Shown here: piece after piece, positions 1 to 64,000 of the stretch | Position numbering within the stretch: position 1 is the first letter of the stretch | Layout of the letters: each line of letters starts with the position of its first letter | From: Allopontixanthobacter confluentis | GTDB lineage: Bacteria; Pseudomonadota; Alphaproteobacteria; Sphingomonadales; Sphingomonadaceae | Length of the DNA stretch: 64,000 nt | Direction: 5' to 3' | Assembly: GCF_009827615.1 (NCBI RefSeq) | Contig: NZ_WTYU01000002.1 | Span: forward strand, 603,020 to 667,019 | Program-made: the position numbers and the translations under genes | Notes under the pieces: generated by a model | Database searches by the model: none | Told to the model about the DNA's origin: nothing | What the model saw: only the letters and a program-made list of their open reading frames with translations

Positions 1-517
1 AGATCGCTTCGCCCCAATCAAGGCTGGCGGCGCCCTGTTCACCTGTAAGGCTGGCAAGATTTTCAAAAACCCGTGCCGGAAAAGCCGCAGGCACGCCGAA
101 TTTGCCGCCGGGGTATTCCGTAAAAGTGACGGCTGATCCCTGTGCCAGCGCGCGCAGAAATTCCGGCTCTATAAAGGGCATGTCAGCCAGCATGATAACC
201 AGCCGTTTGCATGGGTTTGCGGCTTCCGCCGCTGCGCGGATCGACCCTGCAATGCCATTGTCCCGTTCATGGTTTATCACCCGCTCCCACCCTTGCAACT
301 GGCCTGCAAAGCGGGGCGGCTGCGGCGCGGTTACAATCAGCCGGCGGAGAAAACCTGCGTGTTCGGCGCTGTCTGTCGCCCATTGCCCCACCGGCCTGCC
401 GCCCAGATCTGCGTCGAGCTTTCCGCCGCCAAAACGCGTGCCCCGTCCGGCAGCAAGCACCGCCACCACAATGCCGCTCTCGATGGAGCGGTCATTGCGC
501 AGGCTGGAGTGCTTCAT
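1..517 (-). CDS. MocA/MobA-like molybdenum cofactor nucleotidyltransferase, 3' end off window
   Basis: About 172 N-terminal residues are visible; the gene continues past the left edge. After a short N-terminal stretch comes VAVLAAGRGTRFGGGKL, the nucleotide-binding signature of MobA-like NTP transferases, and further on LVIMLADMPFI, the metal-binding Asp region (LxDMP). The family transfers CMP or GMP to molybdopterin, or acts on other sugar or cofactor substrates. The position behind an XdhC gene and three subunits of a molybdenum hydroxylase makes MocA (CTP:molybdopterin cytidylyltransferase) the likely role. The ATG at 517 overlaps the end of the XdhC gene by 26 bases in another frame, as expected in an operon. 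Seen: motif and overlap. Inferred: cytidylyl specificity. Confidence 0.8.
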   Translation of the reverse strand, partial: MKHSSLRNDRSIESGIVVAVLAAGRGTRFGGGKLDADLGGRPVGQWATDSAEHAGFLRRLIVTAPQPPRFAGQLQGWERVINHERDNGIAGSIRAAAEAANPCKRLVIMLADMPFIEPEFLRALAQGSAVTFTEYPGGKFGVPAAFPARVFENLASLTGEQGAASLDWGEAI

Positions 518-1364
518 ACTTGCCGGCAATTTCACTGAGGATCGACAAGGCGAGCGCGGTAGGCGTTCTGCAGGCCGCAATGGTGCCGATCGGCCCGCGA
601 ATGCGCGCTACATCATCTTCGCGAGCGCCTGCGGCCATCAATTGGGCAGTGCGGCTGATCCGGGCACTTTCGCCGCCCTGCGCGCCGATGTAGAATGCGC
701 GGCTGTCAAGCGAATGCATCAGAAGCGGCGTCTCCCATTCATGATCATGAAACAGCAATACCACCGCCGTCCATGCATCTGCGGCATCGAGCGCGGGCAT
801 CTGCCCCAGCGAGAGGCTATCTGGATCAAATGTTTCCACTGCGATGCCCGCCGCGCGGGCAAGGCGTTGCAGGGCGGCAAGTTCTGGCCCTTCGCCAAAA
901 ACCCGCAATTGCAGCGCGGGAATATAGCGGCGCTGCTGCATGAAGGGATTGGCTGCGAGCGGCAGAACTGCCATCTGCCGGTCCTGCAATCGCTGTGCGG
1001 CATCGCGGCAAGCCATAGAATCAGGTGCCGGATCAATCAGTATATCGAGCCCGCCGCCGCAGGGCAGGCGAAAATCTATCTGCGGTGATCCGCGCCCATA
1101 GCGTTTCACAACAGGCCCGGCGCAATCGCGGGCATCCCTGGCCAATTGCTGCTCCAGACAGCCATCAGCCAGACTGCCGGACAGCGCGCCATCGGGCCCG
1201 ATAGCCAGTTGCGCGCCCAGCCTGCGGGAAAAGCTCCCGTCGATGCCAACAATCGTGCACAGCGCAGTGCCGGGATTGCAGCAGGCCAGCAGTGCGGCGT
1301 GTTCCTCATCCCCCGTCAGCAAGCCGTGGTCAGTCTGCATCGCAGGGTTCGCCCGCCCGATCAT
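492..1364 (-). CDS. XdhC family protein (PaoD-like molybdenum cofactor maturation factor)
   Basis: A 290-residue protein. The N-terminal XdhC/CoxI domain is visible around residues 25-85 (CTIVGIDGSFSRRLGAQLAI, then GSLADGCLEQQLARD). A C-terminal Rossmann-like XdhC domain fills the rest (ALQRLARAAGIAVETFDPD; AVVLLFHDHEWETPLL; YIGAQGG; RGPIGTIAACRTPTALALSILSEI in part). XdhC proteins bind the molybdenum cofactor, promote its sulfuration and insert it into xanthine-oxidase-family enzymes; E. coli PaoD does this for PaoABC. It lies 2 bases after the Mo-subunit gene and overlaps the downstream MocA-like gene. A cytoplasmic chaperone role is inferred from the family and the operon. Confidence 0.88.
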   Translation of the reverse strand: MIGRANPAMQTDHGLLTGDEEHAALLACCNPGTALCTIVGIDGSFSRRLGAQLAIGPDGALSGSLADGCLEQQLARDARDCAGPVVKRYGRGSPQIDFRLPCGGGLDILIDPAPDSMACRDAAQRLQDRQMAVLPLAANPFMQQRRYIPALQLRVFGEGPELAALQRLARAAGIAVETFDPDSLSLGQMPALDAADAWTAVVLLFHDHEWETPLLMHSLDSRAFYIGAQGGESARISRTAQLMAAGAREDDVARIRGPIGTIAACRTPTALALSILSEIAGKYEALQPAQ

Positions 1365-1366
1365 TG

Positions 1367-3565
1367 TCAGTCAGCCGGCATGGCAGCCAGAACGCGGTCA
1401 GGCGTCATGGGGAAATCATGCAGCCGTGCGCCGCAGGCATTGTAAATGGCATTTGCGATTGCGCCTGCACCGCCGCACATGCCCAATTCGCCCACGCCCT
1501 TTGCCTGAATGGGGCTGGCTGCCCCATCACGTTCTTCCACCAGAATGACATCCATGTCAGGCACGTCGCGGTGCACCGGGACATGATATTCCGCCAGATC
1601 GCAATTCACCAGATGGCCGTCAACAGGGTCAAACAACAGGCTTTCTGTCAGCGCGCTGCCAATGCACCACACCATTCCGCCCAGGCATTGTGACCGGGCG
1701 GTTTTTTCGTTTAGCACGCGGCCAATGCCGAAAGCACCGGTCATCCGGCGCACACGAGTTTCACCTGTCCATTGGTTGACGGCGACTTCGGCAAAAAACG
1801 CGCCATAGCTTGATGCGGCGTAATCATCTTCGGTATCGCCCGGCTCGTAATGGCCGATTTTGGTGATGGCCTTGCCATCCAGAATTTCTGTCACAGGCCG
1901 CGTTTGGCCGCCCCATGAGGCAATGCCGTCTTTCAGGGTCAGATCATCCTTGGCAGCGCCAAGCAGCGATGCAATTTCTTCGGCGATCGCTTCGCAGGCA
2001 ACAAACACTGCCGAGCCTGATGATGCCGCACCCCAACTGCCGCCGGAACCCGGGCCGCGCGGATGCTTGGTATCGCCCAGTTCCACCAGCACGTCATCGC
2101 GGCTCATTCCCAGCATCTCACCGGCGATCTGGCCCAGAATTGCGTAAGTTCCGGTGCCGATATCGGTCATGTCGGTCTGGACCAGCGCAGTGCCATCGGC
2201 CTGCAAAGTCACGCGGGCCTTGGCTTCACCCACATTATGGACGCGGGCGGCAGACGCCACGCCAGTGCCGATCCACCATTCACCCTCACGCTGCATCCGC
2301 GGTGTGCGCGGCCCTGAATCCCAGCCAAATTTCGCTGCGCCTTCTTTCAGGCATTCAGCCAGCTTGCGCGAACTGAACGGCGTACCTTCGGAAGGGTGAA
2401 CCTCCGGAATATTGCGCAGGCGCAGTTCCACAGGGTCAATGCCCGCTTTTTCCGCCAATTCGTCCATCGCCGCTTCCAGCGCGGGCATACCCACCGCTTC
2501 GCCCGGGGCGCGGACTGAGCCTGCGGTCATGCGGTTGATGCGGGCCACTTCAATCTGCAGCACGCGGTTTTCTCCGCCATAGAGAAATTCGCTCGACTGG
2601 GTGACCGGTTCGGCAAATTCTTCATTCGGCAAATTGGATACCAGCGCTTCATGGCCAAATCCGGTCAGCTTGCCGTCGGCATCTGCTGCCAGACGCAGGC
2701 GCTGCGTGGTTTCGGACCGGCGCATGATGGTCTGGAAAACCTGCTGGCGGCTCATCACCACGCGCACGGGGCGGCCCAGTTCCATCGCCGCGACAGATGC
2801 CGCGACAACATCCTGGCTGACGCCGAGTTTGGACCCGAAGCCGCCGCCGACGAAGGGGGACAGCAGGCGCACTTTGCCTTCCTTCAGCCCCATGGCATCA
2901 GCCAGTTCGGTAATATTGTAATTCAGCATTTGCAGCGATGCATGGACAGTCAGCGTATCGCCGTCCCACTGGGCGATGGATGCGTGCGGCTCCATCGCGG
3001 CGCTGGCATGCCCTTCGGTGGAATAATGCAGATCGACGCTGGCGTCTGCCTGTTTCATCGCATGGGCCAGATCACCCTGCTGCGTCGCGCCATCTTCGGT
3101 CTCGCTGTCCGCCGCTTCGGGATCAAAGATTGCATCGGTATCTTCAGTGTAATCGAATTTCAGATGTTTGGCCGCATCACGCGCCTGTTCGAAAGTTTCG
3201 GCCACCACCAGCGCAATCGGCTGGCCCCAGTAATGCACTTCGCAGACATTCTGCTTGGGCGCTTCATTGGCAGTGCCTTGCGCGGCGCGCGCGGTCAGCC
3301 GTTTGTCGGTGATGACCTTGATGACGCCAGGCATGGACGAAACTGATTTTTCATCGATGGAATTGACCTGCCCCTTAGCAAATGGGGCGGTGACCAGAAC
3401 ACCTTCCAGACATTCGTCAAACGCATATTCCGCTGCATAGGTGGCGTTGCCGGTAACTTTCAATATGCCTTCGGGCCGGGTCAGCGGCTGGCCGATGATG
3501 CCTTGCGCTGTATGGTCCAGCACATTGCGATTATCGGGTTTGTCATGTTTGAAAAGTGCGGTCAT
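1367..3565 (-). CDS. Xanthine-oxidase-family molybdopterin-binding (large) subunit, PaoC-like
   Basis: A 732-residue catalytic subunit of a molybdenum hydroxylase. Near the N-terminus is the family opening IIGQPLTRPEGILKVTGNAT with ATYAAEY. Further on are FVGGGFGSKLG (Mo-pterin binding), GSVRAPGEAVGMPALEAAMD, GSGGSWGAASSGSAVF and, near the C-terminus, QAKGVGELGMCGGAGAIANA, which carries the conserved active-site Glu. I chose ATG 3565, which overlaps the stop of the FAD-subunit gene as ATGA, over a longer reading that starts eight codons upstream. Length and motifs fit the PaoC/YagR branch, which oxidises a broad range of aldehydes to acids. Substrate is inferred. It pairs with the FAD and 2Fe-2S subunits upstream. 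Confidence 0.9.
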   Translation of the reverse strand: MTALFKHDKPDNRNVLDHTAQGIIGQPLTRPEGILKVTGNATYAAEYAFDECLEGVLVTAPFAKGQVNSIDEKSVSSMPGVIKVITDKRLTARAAQGTANEAPKQNVCEVHYWGQPIALVVAETFEQARDAAKHLKFDYTEDTDAIFDPEAADSETEDGATQQGDLAHAMKQADASVDLHYSTEGHASAAMEPHASIAQWDGDTLTVHASLQMLNYNITELADAMGLKEGKVRLLSPFVGGGFGSKLGVSQDVVAASVAAMELGRPVRVVMSRQQVFQTIMRRSETTQRLRLAADADGKLTGFGHEALVSNLPNEEFAEPVTQSSEFLYGGENRVLQIEVARINRMTAGSVRAPGEAVGMPALEAAMDELAEKAGIDPVELRLRNIPEVHPSEGTPFSSRKLAECLKEGAAKFGWDSGPRTPRMQREGEWWIGTGVASAARVHNVGEAKARVTLQADGTALVQTDMTDIGTGTYAILGQIAGEMLGMSRDDVLVELGDTKHPRGPGSGGSWGAASSGSAVFVACEAIAEEIASLLGAAKDDLTLKDGIASWGGQTRPVTEILDGKAITKIGHYEPGDTEDDYAASSYGAFFAEVAVNQWTGETRVRRMTGAFGIGRVLNEKTARSQCLGGMVWCIGSALTESLLFDPVDGHLVNCDLAEYHVPVHRDVPDMDVILVEERDGAASPIQAKGVGELGMCGGAGAIANAIYNACGARLHDFPMTPDRVLAAMPAD

Positions 3566-4545
3566 GCTGTCAGCCCCGTTGCATCGCACAAGGCTGCGGC
3601 AAGCGCGCGCCGTGCCAGTGGAATCTTATAGTCATTTTCGCCGTAACCCTGCGCATTTTCGAGCAGGAGATCAGCCGCCTTGTCGAACAGTGTGAGCGAT
3701 GGCTTGGCGCCCACCAGCAATTCCCCGATGCGCGGATCATGCCATGGTTTATGCGCCAGCCCGCCAAACGCCAGATCAGCGCGCGTGATGGTGCCATCCG
3801 CCTGATCGACAATGGCCGCGACCGAACACATGGCAAAGGCATAGGATGAGCGTTCGCGCACCTTGCGGTAAATCTGCTGGCCCGAAACAGGCGGCGGCAA
3901 CAGCACTGCGGTGATGATGTCGCCATCTTCCAGCACATTTTCGCGCTGCGGCGTATCACCCGGCAGCAGATGAAAGTCGCGCACCGGAACGCTCCGTGTC
4001 GAACCATCGCCGCCAGCAATTTCGACCGTGGCATCAAGCGCGCACATCGCCACGGCCATGTCGCCGGGATAGGTCGCAATGCACTGGTCGCTGGTGCCCA
4101 GAATGGCATGCAGACGGGCAATGCCCTTGATCGCGCCGCAGCCTGAGCCGGGATCGCGCTTGTTACAGGGCTGGTCGATATTGGTGAAATAATAACAGCG
4201 CGTTCGCTGGCACAGATTGCCGCCAGTAGTGGCCTTGTTGCGCAATTGCTGGGTTGCACCGGCCAGAATGGCGCGGGCCAGCAAAGGATATTCGCCGCGA
4301 ATGCGCGCATCAGCCGCGGTCAGCGTGTTGGTGACAAGCGCGCCAATGCGCAAGCCGCCATCAGCTTCGGCGATAGTGTCCAGCGGCAGGGCACCCAGAT
4401 CAACCAGCGTAGCAGGTGTCTCAACCTGTAGCTTCATCAGGTCGAGCAGGTTGGTGCCGCCGGCAATCGCCATCGCGCCGCTATCGGCAACCAGCTGGCC
4501 TGCATGTTCCAGCCGCTCCGCGCGCTGATAATCAAACGGCTTCAT
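3562..4545 (-). CDS. FAD-binding medium subunit of molybdenum hydroxylase, PaoB-like
   Basis: A 327-residue subunit that carries electrons between the iron-sulfur subunit and FAD. The FAD pyrophosphate motif is at about residues 30-45 (AMAIAGGTNLLDLMK), and the second FAD motif is NKATTGGNLCQRTRCYYF. Cysteines in NLCQRTRC, QPCNKRDPGSGC match the extra 4Fe-4S binding insert known from E. coli PaoB, which ordinary xanthine dehydrogenase FAD subunits lack. The CO-dehydrogenase flavoprotein C-terminal domain follows. The start at ATG 4545 overlaps the stop of the 2Fe-2S gene as ATGA; a longer reading with 21 extra residues would run into that gene and is unlikely. Confidence 0.9.
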   Translation of the reverse strand: MKPFDYQRAERLEHAGQLVADSGAMAIAGGTNLLDLMKLQVETPATLVDLGALPLDTIAEADGGLRIGALVTNTLTAADARIRGEYPLLARAILAGATQQLRNKATTGGNLCQRTRCYYFTNIDQPCNKRDPGSGCGAIKGIARLHAILGTSDQCIATYPGDMAVAMCALDATVEIAGGDGSTRSVPVRDFHLLPGDTPQRENVLEDGDIITAVLLPPPVSGQQIYRKVRERSSYAFAMCSVAAIVDQADGTITRADLAFGGLAHKPWHDPRIGELLVGAKPSLTLFDKAADLLLENAQGYGENDYKIPLARRALAAALCDATGLTA

Positions 4546-5042
4546 AGCTCTGTCTCCGCGACTTCCCTGATGGCGGCAATGATGTTGGGATAGGCCCCGC
4601 AGCGGCACAGATTGCCGCTCATCCGCTCCCGAATTTCTTCGTCGGTAAGTTTGGGGGCCTGTTCCACATCACCGGTGGCATCACTGGGCCAGCCAGCGCG
4701 TATTTCCTCGATCAGGGCCGTTGCCGAACAAATCTGCCCGGGGGTGCAATATCCGCACTGGAAGCCGTCATGTTCCAGAAACGCCTTTTGCAGGGCGGAT
4801 GGCTGGTCAATTGTGCCCAATCCTTCGATGGTGGTTACCTCATCCCCGTCATGCATCACGGCAAGCGACAGGCAGCTGTTGATGCGAACGCCGTTCACCA
4901 GCACGGTGCAGGCCCCGCATTGGCCATGATCACAGCCTTTCTTGGTGCCGGACTGGCCCGCATCATGGCGGATGAAGTCGAGCAGGCTGACCCGTGGGTC
5001 ATCGGGCAGGTCGTAAGGCTGGTGATTGATTGAAATTGGCAT
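4542..5042 (-). CDS. 2Fe-2S small subunit of molybdenum hydroxylase, PaoA-like
   Basis: A 166-residue protein with two [2Fe-2S] domains. The plant-ferredoxin-type N-terminal cluster is formed by KKGCDHGQCGACTV plus a later Cys in INSCLSLA. The helical C-terminal cluster is formed by GFQCGYCTPGQ and GNLCRCGAYPNI. It passes electrons from the Mo site to FAD. ATG 5042 is preceded by AGAAGGATC, a good ribosome binding site; a longer open frame upstream lacks one. E. coli PaoA carries a Tat signal, but neither this start nor the upstream extension shows a twin-arginine signal, so the complex is probably cytoplasmic. First gene of the operon. Confidence 0.9.
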   Translation of the reverse strand: MPISINHQPYDLPDDPRVSLLDFIRHDAGQSGTKKGCDHGQCGACTVLVNGVRINSCLSLAVMHDGDEVTTIEGLGTIDQPSALQKAFLEHDGFQCGYCTPGQICSATALIEEIRAGWPSDATGDVEQAPKLTDEEIRERMSGNLCRCGAYPNIIAAIREVAETEL

Positions 5043-5204
5043 CCGGGATCCTTCTGTCTTGCGAACGCACGAAGCCATCATCGGGTCCGAAATTTGCCCG
5101 CGTTCCTTAGAAAAAAGGCACGGGGGCGGCGAGTTTTTTGCCAGCAGGGCGGAACAGATGGCAGGTTCGGCCCTTGTTAGCGTGAGACCATCCCCGATGG
5201 CACG

Positions 5205-5233
5205 AAAAAAATCAGGCCCGGACGCTGGCCTGA
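5205..5233 (-). terminator. Intrinsic-terminator-like hairpin in the leader of the aldehyde oxidase operon
   Basis: Read on the minus strand, a 7-bp perfect stem TCAGGCC/GGCCTGA (5227-5233 with 5212-5218, 8-base loop) is followed at once by seven T (5211-5205). No minus-strand gene ends just upstream. It lies about 165 bases ahead of the 2Fe-2S subunit start, so it either blocks antisense reads from the plus-strand genes at 5.3-9.7 kb or acts as an attenuator for the oxidase operon. The structure is seen; the role is inferred. Confidence 0.5.
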
Positions 5234-5275
5234 AATCAGCCCCGAATTCAAGCCGGGCCGGGCGAGCCATCCTGC

Positions 5276-5290
5276 AGGAGCAATACCATC
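5276..5290 (+). promoter_or_regulatory. Strong Shine-Dalgarno sequence leading to an ATC codon
   Basis: AGGAG at 5276-5280 is followed, after an ideal 7-base gap, by ATC at 5288 in the frame of the MBL-like gene. No ATG, GTG or TTG occurs in that frame between the stop at 5231 and the ATG at 5366. The site therefore points to a rare ATC start or to a lost base near the true start. Confidence 0.5.
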
Positions 5291-6049
5291 GAACATCTGG
5301 CAGAAAATTTCTGGAACATCCGCGGCGACTTCAAGATTGCCAAGGTCCTCAACATCGGCACCCACATGTCGCTCGTGCGGCGGCCGAACGGCAAATTTGT
5401 GCTGCTGGATTCCTACGATCTGGATGCGGATGACCAGCGCGAACTGATGGCGCTGACAGATGATGGCAACCAGATTGAAGCGGTGCTGAATGTCCACCCG
5501 TTTCACACCGTGCATTGCAAATCGATCAAGGAAATGCTGCCCCATGCGCGGTTGATCGGGACCAGGCGGCACCATAGCGAAGCTGCGCATCTCGACTGGG
5601 ATACCGACCTGATTGAAGATGAGGCCACCCAGCAGCAATTTTCCGATACGTTCGATTTTTCAATTCCCGACGGCGTGGATTTCATCCCCGAGGATGAGAG
5701 TATTCATGTCAGTTCCATTATTGTGCGGCACCGTGAAAGCGGCATCATCCACGTGGATGATACGCTGATGTTCCTGGATGTGCCGGCATTGCTGGAAAAA
5801 TTCGGCCCCGGCCCGCGCCTGCGGTTCCATCCCAATCTGGCAGGCGGCCTGGAAAAACGCGCCGGCGCCGCGGATGATTACATCCGCTGGGCCAAACAGC
5901 TTGGTCAGGACTGGGCGGATACGAAAATCATCTGCGCGGCGCATAAGGGCATCATGCGCCTGACGGACCAGACCTTTTCTGACATCATCGACAAGGCGCT
6001 GGAACACTCGATGCAGACGCTGGACGAGCACCGCGAAAAATATGGCTGA
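5288..6049 (+). CDS. MBL-fold-like hypothetical protein, apparent ATC start
   Basis: About 253 residues if translation begins at ATC 5288; the first canonical start (ATG 5366) would remove 26 residues. The bases before ATG 5366 read as good coding sequence (IEHLAENFWNIRGDFKIAKV) and no ribosome binding site precedes that ATG. The protein has a beta-rich opening with RRPNGKFVLLDSYDLD, then NVHPFHTVHCKSI, where HPFHTVH sits like the first metal motif of metallo-beta-lactamase-fold proteins, then ESGIIHVDDTLMFLD and ICAAHKGIM near the end. The classical HxHxDH motif is not intact, so catalysis is uncertain. Confident as a gene, less so about fold and start. Confidence 0.7.
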   Translation: MEHLAENFWNIRGDFKIAKVLNIGTHMSLVRRPNGKFVLLDSYDLDADDQRELMALTDDGNQIEAVLNVHPFHTVHCKSIKEMLPHARLIGTRRHHSEAAHLDWDTDLIEDEATQQQFSDTFDFSIPDGVDFIPEDESIHVSSIIVRHRESGIIHVDDTLMFLDVPALLEKFGPGPRLRFHPNLAGGLEKRAGAADDYIRWAKQLGQDWADTKIICAAHKGIMRLTDQTFSDIIDKALEHSMQTLDEHREKYG

Positions 6050-6113
6050 AAGCAGCGCTGTCGCTGCGTTTCAAATTCCTGATACCCCCTCTTTCTAAAC
6101 CCAAGGCAATCCC

Positions 6114-7493
6114 ATGACCGACAAACCCCTGCAAACAGTCAATCCGCTCACCGAAAAGGTTCTCGAAACCTATGCGATCATGTCGGACGAAGCGGCCATG
6201 GATGTAGTCCAGCAAAGCCATGACGCGTTTCTGGAATGGCGTTTGAAAAGCCTTGAGGAACGGGCCAGTGTCATCAGCGCCATTGGGGCAGAGCTGCGCA
6301 AGCGCAAGGAAGAATTCGCCCAGTTGATGACCGATGAAGTGGGCAAATTGCTTAGCGATTCCCGCAATGAAATCGAATTATGCGCCAGCATTTGCGATTA
6401 TACCGCCAAGAACGGGCCCGGGATGCTGGCGGATGAAGAACGCGAATTGCCCAAGGCGCGCGGGCTGATCACTTATGCGCCGCTGGGCGTGATTTATGGC
6501 ATCCAGCCATGGAACTTCCCCTGCTATCAGGCCATCCGCTATTCCATCTCCAGCCTGATGGTGGGCAATGGCGTGCTGTTGAAACACGCCGAAAACTGCA
6601 CCGGCAGCGGCCTGATGCTGCGCGATATTTACGAAGCTGCTGGCCTGCCCGAGGGTCTGTTCGGGGTGCTGTTGATTACCCATGACCAGTCCGACAAAAT
6701 CATCGAACACAGGCTGGTGCGCGGCGTGACGCTGACCGGCAGTGACAAGGCCGGCCGCGCCGTGGCGCAAAAGGCGGCGTCGGTATCAAAGAAAACCGTG
6801 CTGGAGTTGGGCTCTAATGATGCATATCTGGTGTTTGATGATGCCGATCTGGATCTGGCGATCAAGGCCTGCGCGCGCGGCCGATTGTTCAACAATGGCC
6901 AGACCTGCGTCAATGCCAAGCGTTTTATCGTGACGGAAAAGAACTATGACGCCTTTGTCGAAGGCTATGCCGCCATCTTCAAGGATGCGACCATGGGCGA
7001 CCCGAATGACGAAGCAACCAAGCTGGGGCCGCTGGTATCATGCAGCCAGCGTGACCAGGTGCATTCCCAGGTCGAAAAAAGCGTGGCCAAGGGCGCGAAA
7101 ATTGTCGCTGGTGGCAAAATTCCCGAGGGTGAGGGTTGGTTCTACCCGGCTACTGCGCTGGTCGATGTCGCCCCCGGGCAACCTGCCTATGATGACGAGA
7201 TTTTCGGGCCCGTTGCTGCCATTATCAAGGCCAAGGACGATGAAGACGCCATGCGTATCGCCAATGAAAGCCGCTATGGTCTGGGCGGCGGTATCTTCAG
7301 CAAGAATGTCGAACGGGCGGTAAAAATGGCCGCGACCCACTTCGATACAGGCATGGTGAACATCAACACGTACACCATTGCATCGCCATCCATGCCCTTC
7401 GGCGGAGTGAAGGATTCAGGTTATGGCCGCGAACATGGCGAAGTCGGGCTGAAGGAATTCGTCAACGTGAAATCCATCACGATCGCTTCCTGA
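6114..7493 (+). CDS. NAD(P)-dependent aldehyde / succinate-semialdehyde dehydrogenase (Sad-like)
   Basis: A 459-residue aldehyde dehydrogenase. The substrate/cofactor region PWNFPCYQAIRYSI is at about 140-153, the Rossmann GSDKAGRAVAQ near 205-215, the general base Glu in VLELGSND near 230, and the catalytic Cys in NNGQTCVNAKRF near 264. The overall pattern (NFPCYQ..., ELGSNDAYLV, GQTCVNAKRF) resembles E. coli Sad/YneI, which oxidises succinate semialdehyde and other aldehydes to acids. Two bases after its stop lies the start of the next flavoprotein gene, so the two are co-transcribed. Substrate is inferred from the family only. AAGG lies upstream of ATG 6114. Confidence 0.88.
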   Translation: MTDKPLQTVNPLTEKVLETYAIMSDEAAMDVVQQSHDAFLEWRLKSLEERASVISAIGAELRKRKEEFAQLMTDEVGKLLSDSRNEIELCASICDYTAKNGPGMLADEERELPKARGLITYAPLGVIYGIQPWNFPCYQAIRYSISSLMVGNGVLLKHAENCTGSGLMLRDIYEAAGLPEGLFGVLLITHDQSDKIIEHRLVRGVTLTGSDKAGRAVAQKAASVSKKTVLELGSNDAYLVFDDADLDLAIKACARGRLFNNGQTCVNAKRFIVTEKNYDAFVEGYAAIFKDATMGDPNDEATKLGPLVSCSQRDQVHSQVEKSVAKGAKIVAGGKIPEGEGWFYPATALVDVAPGQPAYDDEIFGPVAAIIKAKDDEDAMRIANESRYGLGGGIFSKNVERAVKMAATHFDTGMVNINTYTIASPSMPFGGVKDSGYGREHGEVGLKEFVNVKSITIAS

Positions 7494-7494
7494 A

Positions 7495-8907
7495 ATGGCT
7501 GATACTCTGCGCTGCGATGTCGCAATAATAGGCGCTGGCACAGCGGGACTGGCGGCGGAACGCGCTGCCCGTTCCAACGGGGCAAGCACCCTGCTGATCG
7601 ATCCGGAATATCGTGGCACCACGTGCGCTGCAGTGGGCTGTATGCCGTCCAAACTGTTGATTGCTGCGGCCCATGCTGCCCATGCGGCCAGTTCTGCGGC
7701 CATGTTCGGGGTAAATGTCGGGCAAGTGACCATAGACGGAAAGGCCGTGATGCAACGTGTCCGCGACGAGCGGGACCGGTTTGTGCGGCTGACCAAGGAA
7801 GGGATCGAGGAAATCCCCGCTTCGATCCGGATCAAGGGGCGCGCCGCCTTTACCGCGCCGGGCTGCATCAGCCTGGATGATGGCCGCCAGATTGACGCTG
7901 CCAGCATTGTAATTGCCACCGGTTCTGCGCCCTTTGTGCCGGACGAATTTGCCAATCTGGGCGAACGGGTTCTGACCAGTGACAGTATTTTTGAACTGGA
8001 AGATCTGCCCGGGCGGCTGGCAGTGATCGGGTCGGGCGCAATCGGGCTGGAAATGGCGCAGGCGATGGCACGGCTGGGTGTGGCCGTGACCCTGTTTGAC
8101 AAGGGCGAGCGGCTGGGCGGCATTCGCTGCGACAAGGTGCATGCCGCGCTGAAGGACATTCTGGCAGACGACCTCGATCTGCAACTGGGCGTCAATGTCG
8201 CCGCCAGCGCATTGGACGACAGCATCTGTCTTGAATGGAGCGGTGCATCAAAAGGCCGGGCGGATTTTGATTACATATTGGTAACGACGGGCCGCCCGCC
8301 CAATCTGGACAGTCTCAACCTGTCTGCATCCGGCCTTGAACTGGATGATGATGGGGTGCCGGTGCATGACCGGCAGACCATGCGATGCGGCGATAGCGCA
8401 GTGCACCTGGCGGGCGATGTGGCGCAGGATTTGCCGGTGCTGCATGAAGCATCGCATGATGGCGCGATTGCGGGGCGCAATGCGGCGGCCTATCCGGCGC
8501 CGGTCAAGACGGATCGGTTTACCAAATTCAGCCTTGTTTTCACCACCCCGGCAGTCGCCCGGATCGGCCAGTCCGAAGACGAGGGCGTGGTTACGGGCAC
8601 TGCAGATTATAGCGATCAGGGCCGCGCGCGGGTCGAAGGCAAGAACAGGGGGGTGCTCACCCTGTATGCGGCAGCGCCCGATGGCCGCCTGATTGGCGCG
8701 GATCTGTGCACACCTGGCAGCGAACATCTGGCGCATATGCTGGCCTGGGCCATTCAGCAGGACCAGACGGCCAGCCAATTGCTGACCATGCCGTTCTATC
8801 ATCCCACGCTGGAAGAAGGGCTGAAACAGGCCTTGCGAACCATTTGCGCGGCTACCCCCATCGCCCTACCCGACAGTCAGGATAGTGGCGCACCATCCGG
8901 TGCCTGA
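7495..8907 (+). CDS. Dihydrolipoamide dehydrogenase-like pyridine nucleotide-disulfide oxidoreductase
   Basis: A 470-residue class I flavin disulfide reductase. FAD motif IIGAGTAGLAAERAAR is at about 10-25; the redox-active pair is in TTCAAVGCMPSKLL (CxxxxC) near 42-55. The NAD-binding motif is AVIGSGAIGLEMAQAMARLG near 177-196, the second FAD motif HLAGDVAQDLPVLHEA near 303-318, and the C-terminal His-Glu pair in FYHPTLEEGLKQAL. It starts one base after the stop of the aldehyde dehydrogenase. No E1/E2 genes are nearby, so it may be a stand-alone soluble oxidoreductase (mercuric-reductase/LpdA-like) and not a 2-oxoacid dehydrogenase component. Confidence 0.85.
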   Translation: MADTLRCDVAIIGAGTAGLAAERAARSNGASTLLIDPEYRGTTCAAVGCMPSKLLIAAAHAAHAASSAAMFGVNVGQVTIDGKAVMQRVRDERDRFVRLTKEGIEEIPASIRIKGRAAFTAPGCISLDDGRQIDAASIVIATGSAPFVPDEFANLGERVLTSDSIFELEDLPGRLAVIGSGAIGLEMAQAMARLGVAVTLFDKGERLGGIRCDKVHAALKDILADDLDLQLGVNVAASALDDSICLEWSGASKGRADFDYILVTTGRPPNLDSLNLSASGLELDDDGVPVHDRQTMRCGDSAVHLAGDVAQDLPVLHEASHDGAIAGRNAAAYPAPVKTDRFTKFSLVFTTPAVARIGQSEDEGVVTGTADYSDQGRARVEGKNRGVLTLYAAAPDGRLIGADLCTPGSEHLAHMLAWAIQQDQTASQLLTMPFYHPTLEEGLKQALRTICAATPIALPDSQDSGAPSGA

Positions 8908-8957
8908 CCCGGGCTGACGCGCATTGGCCAGATTATTGACCAGTCTCTGAATCCCGC

Positions 8958-8984
8958 AAGGCCTCGCCTTTTCGCGCTCTTTTT
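8958..8984 (+). terminator. Weak terminator-like hairpin after the disulfide oxidoreductase gene
   Basis: AAGGC (8958-8962) and GCCTT (8966-8970) form a short stem with a 3-base loop, followed by a T-rich stretch with TTTTT at 8980-8984. It lies about 50 bases after the stop at 8907. Stem and loop are small, so termination is uncertain. Confidence 0.3.
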
Positions 8985-9086
8985 GGGAACCCTCGTATTT
9001 TCCCTTAAGGCGCGAATAGCAGCGTGCTAGCGATGTTGCTGTTATCCCGAAGGTTCCACAATCCACGGAAATTTCGAGGGATAGCA

Positions 9087-9749
9087 ATGGATTACAGAGC
9101 AATTGACCGCGCTTCGGCATCACCTGTGGAGGTGAGCCTTGATGGCCGCACTGCCGAGCGATTTACCTTGATGATGCGGACGGCCAAGCTGATGACGGAG
9201 GTGGCGGAATATCTGTGCGTCATCCGCGATGTGTCATCTTCCGGCCTTAGTGCCCGCCTGTTTCATCCGCTTGCGCCGGTCGGCCGCGTGACGCTGGAAA
9301 TGCAGACAGGGGACCGTCATGTGATGTATCCGGTGTGGCAGCGCGAGGGCGAAGCAGGCTTCCGCTTCTGCACCCCGGTCGATGTGGAAAGCATGATCCG
9401 CAATTGCAGCCGTTTCGCCAAGCGCGAGCTCAGATTTGCTGCGGACATAGACGTAGACCTTCATGCCAGGGGGAACTGCAGCGAAGCCATCTTGCGCAAT
9501 TTCTCGCAGCAGGGCGCCATGCTTGAATGTGCTGACCATTTTTCGCTGGGGCAAGTGCTGCGGCTGGAAAGTGACCACTTCCCCCAGACTGTGGGCCGGG
9601 TGCGGTGGCGCATGGGCAACCGTTACGGTCTGGCATTCGATAGCACGATCCAGATGCTGGAACTGGCCAATCTCATAGTCAGGATGAACCGCACCGCGCC
9701 AGTTACCATGGACAGCCCTGCCATCATCGGCATGCGGAGCGTCACTTAA
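9087..9749 (+). CDS. PilZ-domain protein
   Basis: A 220-residue soluble protein with what look like two tandem, degenerate PilZ-type barrels. The first begins near residue 10 (SPVEVSLDGRTAERFTLMMR, then VIRDVSSSGLSARL). The second begins near residue 115 (ILRNFSQQGAMLECADHFSLG, then VGRVRWRMGNRYGLAFD). The S-x-x-G-x-x-L, G-x-x-L and VRWR-x-G-x-x-x-GLxF pattern is typical of PilZ domains, which usually bind cyclic di-GMP. The RxxxR and DxSxxG residues are only partly recognisable, so ligand binding is uncertain. ATG 9087 is preceded by GAGGG at a 6-base distance, which decides the start over an upstream ATG in the same frame. Confidence 0.7.
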   Translation: MDYRAIDRASASPVEVSLDGRTAERFTLMMRTAKLMTEVAEYLCVIRDVSSSGLSARLFHPLAPVGRVTLEMQTGDRHVMYPVWQREGEAGFRFCTPVDVESMIRNCSRFAKRELRFAADIDVDLHARGNCSEAILRNFSQQGAMLECADHFSLGQVLRLESDHFPQTVGRVRWRMGNRYGLAFDSTIQMLELANLIVRMNRTAPVTMDSPAIIGMRSVT

Positions 9750-9760
9750 CCAACCTTTAA
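9746..9760. promoter_or_regulatory. Candidate CtrA binding site TTAA-N7-TTAA
   Basis: TTAA (9746-9749), exactly seven bases, then TTAA (9757-9760), flanked by CC on the right. This is the full consensus of the alphaproteobacterial cell-cycle regulator CtrA. It overlaps the stop of the PilZ gene and lies 46 bases before the small ORF at 9806 and 135 before the GT-C-like gene, a place where it could act at their promoter. The motif is seen; regulation is inferred. Confidence 0.5.
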
Positions 9761-9805
9761 CCACTTTCCTTCACTCTCGGGGTAATTACAGGACCGGGGG
9801 GGCGT

Positions 9806-9895
9806 ATGACGGAGATGACTGCAGACAGCTTGGCCGGCACCTATCAATCAGCGGCCACCGCGCCTGCACCCGCAGATGGCAGCAGGGCAGCCTGA
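9806..9895 (+). CDS. Small ORF, 29 residues, coupled to downstream membrane protein gene
   Basis: An ATG at 9806 after a G-rich stretch (GGACCGGGGGGG) opens 29 codons rich in Ala, Thr and Pro, ending in a TGA whose A is the first base of the next gene's ATG (TGATG). No domain is recognisable and no hydrophobic segment is present. It could be a translated leader that couples translation into the 595-residue membrane protein, or a chance ORF. Evidence is limited to spacing, the G-rich possible ribosome site and the stop/start overlap. Confidence 0.35.
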   Translation: MTEMTADSLAGTYQSAATAPAPADGSRAA

Positions 9896-11682
9896 TGAAC
9901 ATCCGGCTAGAGCGCAGACGCCCGGCCTTTGCGCCTGAATTATACGCCCGCGCGGCGCTGGCATGGACCATGATCTGTGCGCTGCTGCTGGTCACCAACA
10001 TGGACGCAATTGCCAATCTGCGGTTCGGCCATCCCGATGATATCATGCGGCTGCAACAGGTGCGTGATCTGCTGAACGGCCAGAACTGGTTTGATCTGGC
10101 GCAGCACCGGGTTGATGCAGCGGCAGGCGGGGTGAACTTTGGCTGGTCGCGCCTTGCCGATCTGCCGCTGGCCGCGACAATTGGGTTCCTGTCTATTTTC
10201 ATGTCCAGCGCAGCCGCAGAAGCCATTAGTGTGGTGGTGGTGCCATTGCTGGCGCTGGGTCTGGCAGTGCTGCTGGCAGGGCGCATTGCGTGGCGGCTGG
10301 TGGGGGAAGAAGCGGCCGGGCTTACCTGCCTAGCCATGGCCCTGTCCGTGCCGCTGATTTCCCAGATGCGCCCATTAAGCCTTGGGGATTATGGCTGGCA
10401 AGTGGTGCTGGCCCTGGCGGCGATGAACGGAATGATGGCCCGCAATCCGAAAACCGGCGGGTGGATGACAGGCATTGCGCTGGCGCTGTGGCTGGCAATT
10501 TCGGTCGAAGGCCTGCCAGTGGTCCTTGCCATCTGCGCGATTGCCGTGCTGCGCTGGCTGCGTGACCGGCGCGACCATGGCTGGCCGGTGCATGTGCTGG
10601 CATCCCTGGCCAGTACATCCGCGGTTCTGTTTGCGGTGCTGAATGGCGCGGATTTTTCCATGAATGACTGCAGCCGGATTGCCCCTGCCCATCTTGCGGC
10701 ATTCGCTTTATTTGCAGGCTGTGTCTGGGGGCTTTCCCGGCTGGAACCGCTACCGCGTGCGGCGCTGGTTACTGCCTTGGCCAGCACCGGGGCTGGATGC
10801 GCGGCATTGTTCTACTTTGCAGCGCCTGTTTGCGGTGTTGGCGGCTTGTCCGGTGGCACTACTACGGCAGCGCCATTTCCCTTCAGCGGTATCGGCGCCA
10901 GTTTGCCGGTATGGCAGCAATCACCCATGCTGGCCGTGCAAATCGTGGTCCCGCCGCTGATTGCGCTGCTCGCCACGCTTCAGCTTGCGGGCAAAAGCGC
11001 AGGCTGGCTGCGCCAGTGGTGGCAGGATTATGCCCTGCTGCTGATCGCGGCGCTGGCAGTTTCCTTATGGACAGCGCGGGCTGGCGCGGTGGCGGGCGCG
11101 CTTGCGGCCATTCCGCTGGGCTGGCAGATCTCGCAATGGATACGCAATGCACGCAACATGCGTCGTCCGGGCAAACGGGTGCTGGCCCTGGCAGGCGCGG
11201 CGCTGGCGCTGCTTCCGGCCATGCCGCTGACGCTGCTGGCCATCGCGATGCCCGCGCAGGCATCGCTGGGACAAATGCCGAAACCCGCTGTTTCCTGCGA
11301 CATGAAGCCGCTGGCAGCGATGCTGACGGGCGCGCAGGCAGGCGAAATTCTCGCGCCGGTGGATCTGGGCGCGCATCTGCTCGGTTATACGGCGCATTCG
11401 GTCATCGCCGCGCCGCAGCACCAGTCTGCTGCACAAATGCGCCAGGTGCAGGCCATCTTTACCGGCGATCCCTCGGCCGCGCGCGAAATAGTGCGGGCAC
11501 GCGGGACAGCCTATGTGGCGCTTTGTCCCGGCCACACAGAACCTGCCCTTTATGCCGCCGCTGCGCCGCACGGACTGATGGCACAACTGCTGAACGGCAA
11601 TGCGCCTGCATGGCTGAAGCCGATTTCGCCCGCCGGAACGGGCGGCATTCAAATCTGGAAAATAGCGCTTACGCCGGCCTGA
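9895..11682 (+). CDS. Polytopic membrane protein, GT-C-type glycosyltransferase-like
   Basis: A 595-residue protein with about ten or more hydrophobic segments. After the first membrane segment (LAWTMICALLLVT, residues 22-34) comes HPDDIMRLQQVRDLLNGQNW. An acidic pair in the first external loop followed by Arg is the hallmark of GT-C-fold transferases that use lipid-linked sugars. Many Leu/Ala-rich membrane spans follow, then a soluble C-terminal part of about 130 residues with Cys pairs (VSCDMKPL, ALCPGH). AGGG lies 7 bases before ATG 9895. The specific donor and acceptor are unknown. It may serve envelope glycosylation. It overlaps the convergent MsrB gene by 14 bases. Confidence 0.6.
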   Translation: MNIRLERRRPAFAPELYARAALAWTMICALLLVTNMDAIANLRFGHPDDIMRLQQVRDLLNGQNWFDLAQHRVDAAAGGVNFGWSRLADLPLAATIGFLSIFMSSAAAEAISVVVVPLLALGLAVLLAGRIAWRLVGEEAAGLTCLAMALSVPLISQMRPLSLGDYGWQVVLALAAMNGMMARNPKTGGWMTGIALALWLAISVEGLPVVLAICAIAVLRWLRDRRDHGWPVHVLASLASTSAVLFAVLNGADFSMNDCSRIAPAHLAAFALFAGCVWGLSRLEPLPRAALVTALASTGAGCAALFYFAAPVCGVGGLSGGTTTAAPFPFSGIGASLPVWQQSPMLAVQIVVPPLIALLATLQLAGKSAGWLRQWWQDYALLLIAALAVSLWTARAGAVAGALAAIPLGWQISQWIRNARNMRRPGKRVLALAGAALALLPAMPLTLLAIAMPAQASLGQMPKPAVSCDMKPLAAMLTGAQAGEILAPVDLGAHLLGYTAHSVIAAPQHQSAAQMRQVQAIFTGDPSAAREIVRARGTAYVALCPGHTEPALYAAAAPHGLMAQLLNGNAPAWLKPISPAGTGGIQIWKIALTPA

Positions 11683-12166
11683 AATCCATCGCATCGCCAT
11701 TCATGCAATAGCGTTTGCCGGTGGGCTGCGGCCCGTCGTTAAACACATGGCCCAGATGCCCGCCGCAATCCGCACAGAGAACTTCGGTTCTGGGATAGCC
11801 GATTTTGTAATCAGTATCCGTCACAATCCCGCCTGCCAGCGGTTTCCAGAAACTGGGCCAGCCAGTGCGGCTGTCGAATTTGGTTTTCGACGAATACAGC
11901 GCATTGGCGCAGCCAGCGCAGACAAAAGTGCCAATGCGCTTTTCCTTGTCCAGCGGCGACGAATAGGGACGTTCGGTGCCCGCCTGACGCAGTACGTAAT
12001 ATTCCTTCGCTGTCAGCCGCTTGCGCCATTGTGCATCGCTCAACGCCTTGGGAAAACTGCGCGCTTCTGCCCGGCCAGACCCGCAGCTGGCCAGCACCAC
12101 GCCTGATGCAGCCGTGCCCAGCCAGCCAAGCATGGACCGCCGCGAATTCCTGCCATTCAAAATCAT
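11669..12166 (-). CDS. msrB: Exported peptide-methionine (R)-S-oxide reductase (MsrB), Tat/lipoprotein signal
   Basis: A 165-residue enzyme that reduces methionine-R-sulfoxide in proteins. The N-terminus has SRRSMLGWLG, a twin-arginine-like signal, followed by VVLASC, a lipobox, so the enzyme is probably exported and lipid-anchored. The MsrB domain follows: zinc Cys pairs in FVCAGCANALY and LCADCGGHLGH, TGWPSFWKP, HVFNDGPQPTGKRYC with the catalytic Cys in RYCMNGDAMDF. ATG 12166 is preceded by AAAGGAT and excludes a much longer open frame that runs into the P450 gene. It lies 100 bases downstream of the P450 gene in the same direction. Confidence 0.92.
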   Translation of the reverse strand: MILNGRNSRRSMLGWLGTAASGVVLASCGSGRAEARSFPKALSDAQWRKRLTAKEYYVLRQAGTERPYSSPLDKEKRIGTFVCAGCANALYSSKTKFDSRTGWPSFWKPLAGGIVTDTDYKIGYPRTEVLCADCGGHLGHVFNDGPQPTGKRYCMNGDAMDFRPA

Positions 12167-12266
12167 GCCAAATCCTTTATGCCCCGGCCTATTTCCGGTC
12201 TTTGTTCCTGCATAGAGATACGGACCGAACGGCAAAAAGGTTTCAGCTGGTTGCGCCGGGCGCGCG

Positions 12267-13613
12267 TCAGAAGTGAGTGATTTCCACTTCCAGCTTGCGG
12301 AAGCCATGGACAAAATTGGCGCGCACCCGCTCCACATCACCGGCCACATGCACCCGCATCCGCCGCTTGTGCATTTCTTCCAGCAGCAGGCGAAGTTGCA
12401 ATTCTGCCAGCCGCGCACCGACACACCGATGGACGCCATAGCCGAAGGAAATGTTCCGCCGTGCATTCTCGCGGGTGATGTCAATCTTGTCGGGGTTGTC
12501 GAACACCGTCTCGTCGCGGTTGGCGGAAAGATACCACATGACGACCTTGTCGCCTTTCTTGATCTGTTCGCCGAACAGTTCGGTGTCTTCCGTGGCAGTG
12601 CGCCGCATGTGGGAAAGCGGGGTCTGGTAACGGATGCATTCCTGCACCGCATTGGGGATAAGATCGGGGTTTTCCTCGAACAATTTGCGCTGGTCGGGGA
12701 ATTTGTCGAACCCGTGAATCATGCCGGACATGGTGTTGCGGGTGGTATCGTTCCCGCCGACAATCAGCAGCACCAGATTGCCCATGAATTCCAGCGGGTC
12801 CATCTGGTTCATGGCCGGGCTGTGGATCATCATGGAAATTAGGTCGGGGCTGGGCTCTTCATTGGCCTTCTTCATCCATAATTGCTGAAAATAGGCTGCC
12901 ATTTCATGCAGGATTTCGCGGCGCTGCATGTCCAGATCGCGGGCGAGGGACAATTCGGTATCGCCCGCCCAGTCTGACCAGTAAGTCAGCAGATGGCGGT
13001 CTTCCCACGGGAAATCGAACAGGATCGCCAGCATCCCGGTGGTCAGCGGGATGGAGACCTTTTCAACCCAGTCGAACACTTCGCCTTCGGGCAAACTATC
13101 CAGCAGTTCTGCCGTGCGCTGGCGGATTTCCACTTCCATCCGCTTCATTTCGGCAGGGGTAAAGGCAGGCGCGACGGTGCGCCGCTGGCCGGTATGTTTG
13201 GGCCGGTCCATGGCGATGAACATGGGCAGCTGGAACCGTTCCTCGCCTTCTGCAAGTTCCTGTTCCCAGTCCGGGTCGGTAATGGTGATGCCGCCATGTT
13301 CCCAGCTTGACGAGAACAGTTCGGGCAGGGATTCGACGTGCTGGATGGCCTTGTGCTGGACCACGTTCCAATATGCGCCGAACGGGCTTTCCGGCACATA
13401 ATGCAGCGGGCCCTTGGCGCGCATTTCGGCAAAGATGGGCTGCCACCTGTCTTCCACGTAAATATCGCTGCGGCTGACATCGAACTTGTGGCTGTGGGTG
13501 GGCCGGTTCTGCGGATTGGCTGCCAGATATTGCGTCAGGGCATCAAACGCAGTGGGCGATGTGCGGCATTTGGGCATTTCCTGCCCAGCGGGATCTGCAA
13601 CTTTGGTCGCCAT
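12267..13613 (-). CDS. Cytochrome P450, CYP153 alkane-hydroxylase type
   Basis: A 448-residue soluble P450. The I-helix oxygen-activation motif is VGGNDTTRNTMSG near residue 280, the ExxR motif is AVQECIRYQ near 317-325, and the heme-binding loop is FGYGVHRCVGARLAE near 390. MFIAMDRPKHTGQRRTVAPA and the overall pattern match the CYP153 family of terminal alkane and fatty acid omega-hydroxylases found in many Sphingomonadales. Redox partners (ferredoxin and ferredoxin reductase) usually sit beside CYP153; here the only flavin reductase candidate is 4 kb away and no ferredoxin is visible. A palindrome lies over the likely promoter upstream. Confidence 0.88.
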   Translation of the reverse strand: MATKVADPAGQEMPKCRTSPTAFDALTQYLAANPQNRPTHSHKFDVSRSDIYVEDRWQPIFAEMRAKGPLHYVPESPFGAYWNVVQHKAIQHVESLPELFSSSWEHGGITITDPDWEQELAEGEERFQLPMFIAMDRPKHTGQRRTVAPAFTPAEMKRMEVEIRQRTAELLDSLPEGEVFDWVEKVSIPLTTGMLAILFDFPWEDRHLLTYWSDWAGDTELSLARDLDMQRREILHEMAAYFQQLWMKKANEEPSPDLISMMIHSPAMNQMDPLEFMGNLVLLIVGGNDTTRNTMSGMIHGFDKFPDQRKLFEENPDLIPNAVQECIRYQTPLSHMRRTATEDTELFGEQIKKGDKVVMWYLSANRDETVFDNPDKIDITRENARRNISFGYGVHRCVGARLAELQLRLLLEEMHKRRMRVHVAGDVERVRANFVHGFRKLEVEITHF

Positions 13614-13658
13614 GAAATCTCTCTCTCCTGAGTCGCAGCCTTACCGGCTGGCGATCTT

Positions 13659-13694
13659 CAGGATGCATCCTGCGCTTACTTACCGGCTTGTCAA
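13659..13694 (-). promoter_or_regulatory. Candidate promoter with palindromic operator ahead of the CYP153-like gene
   Basis: On the minus strand TTGACA (13694-13689) is followed, 17 bases on, by AGGATG, which lies inside the perfect 14-bp palindrome CAGGATGCATCCTG (13659-13672). The repeat TTACCGGCT occurs at 13641-13649 and again at 13680-13688, on either side of the palindrome. A symmetric site over the -10 region is typical of repressor binding. The -10 match is poor, so the promoter is tentative; the palindrome itself is clear. Confidence 0.4.
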
Positions 13695-13790
13695 TAGTGG
13701 GTTGCAGTTTGCGACCTATCCTTGCGCCAGCACGTAATGATGCTGCGCGGCAAGGCTGCAAATCTGGTCCGGCGCATGGCCCGGTGCTGG

Positions 13791-15083
13791 TCAGGCAGCG
13801 GGTTTGCGGGACCACCATTTGCGGCCGCTTTTCACGCCTTGCGGGCCGGACTTCATCACGCGTGAGCGGAACAGTGCTGCGCCCATCTTGACCAGAATTC
13901 CAGTGGCCAGCACCTGATAGCCAATGGCCAGCACATGGGGCCAGAGGGCTGCCTGCTGCGCGGCGCGCCCCAGCATGGCATAGGGTGAACTGAGCGGGAA
14001 AATCACCGCCAGCGTTTCGATCGGCGATCCGATGTCGTTGACTGCAAAGGTGGCGAGGAAAAATACCGCCAATTGCAGGATGGTGGCGGGCATGGACAGG
14101 GTCTGCACATCGCGCACGGTAGGCGCGAGCGAACCGATGGCGAGGAATATCGAGCCAATCAGCAGATAGGCCATCGCAAAATAGACCAGGAACAGGGCGC
14201 AAAACACCGGCCAGCCCACGGCAGGTTCGGGCAGCGGGCCAATTGCGCCGGCACCCAGTGCCAGCACGGCACCGCCCAGCCCGCCCCACACCGCAATACC
14301 GACAAAACTGATCGCCAGCATGGCAAACAGCTTGCCCAGAAACACGGCATCCATGGGAATGGCGGCTGCCAGCACTTCGATGATCTTGTTGCCTTTTTCT
14401 TCCACCAGATTGGACAGCACCATCCCTGCCAGCAGCATGGTCAGCAGGAACAGCAGCGTCAGCGAGCCAGTGGCAATGGCCGCGTTGGAACTGCGCTTGC
14501 TGGCAACGCTGCTTGCGGTCGGCTCCAGCGAAACGGCAGGATAGCTGCCCGTGTCGCCGCGCGCCGTGGCCGCGATGAGGGCGACGGGGCCTTTCCAGCT
14601 TTCAATCCGCTCGTCAGGCCCGATCAGCCGCGGTGCGGCGAGCGACCCTGTCAGGACTGCGGCGACATTGCGGTCTGCATCTTCCAGCAAAGCCTGCGGG
14701 TCCATCTTTGCGCCACTGCCAGCACCAGTGCCAGCATCAGTGCCGGCATCAGCACTCAGGCCCGATGTTGCAGGCACGAAGATTTCGGGCATGCGGGTCA
14801 ATTGTTCAAGCTGGCCGTGGGCAGCGACAAATGCCGCGCTCTCGCTGGCATCCAGCGCCACTGCCATGGTCGGATCTTGCGATCGTTCGGCCGCTTTGGC
14901 GCCCAGCATTCCGGCACCGCCGCTGATACCAAGGAAGAAAATCGGCCCGAGCAGGAAAAACAGGAACGCCTTGCTGAACAAAACGGCCTGAAAATCCCGC
15001 CGCGCGATAATATAGGCCGCCTGCCACAGCGACAGGCGCGCATTTTCGATAGGCCCGGAGTTGCCATTTTCTCTGGCGTTCAT
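13791..15083 (-). CDS. ABC-2 type exporter permease (NatB-like)
   Basis: A 430-residue membrane protein. An N-terminal membrane segment is at about 38-58 (AFLFFLLGPIFFLGISGG), followed by a large extracytoplasmic domain of about 150 residues that holds an Ala/Gly/Asp repeat (DAGTDAGTGAGSGA). Five further membrane segments follow, from GSLTLLFLLTMLLAGMVL onward (SNLVEEKGNKIIEVLAA between them is the conserved EKxxKIxE-type loop of ABC-2 permeases). The start ATGA overlaps the stop of the ATPase gene upstream. NatAB-type exporters pump sodium ions or drugs; substrate is unknown here. Confidence 0.82.
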   Translation of the reverse strand: MNARENGNSGPIENARLSLWQAAYIIARRDFQAVLFSKAFLFFLLGPIFFLGISGGAGMLGAKAAERSQDPTMAVALDASESAAFVAAHGQLEQLTRMPEIFVPATSGLSADAGTDAGTGAGSGAKMDPQALLEDADRNVAAVLTGSLAAPRLIGPDERIESWKGPVALIAATARGDTGSYPAVSLEPTASSVASKRSSNAAIATGSLTLLFLLTMLLAGMVLSNLVEEKGNKIIEVLAAAIPMDAVFLGKLFAMLAISFVGIAVWGGLGGAVLALGAGAIGPLPEPAVGWPVFCALFLVYFAMAYLLIGSIFLAIGSLAPTVRDVQTLSMPATILQLAVFFLATFAVNDIGSPIETLAVIFPLSSPYAMLGRAAQQAALWPHVLAIGYQVLATGILVKMGAALFRSRVMKSGPQGVKSGRKWWSRKPAA

Positions 15084-16114
15084 CGCACTGTCTCCGCCAA
15101 TTTGTCTTCTTCCAGCGCGCGCGCGGCAGCTTCACCGGCGATATGGACGAAAGCATCGTGCAAACCGGCCCGTTCGATGGATAGCGACAGGATGCCTGCC
15201 TCGCCTTCGATCAGCGCCCTGAGCAGCGGTTCGATCCCGCTTTCCGGCAGGGAAAACATCCAGAAATCCCCTTCCCGGCGGGCATCGGCAGGCAGGGCGT
15301 CACGCCAGCGGCCTTCATGGGCCTGCGTTTCCAGCCGCACTTGCGCCGGGATCCGGTCACGCGCTTCATCCACAGAACCGGCATAGGGCACTTTGCCGCC
15401 GGCAATGATCGCCACACCTTCGCACAGGCGTTCTGCATGGGCGATGACGTGGGTGGAGAAAATCACCGTCGTGCCATCTGCCGCCAGATCGCGGATCATC
15501 CGTTCCAGCTTGCCCTGATTGATCGCATCAAGGCCCGAAAACGGCTCGTCCAGCACCACCAGGCGCGGCTGATGGACCAGAGTGCCGAGCAGTTGGACCG
15601 TTTGCGCCATGCCTTTGGACAATTGGCGGATCTGCCGGTCAGCGGCATGGCCCAGATCGTGTTTTTCCAGCAATTCGCGCCCGCGCCTTTTGCCTTCGGC
15701 CAGCGGCAGCCCGCGCAAAGCACCCAGAAAGCCGATTGCCTCATACGCTTTCATGGACGGGTATAGGCCGCGTTCTTCGGGCAGATAGCCAATCATCCGG
15801 GCAATATCGTGCGGGCGATCATGGCCCAGCACCCGGCGCACACCGGCGTCAGGGTCAATAATGCCGAGAAGCATCCGCAAAGTGGTGGTCTTGCCCGCGC
15901 CATTGGGGCCAAGAATGCCGTAAATTGCCCCTTGCGGCACAGCCAGGTCCACCCCGTCCACTGCGGTTGTCCCCTCGAACCGTTTGACCAGCCCGATGGC
16001 TTCTATCGCCAAAGGAGCACCTGTATTGAGGCCCCCTGTATTGAGACGGGTGATGTCGGGGGCGTGATTGTCGGCATTGCCCAATCCGCTGCGTTCGCTT
16101 AGCGCCATATCCAT
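15080..16114 (-). CDS. ABC transporter ATP-binding protein (NatA-like)
   Basis: A 344-residue ATPase. Walker A is GPNGAGKTTTLRML near residue 76, the signature is QLSKGMAQTVQLLG near 163, and Walker B is LVVLDEPFSGLD near 186. It ends with a DUF4162-like C-terminal domain typical of NatA. The first 35 residues are an extra, low-complexity extension containing TRLNTGGLNTGAP, encoded by an 11-base near-tandem repeat at about 16021-16045. The family energises ABC-2 exporters, and the permease gene follows with an ATGA overlap. It is divergent from queG, with only 44 bases between the starts. Confidence 0.9.
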   Translation of the reverse strand: MDMALSERSGLGNADNHAPDITRLNTGGLNTGAPLAIEAIGLVKRFEGTTAVDGVDLAVPQGAIYGILGPNGAGKTTTLRMLLGIIDPDAGVRRVLGHDRPHDIARMIGYLPEERGLYPSMKAYEAIGFLGALRGLPLAEGKRRGRELLEKHDLGHAADRQIRQLSKGMAQTVQLLGTLVHQPRLVVLDEPFSGLDAINQGKLERMIRDLAADGTTVIFSTHVIAHAERLCEGVAIIAGGKVPYAGSVDEARDRIPAQVRLETQAHEGRWRDALPADARREGDFWMFSLPESGIEPLLRALIEGEAGILSLSIERAGLHDAFVHIAGEAAARALEEDKLAETVR

Positions 16115-16158
16115 GTTTGCTGATTAACCAGCAGGCGTGAACGGGAGCAACCCCAAGA

Positions 16159-17277
16159 ATGGTTAACACCGAAACCATTGCTGATGTGCACCGGCAGTTG
16201 CAGCAGGGTCTGGTGGCCGAAGCCAGGCGGTTGGGGTTTGCGGCAATCGGCTTTGCACCCGCTGAAGACAATCCGCTTCAGGCAGAGCGGCTGACCCAGT
16301 GGCTGGACGCGGGCCACCACGGCACGATGGACTGGATGGAAAGCCGCAAGGATGTGCGGCAGGGCCCGCAATCCATGTGGCCGCAAGCTGCCAGCGTGAT
16401 TGCGCTGGGCATGAGCTATGCCCCCGCGCACGATCCGCTGGCGCTGGCCAATGCGCCTGACCGGGCGCGTGTTTCGGTTTACGCGCAGGGCCGTGATTAT
16501 CACGATACGGTCAAGAAAGGGCTGAAGGCGCTGGCCCGCTGGCTGGTGGCGCAGGCACGCACTCTGGACCTGCCGGAACCGCAGCTGAAAGTGTTTGTCG
16601 ATACAGCGCCGGTGATGGAAAAACCGCTGGGCCAGGCAGCGGGGCTGGGCTGGCAGGGCAAACATACCAATCTGGTCAGCCGTGATCATGGCAGCTGGCT
16701 GTTTCTGGGCGCGATCTATTGCACGGTGCCATTCGTGCCCGATGACGCGCATGATGACCGGTGCGGTTCCTGCACAGCGTGCCAGGCGGCGTGCCCGACA
16801 GATGCGTTTCCGCGAGCCTATCAGCTGGATGCGCGGCGCTGCATTTCCTACCTGACGATCGAGCACAAGGGGCCGATACCGGAAGAATTCCGCAAGGCGA
16901 TGGGCAACCGCATCTATGGCTGCGATGATTGTCTGGCGGTTTGCCCATGGAACAAATTTGCCGATGCAGCCGCGCGCAACAGGGCATTTTTGCCCCGCGC
17001 GGAACTGGTCGCGCCCGCACTAGCTGATCTGCTGGCGCTGGATGACACGGCGTTTCGCAGCCTGTTTTCAGGTTCCCCTGTCAAACGCATCGGGCGCAGC
17101 AGATTTGTTCGCAATTGCCTGATTGCGGCGGGCAATAGCGGCGATGCCGCGCTGGCAGCGCAAGTGCAAACCCTGTGCGCTGACGATGATGGAGTGGTGG
17201 CAGAAGCCGCCAGCTGGGCGCTGGCCCAACTGGCGCCCTTGGCCCCGTTGGCCCCACCCGAGCAGAACGCAGGCTAG
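16159..17277 (+). CDS. queG: Epoxyqueuosine reductase
   Basis: A 372-residue cobalamin-dependent iron-sulfur enzyme that performs the last step of queuosine synthesis in tRNA. Two 4Fe-4S motifs are visible: [16 protein letters not shown] near residue 200 and [15 protein letters not shown] near 255, with the preceding [16 protein letters not shown] typical of QueG. A C-terminal HEAT-like part ends in a run of [10 protein letters not shown], encoded by a 9-base tandem duplication at 17231-17258. ATG 16159 starts [14 protein letters not shown]. The 3' end overlaps the convergent flavin reductase gene by 4 bases. Confidence 0.93.
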
Positions 17278-18497
17278 AGCAGATCTTTGAGCGGCAGAGC
17301 CGCATCCGCCAAAATCGCCGGATCGGGTTCCAGCCGCGCTTCGATCAGCTTGCGGCCCTGGACATAATCCTTGACCGAATTGACACAATCGATCGCGATG
17401 ACCCTCCCTTCCTTCAGATAAAGGACCGAGAAACGGTCCGTGGCCGGATCGCCCCGCAGAACGGTCTGGTCATGGTCCAGTGACAGACCGGCGGTCTGCA
17501 ATTTCAGATCATACTGGTTGGACCAGAACCACGGGAAGGCATGATAGGGCTGCTTGTCCCCGCAAATCGCCCGCGCCGCAGTGCTGGCCATGTCATTGGC
17601 GTTCTGCACGGATTCCAGCCGGATCACGCTGTTGTCGGCATAGGGGTTGGCGTGGGCCGCGCAGTCCCCGATGGCATAGACATCATCCAGCGTGGTGCGG
17701 CAGAATTCATCCACATCCACCCCGTTGCCGCCAGCCGCCCCTGCTGCAATCAGCGGCCCTGTGGCAGGCACGATCCCGATGCCGACCACCACCATATCGG
17801 CGGGAAGCACTTCGCCATCTTCCAGCCTGACACCGCTGACCGTGCCATCACCTTCAATCCGTTCGACAGTGACATTCAGCCGCAGGTTCACGCCGTGGGC
17901 GCGGTGGCGGGCTTCGAAAAATTCCGACAGTTCCTTGCCGGCAACGCGCGCCAGAACGCGTGATTGTGCTTCCAGCACGGTTACGCTGCAGCCCAGCTTG
18001 GTCAGCACTGCGGCCGCTTCAAGGCCGATATAGCCGCCGCCCACCACCACCACGCGTTTGGCGCCAGCCGCCAGTTCGGCTTTCATCCGGTCAACATCGG
18101 CGCGGTTGCGCACTGAATGGATACCGGCAAGATCGGAACCGGGGCAGGACAGCCGCCGCGGATCACCGCCTGCGGCCCAGATCAGCTTGCGATAGGAAAT
18201 GCGGCTGTCATCACCCAGCGTGATGGTGTGGTCCATCCAGTCCACCGCAGCCACATAATGGCCCAGCCTGAGGTCAATGTCCTTATCCGCCCAGAATTGC
18301 ACCGGGCGGATCTGGATGCGTTCAAACGGCTTTTGCCCGGCGAGATATTCCTTGGACAAAGGCGGGCGTTCATACGGCGGTTCGTTTTCCCGCCCGATGA
18401 GGATGACGGAGCCTTCAAAACCGTTTTGCCGCAAGGCGATGGCCGCCTGCGCCCCGCCATGCCCGGTTCCCACAATTACAACATCTGCATGATCCAT
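17274..18497 (-). CDS. NAD(P)H:ferredoxin reductase-like FAD flavoprotein
   Basis: A 407-residue protein. FAD motif [21 protein letters not shown] is at 6-26 and [15 protein letters not shown], the hallmark of the rhodocoxin/putidaredoxin/rubredoxin reductase group, at 43-57. NAD motif [17 protein letters not shown] is near 148-164, and the second FAD motif [14 protein letters not shown] near 270. The C-terminal reductase domain has [19 protein letters not shown]. Such proteins feed electrons via a ferredoxin to P450s or dioxygenases. No ferredoxin gene lies next to it; it could serve either P450 in the window, which is inference. Confidence 0.88.
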
Positions 18498-18577
18498 GGC
18501 AGGTGGTTTGGCGCAATATGGCCGTGGGTCAAGCCTCTATCGGGCGCAAAACAGGCGTGGGGCTGCTCGCCGCCGCG

Positions 18578-18645
18578 CCTGTTGCCCAGCCTATCTTGCC
18601 CAACCTGTTTTACCCGGCCTGTCTTACCCCGACTGCCTTACCCGG
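18578..18645. repeat. Degenerate 14-bp tandem repeat between glutamate dehydrogenase and flavin reductase genes
   Basis: Four 14-base units lie in perfect phase: CCTATCTTGCCCAA (18590), CCTGTTTTACCCGG (18604), CCTGTCTTACCCCG (18618) and ACTGCCTTACCCGG (18632), with a shorter 12-base copy before them at 18578. The array fills much of the 171-base gap and ends 23 bases from the stop of the giant dehydrogenase. It looks like a decaying minisatellite; no function is evident. Confidence 0.75.
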
Positions 18646-18668
18646 CGATAGTCGAGCAGCCGCCCAAC

Positions 18669-21600
18669 CTAACGGCCCAGAATGTTGCGCGCCTGGCTGG
18701 CAATTTGCGCCAGCATGGCAGGGGCCACAGGGGTGCGTGCCTGCGCCCGGCTGATCATGGCGCGGAACTGGCGGATGGCGGCGGCATTATCGTCCGCCCA
18801 ATTGGTAACTGCGCCTGCCGGGTCTGTTTTGGCATCCTTGCGGCGGGACAGGCGGCGCAGGAAATCAAGCCGCATCTGCTGGAAATCCCGCGCTAGGCCA
18901 GCCACCAGCAGCCGTTCCCACACATCGGATGGCTCCATCAGGGCAGCGGTGCCCTGCGCCCAGTCCAGCCCCAGCCTGCCGCCCAGATCGGTAAAGGCGC
19001 TGGTCAGCTTTTGCGCGCTGATCCCGGCGTCGAGAGACAGCCGCGCAAGACCCACAGAACCATCGATGTCGAACAGATGGGCCACTTCTGCGGCGATTTT
19101 TTCCGGTGCGCCTGCCTGTGCAAAGCCAGCCCGCAATTTTGCTGACTGCTGCCGCGCTTCGGCAGCCAGCAGACTGTCCTTGGCGACCGACAATTCCTGC
19201 ACTCCCTTGGCCAGTTCGCCAATGATGCGCGATGGCGGCGCCGTGCTGGCACCTGTCCGCAGCAAGTCTGCCATCTGGCCGCGCATGGCAGAGGCCGTGC
19301 GGTCGAACAGCATCAGACGCGCAGCTTCCGGCATTTTTACACTGTCGAGCTGGGCCCACAGGGCGCCAATGTCGAACAGGCGTTCGGCTGCCACAAATGC
19401 GCCGGCAACCTGCGCCAGTTCCACGCCTTCTTCTTCGGCCAGTTCGAACGGATGAACCAGCCCCAGCCGGTTGACGATGCGGTTGGCCAGCTGGGTCGCG
19501 ACAATTTCGCGGCGCAGCCGGTGGCCCAGTATCTGGCTCTTGAATTTCGTCCGCATCGGCGCGGGGAAATACTCCAGCAGCGGCGCTTCCATGCTTGGGT
19601 CGTCAGGCAGGTTGCTCCGCTCGATCGCATCTTGCAGCACCAGCTTGGTGGATGACAGCAGCACGGCCAGTTCCGGCCGGGTCAGGCCAATACCGTCCGC
19701 CGCGCGGCGGGCCAGCGCTTCGCCATCAGCCAGCCCTTCGGTGCGCCGGTCCAGATCACCGCGATCTTCCAGCGCTTCGATCAGGCGCATTTGCGCGGCG
19801 GTGGATTTGGCTCCGCCGGTTTCGGCAATGGACAAGGCCAGCGCCTGCAGCCGGTTATCTTCCAGCACGATGGCAGCGACATCGTCGGTCATGGATTCCA
19901 GCAGGGTCACACGTTTGGCCTCGGACAGTTTACCGCCACGTTTTGCCGCTGCCAGTGCGATCTTGATGTTCACTTCATTGTCGGAACAGTCCACGCCTGC
20001 CGAATTGTCGATGAAATCGGTATTGGAACGCCCGCCAGCCAGCGCAAATTCGATGCGGCCTGCCTGCGTGATGCCAAGATTTGCACCTTCGCCAATAACC
20101 TTGGCGCGGACCGTATCGGCATCTATCCGCAGGCCGTCATTGGCCGGATCACCGACGGCAATGTTATTTTCCGCAGATGCCTTGATGTAAGTGCCAATTC
20201 CGCCAAACCAGAGGAGATCGGCAGGGGCTGCCAGAATGGCTGAAATAAGGGCTTCAGGTTCCATCTCCTTGGCATCAATACCCAGCACACGGCGGGCCTG
20301 AACCGACAGCGGAATTTTCTTGAGCGATCTGCTGAACACCCCGCCACCCTTGGAAATGAGCGACGAATTGTAATCTTCCCAGCTTGAACGCGGCAGGTTG
20401 AACATCCGGTCCCGCTCTTTCCAGCTGGCAGCAGCGTCAGGATCGGGGTCGATGAAAATATGGCGATGGTCAAACGCGGCCACCAGCTTGATGGCCTTGG
20501 ACAATAGCATGCCATTGCCAAACACATCGCCCGACATATCGCCGCAGCCGACCACCTTGATGGGATCGGTCTGCACATCCACGCCCATTTCCAGGAAATG
20601 GCGCTGCACCGATACCCACGCACCGCGCGCGGTGATGCCCATGGCCTTGTGGTCGTAGCCGTTGGAACCACCACTGGCAAAAGCATCGTCCAGCCAGAAA
20701 TTCCGCGATTCCGCGATGCCATTGGCAATATCGGAAAAGCGCGCCGTGCCCTTGTCCGCAGCGACCACGAAATAAGGGTCCTGCCCGTCATGGATGACCA
20801 CGCCTTCGGGGTGAATGATTTTATCATCCACGATGTTGTCGGTGATCGACAGCAGGGTGCGGATGAACACTTCGTAGCTGGCCTGGCCTTCGGCGGCCCA
20901 CGCTTCGCGGTCCTTGTCAGGCGATGGCAGCAGCTTGGGGTAGAAGCCGCCCTTTGCGCCCGTTGGCACAATGACAGCATTCTTGACCCGCTGCGCTTTC
21001 ATTAGGCCGAGAATTTCGGTGCGGAAATCGTCCCGCCTGTCAGACCAGCGAAGGCCGCCGCGGGCCACTGGCCCGGCGCGCAGGTGGATGCCTTCCACCC
21101 GGCGCGAATAGACGAAAATCTCGCGCCACGGCACTGGCTTCGGCATATTGGGCACCAACGCGGAATCGATCTTGAATGCCAGCGCTTCGGCGGCGGCGGG
21201 GGCAAACACATTGGTCCGCAAAATGGCATTGATGACGGATTGATACAGGCGCAGCAGCCGGTCATCGTTAATCGCGGCCACTTGCGCCAGGCCCTGTTTG
21301 ATGGCCTGCTGCGCCGATTGCGCTGCCGCATCACGGTCACCCTTGAAGGCCGGGTCGTGGCGGGCGTTGAACAGATCAACCAGCGCCATGGTCACCGCAG
21401 GCGCGCGGCCCAGCGCATCGACCACGGTATAGATGGTAAAGCCCATGCCGACCTGGCGCAGATAACGGTAAAATGCCCGAAGCCAGTCAGTTTCGCGCGC
21501 AGAAAGGCCGGTGCTGATCACCAAACGGTTGAATGCGTCATCTTCGGCAGAGGCATTCAGGACAGCGGCAATCGCCTGTTCGATGGCATCGCTACGGTCC

Positions 21601-23423
21601 AGCAGGCCAGCAGCGCGGTCGCCCTGGGGCAGGGTGAGAATGTAATCATGGATGGTGCCAAGGCGCCCGTCGTCCAGTTCCGTTGGCGTTTCTGCCATGA
21701 CCCGGAAACCGAAATTTTCCAGCGCCGGGACCGAATCGGACAGCGGCAGCGCGCCTTCGTTTTCATAGATTTTCAGCCGCAGCTGGTTTTCTGGATCACC
21801 TTCCAGATGATACAGCCGCGCATCGCGCTGCATCACATGGCCGAGCGCATGTTCCGCTTCGGACAGGTTCAGATGGCGCATCCGCAGGATGTCGCGCGCA
21901 GCCTCCGCCGCGCCGTAACTGCTGCGGTAGCCAACCGGAAATGCCTCGGCATAACGGGTGGCAATGGCAGCAGCGCGCCCCGGTTCGCACGAGGCAATAA
22001 GTTCGCCTTCCACCGCTTCCGACCAGCCGCGCAGCATGTTTTGCAAACGGGCTTCAATGTCGCGTTCGCTATCGACATTGTGGCCAACATTATGGACGCC
22101 GCGAATATCCAGCACGAAGCGCAGCATGGCCAGATTGCCGCCTTCCACCTGCAGGCTCCAGTCCAGCAATTCGGCATTGGCGCCCTGTTCCAGCAATGCC
22201 TGGATCTGCATCCGCACCTGGGTGGACAGCATATCGCGCGGCAGCCAGACAAAGGCGAACAGATGGCGTGACAGCGGGGCTTCGACCATGGCGAGGCGTG
22301 GGCGGGGCCGGTCCACCAGGCTCATCATGGTGGTGGCCACGCGTTCGATGTCCTGTCTGGGGAAACCGATGACCAGATCATGCGGCAATGCAGTCAGCGC
22401 ATGGACCAGCGCCTTGCCGGCATGGCCCTTGTTGTCGAACCGGAATTTCTCGATCAGCTGCGACATCTGCGTGCGCAGCCGCGGCACTTGGCTGGGGGCT
22501 GCGGCCAGCGCGGCGCTGGTCCACACCCCTGCATGAACGGACAATGCGGCAACCGCGCCATCTTCCATGACAGGCACGATAAACAGGTCCAGCGGCACGC
22601 GGCGATGCACCAGCGATACACGGTTGGCCTTGACGATAAGAGGCACCAGCCGGTCCTTGTCGGACGCTTTTTCAAACCATTCAAAGGCCCGGTCATATGA
22701 TTGGTCGGCCAGAATCTGCTTGGCACTGCGGCGGCAGATGCCCAGCAATTGCGCCTGGCTGCCGTCGCGGCGGCGCGTCAGATGGCCCAGCTGGGTCAGC
22801 ATTCCGCCTTCCAGCCAGCGCAGCAATTCTGCGCCTTCTTCATCTTCGATCCGGTCAGCATCTTCGCGCATCATATCGCGCATTTTCGGCCAGTCGGTCA
22901 CGGCTGCACGCACATCGGCCAGGGTCGTGCGCAGCGCCTTTTCCAGATCGCGGCGCTGGCGCGCGTCAATCCGGACCGTTTCGATGTAAATCATCGATTC
23001 CAGCGGCGTTTCACCGGTTTTGGCCTTGGGGATGGATTGCAATGTTCCATCCTCCGACCGGCTGACGGGCACCACAGGATGGACCAGGCGGTCAATCGAC
23101 AGGCCTTGCGCGGCCACGGTCGATGCCACCGAATCGACCAGGAACGGCATATCGTCATTGACGATAGCAATTCGCATGAAGCGCCGCTCGTCACTGGCTG
23201 AAACCAGCGCCAGCGCCGGCTCGCCCGCTTCGCGCGATGCCGCAGCGTCGGTCAGGAAAGCGGCAGCTTCTGCCAGCTTGTCGTCAGCAAAGGGCGTGTC
23301 ACCGGGCAGCAGGGAATGGCGGACATGGGCGGCGAGCGCCATGACCTGCCCTTTGTGGCCCGCGGTATCGCGGTTCTGGCCGCGAGGTGTCTTTTGATCC
23401 GATGCGGTGGTTTTCGAACCCAT
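18669..23423 (-). CDS. gdhB: NAD-specific glutamate dehydrogenase, large (about 180 kDa) type
   Basis: A 1584-residue enzyme that converts glutamate to 2-oxoglutarate and ammonia. The length fits the 180-kDa class (GDH-180) of bacteria. The N-terminal half (about residues 1-700) holds the regulatory ACT-like regions seen in this class. The catalytic core begins near 760 with VEGIHLRAGPVARGGLRWSD and PTGAKGGFYPK near 820, and the dinucleotide-binding domain follows (DMSGDVFGNGML near 960; IGEGANLGITQAGRIEFA near 1110; NTDFIDNSAGVDCSDNEVNI). AGGAG lies 8 bases before ATG 23423. A perfect dyad lies upstream. It is the largest gene of the window and probably monocistronic. Confidence 0.95.
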   Translation of the reverse strand: MGSKTTASDQKTPRGQNRDTAGHKGQVMALAAHVRHSLLPGDTPFADDKLAEAAAFLTDAAASREAGEPALALVSASDERRFMRIAIVNDDMPFLVDSVASTVAAQGLSIDRLVHPVVPVSRSEDGTLQSIPKAKTGETPLESMIYIETVRIDARQRRDLEKALRTTLADVRAAVTDWPKMRDMMREDADRIEDEEGAELLRWLEGGMLTQLGHLTRRRDGSQAQLLGICRRSAKQILADQSYDRAFEWFEKASDKDRLVPLIVKANRVSLVHRRVPLDLFIVPVMEDGAVAALSVHAGVWTSAALAAAPSQVPRLRTQMSQLIEKFRFDNKGHAGKALVHALTALPHDLVIGFPRQDIERVATTMMSLVDRPRPRLAMVEAPLSRHLFAFVWLPRDMLSTQVRMQIQALLEQGANAELLDWSLQVEGGNLAMLRFVLDIRGVHNVGHNVDSERDIEARLQNMLRGWSEAVEGELIASCEPGRAAAIATRYAEAFPVGYRSSYGAAEAARDILRMRHLNLSEAEHALGHVMQRDARLYHLEGDPENQLRLKIYENEGALPLSDSVPALENFGFRVMAETPTELDDGRLGTIHDYILTLPQGDRAAGLLDRSDAIEQAIAAVLNASAEDDAFNRLVISTGLSARETDWLRAFYRYLRQVGMGFTIYTVVDALGRAPAVTMALVDLFNARHDPAFKGDRDAAAQSAQQAIKQGLAQVAAINDDRLLRLYQSVINAILRTNVFAPAAAEALAFKIDSALVPNMPKPVPWREIFVYSRRVEGIHLRAGPVARGGLRWSDRRDDFRTEILGLMKAQRVKNAVIVPTGAKGGFYPKLLPSPDKDREAWAAEGQASYEVFIRTLLSITDNIVDDKIIHPEGVVIHDGQDPYFVVAADKGTARFSDIANGIAESRNFWLDDAFASGGSNGYDHKAMGITARGAWVSVQRHFLEMGVDVQTDPIKVVGCGDMSGDVFGNGMLLSKAIKLVAAFDHRHIFIDPDPDAAASWKERDRMFNLPRSSWEDYNSSLISKGGGVFSRSLKKIPLSVQARRVLGIDAKEMEPEALISAILAAPADLLWFGGIGTYIKASAENNIAVGDPANDGLRIDADTVRAKVIGEGANLGITQAGRIEFALAGGRSNTDFIDNSAGVDCSDNEVNIKIALAAAKRGGKLSEAKRVTLLESMTDDVAAIVLEDNRLQALALSIAETGGAKSTAAQMRLIEALEDRGDLDRRTEGLADGEALARRAADGIGLTRPELAVLLSSTKLVLQDAIERSNLPDDPSMEAPLLEYFPAPMRTKFKSQILGHRLRREIVATQLANRIVNRLGLVHPFELAEEEGVELAQVAGAFVAAERLFDIGALWAQLDSVKMPEAARLMLFDRTASAMRGQMADLLRTGASTAPPSRIIGELAKGVQELSVAKDSLLAAEARQQSAKLRAGFAQAGAPEKIAAEVAHLFDIDGSVGLARLSLDAGISAQKLTSAFTDLGGRLGLDWAQGTAALMEPSDVWERLLVAGLARDFQQMRLDFLRRLSRRKDAKTDPAGAVTNWADDNAAAIRQFRAMISRAQARTPVAPAMLAQIASQARNILGR

Positions 23424-23464
23424 CCGTCCAGCTCCTGCAGGCCTTTGTGGCCTTATTATTATGT

Positions 23465-23481
23465 TGCTGCACCGTGCAGCA
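23465..23481. promoter_or_regulatory. Perfect 8-1-8 dyad upstream of the glutamate dehydrogenase gene
   Basis: TGCTGCAC and GTGCAGCA flank a single C, giving a 17-base palindrome that ends 42 bases before the ATG of the dehydrogenase gene. An AT-rich stretch (ATAATAATAA on the minus strand) between it and the start could be the -10 region, so a regulator bound here would overlap the promoter. Seen: symmetry and position. Inferred: operator role. Confidence 0.4.
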
Positions 23482-23709
23482 TAAATACGCGAATAGGCCG
23501 ATGTGTCGCGGCCTGCAAGCCGCGTTGCAAGGGATTATTTGCATGCCTTACTCATGCCTTCCGCCCGCATCTGCCTGTCGCTCTCTATAAGTCCAGAAGT
23601 TAGCGCGGCAGCATGCCAGGGCCCCTTGCCGTGCCGCCGCCTGACAGCCAGTCCACGGACCGGTTCTTCGTCCCCGCCGGTTTCCCAGCCGGCAACCGGG
23701 CCCGCTTGT

Positions 23710-24693
23710 TCAGCCCTTTACGGCTGCCATGGTCAATTCCAGCGAGCGGGCCCGGGCTTCGGGTTCAAAGGTCGATCCGCTGACGATGATTTCGTCCGCG
23801 CCGGTGCGTTCCACAAAGCGGGATATGGCATCGCGCACAGTGGCAGGCGCGCCAATGGCGCTGGCCTGGCCAATATGGGCCAGCATGGCTGCGGCAGGGG
23901 CCGGCAGACTTTCGCGATATGCCGCAACTGGCGGCGGCAGCTTGCCCGGCGTGCCGCTGCGCAGCCGGACAAATGCCTGCAATTGCGATGATGCCAGCAA
24001 TTCGGCCTCGTCGTCACTTTCGGCGCAGATCACCGTCATGGCAGGCATGACATAGGGCTGTGCCAAACCCGCGGACGGCCGAAATTCGCGGCGGTATATG
24101 TCCAGCGCGGCATCTAGATGGTCGGGCGCAAAATGGGATGCAAAGGCGTAAGGCAGGCCCAGCTGTGCGGCCAGCCGCGCCCCGAACAGGCTGGAGCCCA
24201 GCATCCAGAATTCGATATCGGCGCCAAGGCCGGGCGTCGCGGTCAGCGGCAATGGCGGATCGCCGGTGATGAGCGCGCGCAGTTCCACCACATCCTGCGG
24301 GAAATATTCTGCTGCCTGACCCAGATTTTTGCGAAAAGCCTGGGCAATGCGGCTGTCAGCCCCGGGCGCCCGCCCGAGGCCAAGGTCGATCCGGCCGGGA
24401 AATAGCGCGTCCAGCGTGCCGAATTGTTCAGCAATCACGAAAGGGTTGTGATTGGGCAGCATGATGCCGCCCGATCCGATGCGGATGGTGGAAGTGGCGT
24501 GGCCGATATGCGCCAGCACGACTGCCGTGGCCGCCCCTGCAATCCCTTCCATCGCATGATGTTCGGCCACCCAGAACCGGTTGTATCCGGCTTTTTCTGC
24601 AGCCTGCGCCAGACTGGCACTGGCCGCATAGGCCTGCCCCAGCGTGCCCCCTTCGCGGACCGGAACAAGGTCGAGAACCGATAGCGGGATCAT
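23710..24693 (-). CDS. Luciferase-like (LLM class) flavin-dependent oxidoreductase
   Basis: A 327-residue TIM-barrel protein of the bacterial luciferase superfamily, YhbW-like branch. It opens with IPLSVLDLVPVREG, followed by RFWVAEHHAMEGIAG near residue 40 and IRIGSGGIMLPNHNPFVIAEQFGTL in part near 70-95, with GRIDLGLGRAPGADSRIA near 100. The family oxidises or cleaves organic substrates with FMNH2 and oxygen; the substrate is unknown. ATG overlaps the stop of the TPR gene as ATGA, so the two are translated together. Confidence 0.87.
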   Translation of the reverse strand: MIPLSVLDLVPVREGGTLGQAYAASASLAQAAEKAGYNRFWVAEHHAMEGIAGAATAVVLAHIGHATSTIRIGSGGIMLPNHNPFVIAEQFGTLDALFPGRIDLGLGRAPGADSRIAQAFRKNLGQAAEYFPQDVVELRALITGDPPLPLTATPGLGADIEFWMLGSSLFGARLAAQLGLPYAFASHFAPDHLDAALDIYRREFRPSAGLAQPYVMPAMTVICAESDDEAELLASSQLQAFVRLRSGTPGKLPPPVAAYRESLPAPAAAMLAHIGQASAIGAPATVRDAISRFVERTGADEIIVSGSTFEPEARARSLELTMAAVKG

Positions 24694-25526
24694 GGCGTTT
24701 CCACTTGCGAAATATAGGCCTGGGCGGTTTGGGCAAAGGATGTTCCGGGCGCGGTTTCAAGTACGGACGCCCAGCTTTTGCGCGCGGCATCAGGGCGTCC
24801 GGACAATATGGCAATGACCCCGGCTTCCACCCCTGTTTCAGCGTCCATCGGTGCCAGCATGGCGGCCCTCTCGATCTGTTCCTGCGCTGTTTCCAGCAGG
24901 TTCATGCGGCGCGACAGCGTGGCGGAAAGAAGCCATGTCTGGGCATGATCTGGCTGTGCCTGTCGGGCCAGCCCCAGCACCGTTGCGGCATCCTCCAGCC
25001 GGTCCAGCGCCACCAGCGCGCGGGCGCGGTCCAGCATGATTTCGCCGGCCAGAACGCTGTTGCCCACCTGTCCCGCATCGGCCTGCGCAATATCAAGCGC
25101 GGCCAGCGCTGCGCTGGCATTGCCGGCAGACAATGCCGCATTGCCGGCCATTGCGCCCAGTTGCGCGCGGTATAGCTGGGCGCCGGGCATGGCGGCATCA
25201 CGCCCATTGATAAAGGCTGCGGCGGCATCATCCCAGCGGCCCTGCTGCACCAGTGCCATGCCCAGACATTGCGCGGCCCATGATTTGCGGCTCAGTTCGG
25301 CAGTGTCCAGCCATTGGCTTGCCATTGTCCGCGCGGCTTCGGGGTCAGTTTCGGCAAGGGTGATGCAATCGGTCAGCGGGTTGTCGATGGCGGTCTGTTT
25401 TTCGGCTTCACGTTTCGCCTGCCGGGTCAGCTGGCGCTGTTCATACAATTCATCCGGAACGGCCGATACAGGGCTGGGGGTTGGCGAAATGCCAACCTGG
25501 AGGAATATGGCAAGAAGGACAGACAT
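24690..25526 (-). CDS. Secreted TPR-repeat protein
   Basis: A 278-residue protein with an N-terminal hydrophobic signal (MSVLLAIFLQVGISPTPSPV). A charged helical stretch (ELYEQRQLTRQAKREAEKQ) follows, then TPR-like helical repeats rich in Ala/Leu from about residue 70 (AAQCLGMALVQQGRWDDAAAAF; AALDIAQADAGQVGNSVLAGE in part; LDRLEDAATVLGLARQAQPDHAQ; LETAQEQIERAAMLAPMDAETG). A Cys in LTDCITLAE and one in AAQCLG are present. Probably periplasmic scaffold or assembly protein. I chose ATG 25526 because it begins the signal; an upstream in-frame ATG would add 29 Cys-rich residues unlike a real N-terminus. It overlaps the flavoprotein gene by 4 bases. Confidence 0.75.
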   Translation of the reverse strand: MSVLLAIFLQVGISPTPSPVSAVPDELYEQRQLTRQAKREAEKQTAIDNPLTDCITLAETDPEAARTMASQWLDTAELSRKSWAAQCLGMALVQQGRWDDAAAAFINGRDAAMPGAQLYRAQLGAMAGNAALSAGNASAALAALDIAQADAGQVGNSVLAGEIMLDRARALVALDRLEDAATVLGLARQAQPDHAQTWLLSATLSRRMNLLETAQEQIERAAMLAPMDAETGVEAGVIAILSGRPDAARKSWASVLETAPGTSFAQTAQAYISQVETP

Positions 25527-25554
25527 ACGCGTTCTTTCGCAAACTTGGACAGGA

Positions 25555-26310
25555 TCAGGCGGCGTCAACCAGCAGGGCTGCCGTGCGCAGCAACAAGGCG
25601 ATATCCGCGTCACGGGACATGCGATGATCCGCCGCCTTAACCAGCGTCACCTGTATATCATCCGAACAAAGGCGCTGCGCCAGTTCAAGGCTGGTCTGCC
25701 AGGGAACGTCGGCATCGTTCTGGCCATGCAGCAGGCGCACGGGGCAATGGATTGCAATGTCGGTCGTCAGCATCCGGTTGGCTTGGGCGTCATGCCAGAA
25801 CCCTGCGTGCATGGGCGTTGGCTCAGGACCATAGGGATTGTCCTCGAACACGGTTTCTCCGCATTGCAGCCGCGCCTTCTGGCCTTCGTCATAGCCCCAG
25901 TCGGAAAAATCAGGCGCTGCGGCAATGCCAACCATCCCCGCCAGCCTGCCGCCCAGCGCAAGGCCCACCATCAGCATCAGCCAGCCGCCCATGGACGAAC
26001 CGACCAGTATGATTTCGCCTGAAGCTTGCGCGTGGATAAGATCCAGCACTTCATCGCGCCAGCGCGACAAGGTGCCATCGGCAAAATCCCCCGGGCTGGA
26101 TCCGCAGCCGGAATAATCCAGCAGCAGGCAATCGCGCCCTTGTTGTGCGGCCCATTCGAACAGTGCCGCTGCCTTGCCGCCTTCCATGTCGGACATATAT
26201 CCGGGCAGGAAGATGATGGTGGGGCCGGGCAGGATTTTCGATGGAGTGCCTGTCCGGCGAAAGGCGATTTTTCGCCCGTCTGGCAGATTATGGAATTGTA
26301 ACTGGGTCAT
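25555..26310 (-). CDS. Alpha/beta hydrolase
   Basis: A 251-residue serine hydrolase. The oxyanion-hole region is IIFLPGYMSDMEGGKAAAL near residue 30, the nucleophile elbow is VGSSMGGWLML near 100 (GxSxG), the acid is in LLHGQNDADVPWQ near 185, and the His is in VKAADHRMSRD near 225. DYSGCGSSPGDFADGTLSRW resembles ABHD10-like thioesterases and short-chain esterases. Start ATG 26310 fits the beginning of the first strand (TQLQFHNLPDGRKIAFR); an ATG eight codons earlier is possible. Substrate unknown. Confidence 0.85.
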   Translation of the reverse strand: MTQLQFHNLPDGRKIAFRRTGTPSKILPGPTIIFLPGYMSDMEGGKAAALFEWAAQQGRDCLLLDYSGCGSSPGDFADGTLSRWRDEVLDLIHAQASGEIILVGSSMGGWLMLMVGLALGGRLAGMVGIAAAPDFSDWGYDEGQKARLQCGETVFEDNPYGPEPTPMHAGFWHDAQANRMLTTDIAIHCPVRLLHGQNDADVPWQTSLELAQRLCSDDIQVTLVKAADHRMSRDADIALLLRTAALLVDAA

Positions 26311-26349
26311 CAAGGCCCGCTTGTCGGCCAACATCGCGGGCAGGGCAAG

Positions 26350-26454
26350 TCAGTAGATTTCAGGAACCCTGACCGGCTGATCGTCCGAACGTTCCCTATC
26401 GGCAGTGCCGCAGGCTGACAACAGGGCCAGCGAAATCAAAACAAACAGTCGCAT
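26350..26454 (-). CDS. Small lipoprotein, 34 residues
   Basis: A short ORF begins at ATG 26454 after GGGGGTGAA. It starts MRLFVLISLALLSACGTADR: a basic residue, a hydrophobic core and the lipobox LSAC, then a charged tail of about 19 residues ending in EIY. The mature peptide would be a lipid-anchored peptide of about 20 residues. It sits 14 bases after the stop of the XRE regulator gene and 39 bases before the hydrolase gene, all on the same strand. Tiny lipoproteins of this kind are common in Gram-negative bacteria and rarely annotated. Confidence 0.6.
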   Translation of the reverse strand: MRLFVLISLALLSACGTADRERSDDQPVRVPEIY

Positions 26455-26468
26455 TTCACCCCCATTAT

Positions 26469-26660
26469 TCAGTCTTTTGTGAATATTTCTTCTATAGACA
26501 TATCAAATGTTTCAGCAATGCGAAAGGCCAGCGGCAGGGATGGATCGTATTTGCCTGTCTCGATAGCATTGACGCTCTGGCGGGATACTTCCAGCCGGTC
26601 TGCCAGGTCCTGCTGGCTCCAGCTGCGTTCTGCACGCAGCACTTTCAGCCGGTTTTTCAT
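26469..26660 (-). CDS. XRE/Cro-type helix-turn-helix regulator (YozG-like)
   Basis: A 63-residue protein consisting of one HTH domain: MKNRLKVLRAERSWSQQDLA, then DRLEVSRQSVNAIETGKYDP with the recognition helix SRQSVNAIE, then FDMSIEEIF. This is the YozG/Xre_3-like single-domain type found beside small membrane proteins. The start ATG 26660 overlaps the stop of the upstream membrane protein gene as ATGA. Tandem dyads upstream of the trio (27304-27363) are candidates for its operator. Regulatory target is inferred to be its own operon. Confidence 0.88.
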   Translation of the reverse strand: MKNRLKVLRAERSWSQQDLADRLEVSRQSVNAIETGKYDPSLPLAFRIAETFDMSIEEIFTKD

Positions 26661-27079
26661 CGCAGCTGTCCCCACGCACCATAGGTGATGCGGTTGGAAA
26701 CAGCGCCGATACCAAAGCCCAGAAACCACAGGATCGCCACCCAATAGGCATCGACATGCGGCACCAGTTCAAAATTCTCCAGAAAACCCCAGATCGTGGC
26801 GAGCGACAGGGCAAAACCGGTTGCCACCAATGTCTGACGAACAATCAGCATGCGGATGAATTCATCCGGCGTCTCGGTGATCAGCTTGCCGATGGCATAG
26901 AATGCACCGACAATGGCGAGGCCGGGCAGCAGGCCCAGCAGCCAGACCACCGGCCGATCCACCAATTCGCGTCCCACCAGATATTCGCCGGTAAACAGGG
27001 CGGCGATATAGACCGCCATCGAAATACCCATGCGTTTCAGATAGGCGCGCTGGGCCTGTTGGTTGCTTGTGCAGACCAT
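26657..27079 (-). CDS. Four-helix membrane protein paired with the XRE regulator
   Basis: A 140-residue protein with four hydrophobic segments: about 18-36 (GISMAVYIAALFTGEYLV), 42-64 (PVVWLLGLLPGLAIVGAFYA), 78-100 (LIVRQTLVATGFALSLATIW) and 112-130 (WVAILWFLGFGIGAVS). No known enzyme motif is visible. In many bacteria similar proteins accompany YozG-like regulators and may control their activity from the membrane; this is inference from context. AAGGA lies 10 bases before ATG 27079. The stop overlaps the regulator start, so the proteins are made together. Confidence 0.7.
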   Translation of the reverse strand: MVCTSNQQAQRAYLKRMGISMAVYIAALFTGEYLVGRELVDRPVVWLLGLLPGLAIVGAFYAIGKLITETPDEFIRMLIVRQTLVATGFALSLATIWGFLENFELVPHVDAYWVAILWFLGFGIGAVSNRITYGAWGQLR

Positions 27080-27082
27080 GGT

Positions 27083-27271
27083 TTATGCGTCCTTCCTGGC
27101 AGAAAAAATGGCGCAGCGCCGGGATGATCCCAGCCATACAGACGGGAATATGGCGAGCAGCGCCACCGGCGCCCATTGGGCGAAAGTTTCAGGAATGATG
27201 TCGAAAATGGCAAGCAGCGCAGTGCCGATCATGGCAGCGCCCAGCAACAAAGCCTTCTGTATCGGGTTCAT
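27083..27271 (-). CDS. Small two-helix membrane protein upstream of the XRE module
   Basis: A 62-residue protein with two likely membrane segments (ALLLGAAMIGTALLAIFDII at about 6-26; APVALLAIFPSVWLGSS at about 33-49) and a basic tail with RRC. AAAAGGA lies 8 bases before ATG 27271, favouring this start over one 13 codons upstream. Three bases separate its stop from the four-helix protein gene. First gene of the trio that ends with the HTH regulator. Function unknown. Confidence 0.65.
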   Translation of the reverse strand: MNPIQKALLLGAAMIGTALLAIFDIIPETFAQWAPVALLAIFPSVWLGSSRRCAIFSARKDA

Positions 27272-27303
27272 GACAATGGTCCTTTTCACTATGTAAAGGG
27301 TGT

Positions 27304-27363
27304 TTGACAATGATTCGCTGTCTTGTCAAGCACCATTGACATGAAGGACAGGTACCTTGTCAA
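27304..27363. promoter_or_regulatory. Two tandem TTGACA/TGTCAA dyads ahead of the membrane-protein/XRE operon
   Basis: Dyad one: TTGACA 27304-27309 with TGTCAA 27324-27329 (14-base spacer). Dyad two: TTGACA 27336-27341 with TGTCAA 27358-27363 (16-base spacer). Dyad starts are 32 bases apart, close to three helical turns. A further TGACAATGG occurs at 27271-27279 over the small gene's start. The location between the divergent XRE operon and PhoD gene suits autoregulation. TTGACA also matches a -35 box. Confidence 0.45.
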
Positions 27364-27432
27364 AAATTGGTGAGAACAGCCTTGCCACAGACAGTCTTGG
27401 CGGTGTCACGCAGTCAGGCTAAGTCTGGCTGT

Positions 27433-29106
27433 ATGACCATGCCGCCACCCGCATCCGCCAGCCCGCCATCCGTCCAGTCGCTCGACCGCCGCGGGTTGTT
27501 CCGAGCGGGCCTTCTGGGTGCGGGCCTCGCCGCGCTGCCAGTAGCAGCCGCAGCAGCGCAAGAGCGCGGTTTCACCCACGGGGTGGCCAGCGGCGAACCG
27601 AGTGCAAACAGCGTGCTTTTATGGACGCGTTTCGCTTCTGGGGACCCTGTAAAACTGCGCTATGAAGTAAGCGACAGCATGGATTTTGCCAAAGTGGCAG
27701 CGAGCGGCGATGTGGAGGCAACGCCCGCGCGTGACGGTTGCGTCAAGCCGGTGGCGGCGGGCCTTGCGCCTGATCGCTGGTATTATTTCCGCTTCATCGC
27801 GCCCGATGGTTCCATGTCCGACATTGGCCGCACGCGCACCTTGCCCATGGGCGACACATCGCGCTTCCGCATGGCCGTGGTGGGCTGTTCCAACATCGGT
27901 TTCGGCTGGTTCAACGCCTATGCCCATATTGCCGCGGCTGACGCGTTCGACCTGGTGGTGCATACCGGCGATTATATCTACGAATATGGCGCTGGCACCT
28001 ACCCGGCCGAAGGCGAAGCGGTGGCGGGCCGCACTCTTGTCCCGCAGACGGAAATTATCGCGCTGGCCGATTACCGGCTGCGCTATGCTGCCTATCGGGC
28101 AGACCCGGATTTGCAGCGCCTGCACCAGCTTTACCCGATGATTGCGGTGTGGGACGATCATGAAACGGCCAATGACAGTTACCGCGATGGCGCTGAAAAC
28201 CATGATCCGGCAACCGAAGGCACATGGGACATGCGCAAGCGCGTTGCCATGCAGGCCTATCACGAATGGATGCCTGTTTCCGATGCGCCGTGGGCGGCTT
28301 ATGAAATCGGCAATCTGGCCACGCTGTTCCGGCTGGAAACACGGCTGACGGCGCGGACCAAGCCGTTTGATCTGACCACGATCATTGCGCGCGGGGGTGA
28401 CAATCCGGCGGCCATGATGGCGGCGCTGGATGCGTTCCGCGATGGCGAATGGCGGGATGAAAACCGCACCTTGATGGGCGCCGCGCAGGAAGCATGGCTG
28501 GCGGCCGGCATGGCGCGGTCCCGCAAGGAAGGCAAAACCTGGCAAGTGCTGGCGCAGCAAGTGATCATGGCCAGCCTGTCCCTGCCCAAGGGGATTGCCG
28601 ATAATCTCAGTGATGGGATGCCTGCCTATATCCGCAAGCGGTTGCTGGCAGCGGCCGCCACCAGCCGCGCGGGCCTGCCGTTCAACATGGATGCGTGGGA
28701 CGGCTACCCCGCGGCCCGTGCACGGCTGCTTAAATCCGCGCAGGAAACGGATGCAAATCTGATCGTGCTGGCGGGGGACAGCCACAATGGCTGGGCCAGC
28801 GAGCTGGATAATGAGGGCGCTGCGGCAGGGGTGGAATTTGCCGGTCATTCCGTCACATCTCCCGGCGCAGAAGGGTATCTGCCATGGATCAAGCCGGCTG
28901 ATTTTGCCGCGCAATCCGTGTCTCGCAATCCGCAGCTTCAATGGGCCAATACCGGCCAGCGCGGCTATATGGCGGTGGAACTGACGCCTGCCAGCGCCAC
29001 GTCGGAATATCGCTTTGTGTCGGGCGTAAAGACGCGCTCTGCCACGCTGGCCAGCGCGCAGCGGATCAGCACCAAGGCCGGGTCTGCCCGCCTCGACATT
29101 GGTTGA
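27433..29106 (+). CDS. phoD: Alkaline phosphatase D (PhoD-like), Tat-exported
   Basis: A 557-residue phosphodiesterase/phosphomonoesterase. The twin-arginine signal is DRRGLFRAGLLGAGLAALPV near residue 18, with cleavage after AAAAA. The N-terminal PhoD domain has FTHGVASGEPSANSVLLWTR. The metallophosphatase core holds LVVHTGDYIYEYGAG near 180 (metal Asp), AVWDDHETANDSYRDGA near 237 and VLAGDSHNGWASEL near 445. Fe/Ca-dependent release of phosphate in the periplasm is the family role. Start chosen at ATG 27433, which gives a short basic n-region; an earlier start adds 22 residues. The gene lies 31 bases ahead of the thrS leader ORF. Confidence 0.88.
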   Translation: MTMPPPASASPPSVQSLDRRGLFRAGLLGAGLAALPVAAAAAQERGFTHGVASGEPSANSVLLWTRFASGDPVKLRYEVSDSMDFAKVAASGDVEATPARDGCVKPVAAGLAPDRWYYFRFIAPDGSMSDIGRTRTLPMGDTSRFRMAVVGCSNIGFGWFNAYAHIAAADAFDLVVHTGDYIYEYGAGTYPAEGEAVAGRTLVPQTEIIALADYRLRYAAYRADPDLQRLHQLYPMIAVWDDHETANDSYRDGAENHDPATEGTWDMRKRVAMQAYHEWMPVSDAPWAAYEIGNLATLFRLETRLTARTKPFDLTTIIARGGDNPAAMMAALDAFRDGEWRDENRTLMGAAQEAWLAAGMARSRKEGKTWQVLAQQVIMASLSLPKGIADNLSDGMPAYIRKRLLAAAATSRAGLPFNMDAWDGYPAARARLLKSAQETDANLIVLAGDSHNGWASELDNEGAAAGVEFAGHSVTSPGAEGYLPWIKPADFAAQSVSRNPQLQWANTGQRGYMAVELTPASATSEYRFVSGVKTRSATLASAQRISTKAGSARLDIG

Positions 29107-29137
29107 AAGCGCAATCTTGCCGCGCTATGAGGGGCGA

Positions 29138-29209
29138 ATGACGCAGGTATGCATCACGACAACGACTACTACCACCCGGTTTGCGCCGGGGCGGCTGGTC
29201 GCGATCTGA
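29138..29209 (+). CDS. Threonine-rich leader peptide of thrS
   Basis: An ORF of 23 codons with a good ribosome site (GAGGGG before ATG 29138). Codons 7-13 (29156-29176) are seven Thr codons in a row (ACG ACA ACG ACT ACT ACC ACC), and codon 2 is also Thr, so 8 of 23 residues are Thr. The peptide reads CITTTTTTTRFAPGRL in its centre. It ends with TGA at 29207, inside a pair of competing hairpins, 132 bases before the threonyl-tRNA synthetase start. This is the layout of a ribosome-sensing attenuator: low Thr-tRNA stalls the ribosome on the Thr run. Function is inferred from sequence alone. Confidence 0.8.
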   Translation: MTQVCITTTTTTTRFAPGRLVAI

Positions 29210-29246
29210 TCGCTGCCACCGCCGCCCGGGTTCGGGCGGCATGGTG
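29189..29246 (+). promoter_or_regulatory. thrS attenuator: mutually exclusive antiterminator and terminator hairpins
   Basis: Segment 2 (GGGCGGC, 29189-29195, plus GGT 29197-29199) can pair with segment 3 (ACC 29218-29220 plus GCCGCCC 29221-29227), with a small inner stem GCGA/TCGC. Segment 3 (CACC 29217-29220, GCCGCCCG 29221-29228) can instead pair with segment 4 (CGGGCGGC 29233-29240, GGTG 29243-29246) around a 4-base loop. The two share segment 3 and exclude each other. The leader stop codon lies in the loop of the 2:3 hairpin, so a ribosome that reaches it would free segment 3 for 3:4. A U-run after 3:4 is weak. Confidence 0.65.
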
Positions 29247-29341
29247 TCACTTCCCGAACCTTTGACAATTGCATGATGCCGAGACTTCCGGTGCGCGCCG
29301 GGCTGTGCCATGGCACGCGCAAATAAGGTGAGACACATTCG

Positions 29342-31363
29342 ATGAGTGAAATGCTGAAGATCAGCCTTCCCGATGGTTCCGTGCGGGAAATGCCGCAGGG
29401 GTCCACCCCTGCCGACGTGGCTGCCGCCATTGGCCCCGGCCTGGCAAAAGCTGCGCTGGCCGCCCGGATCGATGGCGAAGTGCGCGATATCATGCGGCCT
29501 TTCGACGGCGATACACAGCTGGCGCTGATCACCAGCCGCGACGAAGCCGACGCGCTGGAACTGATGCGGCACGATTTTGCCCATGTTCTGGCAGAAGCCG
29601 TGCAGGCATTATGGCCCGATACGCAGATCACCTTTGGCCCGGCCACGGATGACGGTTTCTATTATGATTTCGCGCCAAGTGCGGAGCGCGGGCCATTCAC
29701 GGATGAAGACCTGCCGGTGATCGAACAGAAAATGCGCGACATCATCGCGGCGGACAAACCGCTGATCCGCGAAGAATGGGCGCGTGACGACCTGATTGCA
29801 TGGTTCAAGAAACAGGGCGAAAGTTTCAAGGCGGAATGGGCCGCTGAACTGCCCGAGGGCGAGCCGCTGACGGTCTATCATTCCGGCAATGTCGGCGCCG
29901 GCGATACGTGGCTGGACCTGTGCCGCGGCCCGCATCTGGCATCCACCGGCAAGCTTGATCCCAAGGCGTTCAAGCTGACGCGTGTGTCGGGCGCCTATTG
30001 GCGCGGCGACCAGAAAAACGCCATGCTCAGCCGCATTTACGGCACCGGCTGGCTCAACAAGAAGCAGCTCGATGCCCATATGCACCGGCTGGAAGAAGCT
30101 GCCAAGCGCGACCACCGCAAGCTGGGCCGCGAGATGGACCTGTTCCACCTTCAGGAAGAAGCGCATGGCAGCGTGTTCTGGCATCCCAAGGGCTACAAGA
30201 TCTGGCGCGAGCTGGAAGCCTATATGCGCCGCCGGATGGACGGGGCCGATTACCGCGAAGTGAAAACGCCGCAACTGATGGATGCCCGCCAGTGGGAACA
30301 GTCCGGCCATTGGGGCAAATATCGGGAAAACATGTTCGTCATTCCCGATGAAGTTCCCAATGTGGATGATGAAGGCCCGGTCATTTCCGGCGATGCGGAA
30401 TGGATGGCGCTGAAGCCGATGAACTGCCCGGCCCATGTGCTGGTGTTCAAGCAGGGCATCACGTCCTACCGCGATCTGCCGCTGCGCATGGGCGAAATGG
30501 GCTGCTGCCACCGCAACGAACCGCATGGCGCGCTGCATGGTCTGATGCGCGTGCGCCAGTTCACGCAGGATGACGGGCATATTTTCTGCACCGAAAACCA
30601 GGTAGTGGAAGAAGTGCGCAAGTTCTGCGAGCTGGCCAGCACGGTCTATCGTGAACTCGGCTTTGAAAGCTACGCGATCAAGCTGGCGACGCGGCCGGAA
30701 CAGCGGTTCGGCAGTGATGCCGACTGGGACAAGGCCGAGGAAGAACTGCGCAATGCCGTGCGCGAAGCGGGCATGGCGACGGACGAATTCGGCTGGGAAG
30801 AACTGGAAGGCGAAGGCGCGTTTTATGCACCGAAGCTGGAATGGCACCTGACCGATGCCATTGGCCGCACCTGGCAGGTGGGCACCATCCAGTCCGACCG
30901 GGTGCTGCCGCAGCGGCTGGATGCAAGCTATGTCGGGGAAGATGGCGACCGCCATCGCCCGGTCATGCTGCACCGCGCCATTTTCGGGTCGTACGAACGC
31001 TTCATCGGCATTCTGATCGAACATTATGCCGGCAAGCTGCCACTGTGGCTGGCCCCGGTGCAGGCAGTGGTGGCAACCATCGTGTCGGATGCGGATGCCT
31101 ATGGCAGCGATGTGACGGCCCGGCTGAAGGCAGCGGGCCTGCGGGTGGAAAGCGATTTCCGGAACGAGAAGATCAATTACAAGGTGCGCGAACATTCGGT
31201 CAAGAAAGTGCCGCATCTGCTGGTGGTGGGCATGCGCGAGGCGGAAGAAGGCACGGTTGCCATCCGCACCCTGGGTGAACAGCAGCAGAGATTCCTGCCG
31301 GTGGATGAAGCGATTGCCATGCTGAAAGCAGAAGCGACCGCGCCGGATCTGCGCCCCGCTTGA
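29342..31363 (+). CDS. thrS: Threonyl-tRNA synthetase
   Basis: A 673-residue class II synthetase with full length for the family. The TGS domain is at 1-65 ([20 protein letters not shown]), and the editing (SAD) domain is around 65-240 with the [11 protein letters not shown] and CRGPHL signatures. The catalytic core is from about 245, with [12 protein letters not shown] (zinc Cys) near 360, [15 protein letters not shown] (motif 2), [12 protein letters not shown] (zinc His) and the anticodon-binding domain after about 545 ([11 protein letters not shown]). AAGGTGAG precedes ATG 29342. Expression is probably controlled by the Thr-rich leader peptide and attenuator directly upstream. Confidence 0.97.
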
Positions 31364-32100
31364 TCGCGGATTTTACCAGCCTGCAGATTGCTGCGGCGCT
31401 GGTTGCGGCGCTGGCCGCCGGGTTCGTCCGCGGTCTGGCAGGCTTCGGCATGGCGCTGCTGCTGGTGCCGGTATTGGGGCTGACCGTGGCACCGCAATCA
31501 GCGGTGGTCACGGTCACGATTTTGAGCCTGTTCATCGGCCTCATCAGCCTGCGTAGCGCCGTGGGGCAGGCTGAACGGTCCGCCCTTCCCATCGGTGCAT
31601 TCGCAGTATTGGCAACGCCGCTGGGCCTGTGGCTGCTGCGGCTCACCGACCCTGATCTGGCGCGGATGCTGATTGCGCTGGTGGCACTGGGCGCATTCAT
31701 TCTGGTGTTGCTGCCCAAGCAAGCCGGCACCCATGCGCCAGGCAAGGCGGTGACGGGCCTGACCGGCATCGCATCGGGCGTGCTGACAGGGTTTGCCGGA
31801 ATGCCCGGCCCGCCGATTATTCCCTATTATCTGCGCCGCGCAGTAACCCCGCAAATGGCCCGCGCATCCATGATGGCCATTTTCGTGGCAACATCGACTG
31901 CCGGATGCACGGCAGCCTATCTGATGGGCATGATGCAACCCAGACACGCCATGCTGGCGGCCATCCTGTTCCCGGCAATCCTGATCGGCAACGCGTTTGG
32001 CGGCCTCGCCTTTGGCAAAGTCAGCCCTGCGCTATGGCGCATTTTTGTAGGGTTGGTGCTGGGCGCAGCCGCAGTGGGCGCGCTGGTCAAGCTGGTGTGA
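31360..32100 (+). CDS. TauE/SafE-family membrane exporter
   Basis: A 246-residue membrane protein with about eight hydrophobic segments. The N-terminal half opens with [21 protein letters not shown], the family signature (G-x-x-G-x-G-G/A), and the second half repeats the fold with [20 protein letters not shown]. TauE/SafE proteins export sulfite, sulfoacetate or other organosulfur anions; substrate is unknown here. The apparent start is TTG 31360, overlapping the thrS stop as TTGA, so translation is probably coupled to thrS. No better start is visible before the first membrane segment. Confidence 0.82.
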
Positions 32101-32232
32101 TTACAGCGCCAATACCGGAACAGGCTGGCCCGCCATGATCAGGGCCAAGGCGCAGCCGGTCACGATCATCATGCGAAGCGCATCGACAGGCAAGGACTGC
32201 GCCCGCCGCATGAATGTGATCATATGTTCCAT
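32101..32232 (-). CDS. Small ORF, 43 residues, single membrane segment
   Basis: ATG 32232 is preceded by GGAGAAAG at a suitable distance. The product starts MEHMITFMRRAQSLPVDALR and continues into a hydrophobic stretch (MMIVTGCALALIMAGQPVPV) that could span the membrane. It ends with TAA at 32101, directly beside the convergent TauE-family gene. No homologous family is recognised. Evidence is the ribosome binding site, the hydrophobic segment and an ORF filling the gap; it may still be spurious. Confidence 0.4.
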   Translation of the reverse strand: MEHMITFMRRAQSLPVDALRMMIVTGCALALIMAGQPVPVLAL

Positions 32233-32509
32233 CACCGCTTTCTCCGTCACAAGCCCTAATGAAGCGTTAAGATGGCAGGGGCGCACCAAAGCTGTTTTCC
32301 GCGCCCCATTTTCCTTGGCCCGCGCGCCCTTGGTCAATGCGGACCGGGATTCGCTTTCTACGTACAGTCCCCAATCGACAGTCAGCCGCGGCGGGGTGCA
32401 GACTTCGTGGCAGGGAACGACGCGCAATGGTTCCGCAATACTGGGGAATTGCTCCTTAAAAAATTGCCCGCGGTAACCCTTCGTCATTTTGTTATGGAGA
32501 GGCCGAATT

Positions 32510-32899
32510 ATGGTACATTTATGGAAGCCAACCCTGGTCATCGCTGCGGGGCTGGCATTGGCGGCGACGTCAGACATTGCCCTGGCGCAATCATCAACTT
32601 CGCAGGAAATTACCGTCACGGCGCCGCGAGTGTCGGTCCACAAGGAAGAACGGACCTCTTCGGGTATGGCCCGGGTCATGGTGTATTCTGTGGACCGGCA
32701 GGTCAGCTTTGGCGATCTTGATCTCATGACCGCCGCCGGAATTGAAACTTTCAGGGCGCGCATCCGCGAAGCGGCAAAAGAAGGCTGCGCGCAGATTTCC
32801 AAGGACTATCCGCTGGTCAAGGATTCCAGTTGCGAGCGCGTGGCAATCGATCAGGCCAATCTGCAGGCGAACCAGATTATCGAGGCCGCGAGAATGTAG
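32510..32899 (+). CDS. UrcA family protein (secreted)
   Basis: A 129-residue protein with a signal peptide (VHLWKPTLVIAAGLALAATS, then DIALAQ cleavage). The mature part holds VYSVDRQVSFGDLDLMTAAG, then RARIREAAKEGCAQ and SSCERVAIDQA. This is the UrcA pattern: a Tyr/Ser-rich strand, DLDL, and two Cys likely to form a disulfide. UrcA proteins are small periplasmic proteins of unknown function, typical of Sphingomonadales and Caulobacterales. GGAGAGG lies 7 bases before ATG 32510, which decides the start. A 277-base gap upstream shows no other gene. Confidence 0.85.
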   Translation: MVHLWKPTLVIAAGLALAATSDIALAQSSTSQEITVTAPRVSVHKEERTSSGMARVMVYSVDRQVSFGDLDLMTAAGIETFRARIREAAKEGCAQISKDYPLVKDSSCERVAIDQANLQANQIIEAARM

Positions 32900-32905
32900 C
32901 TATGT

Positions 32906-33898
32906 TCAGGCGGGCATCTGCTGGCTGGCGCAGTGAAAGCCCCCGCCGCCTGCCAGCACCGCATCGCCCGGCAGGCCGATTGTCGCGCGATCCGGAAACA
33001 GGCTGGCAATGGCGGCCACGCCATCATCATCATACATGGACCCGAAAGTCGGCACCACCACCAGATGGGTGGTTATGGCGAAATTGGCATAGCTGGCAGG
33101 CTCGACGAAATTGCCCCGGGTGATGAGACCGGGCGACGGAATTTCTGCCAGCGTCACCCCGAATGCTTCGGCCCGTGCCCGTGCATCCGCGTAAATCGCG
33201 GCATTGGGATCATCCTTGCCAGTGGGGCCGGGCAGGGCCAGCACATTGGGCGCCACAAATCGCGCCAGATTATCGACATGACCATCGGTATGATCGTTGA
33301 GCAAGCCATCGCCCAGCCACAAGACCCGCGTAAATCCAAGATCGGAAGACAGCCGCTGTTCAATCTCGGCGCGGGAAAGATGCGGGTTGCGATTGGGGTT
33401 GAGCAGGCATTGTTCGGTCGTCACCACCAGGCCAGTACCGTCACCATCAATCGCGCCGCCTTCCAATATCCAGTCGGACACTTCCAGCGGCAGGCCTGCA
33501 TCCTGCGCCAGCTCCGCGCCAATGGTCTGGTCGCCCGGCATCAGATATTTTTCGCCCCAGCCGTTGAAGCCGAACCTGCGTGCCTTGCGCGCCGCGCCCA
33601 CCGCGCCCGCCGCCCTTTGGGCCAGCACCAGCGGGCCGGTATCGCGCAGCCAGATATCGCCATAAGTCCGCCGCTCCAGCTTCACTGCGCTGCTCACCAG
33701 CATCCGCGCCCGCGCTTCATTGGCCGCGTCACGCACCAGCAGGCGCACTTCCTGCCCGCTTTCGGCCACGGCATTGGCAAAAGCAGCAATCTGTTCCTGC
33801 GCCGTACCGAGGTAGCCCGGCCATTCTTCTGCGGCATGGGGAAAGCCGATCCAGATCCAGTCCTGCGGTGCCCATTCCGGCGGCATTGAAAAAGTCAT
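32906..33898 (-). CDS. aguA: Agmatine deiminase family protein
   Basis: A 330-residue enzyme of the peptidylarginine-deiminase-like family that hydrolyses agmatine to N-carbamoylputrescine and ammonia. Visible family motifs are TYGDIWLRDTGP near residue 80, GFNGWGEKYLMPGDQ near 110, WILEGGAIDGDGTG near 140 (EGG with catalytic Asp/Glu), NDHTDGHVDNLARF near 205 (catalytic His-Asp), and the nucleophile Cys in GGGGFHCASQQMP at the end. ATG 33898 begins MTFSMPPEWAPQDWIWIGFP, the usual opening; AAGGA lies upstream. The symbol rests on family assignment; related enzymes can act on other guanidines. Confidence 0.9.
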   Translation of the reverse strand: MTFSMPPEWAPQDWIWIGFPHAAEEWPGYLGTAQEQIAAFANAVAESGQEVRLLVRDAANEARARMLVSSAVKLERRTYGDIWLRDTGPLVLAQRAAGAVGAARKARRFGFNGWGEKYLMPGDQTIGAELAQDAGLPLEVSDWILEGGAIDGDGTGLVVTTEQCLLNPNRNPHLSRAEIEQRLSSDLGFTRVLWLGDGLLNDHTDGHVDNLARFVAPNVLALPGPTGKDDPNAAIYADARARAEAFGVTLAEIPSPGLITRGNFVEPASYANFAITTHLVVVPTFGSMYDDDGVAAIASLFPDRATIGLPGDAVLAGGGGFHCASQQMPA

Positions 33899-34054
33899 GG
33901 GCACATGGTCCTTCGGCAAGTTCAGCAATGGCCGCGCAATATGCGCTGCGTCGTTTACGCATCGGCGCCCGTTCCAGTTTACAGCATTTGCGTCAAATGA
34001 AAGAAGCCGGACGCGCACTTGCCTGCACGATCAGAGCAAGGCAGGGGAGGGCAG

Positions 34055-36775
34055 ATGCAGGCAGACTGGCCCGATGCGATTGATCGCGCGCGCAAACATG
34101 CGCCGTTTCTGGCGCGCGGGCTGGAACGCCTGCCGGAAATAGCCGCCCTGCTGCAACAGGGGCGCGGTGAAGATGCGCTGCACTTGGCGCGTGCGGCGGG
34201 CGAAATCCGCGATGTTGCAACCGATGATGTGGGCGTGATCCTGCGGCGTGAACGGCTGGCCCATGCAGTGGTGCTGGCCATCGGCGATCTGGCGGGCGCA
34301 TTTCCCGTGGACCGGGTGATGCGCGAATTGTCATCGCTGGCCGACCGCGCGCTGGATGCAGCCATCAGCGCGGCCATTGCGCGGCGGGTGCCGGGCACAG
34401 CGCCAGCGGGCTTCATCGCTCTTGCGCTGGGAAAACATGGCGCGTGCGAATTGAATTACAGTTCCGATATCGACCCCATCCTGCTGTTCGATCCTGAATT
34501 GCTGCCCCGGCGCGAGCGGGATGAGCCGGGCGAGGCAGCGCAGCGTTATGCCCGCGATATTGTCCAGATGCTGGCCAGTAACACTGCCGAGGGGTATGTA
34601 TTTCGCGTGGACCTGCGACTGCGTCCGGCATCGGAAGTCAGCCCGCTCGCCATTTCGCTGGGCGCGGCGCTGACCCATTACGAATCGTCCGCCCTTACCT
34701 GGGAACGTGCCGCTTTCATCCGCGCCCGCGCCTGTTCGGGCGATGTGGAAGGCGGCGAGGCGTTCCTTGCCGCCATCCGGCCATTTGTCTGGCGCCGCAG
34801 CCTCGATTTCGGCGCGATCGAGGAAATTGGCCGCCTGACCGCGCGCATCAGGGCCAATTACAAGGGGCCCAAACAGCCCGGCCCCGGCTTCAATCTGAAA
34901 CATGGACGCGGCGGCATCCGCGAAGTGGAATTCTTCGCCCAGACACACCAGCTGATCCATGGCGGGCGCGATCCTTCGCTCCGGATGCGCGGCACCCGTC
35001 CGGCGCTGGATGCGCTGGCCGCAGCCGGGCTGATTTCCGCCGAAGATGCCAGCGTGGTCGGCAATGCCTATGACCGGCTGCGGGTGCTGGAACATCGGTT
35101 GCAAATGGTGGCAGACCAGCAGACCCATGCGCTGCCGTCGGGCGAGGCGCTGGATAATGTGGCACAATTTGAAGGGCTGGCGGGCGGGGCCGCGCTGGTC
35201 GCGCAGGTGGCCGAATTGACCGAGGCTGTAGGCCAGAGGTTTGACCGGCTGATTGATGCAGGCGGCGCATCATCCCACGCAGGTGCCGCGGCACCAGCGG
35301 GGCTGCCCGGCCAGTTGGAACAGCTTGGCTTTGCTGATCCTGCCGCGCTGGCAAGCCGGATAGAGGGGTGGACAGATGGCCATATCCGCGCCCTGCGCAG
35401 CCCGGCGGCGTGCAAGGCATTTGACGCCATTTTGCCCGATGTGCTGCAGGCACTGGCCGATGCGCCCGACCCCGAGCGGGCGCTGCTGCGCTGGGAAGCG
35501 ATGCTGGCCGGCGCGCCTTCTGCCATCAATCTGTTCCGCCTGCTGGAAGCGCGGCCGGGCCTGTTGGACCAGCTGGTCAAGGTGCTGACGCTGGCCCAGC
35601 CGCTGGCCGATGAACTGGGCCGCCGCCCCGAATTGCTGGATGCGCTGATTGATCGCAGCGCGCTGGATTTGCCGGGCAGCGTGGCTGACCTTGCCAATGC
35701 CATGTCGCGCAAGGAAGACGATGATGATTACGAGCGGCGGCTGGACCGCATCCGCGTCGTCACCAGCGAAAAACGTTTCGCGCTGGGCGTGCAACTGATC
35801 GAGGCGGCGCATGATCCGCTGGAAATCGGCGCGGCGCTGTCGCGGCTGGCAGAAGCGGCGCTATGCGTTGCCGCGACTGCCGCGCGCGAGGAATTTGTGA
35901 AAGTGCATGGCACTGTGGCTGGTAGCGAATTGATGGTGCTGGGCCTTGGCCGGCTGGGCGGGGGCGTGCTGACCCATGCGTCCGATCTCGACATTATTTT
36001 CCTGTTTACCGGCACCCATGAAGGCGAATCGGATGGGGGCCGCGATGGAGGGCGCCCGCTGGGTGCAACACTCTATTTCAACCGGCTGGCACAGCGGGTC
36101 AGCGGCGCTCTCAGCGTGCCCACCGCAGAAGGCGCCTTGTATGAAGTGGATACGCGGCTGCGCCCGCAGGGCAAACAGGGTCCGCTGGCAGTCAGCCTCG
36201 ACAGTTTTGCCCGTTACCAGCAGGAAAGCGCGTGGACGTGGGAGCATATGGCGCTGACACGGGCCCGCCCGCTGTTCGGATCGCCCGATGCCTGCGCCCG
36301 ATTAAGCGGCATCATTGCCGATGTGCTGCAAACCCCGCGTGATGCAACCAGCCTGCGCGAAGACGTGCTGCAGATGCGCGCCGATATGGCGCGGCACAAA
36401 CCCGCCAAAGGCCCGCTCGATGCCAAGCTGTCACGCGGCGGATTGGTCGATCTGGAATTTCTGGTGCATTATCTGCAATTGCGCGACCGCACGGCGCTGA
36501 CACCGCATCTGGGCGAAGCGGTGGCGGGGCTGGTTGATGCAGGGCTGGTGCCGCAATCCCTGGTGGCCGCGCATGATCTGATGACGCGGATGCTGGTTGC
36601 AACGCGCCTGCTGGCGCCTGATCTGGCGCTTCCGGCGCCTGCCTCGGCCCGGGTGCTGGCGGCGGCCTGCGGATGCAGCGACGGGCCGGGTCTGCTGCGT
36701 GCTTTCGCGGATGCCCGCGCCCAGGTCGCGGACATCTGGAGCACCGTTCTGGACAGCAAACTGGAGAGCGAATGA
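34055..36775 (+). CDS. glnE: Bifunctional glutamine synthetase adenylyltransferase/deadenylyltransferase
   Basis: A 906-residue enzyme that adds and removes AMP on glutamine synthetase in response to nitrogen state. Two nucleotidyltransferase domains are seen: the first with GKHGACELNYSSDIDPILLF near residue 127 (deadenylylation), the second with GLGRLGGGVLTHASDLDIIF near 629 (adenylylation), each followed by a helical GlnD/PII-type domain (HGRGGIREVEFFAQ and SRGGLVDLEFLVHYLQL). ATG 34055 follows GGGGAGGG; a TTG 12 codons earlier is less likely. The stop overlaps the bcp start region. Interaction with PII protein is family knowledge. Confidence 0.95.
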   Translation: MQADWPDAIDRARKHAPFLARGLERLPEIAALLQQGRGEDALHLARAAGEIRDVATDDVGVILRRERLAHAVVLAIGDLAGAFPVDRVMRELSSLADRALDAAISAAIARRVPGTAPAGFIALALGKHGACELNYSSDIDPILLFDPELLPRRERDEPGEAAQRYARDIVQMLASNTAEGYVFRVDLRLRPASEVSPLAISLGAALTHYESSALTWERAAFIRARACSGDVEGGEAFLAAIRPFVWRRSLDFGAIEEIGRLTARIRANYKGPKQPGPGFNLKHGRGGIREVEFFAQTHQLIHGGRDPSLRMRGTRPALDALAAAGLISAEDASVVGNAYDRLRVLEHRLQMVADQQTHALPSGEALDNVAQFEGLAGGAALVAQVAELTEAVGQRFDRLIDAGGASSHAGAAAPAGLPGQLEQLGFADPAALASRIEGWTDGHIRALRSPAACKAFDAILPDVLQALADAPDPERALLRWEAMLAGAPSAINLFRLLEARPGLLDQLVKVLTLAQPLADELGRRPELLDALIDRSALDLPGSVADLANAMSRKEDDDDYERRLDRIRVVTSEKRFALGVQLIEAAHDPLEIGAALSRLAEAALCVAATAAREEFVKVHGTVAGSELMVLGLGRLGGGVLTHASDLDIIFLFTGTHEGESDGGRDGGRPLGATLYFNRLAQRVSGALSVPTAEGALYEVDTRLRPQGKQGPLAVSLDSFARYQQESAWTWEHMALTRARPLFGSPDACARLSGIIADVLQTPRDATSLREDVLQMRADMARHKPAKGPLDAKLSRGGLVDLEFLVHYLQLRDRTALTPHLGEAVAGLVDAGLVPQSLVAAHDLMTRMLVATRLLAPDLALPAPASARVLAAACGCSDGPGLLRAFADARAQVADIWSTVLDSKLESE

Positions 36776-37245
36776 TGACCGATTATAATCCCGGCACCGC
36801 AGTGGCGGATATTGCGCTGGAAACCACCGATGGCGGCAGCGTCAGACCATCCGATTTTCGGGGCCGCAAGCTGGTGCTGTTCTTTTATCCCAAGGACAAC
36901 ACGCCCGGCTGCACGACCGAGGCGAAGGATTTCTCGGCATTGAAGGCAGAGTTTGAACAGGCCGGTGCCGCAGTTTTGGGGGTGAGCAAGGATACGCCGA
37001 AGAAACATCTCAATTTCATCACCAAACAAGGCCTGACGGTTGATCTGGCAACCGATGCCGAAACCGGCGGCCTGTCCGATGAAATGGGAATCTGGACCGA
37101 AAAACAGATGTATGGGAAAACCTATATGGGCATGGTCCGCACCACGTTCCTGATTGATGCAGAAGGCCGGATCGCGCGGAGATGGGACAAGGTGCGGGTA
37201 AAGGGCCACGCCCACGAAGTGCTGGAAGCTGCGCGCAGTCTGTGA
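36775..37245 (+). CDS. bcp: Thioredoxin-dependent thiol peroxidase (Bcp/peroxiredoxin Q)
   Basis: A 156-residue peroxiredoxin that reduces hydroperoxides. The fold motif is KLVLFFYPKDNTPGCTTEAK near residue 33, with the peroxidatic Cys in PGCTTE and the Arg in VRTTFLIDAEGRI near 120. The typical resolving Cys five residues after the peroxidatic one is absent (GCTTEAKDF), so it may work as a 1-Cys enzyme or resolve with a partner. Start at 36775 (TGATG) or 36772 (ATGA) overlaps the glnE stop; GGAG lies 8 or 5 bases upstream. Confidence 0.93.
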   Translation: MTDYNPGTAVADIALETTDGGSVRPSDFRGRKLVLFFYPKDNTPGCTTEAKDFSALKAEFEQAGAAVLGVSKDTPKKHLNFITKQGLTVDLATDAETGGLSDEMGIWTEKQMYGKTYMGMVRTTFLIDAEGRIARRWDKVRVKGHAHEVLEAARSL

Positions 37246-38096
37246 ACATCACGGCTTCCACCAAGCCAGCGCGCGCGCCTGCCATGCCGCCTGAGCTGCC
37301 GCCCGAACTGCCGCCTGTATCAGGCGCAATCCGTTCTGCATTGCTGACAGCTGACCCGCAGGCCAAGGTCATGGCCACGCGCGAAGTTGCGCGGGCATGG
37401 CGTCAGGGCCGGCTCGGTTTCTGTTTCGATGACGTCATGCCGGACAAGCCTGAATGGCCAGCCTCTCCGCAATTGCTGCCGCCGGGCCAGATGCCGCGCC
37501 GCGGGCAGGGTTCTGCCCATGGCCGCACCGCATTGTGGCACGCGCTGGCGCATATTGAATTTGTGGCGATTGACCTCGCGCTGGACATGGCCGGGCGCTT
37601 CGGCGCGCAGATGGGGCCTGAATTCGTGACGGATTTTCTGTCAGTAGCGGCGGATGAAGCAATGCATTTCGCCCTGCTTGATCGCAAGCTGAAGACCCTT
37701 GGCAGCCATTATGGCGCGCTGCCGGCGCATGACGGATTGTGGCAGGCGGCTTGTGAAACGCAGCATGACGTCGCAGCGCGATTGGCGATCGTGCCGATGG
37801 TGCTGGAAGCGCGCGGGCTGGATGTGACGCCAGCGACCATCAGCCGCGTCGAATCGCAGGGGGACAAAAATGGTGTCCGCATCCTGAGTCGCATACTTGA
37901 CGATGAAATCCGGCACGTTCGCTTCGGCACCAAGCACTTTATCGCGCTGTGCGAGCAGACAGGGATCGATCCCCAGAGCCACTGGAAATCCTTACTGAAA
38001 AGTTATTTTCGGGGGGGTCTGAAAGCCCCATTTAACGACTCAGCGCGTCTCGCAGCCGGTTTATCGCGAGACTTCTACGCTGGTATTGCGTCGTAA
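37242..38096 (+). CDS. DUF455 ferritin-like protein
   Basis: A 284-residue protein with a helical ferritin-like core. Metal-ligand type motifs are HIEFVAIDLALD near residue 106, ADEAMHFALLDRKL near 140, VLEARGLDVTP near 190 and DDEIRHVRFGTKHF near 220, which gives the E...ExxH pattern expected of a di-iron four-helix bundle. The family is uncharacterised; related proteins include diiron hydroxylases and amine oxidases. It starts with GTG 37242, overlapping the bcp stop (GTGA). Residues 16-26 are a Pro-Glu-Leu repeat coded by a 12-base duplication (PPELPPELPP). Confidence 0.8.
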   Translation: MNITASTKPARAPAMPPELPPELPPVSGAIRSALLTADPQAKVMATREVARAWRQGRLGFCFDDVMPDKPEWPASPQLLPPGQMPRRGQGSAHGRTALWHALAHIEFVAIDLALDMAGRFGAQMGPEFVTDFLSVAADEAMHFALLDRKLKTLGSHYGALPAHDGLWQAACETQHDVAARLAIVPMVLEARGLDVTPATISRVESQGDKNGVRILSRILDDEIRHVRFGTKHFIALCEQTGIDPQSHWKSLLKSYFRGGLKAPFNDSARLAAGLSRDFYAGIAS

Positions 38097-38245
38097 AGAT
38101 TTTCACGTCTAACCCATAATCACTGAAACGGCGGGGGGTTCCAAAGTTTCATAAAAAAGTTTCGCAGCAGTCGGCAACCGGCTGATTGCTGATGGAACGG
38201 GGGTCTTGGCGATGCTGCAACGGCATCGCAGAAAAGGACGGGTTT

Positions 38246-38938
38246 GTGGTCGGATTTCTGAAGAATAGCCGGATGTCTGCGTTGGCGGTAATCGCCTGCG
38301 GTTTCCTGGCACTGGGCGCATCGCCCGCATTGGCCAACAGCAGCGCGGCAACAGCCGACATGACCGCAGCGGTCCGTGATGCCAATACTTCTTCTGCCAG
38401 CGGCGGTGATGACCAGTTCCGCAATCTCTTCGCCAGCTGGGAAGCGCTCGACAGCGGTGCCATTTCCTCCCCGACGACTTCGGTGGCCATTCCTTCGCGG
38501 ATGCCACTGGCCGCAGCCAAGCTGACCAGCGATTATGGCATGCGCACCCACCCGGTAATCGGTGGCCGCCGCGCCCATAAGGGTGTCGATCTTTCCGCTC
38601 CTACCGGCACACCTGTCTATGCCACAGCAGACGGTATCGTCGGCAAGGCAGAACATTTCAGCAGCTATGGTCTCTATGTCCAGATCGAACATGGCGCAGA
38701 ACTTGAAACCCGCTTCGCCCATATGTCGAAGCTGGCCGTGGCTGAAGGCCAGCGCGTCAACAAGGGTGATGTCATCGGTTATGTCGGTTCCACCGGCCGT
38801 TCCACCGGCCCGCACCTGCATTACGAAGTCCGCATTGCCGGTGAAGCAGTAAATCCCATTCCTTACATGGTCGAAACAGAAGCCCAGCAGGCATTTGCAC
38901 TGGCCATGGGTGATGGTGGCCGCGGCGGTCCTGAATAA
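38246..38938 (+). CDS. Secreted M23-family peptidase (lysostaphin-like)
   Basis: A 230-residue protein with a signal peptide (about 1-30, NSRMSALAVIACGFLALGAS then PALA cleavage) and a C-terminal LytM/M23 domain. The metal ligands are in HKGVDLSAPTGTPV near residue 112 (HxxxD) and GPHLHYEVRIAGE near 190 (HxH), so the zinc site looks complete. The family cleaves peptide cross-links of peptidoglycan, or activates amidases when inactive. Start GTG 38246 has AAGGA 8 bases before it; an ATG within the signal (38273) is possible. Followed by three hairpins and a strong terminator. Confidence 0.9.
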   Translation: MVGFLKNSRMSALAVIACGFLALGASPALANSSAATADMTAAVRDANTSSASGGDDQFRNLFASWEALDSGAISSPTTSVAIPSRMPLAAAKLTSDYGMRTHPVIGGRRAHKGVDLSAPTGTPVYATADGIVGKAEHFSSYGLYVQIEHGAELETRFAHMSKLAVAEGQRVNKGDVIGYVGSTGRSTGPHLHYEVRIAGEAVNPIPYMVETEAQQAFALAMGDGGRGGPE

Positions 38939-38964
38939 TCGCCAGTAATACAGAATAAATTCAT

Positions 38965-39007
38965 GCCCCGAACCGCAATCGGGGCAAGACATCGGAGGGG
39001 ATGTCTT
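38965..39007 (+). other. Two hairpins in the 3' region of the M23 peptidase gene
   Basis: Stem GCCCCG/CGGGGC (38965-38970 with 38980-38985) is followed at once by the 8-bp perfect stem AAGACATC/GATGTCTT (38986-38993 with 39000-39007), whose loop is GGAGGG. The pair stands directly before the terminator at 39015. The stretch could be a processed 3'-UTR RNA. On the other strand the loop reads CCCTCC, an anti-Shine-Dalgarno sequence. Confidence 0.4.
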
Positions 39008-39014
39008 GAATGAA

Positions 39015-39047
39015 GGTGGCCGGAGCGATCCGGCCGCCTTTTTCTTT
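39015..39047 (+). terminator. Rho-independent terminator after the M23 peptidase gene
   Basis: Stem GGTGGCCGG (39015-39023) pairs with CCGGCCGCC (39030-39038; one G-T pair) around a 6-base loop, followed by TTTTTCTTT (39039-39047). A 9-bp GC-rich stem with a long T-run is a strong intrinsic terminator. Confidence 0.9.
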
Positions 39048-39119
39048 GTCTCGCCCGCAGGTGATTTTTCTTGTTCCGCGCCGCAGCCTGATTAGGCTGC
39101 ACTTCGGAAGAGGAACACT

Positions 39120-40658
39120 ATGCACCCGATACAACATGCAAAGACGCGCCCGGACCATCCTGCTGTCATCATGGCAGGCAGCGGGGACACAATAACGTAC
39201 CGGCAGATGGACGATGCAGCCAACCGCATGGCGCATTATTTGCGCAGTCAGGGGCTGGCAGAAGGCGATGCTTTCGGCCTGCTGATGGAAAACTGCGTCC
39301 ATTACCATGAAATACTCTGGGCCTCGCAGCGCGCGGGCACGGTCATGGTGCCCATTTCCACGCATCTCACGGCGGATGAAGTGGCCTATATTCTGGACGA
39401 CAGCGATGCCCGGTTGCTGGTGACCACCACAAAGTTTGATTCGCTGGTGGACCAGATGAAGGCCGCAGGCCTTGCGATTCCAACGCTCACTTATGGCGCG
39501 CCCGGTGCTGGCAGTGCAGAGGCCGTTCTGGCCGCGCAGCCTGCCACGCCGATTGATGACCAGTCTGCGGGCCGTGTCATGCTGTACAGTTCCGGCACCA
39601 CCGGCCGGCCCAAGGGCATCGTGCCTGCGCCGCCTGCCGACCCTGAGGTGGAGGCAGCAGTGCCGCTGATGGCCCTCGCAACCCAGGGCTTCCAGATCGC
39701 CGGTGACGGCAGCAGCATCTATCTGTCGCCCGCGCCCATGTATCATGCCGCCCCCCTGAGCTGGAGCAGCTGCATCCACCGACTTGGCGGGACCGTCGTG
39801 CTGATGGAAAAATTCGATCCCGAAGGCGCGTTGGCAGCGATCGAGAAATTTCGCATTACTGACAGCCAGTGGGTGCCGACCCATTTTCTGCGAATGCTGA
39901 AATTGCCGGAGGACGTGCGCGGTCGCTACGATCTTTCATCCCACAGCCACGCCATTCATGCGGCAGCGCCCTGCCCTGTGGATACCAAGCGGGCGATGAT
40001 CGACTGGTGGGGGCCGATTATCTTCGAATATTATGCCGGCAGCGAAGGCAATGGCATGACCATGGTCGCCAGCCCCGACTGGCTGACCCATCAGGGCACC
40101 GTGGGCCGCGCTATTCTGGGCACATTGCATATCTGCAAGGATGATGATGCAGAAGCGCAAGTGGGCGAAGAAGGGGTGATTTTTTTCGAAAGCCCCTATC
40201 CCTTTGCCTATCACAAGGATGAAGGCAAAACCGCCGAAGCCACCCATCCCAGCGGCTGGACGACGCTGGGCGATATTGGCAAGCTGGATGAAGACGGCTT
40301 CCTTTATCTGACCGACCGGCGCAGCAATATGATCATTTCCGGCGGGGTGAATATCTACCCGCAGGAGATCGAAAACCTGCTGGTGACGCATGAAAAGGTG
40401 ATGGATGCCGCCGTGATCGGCGCACCTGACGAGGATATGGGCGAAAAGGTGGTTGCCGTGGTCCAGCCGGTCGACATGGCGGCTGCGGGCGATGATCTGG
40501 AAGCAGAATTGCTGGCATATCTATCCACCAAATTAAGCCGGCTGAAACTGCCCCGCCTGTTTGATTTCAGGCCCGAACTGCCCCGCGAAGCCAATGGCAA
40601 ATTATACAAGCGCAAGCTGAAGGAAGAATACAGGATCCGCGCGCAAGAGGAGGCATGA
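39120..40658 (+). CDS. AMP-binding acyl-CoA synthetase
   Basis: A 512-residue adenylating enzyme that activates a carboxylic acid to its CoA thioester. The phosphate-binding loop is VMLYSSGTTGRPKGIVPAP near residue 155, the A5-type region is YYAGSEGNGMTMV near 305, the A7 region is GWTTLGDIGKLDEDGFLYLT near 378-397, the hinge is RRSNMIISGGVNIYPQEIE near 400, and the catalytic Lys is in LPREANGKLYKRKL near the end. GGAAGAGG precedes ATG 39120. It heads a cassette with a P450 and an SDR. Substrate unknown; the context suggests a hydroxylated or ring-derived acid. Confidence 0.9.
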   Translation: MHPIQHAKTRPDHPAVIMAGSGDTITYRQMDDAANRMAHYLRSQGLAEGDAFGLLMENCVHYHEILWASQRAGTVMVPISTHLTADEVAYILDDSDARLLVTTTKFDSLVDQMKAAGLAIPTLTYGAPGAGSAEAVLAAQPATPIDDQSAGRVMLYSSGTTGRPKGIVPAPPADPEVEAAVPLMALATQGFQIAGDGSSIYLSPAPMYHAAPLSWSSCIHRLGGTVVLMEKFDPEGALAAIEKFRITDSQWVPTHFLRMLKLPEDVRGRYDLSSHSHAIHAAAPCPVDTKRAMIDWWGPIIFEYYAGSEGNGMTMVASPDWLTHQGTVGRAILGTLHICKDDDAEAQVGEEGVIFFESPYPFAYHKDEGKTAEATHPSGWTTLGDIGKLDEDGFLYLTDRRSNMIISGGVNIYPQEIENLLVTHEKVMDAAVIGAPDEDMGEKVVAVVQPVDMAAAGDDLEAELLAYLSTKLSRLKLPRLFDFRPELPREANGKLYKRKLKEEYRIRAQEEA

Positions 40659-40661
40659 CCC

Positions 40662-41963
40662 ATGGCGACCGTAGCTGACAACACGCTGGATGCCGCAACC
40701 GCGCGGATGGTGATTGAGCCCAAATCCTATGCCCGGTGGGACGGTTTGCTCGATACATTTGACCACGTGCGCCAGACCATGCCGGTGGCCCGGGTCACGC
40801 CTGCGCAAGACGGGGTGTTTGACCCTTTCTGGCTGATCACCCGCTATGATGATGTGATGCGGATCAGCAAGGACAATGCCACCTTCCTCAACCATCCGCG
40901 CTCGGTGGTATTTTCGCTCACCGAAGGCATCGAATTTGCCAAGCACCTGACAGGGGGCAGCCCGCATATGGTGGCCAGCCTGGTCACTTTCGATGGCCCG
41001 ATACATATGAAATATCGCAAGCTGACGCAGGAATGGTTCATGCCCAAGAACCTGCGCCAGACCGAGGATGAAATTCGCAAACTGGCGCACCGCACGGTCG
41101 ACCGGCTGGTGGCAGCGGGCCCGGATGTGGATTTTGTAACGCAGGTGTCAGCGCCCTATCCGCTGCACGTGGTCATGCAGATCATGGGCGTGCCCGAAGA
41201 AGACGAGCCGCGGATGCTGATGCTGACGCAGCAATTGTTTGGCGGACAGGATGATGATCTCAACCAGTCGGGTCTGAAGGATTTGCCGCCCGAAGCAATC
41301 ACCCAGCTGGTGGCTGGCGCAGTGGCGGATTTCGAACAATATTTTGCTGGCATCACCGCGCAGAAACGGGCCGCGCCCACCAGCGATGTCGCCAGCATCA
41401 TCGCCAATGCCACGATTGACGGCGAGCCGCTGAATGACCGTGACATGATGGGCTATTTCATCATCCTGGCGGCTGCTGGCCATGATACGACATCGGCCTC
41501 CACTGCCGGTGCCATGCTGGCGCTCGCGCGTGATCCGGAACAATTTGCCCGGGTAAAGGCGGACCGTTCGCTGCTGGCCGGCATTGTCGAGGAAGCCATT
41601 CGCTGGACGACGCCGGTGCAGCATTTCATGCGCACGGCCGCCTGCGACACGGAAATTTCGGGACAGAAAATCGCTGCCGGTGACTGGCTGATGCTGAGTT
41701 ACATCGCCGCCAATCATGACCCTGCGCAATTTGAAAATCCGCGCAAATTCGATGCCGCGCGCAGCCCCAATCGGCATCTGGCGTTTGGCGCGGGCGCCCA
41801 TCAGTGTCTGGGCCTGCATCTGGCGCGGCTGGAAATGCGGATATTGTTCGAAGTTCTGCTCGATCGGCTGGATAGTATCGAGCTGGCAGGCGAGCCGCTG
41901 CGGTCCAATTCCACCTTTGTGGGCGGGCTGAAGACGTTGCCGCTGCGTATCAAGGCGCATTGA
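40662..41963 (+). CDS. Cytochrome P450
   Basis: A 433-residue soluble P450. The I-helix is IILAAAGHDTTSASTAGAML near residue 265, ExxR is EEAIRWTTPVQHF near 307, and the heme loop is FGAGAHQCLGLHLARLEMR near 372. The pattern AGHDTT and GAGAHQCLG fits the bacterial class I P450s that take electrons from a ferredoxin. It differs from the CYP153-type enzyme at 12-13 kb. The start is 3 bases after the ligase stop with a GAGGAGG site. Terpenoid, steroid or aromatic substrates are possible; not determinable here. Confidence 0.9.
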   Translation: MATVADNTLDAATARMVIEPKSYARWDGLLDTFDHVRQTMPVARVTPAQDGVFDPFWLITRYDDVMRISKDNATFLNHPRSVVFSLTEGIEFAKHLTGGSPHMVASLVTFDGPIHMKYRKLTQEWFMPKNLRQTEDEIRKLAHRTVDRLVAAGPDVDFVTQVSAPYPLHVVMQIMGVPEEDEPRMLMLTQQLFGGQDDDLNQSGLKDLPPEAITQLVAGAVADFEQYFAGITAQKRAAPTSDVASIIANATIDGEPLNDRDMMGYFIILAAAGHDTTSASTAGAMLALARDPEQFARVKADRSLLAGIVEEAIRWTTPVQHFMRTAACDTEISGQKIAAGDWLMLSYIAANHDPAQFENPRKFDAARSPNRHLAFGAGAHQCLGLHLARLEMRILFEVLLDRLDSIELAGEPLRSNSTFVGGLKTLPLRIKAH

Positions 41964-41965
41964 TC

Positions 41966-42727
41966 GTGGCTGCAACCCCGCCCACCATTGGCGCGGAGCT
42001 GGATTTTACCGGCAGGAAAGTGCTGGTCGTGGGCGGGTCGAGCGGCATTGGCAATGGCATCGCGCAGGCATTCCGCACGCGCGGCGCAGATGTTCATGTC
42101 TGGGGCACGAGGGCTTCTGCAACAGAGTATGTCAGCGACGCCGGGTCCGACCTTTCCGGGCTGGTATATGCGCAGGTTGATGTGGGCAATGGCGATGCGG
42201 TCGATCAGGCGGCGGCGCAATTTGGCGCGGCTGATGTGGTGGTATTGTGCCAGGGTGCAGTCCGCTATGGCCGGCAGGAATTTGAACGTGCTGGCTGGCA
42301 TGATGTGATGGACGTCAATCTCAATTCGGTCATGGATTGCGCCCGCGCGTTTCATGATGCGCTGGCAGCATCGGGCGGCAGTCTGATTATCATCAGTTCC
42401 ACCGGCGCCTATCATGCCATGGTCGGCAATCCTGCCTATGCGGCATCCAAGGCAGGGGCGGTCGCGCTGGTCAGAACATTGGGCGCGGCATGGGCGCGCG
42501 ATACTATCCGCGTGAACGGCATTGCGCCGGGCTATGTCGCCACCAAGATGACGCGGGTGACCACCGATAATGACCAGCGCATGGCAGGCGTGATCCGCGC
42601 CATTCCGCTGCGGCGCACTGGCCAGCCATCAGACATGGCGGGCGCGGCCTTGTTCCTGGCATCCCCGCTGGCGTCCTATATCATTGGTCAGACGCTGGTG
42701 GTGGATGGCGGGCTGTCGCTCGGCTGA
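41966..42727 (+). CDS. Short-chain dehydrogenase/reductase
   Basis: A 253-residue SDR. Cofactor motif VLVVGGSSGIGNGIAQAF (TGxxxGxG-type, with GGSSGIG) is near residue 20. The active site is ISSTGAYHAMVGNPAYAASKAG, Ser-Tyr-Lys near 140-160, and the late motif is NGIAPGYVATKMTRV near 180. It ends FLASPLASYIIGQTLVVDGG. GTG 41966 has AAGG upstream at a workable distance; a TTG at 41960 overlaps the P450 stop and is an alternative. As third gene of the ligase/P450/SDR cassette it probably oxidises or reduces the hydroxyl made by the P450. Confidence 0.9.
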   Translation: MAATPPTIGAELDFTGRKVLVVGGSSGIGNGIAQAFRTRGADVHVWGTRASATEYVSDAGSDLSGLVYAQVDVGNGDAVDQAAAQFGAADVVVLCQGAVRYGRQEFERAGWHDVMDVNLNSVMDCARAFHDALAASGGSLIIISSTGAYHAMVGNPAYAASKAGAVALVRTLGAAWARDTIRVNGIAPGYVATKMTRVTTDNDQRMAGVIRAIPLRRTGQPSDMAGAALFLASPLASYIIGQTLVVDGGLSLG

Positions 42728-42740
42728 CCGAAATTTAGAC

Positions 42741-42812
42741 CAGCAGTTTCAGCCAACAGGCTCAGCCAGCAGTTTCAGGCAGCAGTCTCAGGCAGCAGTT
42801 TCGGCCAACAGG
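42741..42812. repeat. 13-bp-phased tandem repeat at the 3' end of galU
   Basis: CAGCAGTTTCAG-type units begin at 42741, 42767, 42780 and 42793, spaced 26, 13 and 13 bases. A 20-base segment (CAGCAGTTTCAGCCAACAGG) at 42741-42760 recurs with one mismatch at 42793-42812, inside the galU C-terminal codons (LLAETAA). The array therefore duplicates the end of galU past its stop codon. Confidence 0.75.
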
Positions 42813-43672
42813 CGGGTGGCAATGCGGCGGATATCATCGCCCATGTCATCGCGTTCCAGCGCCAGCGCCAGCGTGGCTTCGACAAAGCCAATCTTGCTGC
42901 CGCAATCATAGCGTTTGCCCCGGAACGTGACTGCGTGGAACGGCTGCGTGCCGATCATCCGTGCCATGGCATCGGTCAGCTGGATTTCACCGCCAGCGCC
43001 CTTGCCCTGATTTTCCAGCGTCCGCATCACCTCAGGCTGCAGGATATAGCGCCCTGAAATGATCTTGTTGGAAGGCGCGTCTGCCATCGCCGGCTTTTCC
43101 ACCAGCCCGTTTACCTGCGTCAGATCGCCGTGGCTGCTGCCCGGATCAATGACGCCGTAACTGGACACTTCCTCGCGCGGCACTTCCAGCACACTGATGA
43201 GGTTGCCGCCCACTTCGTCATAGGCTTCGACCATCTGTCTCATGCATCCCGGCTGGCCGACCATCAATTCATCCGGCAGCAGAATGGCAAAGGGATCATC
43301 GCCGATTATCGCCCGCGCACACCAGATGGCATGGCCAAGGCCAAGTGGCACCTGCTGGCGCACGGTGATGATGTTGCCCGGCGTGGCGCGGGTATCATCC
43401 AGCACCGACATATCCTTGCCGCGCTCCTTCATCGTGGCTTCCAACTCGAATGCGATGTCGAAATGTTCGACAATCGCGGTCTTGCCGCGGCCAGTGACGA
43501 AAATGATCTGTTCAATGCCCGCCTCGCGCGCTTCGTCCACTGCATATTGAATCAGCGGGCGGTCCACGATCGGCAGCAATTCCTTGGGGATTGCCTTGGT
43601 GGCGGGCAGGAAGCGTGTGCCCAGCCCGGCAACGGGAAAGACAGCCTTTTTTATGGGTTTGCGTGTGGTCAT
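42788..43672 (-). CDS. galU: UTP--glucose-1-phosphate uridylyltransferase
   Basis: A 294-residue enzyme that makes UDP-glucose for exopolysaccharide and lipopolysaccharide. The nucleotide-binding signature is AVFPVAGLGTRFLPATKAIP near residue 10, with KELLPIVDRPLIQYAVDEA after it, and the substrate Lys region is NGLVEKPAMADAPSNKIISG near 190. FAILLPDELMVGQPG near 128 carries a conserved Asp. Length matches the GalU family. It is convergent with the SDR gene; its last codons lie in a tandem repeat array. UDP-glucose would feed the glycosyltransferases at 55-63 kb. Confidence 0.94.
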   Translation of the reverse strand: MTTRKPIKKAVFPVAGLGTRFLPATKAIPKELLPIVDRPLIQYAVDEAREAGIEQIIFVTGRGKTAIVEHFDIAFELEATMKERGKDMSVLDDTRATPGNIITVRQQVPLGLGHAIWCARAIIGDDPFAILLPDELMVGQPGCMRQMVEAYDEVGGNLISVLEVPREEVSSYGVIDPGSSHGDLTQVNGLVEKPAMADAPSNKIISGRYILQPEVMRTLENQGKGAGGEIQLTDAMARMIGTQPFHAVTFRGKRYDCGSKIGFVEATLALALERDDMGDDIRRIATRLLAETAA

Positions 43673-43786
43673 GCGCCAGGTGGTAAGCAGCCTGCGGGAA
43701 AGGCGTCAATACGGCAAAGCGTCGATGGTGACATTCTTGCGCGTTTGCCTACTTGCCCTGCGCGCGGTTCCGGTTAAACCGCCGTG

Positions 43787-45070
43787 ATGGATAAAATCAT
43801 CATCAGAGGCGGAAACCGCCTGTCCGGCACCATTCCCATTTCCGGCGCGAAGAATGCAGCGCTCACGCTGATACCGTGCGCTTTATTGACCGAAGAACCG
43901 CTGACCTTGCGCAATTTGCCGCGCCTGGCGGATATTGACGGATTCCAGCATCTGATGACGCAATTTGGCGTATCCACCAGCATTCAGGGCAATCGCCCGG
44001 AAGATTTCGGCCGCGTTGTCACTTATGAAGCCACGCGGCTTACATCCACTGTCGCGCCCTATGATCTGGTGCGCAAGATGCGTGCGTCCATTCTGGTGCT
44101 GGGCCCGATGCTGGCCCGCGCTGGCGAAGCGACAGTGTCGCTGCCGGGCGGCTGCGCGATTGGCAACAGGCCCATCGACCTGCATTTGAAAGTGATGGAA
44201 GCGCTGGGCGCCCAGATCGAACTGGCGCAGGGCTATGTCCGCGCCCATGCGCCCGATGGCGGGCTGCCGGGCGGCGATTTTGATTTTCCCGTGGTGTCTG
44301 TCGGCGCAACCGAAAACGCTCTTATGGCAGCGGTGCTGGCCGCCGGCACCAGCCGCCTGACCAATGCCGCGCGCGAGCCGGAAATTGTCGACTTATGCAA
44401 TCTGCTGGTCGCCATGGGCGCTGAAATCGAAGGAATTGGCAATTCGGAATTGATCATCCACGGGGTGAAACGCCTGCATGGGGCGACTTACCGCGTCATG
44501 GCTGACCGTATCGAGGCAGGTTCCTACGCTTGCGCTGCGGCCATCACTGGCGGTGATGTGCGGCTGGAAGGGGCCAAGGGCGATGAAATGGCCGCCACGC
44601 TCCACGCCTTGCGCAATATTGGCGTGACGGTGGAAAGCGATGCACGCGGCATCAACATTTCATCGGATGGCAAGCTGAAAGCAGCCAATCTTTCAACCGC
44701 GCCCTATCCCGGTCTTGCCACCGATATGCAGGCGCAGTTGATGGCGTTGCTGTGCCGCGCGGAAGGCACCAGCGTCCTCAATGAAACAATCTTTGAAAAC
44801 CGGTATATGCATGTGCCCGAACTGAACCGGATGGGCGCCAATATCGAAACCAGCGGGCGCACGGCAATTGTCCATGGGGTGGAAAAAATGACCGGCGCCG
44901 AAGTGATGGCGACAGACCTTCGTGCTTCCATGAGCCTGGTGATTGCCGGGCTTGCCGCAGAAGGCACCACCGAAGTGCGGCGGCTGTATCATCTCGATCG
45001 CGGCTATGAACGGCTGGAAGAAAAGCTGGCGCTGGTGGGTGCAGATATCGAACGGGTTGGCGACGATTGA
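43787..45070 (+). CDS. murA: UDP-N-acetylglucosamine 1-carboxyvinyltransferase
   Basis: A 427-residue enzyme of the first committed step of peptidoglycan synthesis. The N-terminus is [20 protein letters not shown] with conserved KNA following, and the fosfomycin-target Cys is in [15 protein letters not shown] near residue 118. [19 protein letters not shown] near 375 and the final [14 protein letters not shown] are typical. ATG 43787 is preceded by a GTG at 43784; neither has a good ribosome site. Divergent from galU with 114 bases between the starts. Confidence 0.96.
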
Positions 45071-45086
45071 TTTTCCTTTTGCGGAC

Positions 45087-45118
45087 CTTTCCTTTGCAAT
45101 GTGCATTGTAAGGGAAAG
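45087..45118 (+). promoter_or_regulatory. Long stable hairpin in the leader of the 80-residue protein gene
   Basis: CTTTCCTTTGCAATG (45087-45101) can pair with CATTGTAAGGGAAAG (45104-45118) over about 14 pairs including two G-U pairs, leaving a tiny loop. It ends 14 bases before ATG 45133 and its right arm abuts the ribosome site AAAGGAATT. There is no T-run, so it is not a clear terminator for murA. It could control translation or mRNA stability of the small gene. Confidence 0.55.
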
Positions 45119-45132
45119 AAAGGAATTAAATC

Positions 45133-45375
45133 ATGGCACTATTGAAAATGGCCGCTTTGTCGGCACTTGGATATGTGGGTTACAAATATTTCGAGAAGCA
45201 GAAGAATCCGGACAATGCAGCATTTGCTGCTGGCCAGCCCGGCGATGGCAATTTCTCGCAAGTGCGTGATGCTGGTGTCTCCAGCATGCGTGACCCGGAA
45301 AACAAGGGTTGGTCCAAGACTGACGAGGAACTGGATGGCAGTTTCCCGGCGAGTGACCCACCCGCAAATTACTGA
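45133..45375 (+). CDS. Small hypothetical protein, 80 residues
   Basis: The product begins with a short hydrophobic stretch (MALLKMAALSALGYVGYKYF, which may be a membrane anchor). A polar, disordered-looking region follows (SSMRDPENKGWSKTDEELDG) and it ends with FPASDPPANY. The SFPASDPP-type tail recurs in small proteins of Sphingomonadales whose function is unknown. AAAGGAATT lies before ATG 45133, behind a strong hairpin, and a bidirectional terminator follows. Expression under stress is a guess. Confidence 0.7.
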   Translation: MALLKMAALSALGYVGYKYFEKQKNPDNAAFAAGQPGDGNFSQVRDAGVSSMRDPENKGWSKTDEELDGSFPASDPPANY

Positions 45376-45390
45376 CACCGTCTCAGATTA

Positions 45391-45432
45391 AAAAAGGCGC
45401 GCGTGACCCGAAAGGGTTTCGCGCGCCTTTTT
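45391..45432. terminator. Bidirectional Rho-independent terminator
   Basis: AAAAAGGCGCGCG (45391-45403) pairs with CGCGCGCCTTTTT (45420-45432), with an inner ACCC/GGGT pairing. The stem is flanked by A and T runs so it can terminate both the 80-residue gene (plus) and the RHH gene (minus). Confidence 0.95.
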
Positions 45433-45502
45433 ATGTGCGGCACGTTTTCGTGTGCAGAACTGGGTTGCCCAAGCAGCCGCGCAATTTGCGGGTCACGACC
45501 GT

Positions 45503-45733
45503 TCAGGCGTTCACCACCAGCCACACGCGGATGGCGCTGGCCAGCCCCGGCGGAGTGGGCGATTTGATCCGTTCTGCATCAATCCGCGCCACCAGCGCAT
45601 TAATCGGTTCGCCTTCGCGTTCTGCCGCCTGTTTCAGCATCTCCCAGAACAGAGGTTCCAGACTGATCGAGGTTTTGTGCCGGTCAATCTGGACGGACCG
45701 TTTGACCGGTGGATGGTAAGGCGAAGATGTCAT
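45503..45733 (-). CDS. Ribbon-helix-helix domain protein
   Basis: A 76-residue protein. After a short Pro-rich opening comes PVKRSVQIDRHKTSISLEPL, then FWEMLKQAAEREGEPINALV: a beta strand and two helices of the RHH_4 type that follows the pattern KTSISLEPxFW. Such proteins bind DNA as dimers through the strand or, in this subfamily, may have lost that role. It ends in a short hydrophobic tail (RVWLVVNA). Gene context gives no target. A bidirectional terminator lies beyond its 3' end. Confidence 0.8.
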   Translation of the reverse strand: MTSSPYHPPVKRSVQIDRHKTSISLEPLFWEMLKQAAEREGEPINALVARIDAERIKSPTPPGLASAIRVWLVVNA

Positions 45734-45812
45734 GGCGGGGTCAGACCAGGTTTGTTAATTCGGGGCAGGGTCAAGGCAGGAAGGTCATCGCAGCAGGACC
45801 AACGCAGGCGCG

Positions 45813-46535
45813 TCAATACATATGCTGCCCGCCATTGATGCTCATGGTCGAACCTGTGACAAAGCCGCCATCTTCAGAACACAGGAATGATACGCCGCGC
45901 GCGATTTCATCCGCCTTGCCCAGCCGCCCGACGGGAATTTTGGCGACGATTTTTTCCAGCACCGGTTCCGGAACGGCGGCCACCATGTCGGTGTCGATAT
46001 AGCCCGGCGCGATAGCATTGACCGTCACGCCAGCACGCGCGCCTTCCTGTGCCAGCGCCTTGGTGAAACCGTGAATCCCGCTTTTTGCAGCGGCATAATT
46101 GACCTGCCCATATTGGCCTGCCTGCCCGTTGATGGATCCGATATTGACGATCCGGCCCCAGCCGCGTTCGCGCATCCCGGGGAAGCACGCCTTGGCCATG
46201 TTGAAACAGCCGCCCAGATTGATGCGCATGACTTCATTCCAGTCATCGAAGCTCATCTTCTGCAAAGTGCCATCGCGGGTGATGCCGGCATTGTTTACCA
46301 CCACATCCACCGGGCCGACTTCACTGGCCACTTTCTCGCATCCGGCGATGCAGGCTTCATGGTCGCCCACATCCCATTTATAGGCCGGAATGCCAGTTTC
46401 CTGTGTGAAGGCGCGCGCCTTTTCATCATTGCCGCCATAATTGGCTACCACGGTAAATCCGTCATTCTGCAGGGTTTCACATATGGCGCGGCCGATCCCC
46501 CGCGTGCCGCCTGTGACAATTGCAATGCGTCCCAT
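45813..46535 (-). CDS. phaB: Acetoacetyl-CoA reductase (PhaB-like SDR)
   Basis: A 240-residue SDR with NADP-binding IAIVTGGTRGIGRAICETL at the start, NNAGITRDGTLQKMSFDDW near residue 85, the active-site Ser in VNIGSINGQAGQYGQVNYAA with Tyr and then Lys, and GYIDTDMVAAVPEPVL near 185. The NNAGITRDGT, INGQxGQxGQxNYxAAK and final INGGQHMY motifs are the hallmarks of PhaB, which makes 3-hydroxybutyryl-CoA for polyhydroxyalkanoate. GGAG lies 6 bases before ATG 46535. No phaC is in the window. Confidence 0.93.
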   Translation of the reverse strand: MGRIAIVTGGTRGIGRAICETLQNDGFTVVANYGGNDEKARAFTQETGIPAYKWDVGDHEACIAGCEKVASEVGPVDVVVNNAGITRDGTLQKMSFDDWNEVMRINLGGCFNMAKACFPGMRERGWGRIVNIGSINGQAGQYGQVNYAAAKSGIHGFTKALAQEGARAGVTVNAIAPGYIDTDMVAAVPEPVLEKIVAKIPVGRLGKADEIARGVSFLCSEDGGFVTGSTMSINGGQHMY

Positions 46536-46610
46536 GTCATTCTCCAGTCCCAAAACCTTCGGCCTTGCCGAATTGCAGCATTACCTTACGGCATGGCGGG
46601 GGCAGGGCAA

Positions 46611-46636
46611 TAAAAAACCCCGCGCAAGCGAGGTTT
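46611..46636 (-). terminator. Rho-independent terminator, minus strand
   Basis: On the minus strand AAACCTCGC, a TTGC loop, then GCGGGGTTT (one mismatch in the stem) is followed by TTTTTTA. It would end transcription of the putative outer-membrane protein gene (46720-47523) before phaB. Confidence 0.7.
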
Positions 46637-46719
46637 AAAACGAACGTGTAGATGGCGGCTTCTGCGCGCATATTTCGCCGTCTGCCTTGGCCATAAAGGC
46701 CGCAACGCCGCGCTGCAAA

Positions 46720-47523
46720 TCAGAAGCGGAACTGCGTCCCGACATAGACTGCCTGACTGTCCTGAACCGCATCGGTCAAGGGCGCCAGCCGGTCACGATC
46801 CTGCGACAGGCGCACGCCTGCGGTAACATCAAGGTTACGCGTGACGCGGTATGCCCCGCCCAGATCGACCGATTGTTCGCCCAGCGATTCCAGCGTTCCG
46901 CGTGAACGGCCCGCGGTACCTTTTTCCGTTTCCAGCGCAATGCGCGGCTGGAACCGGCTTGGCTTGTCCCTGGCCGTACCTTCCGATGGTTTGAAATCTG
47001 CCAGATCCGGCAGCGATACATCGCGCAGGGTTGCAGAAACCAGTGGCCGTGATGGCGCCACCGGTGTCTTGGCAAAGCCCTGATAGCCGCGCGCCGCACC
47101 CAGATTGTAGCGTGTCGGTGCAAGGCTGACCGTCCTGGTGCCTGCATCGCGCTGCGCGCTGGCAATGGCCGACCGCACCGAAATGGCGCGCGCCGTTTCA
47201 TCATCAACGCGGACTGCCACGGTGTAGGTGCGGGCCTGCGAGGAATGGCCCGTGGCCGGTGTGAAGCGAATAGCCTGCCCCTTGGCGCGCACAGATGCCG
47301 CCACGCGCAGGGCAAGTTCAGGATCGACAGTGGCGGGGGTAAAGGGGGCAAAATCCATATTGGCGAGTGCTGCCACCGGCGATGTATCACCGCCAGCTTT
47401 CGCGCCGCCCATCCCAAGACCAAGCGCAAGGCTGGCTGTCGGCACGGCAAATGCAAGGCCCGCAGCGGCAATAAGCGCCGGCGCGATACCGCCAAATGCT
47501 GTCTTGTTGCCTACCTTCGCCAT
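46720..47523 (-). CDS. Putative outer-membrane protein, hypothetical
   Basis: A 267-residue protein with an N-terminal signal-like segment (IAPALIAAAGLAFAVPTASL, ending ALG). The middle part is Ala/Thr/Arg-rich (YTVAVRVDDETARAISVRSA). The C-terminal about 70 residues alternate polar and hydrophobic residues (VDLGGAYRVTRNLDVTAGVR) and end with VGTQFRF, the C-terminal Phe of beta-barrel proteins recognised by the Bam complex. RIALETEKGTAGR also fits barrel strands. I recognise no named family. Good evidence for export; the barrel is inferred from the end signature. Confidence 0.6.
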   Translation of the reverse strand: MAKVGNKTAFGGIAPALIAAAGLAFAVPTASLALGLGMGGAKAGGDTSPVAALANMDFAPFTPATVDPELALRVAASVRAKGQAIRFTPATGHSSQARTYTVAVRVDDETARAISVRSAIASAQRDAGTRTVSLAPTRYNLGAARGYQGFAKTPVAPSRPLVSATLRDVSLPDLADFKPSEGTARDKPSRFQPRIALETEKGTAGRSRGTLESLGEQSVDLGGAYRVTRNLDVTAGVRLSQDRDRLAPLTDAVQDSQAVYVGTQFRF

Positions 47524-47924
47524 GAAACTGCCTGCGTGATCCTTCCCGAGTGTTCAGACCATTGCCGGCCTGAATAGTTCCTGACTGCCTGTTTGTGGAC
47601 TCGCGGGTTTATGCGGAGTCGCTCAGTCTATCAGCGTGGATATTAGGCCCGGCAATTGGCCATTACCAGCTTTTCCACAATCGGTTCAGGACGATAGATG
47701 CAAAGTGTTGCAGCATGTCCACAAAGCCGCCTCCCGCGCCGCTCACTACGGCTAGCCGCGTGCCAGCGGATTAACCGCCGGTTCACGCGCGCGCGCCGTT
47801 AAGCAGCGGGCGATTGGCGTGAAAACGTCACCATGTCTTGCCGCCCGCTTCGGGAAGGTTATAGAGGCTCAGAACATTCCTTTGGCGCGCCGCTGCGCCA
47901 TTTTCTAGGACGATCCGTAAGATC
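47524..47924. other. Intergenic region, 401 bases, divergent promoters
   Basis: No convincing ORF or RNA gene. It holds a candidate plus-strand promoter (47838-47865), a near-CtrA site (TTAA at 47771 with TTCA seven bases later, imperfect), and a few DnaA-box-like words (TTTTCCACA near 47672; TGTCCACAA near 47717), too few and too divergent to call an origin. A run of CG dinucleotides lies near 47790. Confidence 0.4.
47838..47865 (+). promoter_or_regulatory. Candidate sigma-70-type promoter for the DUF3576-leuS operon
   Basis: TTGCCG (47838-47843), 16 bases, then TATAGA (47860-47865), about 60 bases before the DUF3576 start. The boxes match the alphaproteobacterial housekeeping consensus reasonably, but only by eye. 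Confidence 0.4.
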
Positions 47925-48374
47925 ATGACCGTCATGCACACGACCACCACCAAAATCATTCGCGCCGCAATGGTTACTGCCGCACTTACCGGCCTTGCAG
48001 CCTGCGGCGGCAAGGAACGGCCCAGGGCTGATATTGCGGCATCGCAAGTCACCACCATCGGGGTGAATTCCTATCTCTGGCGCGCTGCGCTGGAAACAGT
48101 CAGCTTTGCGCCATTGTTGCAGGCAGATAGCGCCGGCGGCGTGATTGTGACGGACTGGTACACCAATCCTGCCAATCCGGGTGAACGGGTGAAAGTCAGC
48201 GTGGCCATTCTGGACCAGGATTTGCGGGCCGATGCGTTGCGCGTTGCGGCCAGCCGCCAGGTTGCACAGGGCGGCACCTGGGTGGATGCGCCAGTGCAGG
48301 CCGCCACCGTCCAGAAGCTGGAAGACATTATCCTGACCAAGGCCCGCGATCTGCGGCGCCAGACGGCGGGCTGA
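47925..48374 (+). CDS. DUF3576 domain-containing lipoprotein
   Basis: A 149-residue protein with a lipoprotein signal: a basic n-region (TTTTKIIRAAMV), a hydrophobic core and the lipobox LAAC at about 24-27. The DUF3576 domain follows: IGVNSYLWRAALETVSFAPL, then GGVIVTDWYTNPANPGERVK near 90 and LEDIILTKARDLRR at the end. The domain occurs widely in alphaproteobacteria directly upstream of leuS, as here, and is thought to be envelope-related, with unknown function. A hairpin separates it from leuS. Confidence 0.88.
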   Translation: MTVMHTTTTKIIRAAMVTAALTGLAACGGKERPRADIAASQVTTIGVNSYLWRAALETVSFAPLLQADSAGGVIVTDWYTNPANPGERVKVSVAILDQDLRADALRVAASRQVAQGGTWVDAPVQAATVQKLEDIILTKARDLRRQTAG

Positions 48375-48389
48375 CGGGCTTCGTTTACC

Positions 48390-48437
48390 AAAACCCCCTA
48401 AATTTGTAGCACAAGAAATTCACATACCGGGGGTTTT
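48390..48437 (+). promoter_or_regulatory. Two-tier hairpin in the leuS leader, terminator-like
   Basis: AAAACCCCC (48390-48398) pairs perfectly with GGGGGTTTT (48429-48437); inside, AATTT (48401-48405) pairs with AAATT (48416-48420). A GC-rich 3' arm ending in TTTT resembles an intrinsic terminator, 33 bases before the leuS ATG and just after the DUF3576 stop. It may set leuS level relative to the upstream gene or act as an attenuator; no leader ORF was found. Confidence 0.6.
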
Positions 48438-48470
48438 CGCCCTTACATTCTGAAAGGCGATCCAGGGGCC

Positions 48471-51023
48471 ATGAGCAACACAAACGGGACCGATACCCGT
48501 TTCGATCCGTCGCAGGCTGATGCAAAGTGGCAGCAGGCGTGGGACGAGGCTGGCTGTTTCCATGCAGACAGCAACAGCGACAAACCCAAAAGCTACGTGC
48601 TGGAAATGTTCCCCTATCCATCGGGGCATGTCCACATGGGCCATGTCCGCAATTACACGATGGGCGACGTGCTGGCCCGATATAAGCGCATGCGCGGGTT
48701 TGAAGTGCTGCACCCGATGGGGTGGGATGCCTTTGGCATGCCGGCAGAAAATGCTGCCATGGAAAAGAACGTCCATCCCGGCGGCTGGACCCGCGCCAAT
48801 ATCGCGCACATGAAATCCCAGCTGAAGCGAATCGGCTTTGCGCTCGACTGGAACCGCGAATTTGCCACTTGCGACCCTGCATATTACGGTCACGAGCAGG
48901 CGCTGTTTCTGGACCTCTATGCTTCCGGGTTGGTTTACCGCAAGGAAAGCGAAGTCAATTGGGACCCGGTCGACCAGACCGTGCTGGCCAATGAACAGGT
49001 GATCGACGGCAAGGGCTGGCGGTCCGGCGCGGAAATCGAGAAGCGCAAGCTGAGCCAGTGGTTCCTCAAGATCACGCAATTTGCCGAAGACCTGCTGGAC
49101 GGGCTGGGCACGCTGGAAGGCTGGCCTGATAAAGTGCGGCTGATGCAGGAAAACTGGATTGGCAAAAGCAAGGGCCTGCAATTCAGCTTCGCGCTGAATG
49201 GCGGGGCTGCTGACGGCGAACGGGTGGAAGTCTATTCCACCCGGCCCGACACGATTTTCGGTGCCAGTTTCGTGGCCGTGGCGGCAGACCATCCGATTGC
49301 GCGCGCGGTCGCGGCAACTGACAGTGACGCAGCGGCGTTCATCGAGGAATGCAAGCGCGGCGGGACCACAGCGGCAGAGCTGGAAACGGCAGAAAAGCTG
49401 GGCTTCCAAACCGGCATCATGGCTGCCCATCCGCTGGACCCGGCGCGGCAACTGCCCGTCTATATCGCCAATTTCGTGCTGATGGATTACGGCACCGGCG
49501 CTGTCATGGGCGTGCCCGGCCACGACCAGCGCGATTTCGAATTCGCCACCAAATACAAGCTGCCGATCACCCGCGTTGTCGCCAGATCCGCCGAAGAAGC
49601 GGACGCGCCGTTTGCCGGCGAAGCGGAAGCTGGCGACGGTATCATCGTCAATTCCGGCCCGCTTGACGGGATGGATGTGGATGCGGCCATTGCCGATGTC
49701 ATTGCCCGCGCCGAAAGCGGCGGGTGGGGCGAAGGCAAGACCGTGTGGCGCCTGCGCGATTGGGGCGTTTCGCGCCAGCGGTACTGGGGCACGCCCATAC
49801 CCTTCATCCATTGCGATGGCTGCGGTGTGGTGCCTGTGCCCAAGGCGCAGCTGCCTGTAACCCTGCCCGAAGATGTCGATTTCCAGACGCCGGGCAATCC
49901 GCTGGTGCGCCATGCCACGTGGAAGCATGTCAGCTGCCCCAAATGCGGCGGCAAGGCAGAACGCGAAACCGATACGCTGGACACTTTCGTGGACAGTTCG
50001 TGGTATTTCCTGCGCTTTGCCAGCCAGCCTGCGGACAAGCCGTTCGACCGGGAAGAAGTCGAAAAATGGATGCCGGTCGAACAATATATCGGCGGTATCG
50101 AACATGCGATCCTGCATCTGCTTTATGCGCGGTTCTGGACGCGGGCGTTGCAGCACATCGGCATGCTCGGCTTTGCCGAACCCTTTGCCAGCCTGTTCAC
50201 ACAAGGCATGGTGACGCACGAAACCTATTCGCGCAGCGGCGTTGAAGCGCGCCCCACATTCTTCACTCCTGCCGAGGTGGAAAAGCGCGGTGAAAGCGCG
50301 GTCCTGAAAGCCGACGGGTCTGCGGTGGATGTGGGCCGCGTGATCAAGATGTCCAAGTCGAAGAAGAACGTCGTCGACCCGGATGAGATCGTGGCGCGTT
50401 ATGGCGCCGATGCGGTGCGCTGGTTCATGCTGTCGGACAGCCCACCGGAACGCGACCTGCCTTGGTCCGAAGCCGGTATCGAAGGCTGCTGGCGGTTTGT
50501 GCAGCGCCTGTGGCGGTTGCTCGAACAACATGATGGCAGTGCGACCGGCGACGACAAGGCTCTGGCCCGCAAGACCCATCAGACCATCGCTGCTGCTGCC
50601 GGCGATATCGAGGCATTGTCGTTCAACAAGGCCGTGGCCCGGATGTATGAACTGACCGGCGCAATCGAAAAGGCAGCGCCTTCTGCCAGCCGTAGCGAGG
50701 CGATCCATTCGCTGCTGCTGATGGCATCGCCCATGATGCCGCACATCGCCGAAGAAGCATGGGCGCGGATGGGCGGCGAAGGGCTGATTGCCAATGCGCC
50801 GTGGCCAGAAGTTGATCCGGCGCTGCTGGTGGATGATGAAGTGACCATCGCCGTGCAGCACAAGGGGAAGCTGCGCGATACGCTGACCGTGGCCAAGGGC
50901 CTGCCCAAGGACCAGCTCGAAGCGCTTGCACTGGCGAGCGAGAAGGTCCAGCGTTCGGTTGATGGTGCAGAAATTCGCAAGGTGATTGTCGTGCCTGACC
51001 GGCTGGTCAATATCGTCACATGA
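48471..51023 (+). CDS. leuS: Leucyl-tRNA synthetase
   Basis: An 850-residue class I synthetase. The HIGH motif is [15 protein letters not shown] near residue 48; the CP1 editing domain (about 225-420) has [20 protein letters not shown] and [19 protein letters not shown] zinc site is in [10 protein letters not shown] and CPKCGGKAE near 450-495, the KMSKS loop is [17 protein letters not shown] near 625, and the anticodon-binding domain fills about 660-800. Start ATG 48471 gives the normal opening [18 protein letters not shown]. It is followed by lptE with an ATGA overlap. Confidence 0.97.
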
Positions 51024-51526
51024 AACGCAAGGCCATCCTTGCGCCTGTCATGGCGTTGCCATTGATGCTGATGCTGGCGTCCTGCGGGATGCAGCCCATG
51101 TATGCCGGCGGCAGCAATGGCGCTGTGGCGCGCGGGCTGGCCGCTATCGAAGTGCCGGCCATCCCTGGCCGCGCTGGCTGGCTGATGCGCAACGCATTGC
51201 ATGACCGGCTGGGCAATACAGACGCTGCCGGCAGCCGCTACCGTCTGGATGTGCGCCTGGATGACCGGCTGGAAGGGCTGGGCGTGCTGGGCGATGACAC
51301 TATTGGCCGAGAACGCCGCACATTGCGCGCCCGCTATCAGCTGGTTGATGTGACAGACGGCACGATCCTGCTGGATGCGACAGCCGGTTCCGATGCCGGG
51401 ATTGACGTGGTTTCCAGCGAATATGCCACCATTGCCGCCGAACAGACCGCGCTGGAAAACCTGTCGCGCGAAGTGGCTGACCGTATCGTCACGCAGTTGT
51501 CGCTGACACTGCGCGCCCAGCCTTGA
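51020..51526 (+). CDS. lptE: LPS-assembly lipoprotein LptE
   Basis: A 168-residue lipoprotein. The signal peptide runs to the lipobox LASC near residue 22 ([16 protein letters not shown]). The mature part holds [20 protein letters not shown] and [20 protein letters not shown], typical of the alphaproteobacterial LptE/RlpB family (DUF3576-leuS-lptE-holA order is conserved). LptE forms with LptD the outer-membrane translocon that inserts lipopolysaccharide. The start ATG 51020 overlaps the leuS stop (ATGA). Confidence 0.88.
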
Positions 51527-51548
51527 GGCTGGGCATTATGAGGGCACT

Positions 51549-52607
51549 GTGAAAGCCACGCAGCGCGATTTTGCCAGTGCCGCCGTGCGCGGCGCGCGCG
51601 AATGTTCCCTGTTTTTCCTGTGCGGCCCGGATGAAGCAGGCGCATTTGCCGCAGCCTCCAGAATACTCTCGCTGCTGCCCGATCCGGGCGAACGGGTCGA
51701 ATTATCGGGCGGGGATCTGCGCAAGGATCCTGTGCGCCTGGGCGATGAAGCCCGCTCCACATCGCTGTTCGGCGACAAGCGCCATATATTGGTGAGAGCG
51801 AGCGGGGATGAAGCGCATGATGCGGTGAAAAACATGCTCGATGGCATGGACACCGGCCAGGGCGAAGTATGCCCGGTGCTGATCATCGCCACCTCGGCAA
51901 CAGATAAATCCCGCACGGCCAAGCTGCTTGAAAAGCGCAAGGACGGGATGGTGGCGATGTTCTGGCCGCCCGATCTCTCCTCGGTCACAGCGTCGGTGCG
52001 GACCATGGCAGATGCCGCTGGCCTGCGCCTGAATGGCGATATTGCCGAACGCATTGCGCGCGGTGCCGGGCTGGATGTGCGGCTGGCCCAGTCCGAAATC
52101 ACCAAGCTGGCGCTCTATCTGGATGCATCACCTGAAGGCCCGCGCAATGCTGATGCAGAAGCGCTGGAAGCCATTGGCGCGGCCACCGAAGAAGATGGCT
52201 TCATGCCGCTGGTGAATGCGGTGCTGTCGGGTGAGGCCGCAAAATTGCCGGGCGAACTGAAACGGATGCACGAATTGTCCCTCAACCCGGTTGGCCTGCT
52301 GCTGGCGCTGGAACGGCGCACGGCGCAGCTTGCGGGGCTGGCTGCCAAAATCGGCGCATCGGGCAATGCACAACAGGTGCTGACCGCGGAAAAATCGGCG
52401 CGGCGAATATTCTGGAAGGACGAACGGGACTTGTCGGTCCAGCTGCGTTTGTGGCGCGGCGCCAGCCTTGACCGGCTGGTGAACCGGCTGGTCAGCCTGC
52501 ACCGTGCCTTGTTGTCGAACAATCAGTCAGCCGAATTGCTGCTGGCGCAAGGGTTGACCCAGATTGCACGGCAGGCGGCCAGCACGGCGAACAAACGGCA
52601 CCGGTAA
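51549..52607 (+). CDS. holA: DNA polymerase III subunit delta
   Basis: A 352-residue clamp-loader subunit. It opens FASAAVRGARECSLFFLCGP and has the delta-type N-terminal region (RVELSGGDLRKDPVRLGDEA, SLFGDKRHILVRAS), then LEKRKDGMVAMFWPPDLS and EITKLALYLDASPEGPRNAD, ending with a helical collar region with LNPVGLLLALERRTAQLAGL. Its start is GTG 51549, 22 bases after the lptE stop. Length and gene order support HolA. It is convergent with the polymerase gene 29 bases away. Confidence 0.9.
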   Translation: MKATQRDFASAAVRGARECSLFFLCGPDEAGAFAAASRILSLLPDPGERVELSGGDLRKDPVRLGDEARSTSLFGDKRHILVRASGDEAHDAVKNMLDGMDTGQGEVCPVLIIATSATDKSRTAKLLEKRKDGMVAMFWPPDLSSVTASVRTMADAAGLRLNGDIAERIARGAGLDVRLAQSEITKLALYLDASPEGPRNADAEALEAIGAATEEDGFMPLVNAVLSGEAAKLPGELKRMHELSLNPVGLLLALERRTAQLAGLAAKIGASGNAQQVLTAEKSARRIFWKDERDLSVQLRLWRGASLDRLVNRLVSLHRALLSNNQSAELLLAQGLTQIARQAASTANKRHR

Positions 52608-52636
52608 GCAGGAGTGGTCGCACTTGCCGGCGCGGG

Positions 52637-54088
52637 TTAACCGCGTTTTGGCGCTGCCTTCTCGATCATTGCTTCGATCATCGCGCGCCGCCGCTGCGCT
52701 GGTGTCAGGGGCATGCTTCCCCCACCTTCTGTCGGCGCAGGCAAATGGCGGTTTTCACTCGCAAACTGCCGCAGCATATCGGCACGGGGCAGGGAAAATG
52801 CGCGGGCAAGCAGCCACATCATCGCAATTGGGCCGAGATAGAACGGCAACGATCGGGCAATGGTAATCAGCACCCCATCGCGGAAAGTGATCGTGGTGGC
52901 CGCAATCATGACGGCGTAGGTCATCAGAGACCAGTCATCTTCGCGCCGCGCAATCATCCAGCGGTAAAGGAGTGAATACAGCAGCGCAAACGCCCCGCAT
53001 TGGATGATGACACCGGCCCAGCCCAATTCATACCAGCCCGCACCGGGCAGCGACAAGGTCATGCCCAGCGGCGATCCGTAATCGAACAGGCTGAACAGCT
53101 GGATAGGAGGGCCGACCGGCTTTCCGGGCCACCATGCGCGGGGCACAGGTTCGGTGAATATCTGGAGGTTGGACAGGAAATAATCATACGTGCCGGTTCG
53201 TTGCGGCACAGCATAGACGACATATTCGAAGAATTCCTGATTGGCGAAATCCATCGTTTCATACGGGGCTGTGTCGAGATAGGCGATAGTATCGGCCGCC
53301 TGTTCGCTGGTGAATATTTCGCGCACCGCTGCGCCCCGGTCTGACACCAGCGTGGTAAAGGTAACAGCGGCAAACACCATGATCAGTGCGCTGCGCCATT
53401 CGGGCCAACGGCGGCGCTGCTGCGTCAGATACAGCACGACAATGGCAAAGGCCGCCACGATCAGCGGCCCGCGCCCCCCTGTGCCTGCGCGCAGGATAAA
53501 GAAAATGCCGAACGGGATCAGCGACCATAGCCGGAACCGGTAAAGCCACGCAAAAATCACCACGATTGGCACCAGCACCAGCTGGGCGGTGAAAAACCAT
53601 CCGTTGCCGGTGGTATTGATGGCAATGCCGGTCGACAGGTCGGTAATCATCGTGCTGCTGTCCAGCGCCCGCGTGGTCCAGTGTTCCGCCAGCGATGCCA
53701 GCGCGACAGGTGTCAGCAGTGCCGCGACGATCAGGAATGGCTTGCGGAGCATCGTGCGATGCTTGTCGTCATATTTGTCCCGCGCAAAAGCCAGCGGTTC
53801 GCGGGCGACAAAAAGCGATACGGCCACAAATGTCACCATGCCAAGATTGGCCGCGAGCAATACGGTAATCTTGTCCTGCATGGACGGCTGGAACCCGAAC
53901 TGCTGATATAGCGCGCCAAAATCGTAATATCTGGCAAGAAACGGGCGGAATGTGAAAACAATGCCGTGAAACAGCAGATAGAGCGACACCGGATGCATGA
54001 AAGACGCCGCCCGGTGCCGCAGATAGAGCGCGCAAACCGCCAGATAGATGGCCAGCGATACCAGCAGGATGATGTCATAGGCCAGCAT
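52637..54088 (-). CDS. Wzy-like polysaccharide polymerase, membrane protein
   Basis: A 483-residue protein with about ten to twelve membrane segments (first AYDIILLVSLAIYLAVCALY; later LIPFGIFFILRAGTGGRGPL and ALIMVFAAVTFTTLVSDRGA). A large loop near residues 275-355 contains DFANQEFFEYVVYAVPQRTG and PLGMTLSLPGAGWYELGWAG, as in O-antigen or capsule polymerases (oligosaccharide repeat unit polymerase type). It follows the sulfotransferase gene with 6 bases between and belongs to the exopolysaccharide locus. Low sequence conservation in this family keeps the call moderate. Confidence 0.65.
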   Translation of the reverse strand: MLAYDIILLVSLAIYLAVCALYLRHRAASFMHPVSLYLLFHGIVFTFRPFLARYYDFGALYQQFGFQPSMQDKITVLLAANLGMVTFVAVSLFVAREPLAFARDKYDDKHRTMLRKPFLIVAALLTPVALASLAEHWTTRALDSSTMITDLSTGIAINTTGNGWFFTAQLVLVPIVVIFAWLYRFRLWSLIPFGIFFILRAGTGGRGPLIVAAFAIVVLYLTQQRRRWPEWRSALIMVFAAVTFTTLVSDRGAAVREIFTSEQAADTIAYLDTAPYETMDFANQEFFEYVVYAVPQRTGTYDYFLSNLQIFTEPVPRAWWPGKPVGPPIQLFSLFDYGSPLGMTLSLPGAGWYELGWAGVIIQCGAFALLYSLLYRWMIARREDDWSLMTYAVMIAATTITFRDGVLITIARSLPFYLGPIAMMWLLARAFSLPRADMLRQFASENRHLPAPTEGGGSMPLTPAQRRRAMIEAMIEKAAPKRG

Positions 54089-54094
54089 ACAGGA

Positions 54095-55000
54095 TCAGCC
54101 CCGGCCCGCATCTTCAGCAGGCGTGCGTTCTGCGTCTGCTGAAAAATTCCAATAGACATCGTCCAGCGCATGTTCGCCAAAGGCCGCTACCGCACGCTGT
54201 TTCTGGCCCTTTGTCCAGCTGCGCCATGCGCCATGGCTAGCCTCGATCCTGCTCTTGCCGCGCACGACCGGATCTTCGAGGCCGAAATTGTGTTCCTTGC
54301 TGCCAAAATCCAGCATCGCAGGGTCAAAAGCCAGGCCGATATGGGCCATGGCCGCTGTCAGGGTTTGCTGCGGATTTTCGCATAATTCGCGGTAATCGAA
54401 CCGCGCGGCGCGGGCGCCGTGAGCTGCATGAAAGGCATTCAGCCGCGCAATCGACTGCTGCACATATACCAGCTGCGCTTCAAACGGATCAGCAATATCA
54501 TTCTGCTTCCACCCGCGCTGGTGCAGCGAATGGACGATATCGCAAGGGTGGCGATAAATGAGCAGATATTTGGGGCGGTGGCCGAACAGACGGTCGATTG
54601 CGTCGGCGCAGCCGAGATATTGCGGGGTCTTGTCCGCCCATATTGCCTTGCCTTGAGCGATGCGGAAGGCTTCGTGCAGTTCGCTGGCCTTGCGTGCCAG
54701 ATCATCACGCATGGCGTCGGCATCATAACCCAGCCCATCATAGCCTGCCTGCACCAGATCATCATCCAGCATCGCAGCATAATGGGCGATGAAAAAACTT
54801 TCCGGCGGGCAGGCAATTTCGGGATGGGAATTGAGCATCCGGCGCAGCAGCGATGTGCCGGACCGGTGTGCGCCCAGAACAAACAGCGGATGCGGGCACG
54901 CGTCATGGTCTGACACGACCACGGCGTGCTGCTGCATGATCATGCGCGGCCTGCCGATATAGGATTTTATCCGGTTATAGTGCCAGCGCAATGCGCCCAT
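54095..55000 (-). CDS. Sulfotransferase family protein
   Basis: A 301-residue enzyme. The 5'-PAPS binding loop is LFVLGAHRSGTSLLRRMLNS near residue 40, and the second PAPS motif resembles KYLLIYRHPCDIVHSLHQRG near 140 (R-x-P-x-D-x-x-x-S-like). The family moves sulfate from PAPS to sugars or proteins. In this locus it may sulfate the exopolysaccharide. No PAPS synthesis gene is nearby. ATG 55000 opens with a basic stretch; an internal ATG at 54943 is possible. Confidence 0.85.
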   Translation of the reverse strand: MGALRWHYNRIKSYIGRPRMIMQQHAVVVSDHDACPHPLFVLGAHRSGTSLLRRMLNSHPEIACPPESFFIAHYAAMLDDDLVQAGYDGLGYDADAMRDDLARKASELHEAFRIAQGKAIWADKTPQYLGCADAIDRLFGHRPKYLLIYRHPCDIVHSLHQRGWKQNDIADPFEAQLVYVQQSIARLNAFHAAHGARAARFDYRELCENPQQTLTAAMAHIGLAFDPAMLDFGSKEHNFGLEDPVVRGKSRIEASHGAWRSWTKGQKQRAVAAFGEHALDDVYWNFSADAERTPAEDAGRG

Positions 55001-55124
55001 CTGCCTTGTCCGCCCCTTCTGGCCGTCGCTTGTGCGCGGGCAGCCGTTCGGCTAATGGCGCGGGACGCGTTCGTCACGCATAATCTTGCAAAAGCTGGAG
55101 CTCGAAGGGGCGCGTTTTTTCACC

Positions 55125-56264
55125 ATGGGTCAACCAGAAATGCCTTTTCCGGTTGCCGTGATGTGGGAAAATTTCGGCCCGTCGCACCATGACCGGCTGC
55201 GTGCGCTGGCGCAGGCGGGAATGGCGGTCACGGGGATCCAGCTGTTCCCCCAATCGCGGATTTATGACTGGGAAACAGGCGGCAGCCGCAACTGGCATGA
55301 AGTCACATTGACAGACGGCAGCGGCAATCCCGGCGCGGTCCGCCTTGCCGCAAGGCTGGTTGCCGCGGTGAATGCCAGCGGCGCGCGCCATGTGTTTTTT
55401 TGCCATTATGATCTGCCCGGCGTTTTCCTTGCCAGCGTGTGGCTGCGGCTGACCGGGCGCGCCGTGTTCACTATGGCGGACAGCAAATTTGATGACGGAC
55501 CACGCAGCTGGTGGCGCGGCCCGGCCAAGCGCTTGTTTCTGGCGCCTTATCATGGCGCCATCACCGCCAGCCTGCGTTCGCGGGACTATCTGCGCCATTT
55601 CGGCATTCCGGCGGCGCGGATCGCCCTTGGCTATGACACGCTGGATATTAGGCGGCTGCGCGCCAGCGCCACCGCCGCCGATGCGCCCGAATTTTCCCAA
55701 CGCCCGTTTCTGGTGGTGGCGCGGCTGATCCCTGAAAAGAACCTGGCCGCTGGGATTAATGCTTTTGCCGCCTACCGCAAGGCGGGCGGGAGCCGGATGC
55801 TGGAATTGATCGGCGATGGCCCATTACGGGCCGCGTTGGAACAGCATGGCCGCGAACTCGGCGTTGCCAATTGGATCATATGGCGCGGCAATTGCAGCAG
55901 CGCCGATGTGCTGTCGGCCATGCGCCGCAGCCTGTGCCTTCTATTGCCCAGCCTGCAGGAAACTTACGGCCTGGTTATCATCGAGGCGCTGGCCGCAGGC
56001 TTGCCAGTGATCGTATCGCGCCGCGCGGGCGCGGTGGATATTCTGGTCGATGACGGGGTGAACGGACTGGTCATCGACCCTGAAAATGGCGCGCAGCTTC
56101 TATCCGCAATGCAGCGGCTGGATGGGGATGAAGCCCTTTACCAGCAGGCTGCCAGTGCGGCTTTCGCTTCTGCCATGCGCGGGGATACGCGCCATTTTGT
56201 GAACGGTGTGCAGACCCTTGCCGGGACCGGCGGAAAAATGTCCCCGGCCCCGGCTGTAGATTAG
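55125..56264 (+). CDS. Glycosyltransferase family 4 (GT-B)
   Basis: A 379-residue transferase. The N-terminal acceptor domain opens PFPVAVMWENFGPSHHDRLR. The linker and donor domain follow, with FLVVARLIPEKNLAAGINAF near residue 195 and MLELIGDGPLRAALEQHGRE near 225. The retaining-GT4 E-x7-E motif is in LPSLQETYGLVIIEALAAGL near 275. Sugar donor unknown. I placed the start at ATG 55125; a TTG at 55086 has coding-like sequence but no ribosome site, and an internal ATG at 55140 also fits. Lone plus-strand gene of the locus. Confidence 0.85.
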   Translation: MGQPEMPFPVAVMWENFGPSHHDRLRALAQAGMAVTGIQLFPQSRIYDWETGGSRNWHEVTLTDGSGNPGAVRLAARLVAAVNASGARHVFFCHYDLPGVFLASVWLRLTGRAVFTMADSKFDDGPRSWWRGPAKRLFLAPYHGAITASLRSRDYLRHFGIPAARIALGYDTLDIRRLRASATAADAPEFSQRPFLVVARLIPEKNLAAGINAFAAYRKAGGSRMLELIGDGPLRAALEQHGRELGVANWIIWRGNCSSADVLSAMRRSLCLLLPSLQETYGLVIIEALAAGLPVIVSRRAGAVDILVDDGVNGLVIDPENGAQLLSAMQRLDGDEALYQQAASAAFASAMRGDTRHFVNGVQTLAGTGGKMSPAPAVD

Positions 56265-56276
56265 CCCCGGCTGGGA

Positions 56277-58490
56277 TTAGCGGCGGCTGACATCCACAAA
56301 CAGGTCGCTTGTGAAAGCAGGGCTGGCCTGTGTGCCCGGGTTGAACAGGCTGACTTTCACGCTGTCTGCCGCTGCAGTTTCAGCAAACAGCAGCAGTCCA
56401 GGCAGGGCGGCTGCGAAGCTGGCACTGGCTTTGTCACCCACCTTTGCGCCGGCAATCGTGACGCTGAGTGTAGTGGTGCTGCCGGGATTGACGGCCGGAA
56501 CGCTCCGTGCGGCAAAATTGGCTGACAACGTTTCAGATGCAGCAGAAAAGAAGCCGCATTCTTCCCATCTGGCGGCGCTGGAATTGAACGCGAAGTCGAT
56601 CCAGTCACCATGTTTGTCCAGAACGCGGGTGCGCTGAACGCTGAGATTGGCACTTTGGCCTTTCACGAAACGGACATCGGCCAGATCGCCTGACTTGTAG
56701 ATCCGCAACTTCTGCCCTTCGGCAAACCCATAGGCGGCGCCGCCCGTGGGCACTGCCGCCAGCGTGGCATCATACACGCCGTCCACCGTGCTATGTGCCT
56801 GAACCACTGGCCCCGCGATACGGATTTCATCATTTTGGTTAAACGGCCCGACGTTAGCCGCGCCGTGCTGCAAATACCCCAGCGAATGGCTGAAACTGCC
56901 CAGTTCCACAAATGGCGCCGATTTGGTCGGATTATCCATGGTGTTGGGCACAGTGGTTGCCTCACTGCCGTTAATCGTCACCCGGCAGCTTTTGTCGATA
57001 TAGCCGGACCAGCGGAATGGCGCCCAGTTGCGGCCTGCCGCCTGCGCCGCGGCCGTGCGGATATGCCGTAACCGCACATGAACATTGCGCGGCGGCTGGA
57101 TGTAGATACCGGTAGGCGCGCCAGACACGGGTTTGGTCAGCGTGTCAGGGCCATATAGCAGCAGCGGATTGATGGCATCCTTCTGGTCAATAAGGGCTTC
57201 TATATCCAGATCGATATCCTGCAGCATGAAGAACAGATTGGCGGTCAGATTGATGATGCTGTCTGTCGTGCGCAGCCGCCCGCGCACCCAGTTGCCGATA
57301 TAGGCCATGCCGACATTGCGGATTTCGCAGCCGTCAAACTGGGTGACAGGTGGCTGGGTTGCGGTATCCCGCGTGGGATAGAGGTAATTATACAACTGGC
57401 CATTGGTGGGGCCGCTGCCGATGTTCATCTTGTCCGCATCCCGCCAGATGCAGCCACTGTAGCGGGCATAACGTTTGCCGGTGTCTTCATGGGCCTGATA
57501 CGCATCCCCGAATTCGCAATTATTGGCGATGATGGGGGTGTTGGTGCCAGGGTTCATGGCATTGCCATTGGTAGTCAGCAGGCGCACCCGGTCCATGGTC
57601 AGGCTGCGCGCATCATAGCCTGCCAGATACAGCAATTCGCCCCGCCAGCCGACAAAGTCTGTATCGCGCAGCACAATGTCGCCAACGTGGGTATCATGCA
57701 CTTTCAGCCCCTGATGGGTGCCGTCCCAGCCATCGCCCGTGGTGATGTTGGCTGGCCAGTCATGATTGGCGGTGCGCACCGTATTGCCGCGAAAGACCAG
57801 CCGGTGCAGTTCCACCCGGTCAATCTGCAGCGGGTTGCCGGGCGCGGGCAGTTCGTTGTTCTTATTGCCGCGCAGCAGGCAGGCATTGCCTCGCCACAAC
57901 CGGGGCGACGGGTCATTGCTGTCAAGCCACACGGTTTGCCACGATGTCTGCGGATCGCGCCCGCCCAATGCGCGGCAGTCCAGCACGGTGCGTGTGGCCG
58001 CCACGCCGCGCAGCACAAGCGTTTTGGAAATGACAATGTAATGCCCGTCAATAGCGAAATTGGCTTTGAACGGAGACGACCGGAAGGGCGCCCATAATTC
58101 ATAGCGGCCCTGCCCGAACCTGACTTCGGCAGCGGCCACTGCCTGCGCATAATCAATCGCTGCCTGAATGGCGGGCTGGTCATTCTGCCCCGCAATGGCA
58201 CGCGCCCCGGCCTGTTCGACATAAATGGCGCTGCCTTGCGCCAGCAGGCGGAATATCCGGTTGTCCGCCGAACGGAACGCAAACCGTGGATGCGTGCCCA
58301 GCAGGCTGGCGGTGCATTGCGCATCATGCACATAGGTGCCTGCGCCCATGCCTTCAACGGAATAGCCAGTGCTTTCCAGCCGGTTCAGGCTGGCCGGAAT
58401 GGCGCGCCCCTGCATGGCGGAAAACAGGGCTGGCTGGGACATCAGGGCCTGGCGGGCAAGCCCGCGTGCGGCCAGATCCGGGCCGCTCAT
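56277..58490 (-). CDS. Parallel beta-helix (pectate-lyase/tailspike-like) protein
   Basis: A 737-residue protein without a signal peptide. Residues about 100-130 (QNDQPAIQAAIDYAQAVAAA, then EVRFGQGRYEL) match the head of Pectate_lyase_3 domains of phage tailspikes and glycan lyases (ND-x-x-AIQAAID...V-F-x-x-G-x-Y). Many Asn-rich and hydrophobic turns follow to about 480 (RLVFRGNTVRTANHD, IVLRDTDFVGWRGELLYLAG, QFDGCEIRNVGMAYIGNWVR), typical of right-handed beta-helix rungs. The C-terminus is a beta-rich domain (STTTLSVTIAGAKVGDKASA). Translation starts at 58490 within the end of the upstream gene (ATGA). Depolymerase or modifying role is inferred. Confidence 0.65.
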   Translation of the reverse strand: MSGPDLAARGLARQALMSQPALFSAMQGRAIPASLNRLESTGYSVEGMGAGTYVHDAQCTASLLGTHPRFAFRSADNRIFRLLAQGSAIYVEQAGARAIAGQNDQPAIQAAIDYAQAVAAAEVRFGQGRYELWAPFRSSPFKANFAIDGHYIVISKTLVLRGVAATRTVLDCRALGGRDPQTSWQTVWLDSNDPSPRLWRGNACLLRGNKNNELPAPGNPLQIDRVELHRLVFRGNTVRTANHDWPANITTGDGWDGTHQGLKVHDTHVGDIVLRDTDFVGWRGELLYLAGYDARSLTMDRVRLLTTNGNAMNPGTNTPIIANNCEFGDAYQAHEDTGKRYARYSGCIWRDADKMNIGSGPTNGQLYNYLYPTRDTATQPPVTQFDGCEIRNVGMAYIGNWVRGRLRTTDSIINLTANLFFMLQDIDLDIEALIDQKDAINPLLLYGPDTLTKPVSGAPTGIYIQPPRNVHVRLRHIRTAAAQAAGRNWAPFRWSGYIDKSCRVTINGSEATTVPNTMDNPTKSAPFVELGSFSHSLGYLQHGAANVGPFNQNDEIRIAGPVVQAHSTVDGVYDATLAAVPTGGAAYGFAEGQKLRIYKSGDLADVRFVKGQSANLSVQRTRVLDKHGDWIDFAFNSSAARWEECGFFSAASETLSANFAARSVPAVNPGSTTTLSVTIAGAKVGDKASASFAAALPGLLLFAETAAADSVKVSLFNPGTQASPAFTSDLFVDVSRR

Positions 58491-58918
58491 TGCGACACCC
58501 TGTATGCCACTGTGCCGGCATATATGGCGATATCGAGATAAAGCTGCGCGCCGGCTTCGCTTTCATCCCAGACCGGTTCGCAGGCATTGCCGGTGAAGCG
58601 GCCCCATTCGCCGCCAGCTACGGTAATCGGCAGCTTGGTTGTGCCGCCATCGACGGACCGGCGCATTTGCACGCTGCCAATCCAGTCACCGGTTAATTGC
58701 ACCATCACTGGGCGGCCAACCACGGGCACGAATGGCCCGGCAATGCGATTGCTGTTGGCAGAGCCGGACAGCGCATCGGGCGCTGCCGGGCTGGCGATGG
58801 TGGTGGGCAAGGGCGTGGTTTCACTGGCGACCGCCAGCATGCCTGCCCCGTCAGCAAAGCCAATCGCGCTGGCAGTGACATAGCCTGCTGGTATTTTGAT
58901 CGAATTCGATTCGTACAT
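58487..58918 (-). CDS. Small phage-structural-like protein upstream of the beta-helix gene
   Basis: A 143-residue protein without signal peptide or membrane segment. It opens MYESNSIKIPAGYVTASAIG and later has SVQMRRSVDGGTTKLPITVA and GEWGRFTGNACEPVWDESEA. SVDGGTTK and WDESEAGAQLYLD resemble small tail or head-associated proteins of phages in wording, but I cannot name a family. AGGAAG lies 5 bases before ATG 58918; the stop overlaps the beta-helix start, so both are made together. It may chaperone or trimerise the beta-helix protein. Confidence 0.5.
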   Translation of the reverse strand: MYESNSIKIPAGYVTASAIGFADGAGMLAVASETTPLPTTIASPAAPDALSGSANSNRIAGPFVPVVGRPVMVQLTGDWIGSVQMRRSVDGGTTKLPITVAGGEWGRFTGNACEPVWDESEAGAQLYLDIAIYAGTVAYRVSQ

Positions 58919-59075
58919 GGTTGCTTCCTGATAATTTTGGAACCATATCGGTTAATAAGGGAATTGCGTGTAGGAAAATACTTTGTGGAACGGGCCGCTA
59001 TTTCCCGCTTTTCAGGCCATCATCCTGCGCAGCCCACTTGGCAATCGGACGCAAATCCGTAAGGCCGTAACTTCG

Positions 59076-60320
59076 ATGCAAGTGGCCGTTTTCCATCCTG
59101 GTGTTCAGCACAGCTGGCAAACCGCTCTTGCATTGCAGGATCTGGGGCGGCTGGAATGGTATGCGACCAGTATTTTCCGCCGCGCAGACCGGTTTCCCTT
59201 TACGCTTGAAAATCTGCTGCCGGGGGCGCTGGGCCGGGCAACACGGCGGGAATTTTCGCGTTTCGATTTTCCCCAGCTTGCCGATGCCCGCATCATCACG
59301 CCGGGCAGCACTGCAGAATGGATTGAACGGCTGACAGCGCGGGCCGGGTTTCTGGGCCCGTCGCGGCGGATAAATGACCTGGGCAATGACCTGTTCGCCC
59401 GCGCGCTGGAACGCGAGATACGCACCGATATTCCCTATGCAGTATGGGGCTATAACAGCGCGTCACAGCGCGTTTTTGCGACTGCCAAAGCATGCGGGCG
59501 TTTGGCGATTCTCGACCGCACCATTGGCGACTGGCGCTATTTCAACCACCAGCTGGAGATTATCCGCCAGACCCATGCCGACTGGTTCATTCCGGGGGTG
59601 GAGCCGCAGAACGCCCAGCGCATCGCCCGGGATGATGCGGAATACAGCCTGGCTGATGTCATCCTGTGCGGCAGCGAATTTGCGGCTGCAACGGTGCGCC
59701 AGTTTGCAGGAAGCCCGGACATCGCGGAAAAGCTGCGCGTGCTGCCCTATTGTTTTGATGAAGCATTGTTCGGCAATATGCCCGCGCCTGCCCCTGTGCC
59801 AAAGTCAGGCCCGGTCAAATTCCTGTTCACCGGGCTGGCGGGGCTGCGCAAGGGCTTCCACCACGTGCTGGAAGCAATCGCGCAATTGCCGCGCAGCGAC
59901 GCGGAACTGACGGTGGTCGGCCAGTTGAGCATCCCCGATGCCATCTTCGCCCGCTATGCCGACCGGATCACCTACCGGCGAACGGTCCCCCGCTCGGAAA
60001 TGCCGGCCATCATGGCGGACCATCATGCATTGCTGTTTCCCAGCTATTTCGAAGGATCGGCGCTGACGCTGGTGGAAGGGCTGGCATCGGGTCTGGCGCT
60101 CATCCAGACGTCCCAATCCGGCAATGGCGTGACGCCGGATACCGGTATTTGCCTGGCGAAACCCGGCACAAGCGAACTGCTCGGCGCCATGCGCCAGATG
60201 ATTGACGACCGTGACCGTCTTGATGCCATGCGCGTTGCCGCCCAGCACGAGGCGCAGCGCTACCGCTTCGCACAATATCGACACGGCATCAGCCAGCTAC
60301 TGGTTGATCTGGCCTGCTAA
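59076..60320 (+). CDS. Glycosyltransferase family 4 (GT-B)
   Basis: A 414-residue transferase. It opens MQVAVFHPGVQHSWQTALAL; the donor half holds VKFLFTGLAGLRKGFHHVLE near residue 255 and ELTVVGQLSIPDAIFARYAD near 280. The E-x7-E motif is FPSYFEGSALTLVEGLASGL near 320. The sugar is unknown. The first in-frame ATG upstream (58983) would add 31 residues with no ribosome site, so 59076 is preferred. It is convergent with the flippase gene, overlapping it by 4 bases. Confidence 0.85.
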   Translation: MQVAVFHPGVQHSWQTALALQDLGRLEWYATSIFRRADRFPFTLENLLPGALGRATRREFSRFDFPQLADARIITPGSTAEWIERLTARAGFLGPSRRINDLGNDLFARALEREIRTDIPYAVWGYNSASQRVFATAKACGRLAILDRTIGDWRYFNHQLEIIRQTHADWFIPGVEPQNAQRIARDDAEYSLADVILCGSEFAAATVRQFAGSPDIAEKLRVLPYCFDEALFGNMPAPAPVPKSGPVKFLFTGLAGLRKGFHHVLEAIAQLPRSDAELTVVGQLSIPDAIFARYADRITYRRTVPRSEMPAIMADHHALLFPSYFEGSALTLVEGLASGLALIQTSQSGNGVTPDTGICLAKPGTSELLGAMRQMIDDRDRLDAMRVAAQHEAQRYRFAQYRHGISQLLVDLAC

Positions 60321-61696
60321 CGGCGGAACAGCCGCGGCAGCCGGTCTGCTATCAATGTCCAGCTGCGGCGCGGCGCGGTGGAAAATGATCCGGCGGCCAG
60401 AATACCAGCGCGGCGCGCCTGCCACACCAGCATGACCAGCATCGCCATGTCGAACCCTGCCGCTGTGATGCCAGCGCCCAGCGCGCCCATGCTGCGCGCC
60501 AGCACTGCGCACGCACCGACAGAAACACATGCCAGCCCCACAAAAGCGTAAGAATATCGCCCGTGCTGGTTCAGCGCCAACACCAGATTGGCCAGCACCA
60601 GCCATAGCCCGCCAAAAACCAGCGATGCTGCCATGACCGCCACCAGCGCCGCAGGCGCTATGATCGCCCCGCCAGTCCATATGCGAATGACTGCCGGCCC
60701 GGCCAGTGCGATGGCCATGGCTGCGGGAAGCAGGACCACGAGCGCGGTGGTCAGATTCAACGCCACCAGATCAGCCTTGCGCGCCGTGTCATCCTGCGCT
60801 GCGGCGTGGGTAAACACCGGCATGGATGCCACATTCACCACCGATGTCAGCTGGATTGCAAACCGCGCCAGCGTGCGCACGGTTGTAAATACGGGCACGG
60901 CGGCTGGCCCTGCTGCCATGCCCAGCGCCATGATGGTGCCCTGAAGCTGGATGGCAAAGCCCAGCGGAACCATGGCCATCGCCAGCGCGGGCCGCGCCAG
61001 ACGCCGGGCTTCCCCCATGCTGAAAGCCCAGCCCGATTGCGCGAGCCACGGCGCATGGCGGTGTATCATCAGACCCGTGGCCAACCAGCCCGCACACCGT
61101 CCCACCGCAAGACCCACCGCTGCCATGACCAAACCGCCGCCCGCCAGAACCAGCGCGAGCGCTATGGCCATTTCCACCATCGCAGTTATGCTGGCGAGAT
61201 AGAGGAACCGCGCAAACCCATCTGTCGCGCGCAGGGCCAGCGCCCAATTGCTCATTTGCAGATTGGCCAGCCCGTACGCCACAAGGGCCATGGCGGCCCA
61301 TTGCGCCTGACCGTGGGCATAAGGCTGGGCGAAATCCAGCAGGCGCGCCGCCGGGCCGAAAATCAGCGCAGCGCCGATGAGGGCCGCCACCAGTGACAAT
61401 CCGGCAAAGCCAGACCGCACTGCGGCATAGGTACGCGCTGCATCATGGCGCCTGCCCTGCGCCACGGCGGCCACCATATCATTGCCTGCCGCGCCGCCAA
61501 ACCCAAGGCTGAGCGTAGCGAGATAGGCTGGCAGCGTATAAAGAATGAGCCAGATGCCATAGCGTTCAATGCCCCATGAAAGCGTGAACACCGGCACTGA
61601 AACCAGCTGGACCGCAAGCTGCGCCAGAAACGAGGCGGACTGGCCGGACACATTGCCCACCAGCCCGCGGCCAAATCTGCGAAAATCAATCTGCAC
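60317..61696 (-). CDS. Polysaccharide flippase (Wzx/MATE-like)
   Basis: A 459-residue membrane protein with about 12 to 14 hydrophobic segments, very Ala/Leu/Val-rich (AQLAVQLVSVPVFTLSWGIE, IWLILYTLPAYLATLSLGFG, MAMVPLGFAIQLQGTIMALG). The opening RRFGRGLVGNVSGQSASFLA resembles the amphipathic start of Wzx/PST exporters of lipid-linked repeat units. I placed the start at GTG 61696, overlapping the end of the glycosyltransferase gene; an ATG at 61729 is an alternative. It probably works with the Wzy-like polymerase at 52.6 kb. Confidence 0.78.
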   Translation of the reverse strand: MQIDFRRFGRGLVGNVSGQSASFLAQLAVQLVSVPVFTLSWGIERYGIWLILYTLPAYLATLSLGFGGAAGNDMVAAVAQGRRHDAARTYAAVRSGFAGLSLVAALIGAALIFGPAARLLDFAQPYAHGQAQWAAMALVAYGLANLQMSNWALALRATDGFARFLYLASITAMVEMAIALALVLAGGGLVMAAVGLAVGRCAGWLATGLMIHRHAPWLAQSGWAFSMGEARRLARPALAMAMVPLGFAIQLQGTIMALGMAAGPAAVPVFTTVRTLARFAIQLTSVVNVASMPVFTHAAAQDDTARKADLVALNLTTALVVLLPAAMAIALAGPAVIRIWTGGAIIAPAALVAVMAASLVFGGLWLVLANLVLALNQHGRYSYAFVGLACVSVGACAVLARSMGALGAGITAAGFDMAMLVMLVWQARRAGILAAGSFSTAPRRSWTLIADRLPRLFRR

Positions 61697-62993
61697 TTGC
61701 GACGGCCCACGCCCTGCCGGAAAGGGCATGCAGACGCGGGGCCAATCCTGACATGACGGCGGATTTCGTCCAGCGGTCCTGTGCTCTCGCCTTCGCCGCT
61801 GCGCCCAGCGTTGCAGCCAGCGCCCCATCATCACACAGGCGGACAATGGCATCGGCCATGGCCTGTGCCTGTTCAGGCACCACCACCAGGCCGCAGCCGG
61901 TTACTTCGTCCGCCAGCGCGGTGCCGGGGGCAGCGCCTGCCACCACCGGGCGGCCAGAGCCGAGCATATTGGCCAGTTTGGAAGGCAACACCAGATCGGC
62001 CGCATCGGCCAGTTGCGGCAACAGATGCACATCAGCCAGCGCCAGCAGATCGCCCACACCGCTGGCCGGTTGCAAGGGGTGAAACTGAATATTGCGCAAG
62101 CCTTTGGCGCGTATTTCCAGCTGGCTTCGTTCCGGCCCGTTGCCGCAGATGACAAAGGCAAGATCGGTCCGGCCATGCAGCAGGCGCGCGCAGTCAATAA
62201 TGGTTTCCAGCCCCTGCTTTCTGCCAATATTGCCAGAATAGAGCGCGATTTTCTTGCCCTGCAATCCCCATTCCCGCGCCAGCCTGTCCGGGTCTGCCGC
62301 AGCCGCGCTGTCTTCGTGATTGGCCCAGTTCCGCAATTGCATGATGCGCGGCGGTGGCACTCCCTTTTGCGCCAGCCGGTCGCACATGTTGGGGCTGATC
62401 GAACTGACCATATCGGCACCACGCAGCATCACGCCTTCAAGCCCCAATGCTGCCCGCGCTACCAACCCCTTTCCTGCCAGGCCCTTTCGGTCGAGTTCAG
62501 GCCGGCCCAGAAGACCAGTGGCGAGCGCGGTTTCCACTTCGAAATCCTGCACATGCAGCCACAGTTTCGCGCCCGAAAGCCGCGCTGCTGCCCAGGCCAC
62601 GGGCATGGCCATCATGGCCGGGGCGACGGCAAACACCACATCAGGCCGCCGTTGCAGGGCATGTTTCAAGGCAGGAAAAGCGGCTGCGGCTGCAAAGCTG
62701 GCATGGTGCAGCAATCGTCTGGGGCCAGTCGGGCACTGCGGCACATAATGGGGGACGCGGGCAACGCGCACGCCCTGTTCCGCCGCTGATGTCCATCCGG
62801 CATAGCCAGGCTGGCGCTGCCATTGCGGATAATAGGGCGCGCCTGCCACCACATCCACTTGCCAGCCATCTGCTGCCAGCATCTGTGCCATCCCGGCGCT
62901 GTAAGGGCCGATGCCGATTTCTTCCGGGGCGTAATTCAGGCTCAGCATCAGGATGCGCGGTGGGCGCGGGGTGCCGGGGCGCGCCTTACCCAT
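61686..62993 (-). CDS. Glycosyltransferase family 4, WcaI-like
   Basis: A 435-residue transferase. The opening RILMLSLNYAPEEIGIGPYS is the WcaI/WbuB-type signature, followed by GWQVDVVAGAPYYPQWQRQP and WLHVQDFEVETALATGLLG. The donor domain has KIALYSGNIGRKQGLETIID near residue 240 and FVICGNGPERSQLEIRAKGL near 270, with DLVLPSKLANMLGSGRPVVA near 325 in place of the classical E-x7-E. WcaI transfers fucose in colanic acid synthesis, and here fcl is directly upstream, so fucose is a reasonable donor. The start ATG 62993 overlaps fcl by 8 bases. Confidence 0.85.
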   Translation of the reverse strand: MGKARPGTPRPPRILMLSLNYAPEEIGIGPYSAGMAQMLAADGWQVDVVAGAPYYPQWQRQPGYAGWTSAAEQGVRVARVPHYVPQCPTGPRRLLHHASFAAAAAFPALKHALQRRPDVVFAVAPAMMAMPVAWAAARLSGAKLWLHVQDFEVETALATGLLGRPELDRKGLAGKGLVARAALGLEGVMLRGADMVSSISPNMCDRLAQKGVPPPRIMQLRNWANHEDSAAAADPDRLAREWGLQGKKIALYSGNIGRKQGLETIIDCARLLHGRTDLAFVICGNGPERSQLEIRAKGLRNIQFHPLQPASGVGDLLALADVHLLPQLADAADLVLPSKLANMLGSGRPVVAGAAPGTALADEVTGCGLVVVPEQAQAMADAIVRLCDDGALAATLGAAAKARAQDRWTKSAVMSGLAPRLHALSGRAWAVASAD

Positions 62994-63948
62994 CCATCTG
63001 CACCTGCCGCAGGTTGCCGCTGGCGAGAAACTGGCGGTAGGCATCCTCAATTCCGCGTTCGAGCGCAATTTCCGGCTGCCACCCCATGGACCGCAGCAGG
63101 CTGGAATCCATCAGTTTGCGCGGTGTGCCGTCGGGCTTCGAAGTGTCGAACTGCAACGTCCCTGTAAATCCGACAACATTGGCCACCATCTGCGCCAGCG
63201 CGGCAATGGCAATGTCCGAACCGTAACCCACATTGACATGGCTGTGCCCGGAATAATTCTGCATCAGGAAGACGCAGGCATCGGCCATATCATCCACATG
63301 AAGAAATTCGCGCAATGGCGCGCCGGAGCCCCAGACAGTCATGGTCTGATCCCCGTTCACCCGTGCATCATGGGCTTTTCGAATAAGGGCTGGCAGGACA
63401 TGGCTGGTAGCCAGATCAAAATTATCCCCCGGCCCATACATATTGGTCGGCATGGCACTGATGAAATCGCACCCATATTCCTGGCGGTATGCCTGGCACA
63501 ATTTGATGCCGGCAATCTTGGCCACGGCATACCATTCATTGGTCGGCTCCAGCGGGCCAGTCAAAAGCGCGTCTTCGCAAATGGGCTGCGGGGCCATGCG
63601 CGGATAGATGCAGGACGAACCCAGAAACAGCAGCTTGCCGCATTGCGTCTGCCGCGCAGCATCGATGATATTCGCCTCGATCATCAGATTATCGTATAGA
63701 AACTGGGCGGGGTAGCGGTCATTCGCGGCAATTCCCCCGACCCGCGCTGCGGCGCAGAACACCGCATCGGGCCGGTTTTTCGCAAACCAGTCGCGCACCA
63801 TCGCCTGTTCGCGCAAATCTACCGTGCGCGGCGCTGTCAGAATTTCGCACCCTTCGGATGCCAGCCGCCGCACCAGCGCAGAACCAGCCATGCCGCCGTG
63901 GCCCGCCACGTAAACGCGTTTTGCGCGCAGGCTATATTCGCCCGCCAT
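62986..63948 (-). CDS. fcl: GDP-L-fucose synthase
   Basis: A 320-residue SDR-type enzyme that converts GDP-4-keto-6-deoxymannose to GDP-L-fucose. The NADP motif is RVYVAGHGGMAGSALVRRLA (GxxGxxG) near residue 11, the active-site Ser in LFLGSSCIYPRMAPQPICED near 108, Tyr-Lys in NEWYAVAKIAGIKLC near 138-145, and YGPGDNFDLATSHVLPALIR near 170. VWGSGAPLREFLHVDD near 210 is typical. It provides GDP-fucose for the exopolysaccharide transferases downstream. Start ATG 63948 overlaps the stop of the upstream gene (TGATG). Confidence 0.93.
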   Translation of the reverse strand: MAGEYSLRAKRVYVAGHGGMAGSALVRRLASEGCEILTAPRTVDLREQAMVRDWFAKNRPDAVFCAAARVGGIAANDRYPAQFLYDNLMIEANIIDAARQTQCGKLLFLGSSCIYPRMAPQPICEDALLTGPLEPTNEWYAVAKIAGIKLCQAYRQEYGCDFISAMPTNMYGPGDNFDLATSHVLPALIRKAHDARVNGDQTMTVWGSGAPLREFLHVDDMADACVFLMQNYSGHSHVNVGYGSDIAIAALAQMVANVVGFTGTLQFDTSKPDGTPRKLMDSSLLRSMGWQPEIALERGIEDAYRQFLASGNLRQVQMDG

Positions 63949-64000
63949 CAGGTGTAACGGCTGAGTTTGACAGGGTGGATATACAGCCAGTCGGCCGGGA
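63948..64000 (-). CDS. C-terminal end of an unidentified gene, cut by the window edge
   Basis: Only the last 16 codons are present; they read ADWLYIHPVKLSRYT before TGA 63950-63948, whose A begins the fcl ATG. By context a GDP-mannose 4,6-dehydratase (gmd) is commonly next to fcl, but the visible tail does not show a Gmd motif, so I leave it unnamed. It may also be another glycosyltransferase or export gene. Confidence 0.55.
   Translation of the reverse strand, partial: PADWLYIHPVKLSRYT

Follow-up and report, generated by a model that had tools for sequence, protein, structure and literature searches.

The classical ribosome-mediated attenuators are the trp, his, thr and pheST systems of enteric bacteria. 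In E. coli, thrS, the gene for threonyl-tRNA synthetase (ThrRS), has an operator at which ThrRS represses its own translation, with no leader peptide, and in Gram-positive bacteria T-boxes match ThrRS to charged tRNA. The element described here would have the control of thrS expression in common with the E. coli operator, and differs from it in that the latter depends on translational repression mediated by ThrRS.

Several described leaders resemble the present one in part. In the actinobacterium Streptomyces lividans TK24, a leader peptide gene, thrL, precedes thrS and is reported to be leaderless, and the authors found a hairpin with no U-rich sequence (passages of PMC8079986). The leader peptide ahead of thrS and the (probably) leaderless start are shared with our element; the difference is that thrL has two Thr in 18 aa, as against the Thr runs of 3-9 found here, and that pairings equivalent to the helices X and Y discussed below are not described in those passages. 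The trpL leader of Sinorhizobium meliloti is likewise an alphaproteobacterial ribosome-dependent attenuator, with an RNA that starts at the leader ATG, and differs in serving Trp biosynthesis (passages of PMC7298713). A precedent for the combination of a leader peptide with a predicted pseudoknot is the actinobacterial LEU element before leuA, for which the authors doubt classical attenuation; its base stem pairs Leu codons with the leuA Shine-Dalgarno box, whereas the crossing helices here end 37-89 nt before thrS (passages of PMC1262725).

The element ahead of thrS shares with the classical attenuators a leader peptide with cognate codons in runs, a stop codon in the 2:3 loop, and the alternative pairings 2:3 and 3:4 (a description taken partly from passages of PMC7298713 and PMC1262725). 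Unlike them, it has two extra covarying helices (X and Y) and a probably leaderless leader, and the U-tract is missing in most members. It is classed here as a variant that works like a classical attenuator, and not as one with an intrinsic terminator. From comparative sequence analysis and folding models, we consider it highly probable that it regulates thrS by ribosome-mediated transcription attenuation, sensing charged tRNA-Thr. If this is true, alphaproteobacteria would have a further route for fitting ThrRS to the supply of charged tRNA, beside ThrRS self-repression and T-boxes. Our search of the open-licence literature found no description of this element in Sphingomonadales. Screens for a hairpin followed by a U-tract are expected to miss it, and Rho-dependent cases are named as a limit of the authors' own method in a passage of PMC2965389.

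The thrS locus and its leader ORF

The window is the whole stretch of DNA that was analysed, 64,000 nucleotides long; coordinates refer to its forward (+) strand. The thrS gene (29342-31363, with its start codon ATG at 29342) is identified by the Pfam domains TGS, tRNA_SAD, tRNA-synt_2b and HGTP_anticodon, and has a TauE-like gene downstream. Ahead of it lies the leader peptide ORF (29138-29209), MTQVCITTTTTTTRFAPGRLVAI, whose upstream neighbour is a PhoD-like phosphatase gene (27367-29106) and whose counterparts are found ahead of thrS in relatives. Direct reading gives an ATG at 29138, 23 codons and the stop codon TGA at 29207-29209. It bears out the ORF length of the original prediction and its uninterrupted run of seven Thr codons (29156-29176). 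These seven codons are the proposed sensor. Counting both strands, the window has 745 ORFs of 8-45 codons, and the leader ORF is the only one of them with at least five Thr in 10 codons (it has seven); the runner-up has four, and the next longest Thr run is three.

No Rfam family reached its gathering score anywhere in the window. At a relaxed threshold, the region 29050-29400 gave two weak matches (E 1 and 2.5), both on the opposite strand and neither of them a T-box. An ending resembling RGRxVA (29186-29206) is common among the leader peptides, and is perhaps set by RNA segment 2 and not by a function of the peptide.

Probable promoter and start of the leader transcript

A probable leader promoter is found at 29103-29131, from its sequence and by comparison with relatives. 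It consists of a -35 element TTGAAA (29103-29108), a 17-nt spacer and a -10 element TATGAG (29126-29131), and overlaps the 3' end of the PhoD-like gene. The leader ORF had been credited with a ribosome binding site, and the sequence AGGGGCG is indeed present at 29130-29136; however, the -10 element overlaps it, with its end 6 nt upstream of the ATG, and this makes a leaderless start the likelier one.

The same spacing is seen in relatives. Of 67 relatives, 64 have a TA-hexamer, defined by at least three of six matches to TATAAT, whose end lies 5-9 nt upstream of an in-frame start codon (at 7 nt in 39 and at 6 nt in 17), as compared to 14 of 67 or fewer for seven other offset ranges, and of the 64 with a promoter-spaced start only two have an SD-like four-mer. 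For these reasons, the leader mRNA is probably leaderless, with its transcript starting at or near the leader ATG. Caulobacter has many leaderless mRNAs (passages of PMC4117421).

Occurrence in related genomes

A first scan of genome contigs for thrS provided the best 80 loci, of which 58 were taken as Sphingomonadales by name or ThrRS identity, three of them bearing a broader name only. In the other 22 alphaproteobacterial loci among these best 80, the best-scoring short ORF upstream had a Thr run of two at most. Upstream regions were then scored for the 58 loci together with 30 loci from an order search (the window's own genome among them) and another 100 stretches. A short ORF with at least five Thr in 10 codons was present in 77 of these 188 regions, which are the top of a similarity ranking, contain some duplicates and give no estimate of frequency; in three of the 77 (L177, L183, L189) the ORF is unlike the leader. 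A leader filter, requiring at least four Thr in 10 codons, a run of three and a suitable position, retained 78 regions with longest Thr runs of 3-9, of which 74 are distinct and 67 are mutually less than 90% identical.

A less biased count comes from the covariance model R1, which was itself built partly from genomes among the 296 of the order that were searched. At E 0.001 it matched 85 of the 296, once in each matched genome; the matches fall in 19 of 79 genera, and all 85 are in the window's family. Since the other 211 gave no R1 match, with filters that lose weak matches, the element is dispensable. The same model run over 385 genomes of the class gave four matches, all in the window's family, and in the window's own genome only thrS scores well, the next match having E 1.41. 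Twenty R1 matches were fetched, none of them a row of alignment A1 (described below), one of them (L228) being a near copy of such a row. All 20 lie upstream of thrS, and a Thr-rich ORF was detected by script in 19; in the exception, L226, the Thr run is visible. The named carriers include Allopontixanthobacter, Croceicoccus, Altererythrobacter, Erythrobacter, Porphyrobacter, Novosphingobium, Blastomonas and Sphingomonas. Conservation had been proposed as a check, and Thr-run leader ORFs do recur before the thrS genes of relatives.

In four regions (L132, L177, L202, L210) no Thr leader was found, yet by eye a sequence like the 3' arm of Y or like the block that follows it has been kept. These regions look as if the leader had been lost.

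Covarying helices

Two alignments were used. A1 has 67 rows and was built without structure. A3 has 87 rows, namely these 67, 19 of the 20 newly fetched sequences (L228 was excluded) and L087; it was fitted to helices 1:2, 3:4 and Y, whereas 2:3 and X were not in the fitting model. In addition, a swap test compared the pairing of each 5' arm with its own partner to the median obtained with 3' arms from sequences less than 70% identical.

Helix 1:2 (29175-29179 with 29186-29190) lies at the end of the Thr run. Its cells are paired in 91.7% on A3 (fitted), with changes on both sides in 3/5 pairs, and in 91.3% on A1 (unfitted), with such changes in 4/5 pairs. The swap test gave no support for 1:2 (14/87), a helix that varies little. 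For helix 2:3, two registers are possible because segment 3, which reads CCGCCGCCC, is repetitive, so that its arm can be 29219-29223 or 29222-29227. The first register (29190-29194 with 29219-29223) covaries, with 91.9% of cells paired and both-side changes in 5/5 pairs on A3 (unfitted). It has the leader stop codon, TGA at 29207-29209, in its loop, as had been claimed. The second register (29189-29194 with 29222-29227) is the one adopted in the window's own fold and has 90.8% of cells paired; on A1 it showed no covariation above shuffles, and its fraction paired was reached by 742 of 1000 shuffles.

The second register (A1 columns 22-83 to 27-74) was therefore rejected as the main one, RNAalifold on A1 having given the covarying register (23-75 to 27-71), together with the core of 3:4 and three 1:2 pairs shifted by one. 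It pairs almost as often and is used by the window's fold, and both registers are kept as possible candidates. The choice affects the relation to helix 3:4 (29222-29227 with 29234-29239): the first register shares only 29222-29223 with it and the second all of 29222-29227, and only in the second would 2:3 alone exclude 3:4 fully. An argument that X is necessary because 2:3 overlaps 3:4 by two bases was dropped, being true of one register only. The predicted choice of segment 3 between segments 2 and 4 thus exists, refined to two registers for 2:3 and to the pairing given above for 3:4.

Helix 3:4 has 98.7% of cells paired on A3 (fitted), with both-side changes in 2/6 pairs. Two further covarying helices within the same region were absent from the original prediction. 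Helix X (4:5) pairs 29228-29236 (GGGTTCGGG) with 29253-29261 and excludes 3:4; on A3 (unfitted) 90.0% of its cells are paired, with both-side changes in 6/9 pairs. Helix Y (4':6) pairs 29243-29248 with 29275-29280, contains two G-U pairs in the window, and crosses X; its cells are paired in 93.7% on A3 (fitted), with both-side changes in 5/6 pairs, and in 78.7% on A1 (unfitted), with such changes in 4/6.

Taken jointly on A3, 2:3 and X have 90.7% of cells paired, compared with 28-63% in slid controls, and both-side changes in 11/14 pairs, and none of 500 shuffles was as high on any measure. On A1, 2:3 (second register) and X have 90.6%, with slid controls at 33-67%. The corresponding values for 1:2, 3:4 and Y are 94.9% on A3 (fitted; slid controls 44-55%) and 89.4% on A1 (slid controls 36-53%), each with both-side changes in 10/17 pairs. 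In each joint count, the observed covariation score was higher than that of all 500 shuffles, the shuffles being of a kind that ignores relatedness. In the swap test the own partner exceeded the median in 77/87 sequences for X, 77/87 for Y, 67/87 for 3:4 and 64/87 for 2:3. Covariation of the alternative pairings was the second check proposed, and 1:2, 2:3 and 3:4 keep their pairing through compensatory changes. The set is also a collection of natural variants, with X and Y as additional covarying helices, for studying attenuation that lacks a U-tract and the possible steering of a pseudoknot by a stalled ribosome.

X and Y could be either alternatives to each other or the two stems of an H-type pseudoknot. 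The loop lengths allow a pseudoknot, with L1 of 5-6 nt in 73, L2 of 3-5 nt in 78, and L3 of 10-14 nt in 76 of the 87 sequences. Y mostly has no U-tract following it, and would therefore make a poor terminator; for this reason we favour a putative pseudoknot of X with Y over the two as alternatives.

Folding with a ribosome on the leader

The effect of ribosome position was simulated with masks whose limits were chosen by us, using a folding program that cannot handle pseudoknots. For RNA up to X, the stalled mask left 65 of the 87 sequences with 2:3 (in either register), 68 with X and 60 with the two together, while 3:4 formed in 10. Extending the mask to the stop codon rules out 2:3 by construction; 3:4 then formed in 73/87 and X in 8/87. 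The window behaves in the same way, forming 2:3 and X when the ribosome is stalled and 3:4 when it is at the stop.

In a classical attenuator, the default of the untranslated RNA is termination. Here, unmasked RNA up to X often folds as in the stalled state, giving 2:3 with X in 43, 3:4 in 15 and 1:2 in 39 of 87. This counts against the proposed reading, as the off state is not clearly what untranslated RNA would adopt.

The contrast is weaker in the models of the whole 134-position element than in those of RNA up to X. When stalled, the whole element gave 2:3 (either register) in 52, 3:4 in 28 and X in 24 of 87; with the ribosome at the stop, 3:4 in 68, X in 6 and Y in 30; and with no mask, 3:4 in 41 and 2:3 in 42. 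In the full-length fold of the window the expected shapes are absent: free and stalled RNA both give 2:3 with four of the six 3:4 pairs, and the RNA with a ribosome at the stop gives none of the helices.

Output of the proposed switch

In the 10 nt after Y there are two U's in the window, 0-3 in 71/87 and 5-6 in 7/87 sequences. The last seven are four sequences with six U's (in L160 as a run of six) and three with five. An intrinsic terminator, in the sense of a hairpin with a U-tract, is thus not found in the window or in most of the 87 members, and Y as an ordinary intrinsic terminator was rejected. This agrees with the original prediction, which had noted a weak U-run and suggested that termination may need a factor; helices X and Y, however, alter how this output stage is to be pictured. 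A scan for U-tract terminators over window positions 20001-40000 gave 19, compared to 16.8 in shuffles (sd 3.8), no clear excess; this fits little use of such terminators in this DNA, being compatible with it and no proof of it.

In L238 and L237, an ORF lies between the leader and thrS. It encodes 168 aa in L238 (204-710) and 163 aa in L237 (225-716), in each case on the minus strand of the fetched stretch. Both ORFs start MRYYIDTEFNGTGG, and we take their products to resemble a 3'-5' exonuclease; a Pfam search at E 0.001 gave no match for the L238 protein. A promoter-like sequence is seen ahead of thrS in both. In L021 (Blastomonas natatoria), L231 and L236, AACCCCTTTTGGGG follows the Y region, a small hairpin that was not noticed in the others.

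Proposed mechanism and alternatives

In the mechanism that we propose, the leader transcript would start at or near the leader ATG, as its promoter spacing suggests, and would be translated as a leaderless mRNA. A shortage of charged tRNA-Thr would make the ribosome stall in the Thr run and cover segment 1. Helix 2:3 would then form and take part or all of segment 3, and X would outcompete 3:4, probably joined with Y in a pseudoknot; RNA polymerase would go on into thrS. With charged tRNA-Thr in good supply, the ribosome would move on to the stop codon and block 2:3, 3:4 would form, X would be excluded, and the transcript would be stopped or removed before thrS. As most members have no U-tract, this off step should depend on a factor, for example Rho, or on an unusual terminator. 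We infer the stalling, the direction of the response, and termination as the output. That stalling on the Thr codons senses charged tRNA-Thr and raises thrS expression was part of the original prediction, and is supported by the comparative test and by the simulated switch, window included, for RNA up to X.

Other explanations differ in how much of this they keep. The same sensor could have a translational or mRNA-decay output, with a full-length transcript on which the switch masks or uncovers either an RNase site or the region of the thrS start. We regard this as unlikely, while noting that most members have no clear U-tract, and that leader peptide, Rho and RNase G are combined in Salmonella speF, so that mixed outputs exist (PMC6386406). 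Against a translational output, folds from leader to thrS show weak pairing between the leader and the thrS start region (mean probability 0.27; above 0.5 in 10/67), Y ends a median of 61 nt (range 37-89) before thrS, and in L238 and L237 the intervening ORFs make direct masking of the thrS start unlikely. These points favour a switch that acts on the transcript and not at the thrS start; none of them bears on decay. ThrRS autoregulation would make the structured leader a ThrRS-bound operator, with the Thr codons secondary. It has the precedent of E. coli, which is mentioned in a passage of PMC2965389, but such an operator needs no translated Thr run with a stop codon in the 2:3 loop, and we think this very improbable. 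It is more improbable still that the ORF is a coincidence or reflects a coding constraint, as a short Thr-rich protein or repeat with no regulatory role. No point in support of this was found, and against it stand the compensatory changes, which occur both in the coding part (1:2 and one arm of 2:3) and past the stop codon (3:4, X and Y), and the spacing from promoter to leader start, which is kept.

Returning to attenuation, a more specific version is put forward tentatively, and with some doubt on our part. The element may be an attenuator of six segments that lacks an intrinsic terminator and in which the ribosome on the leaderless Thr ORF picks between the 3:4 hairpin and an X/Y pseudoknot. 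The pseudoknot would serve as the anti-terminator and keep a C-rich stretch out of reach of Rho or RNase, and charged tRNA-Thr would gate Rho-dependent termination before thrS.

The block between the probable attenuator and thrS

A conserved block, CTTCCG...CATGGC (29285-29314), lies between the attenuator and thrS and recurs in relatives. The pattern CTT-N19..22-C[AT]..G, which was chosen after inspecting the sequences, is present in 66/73 leader-bearing and 51/106 other upstream regions, at least three of the latter (L087, L102, L194) in fact carrying the element; shuffled letters would be expected to give 3.7 and 7.4. The GC-rich block was considered as an RNA hairpin or as a mimic of the anticodon for ThrRS, and this was rejected, since the motif is also found in leader-less relatives and, in a post hoc comparison, promoter spacing fits better. 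It may be a second thrS promoter, in which case basal expression of thrS would bypass the attenuator. By eye, the block tends to start with CTTC in leader-bearing members and with CTTG in leader-less ones.
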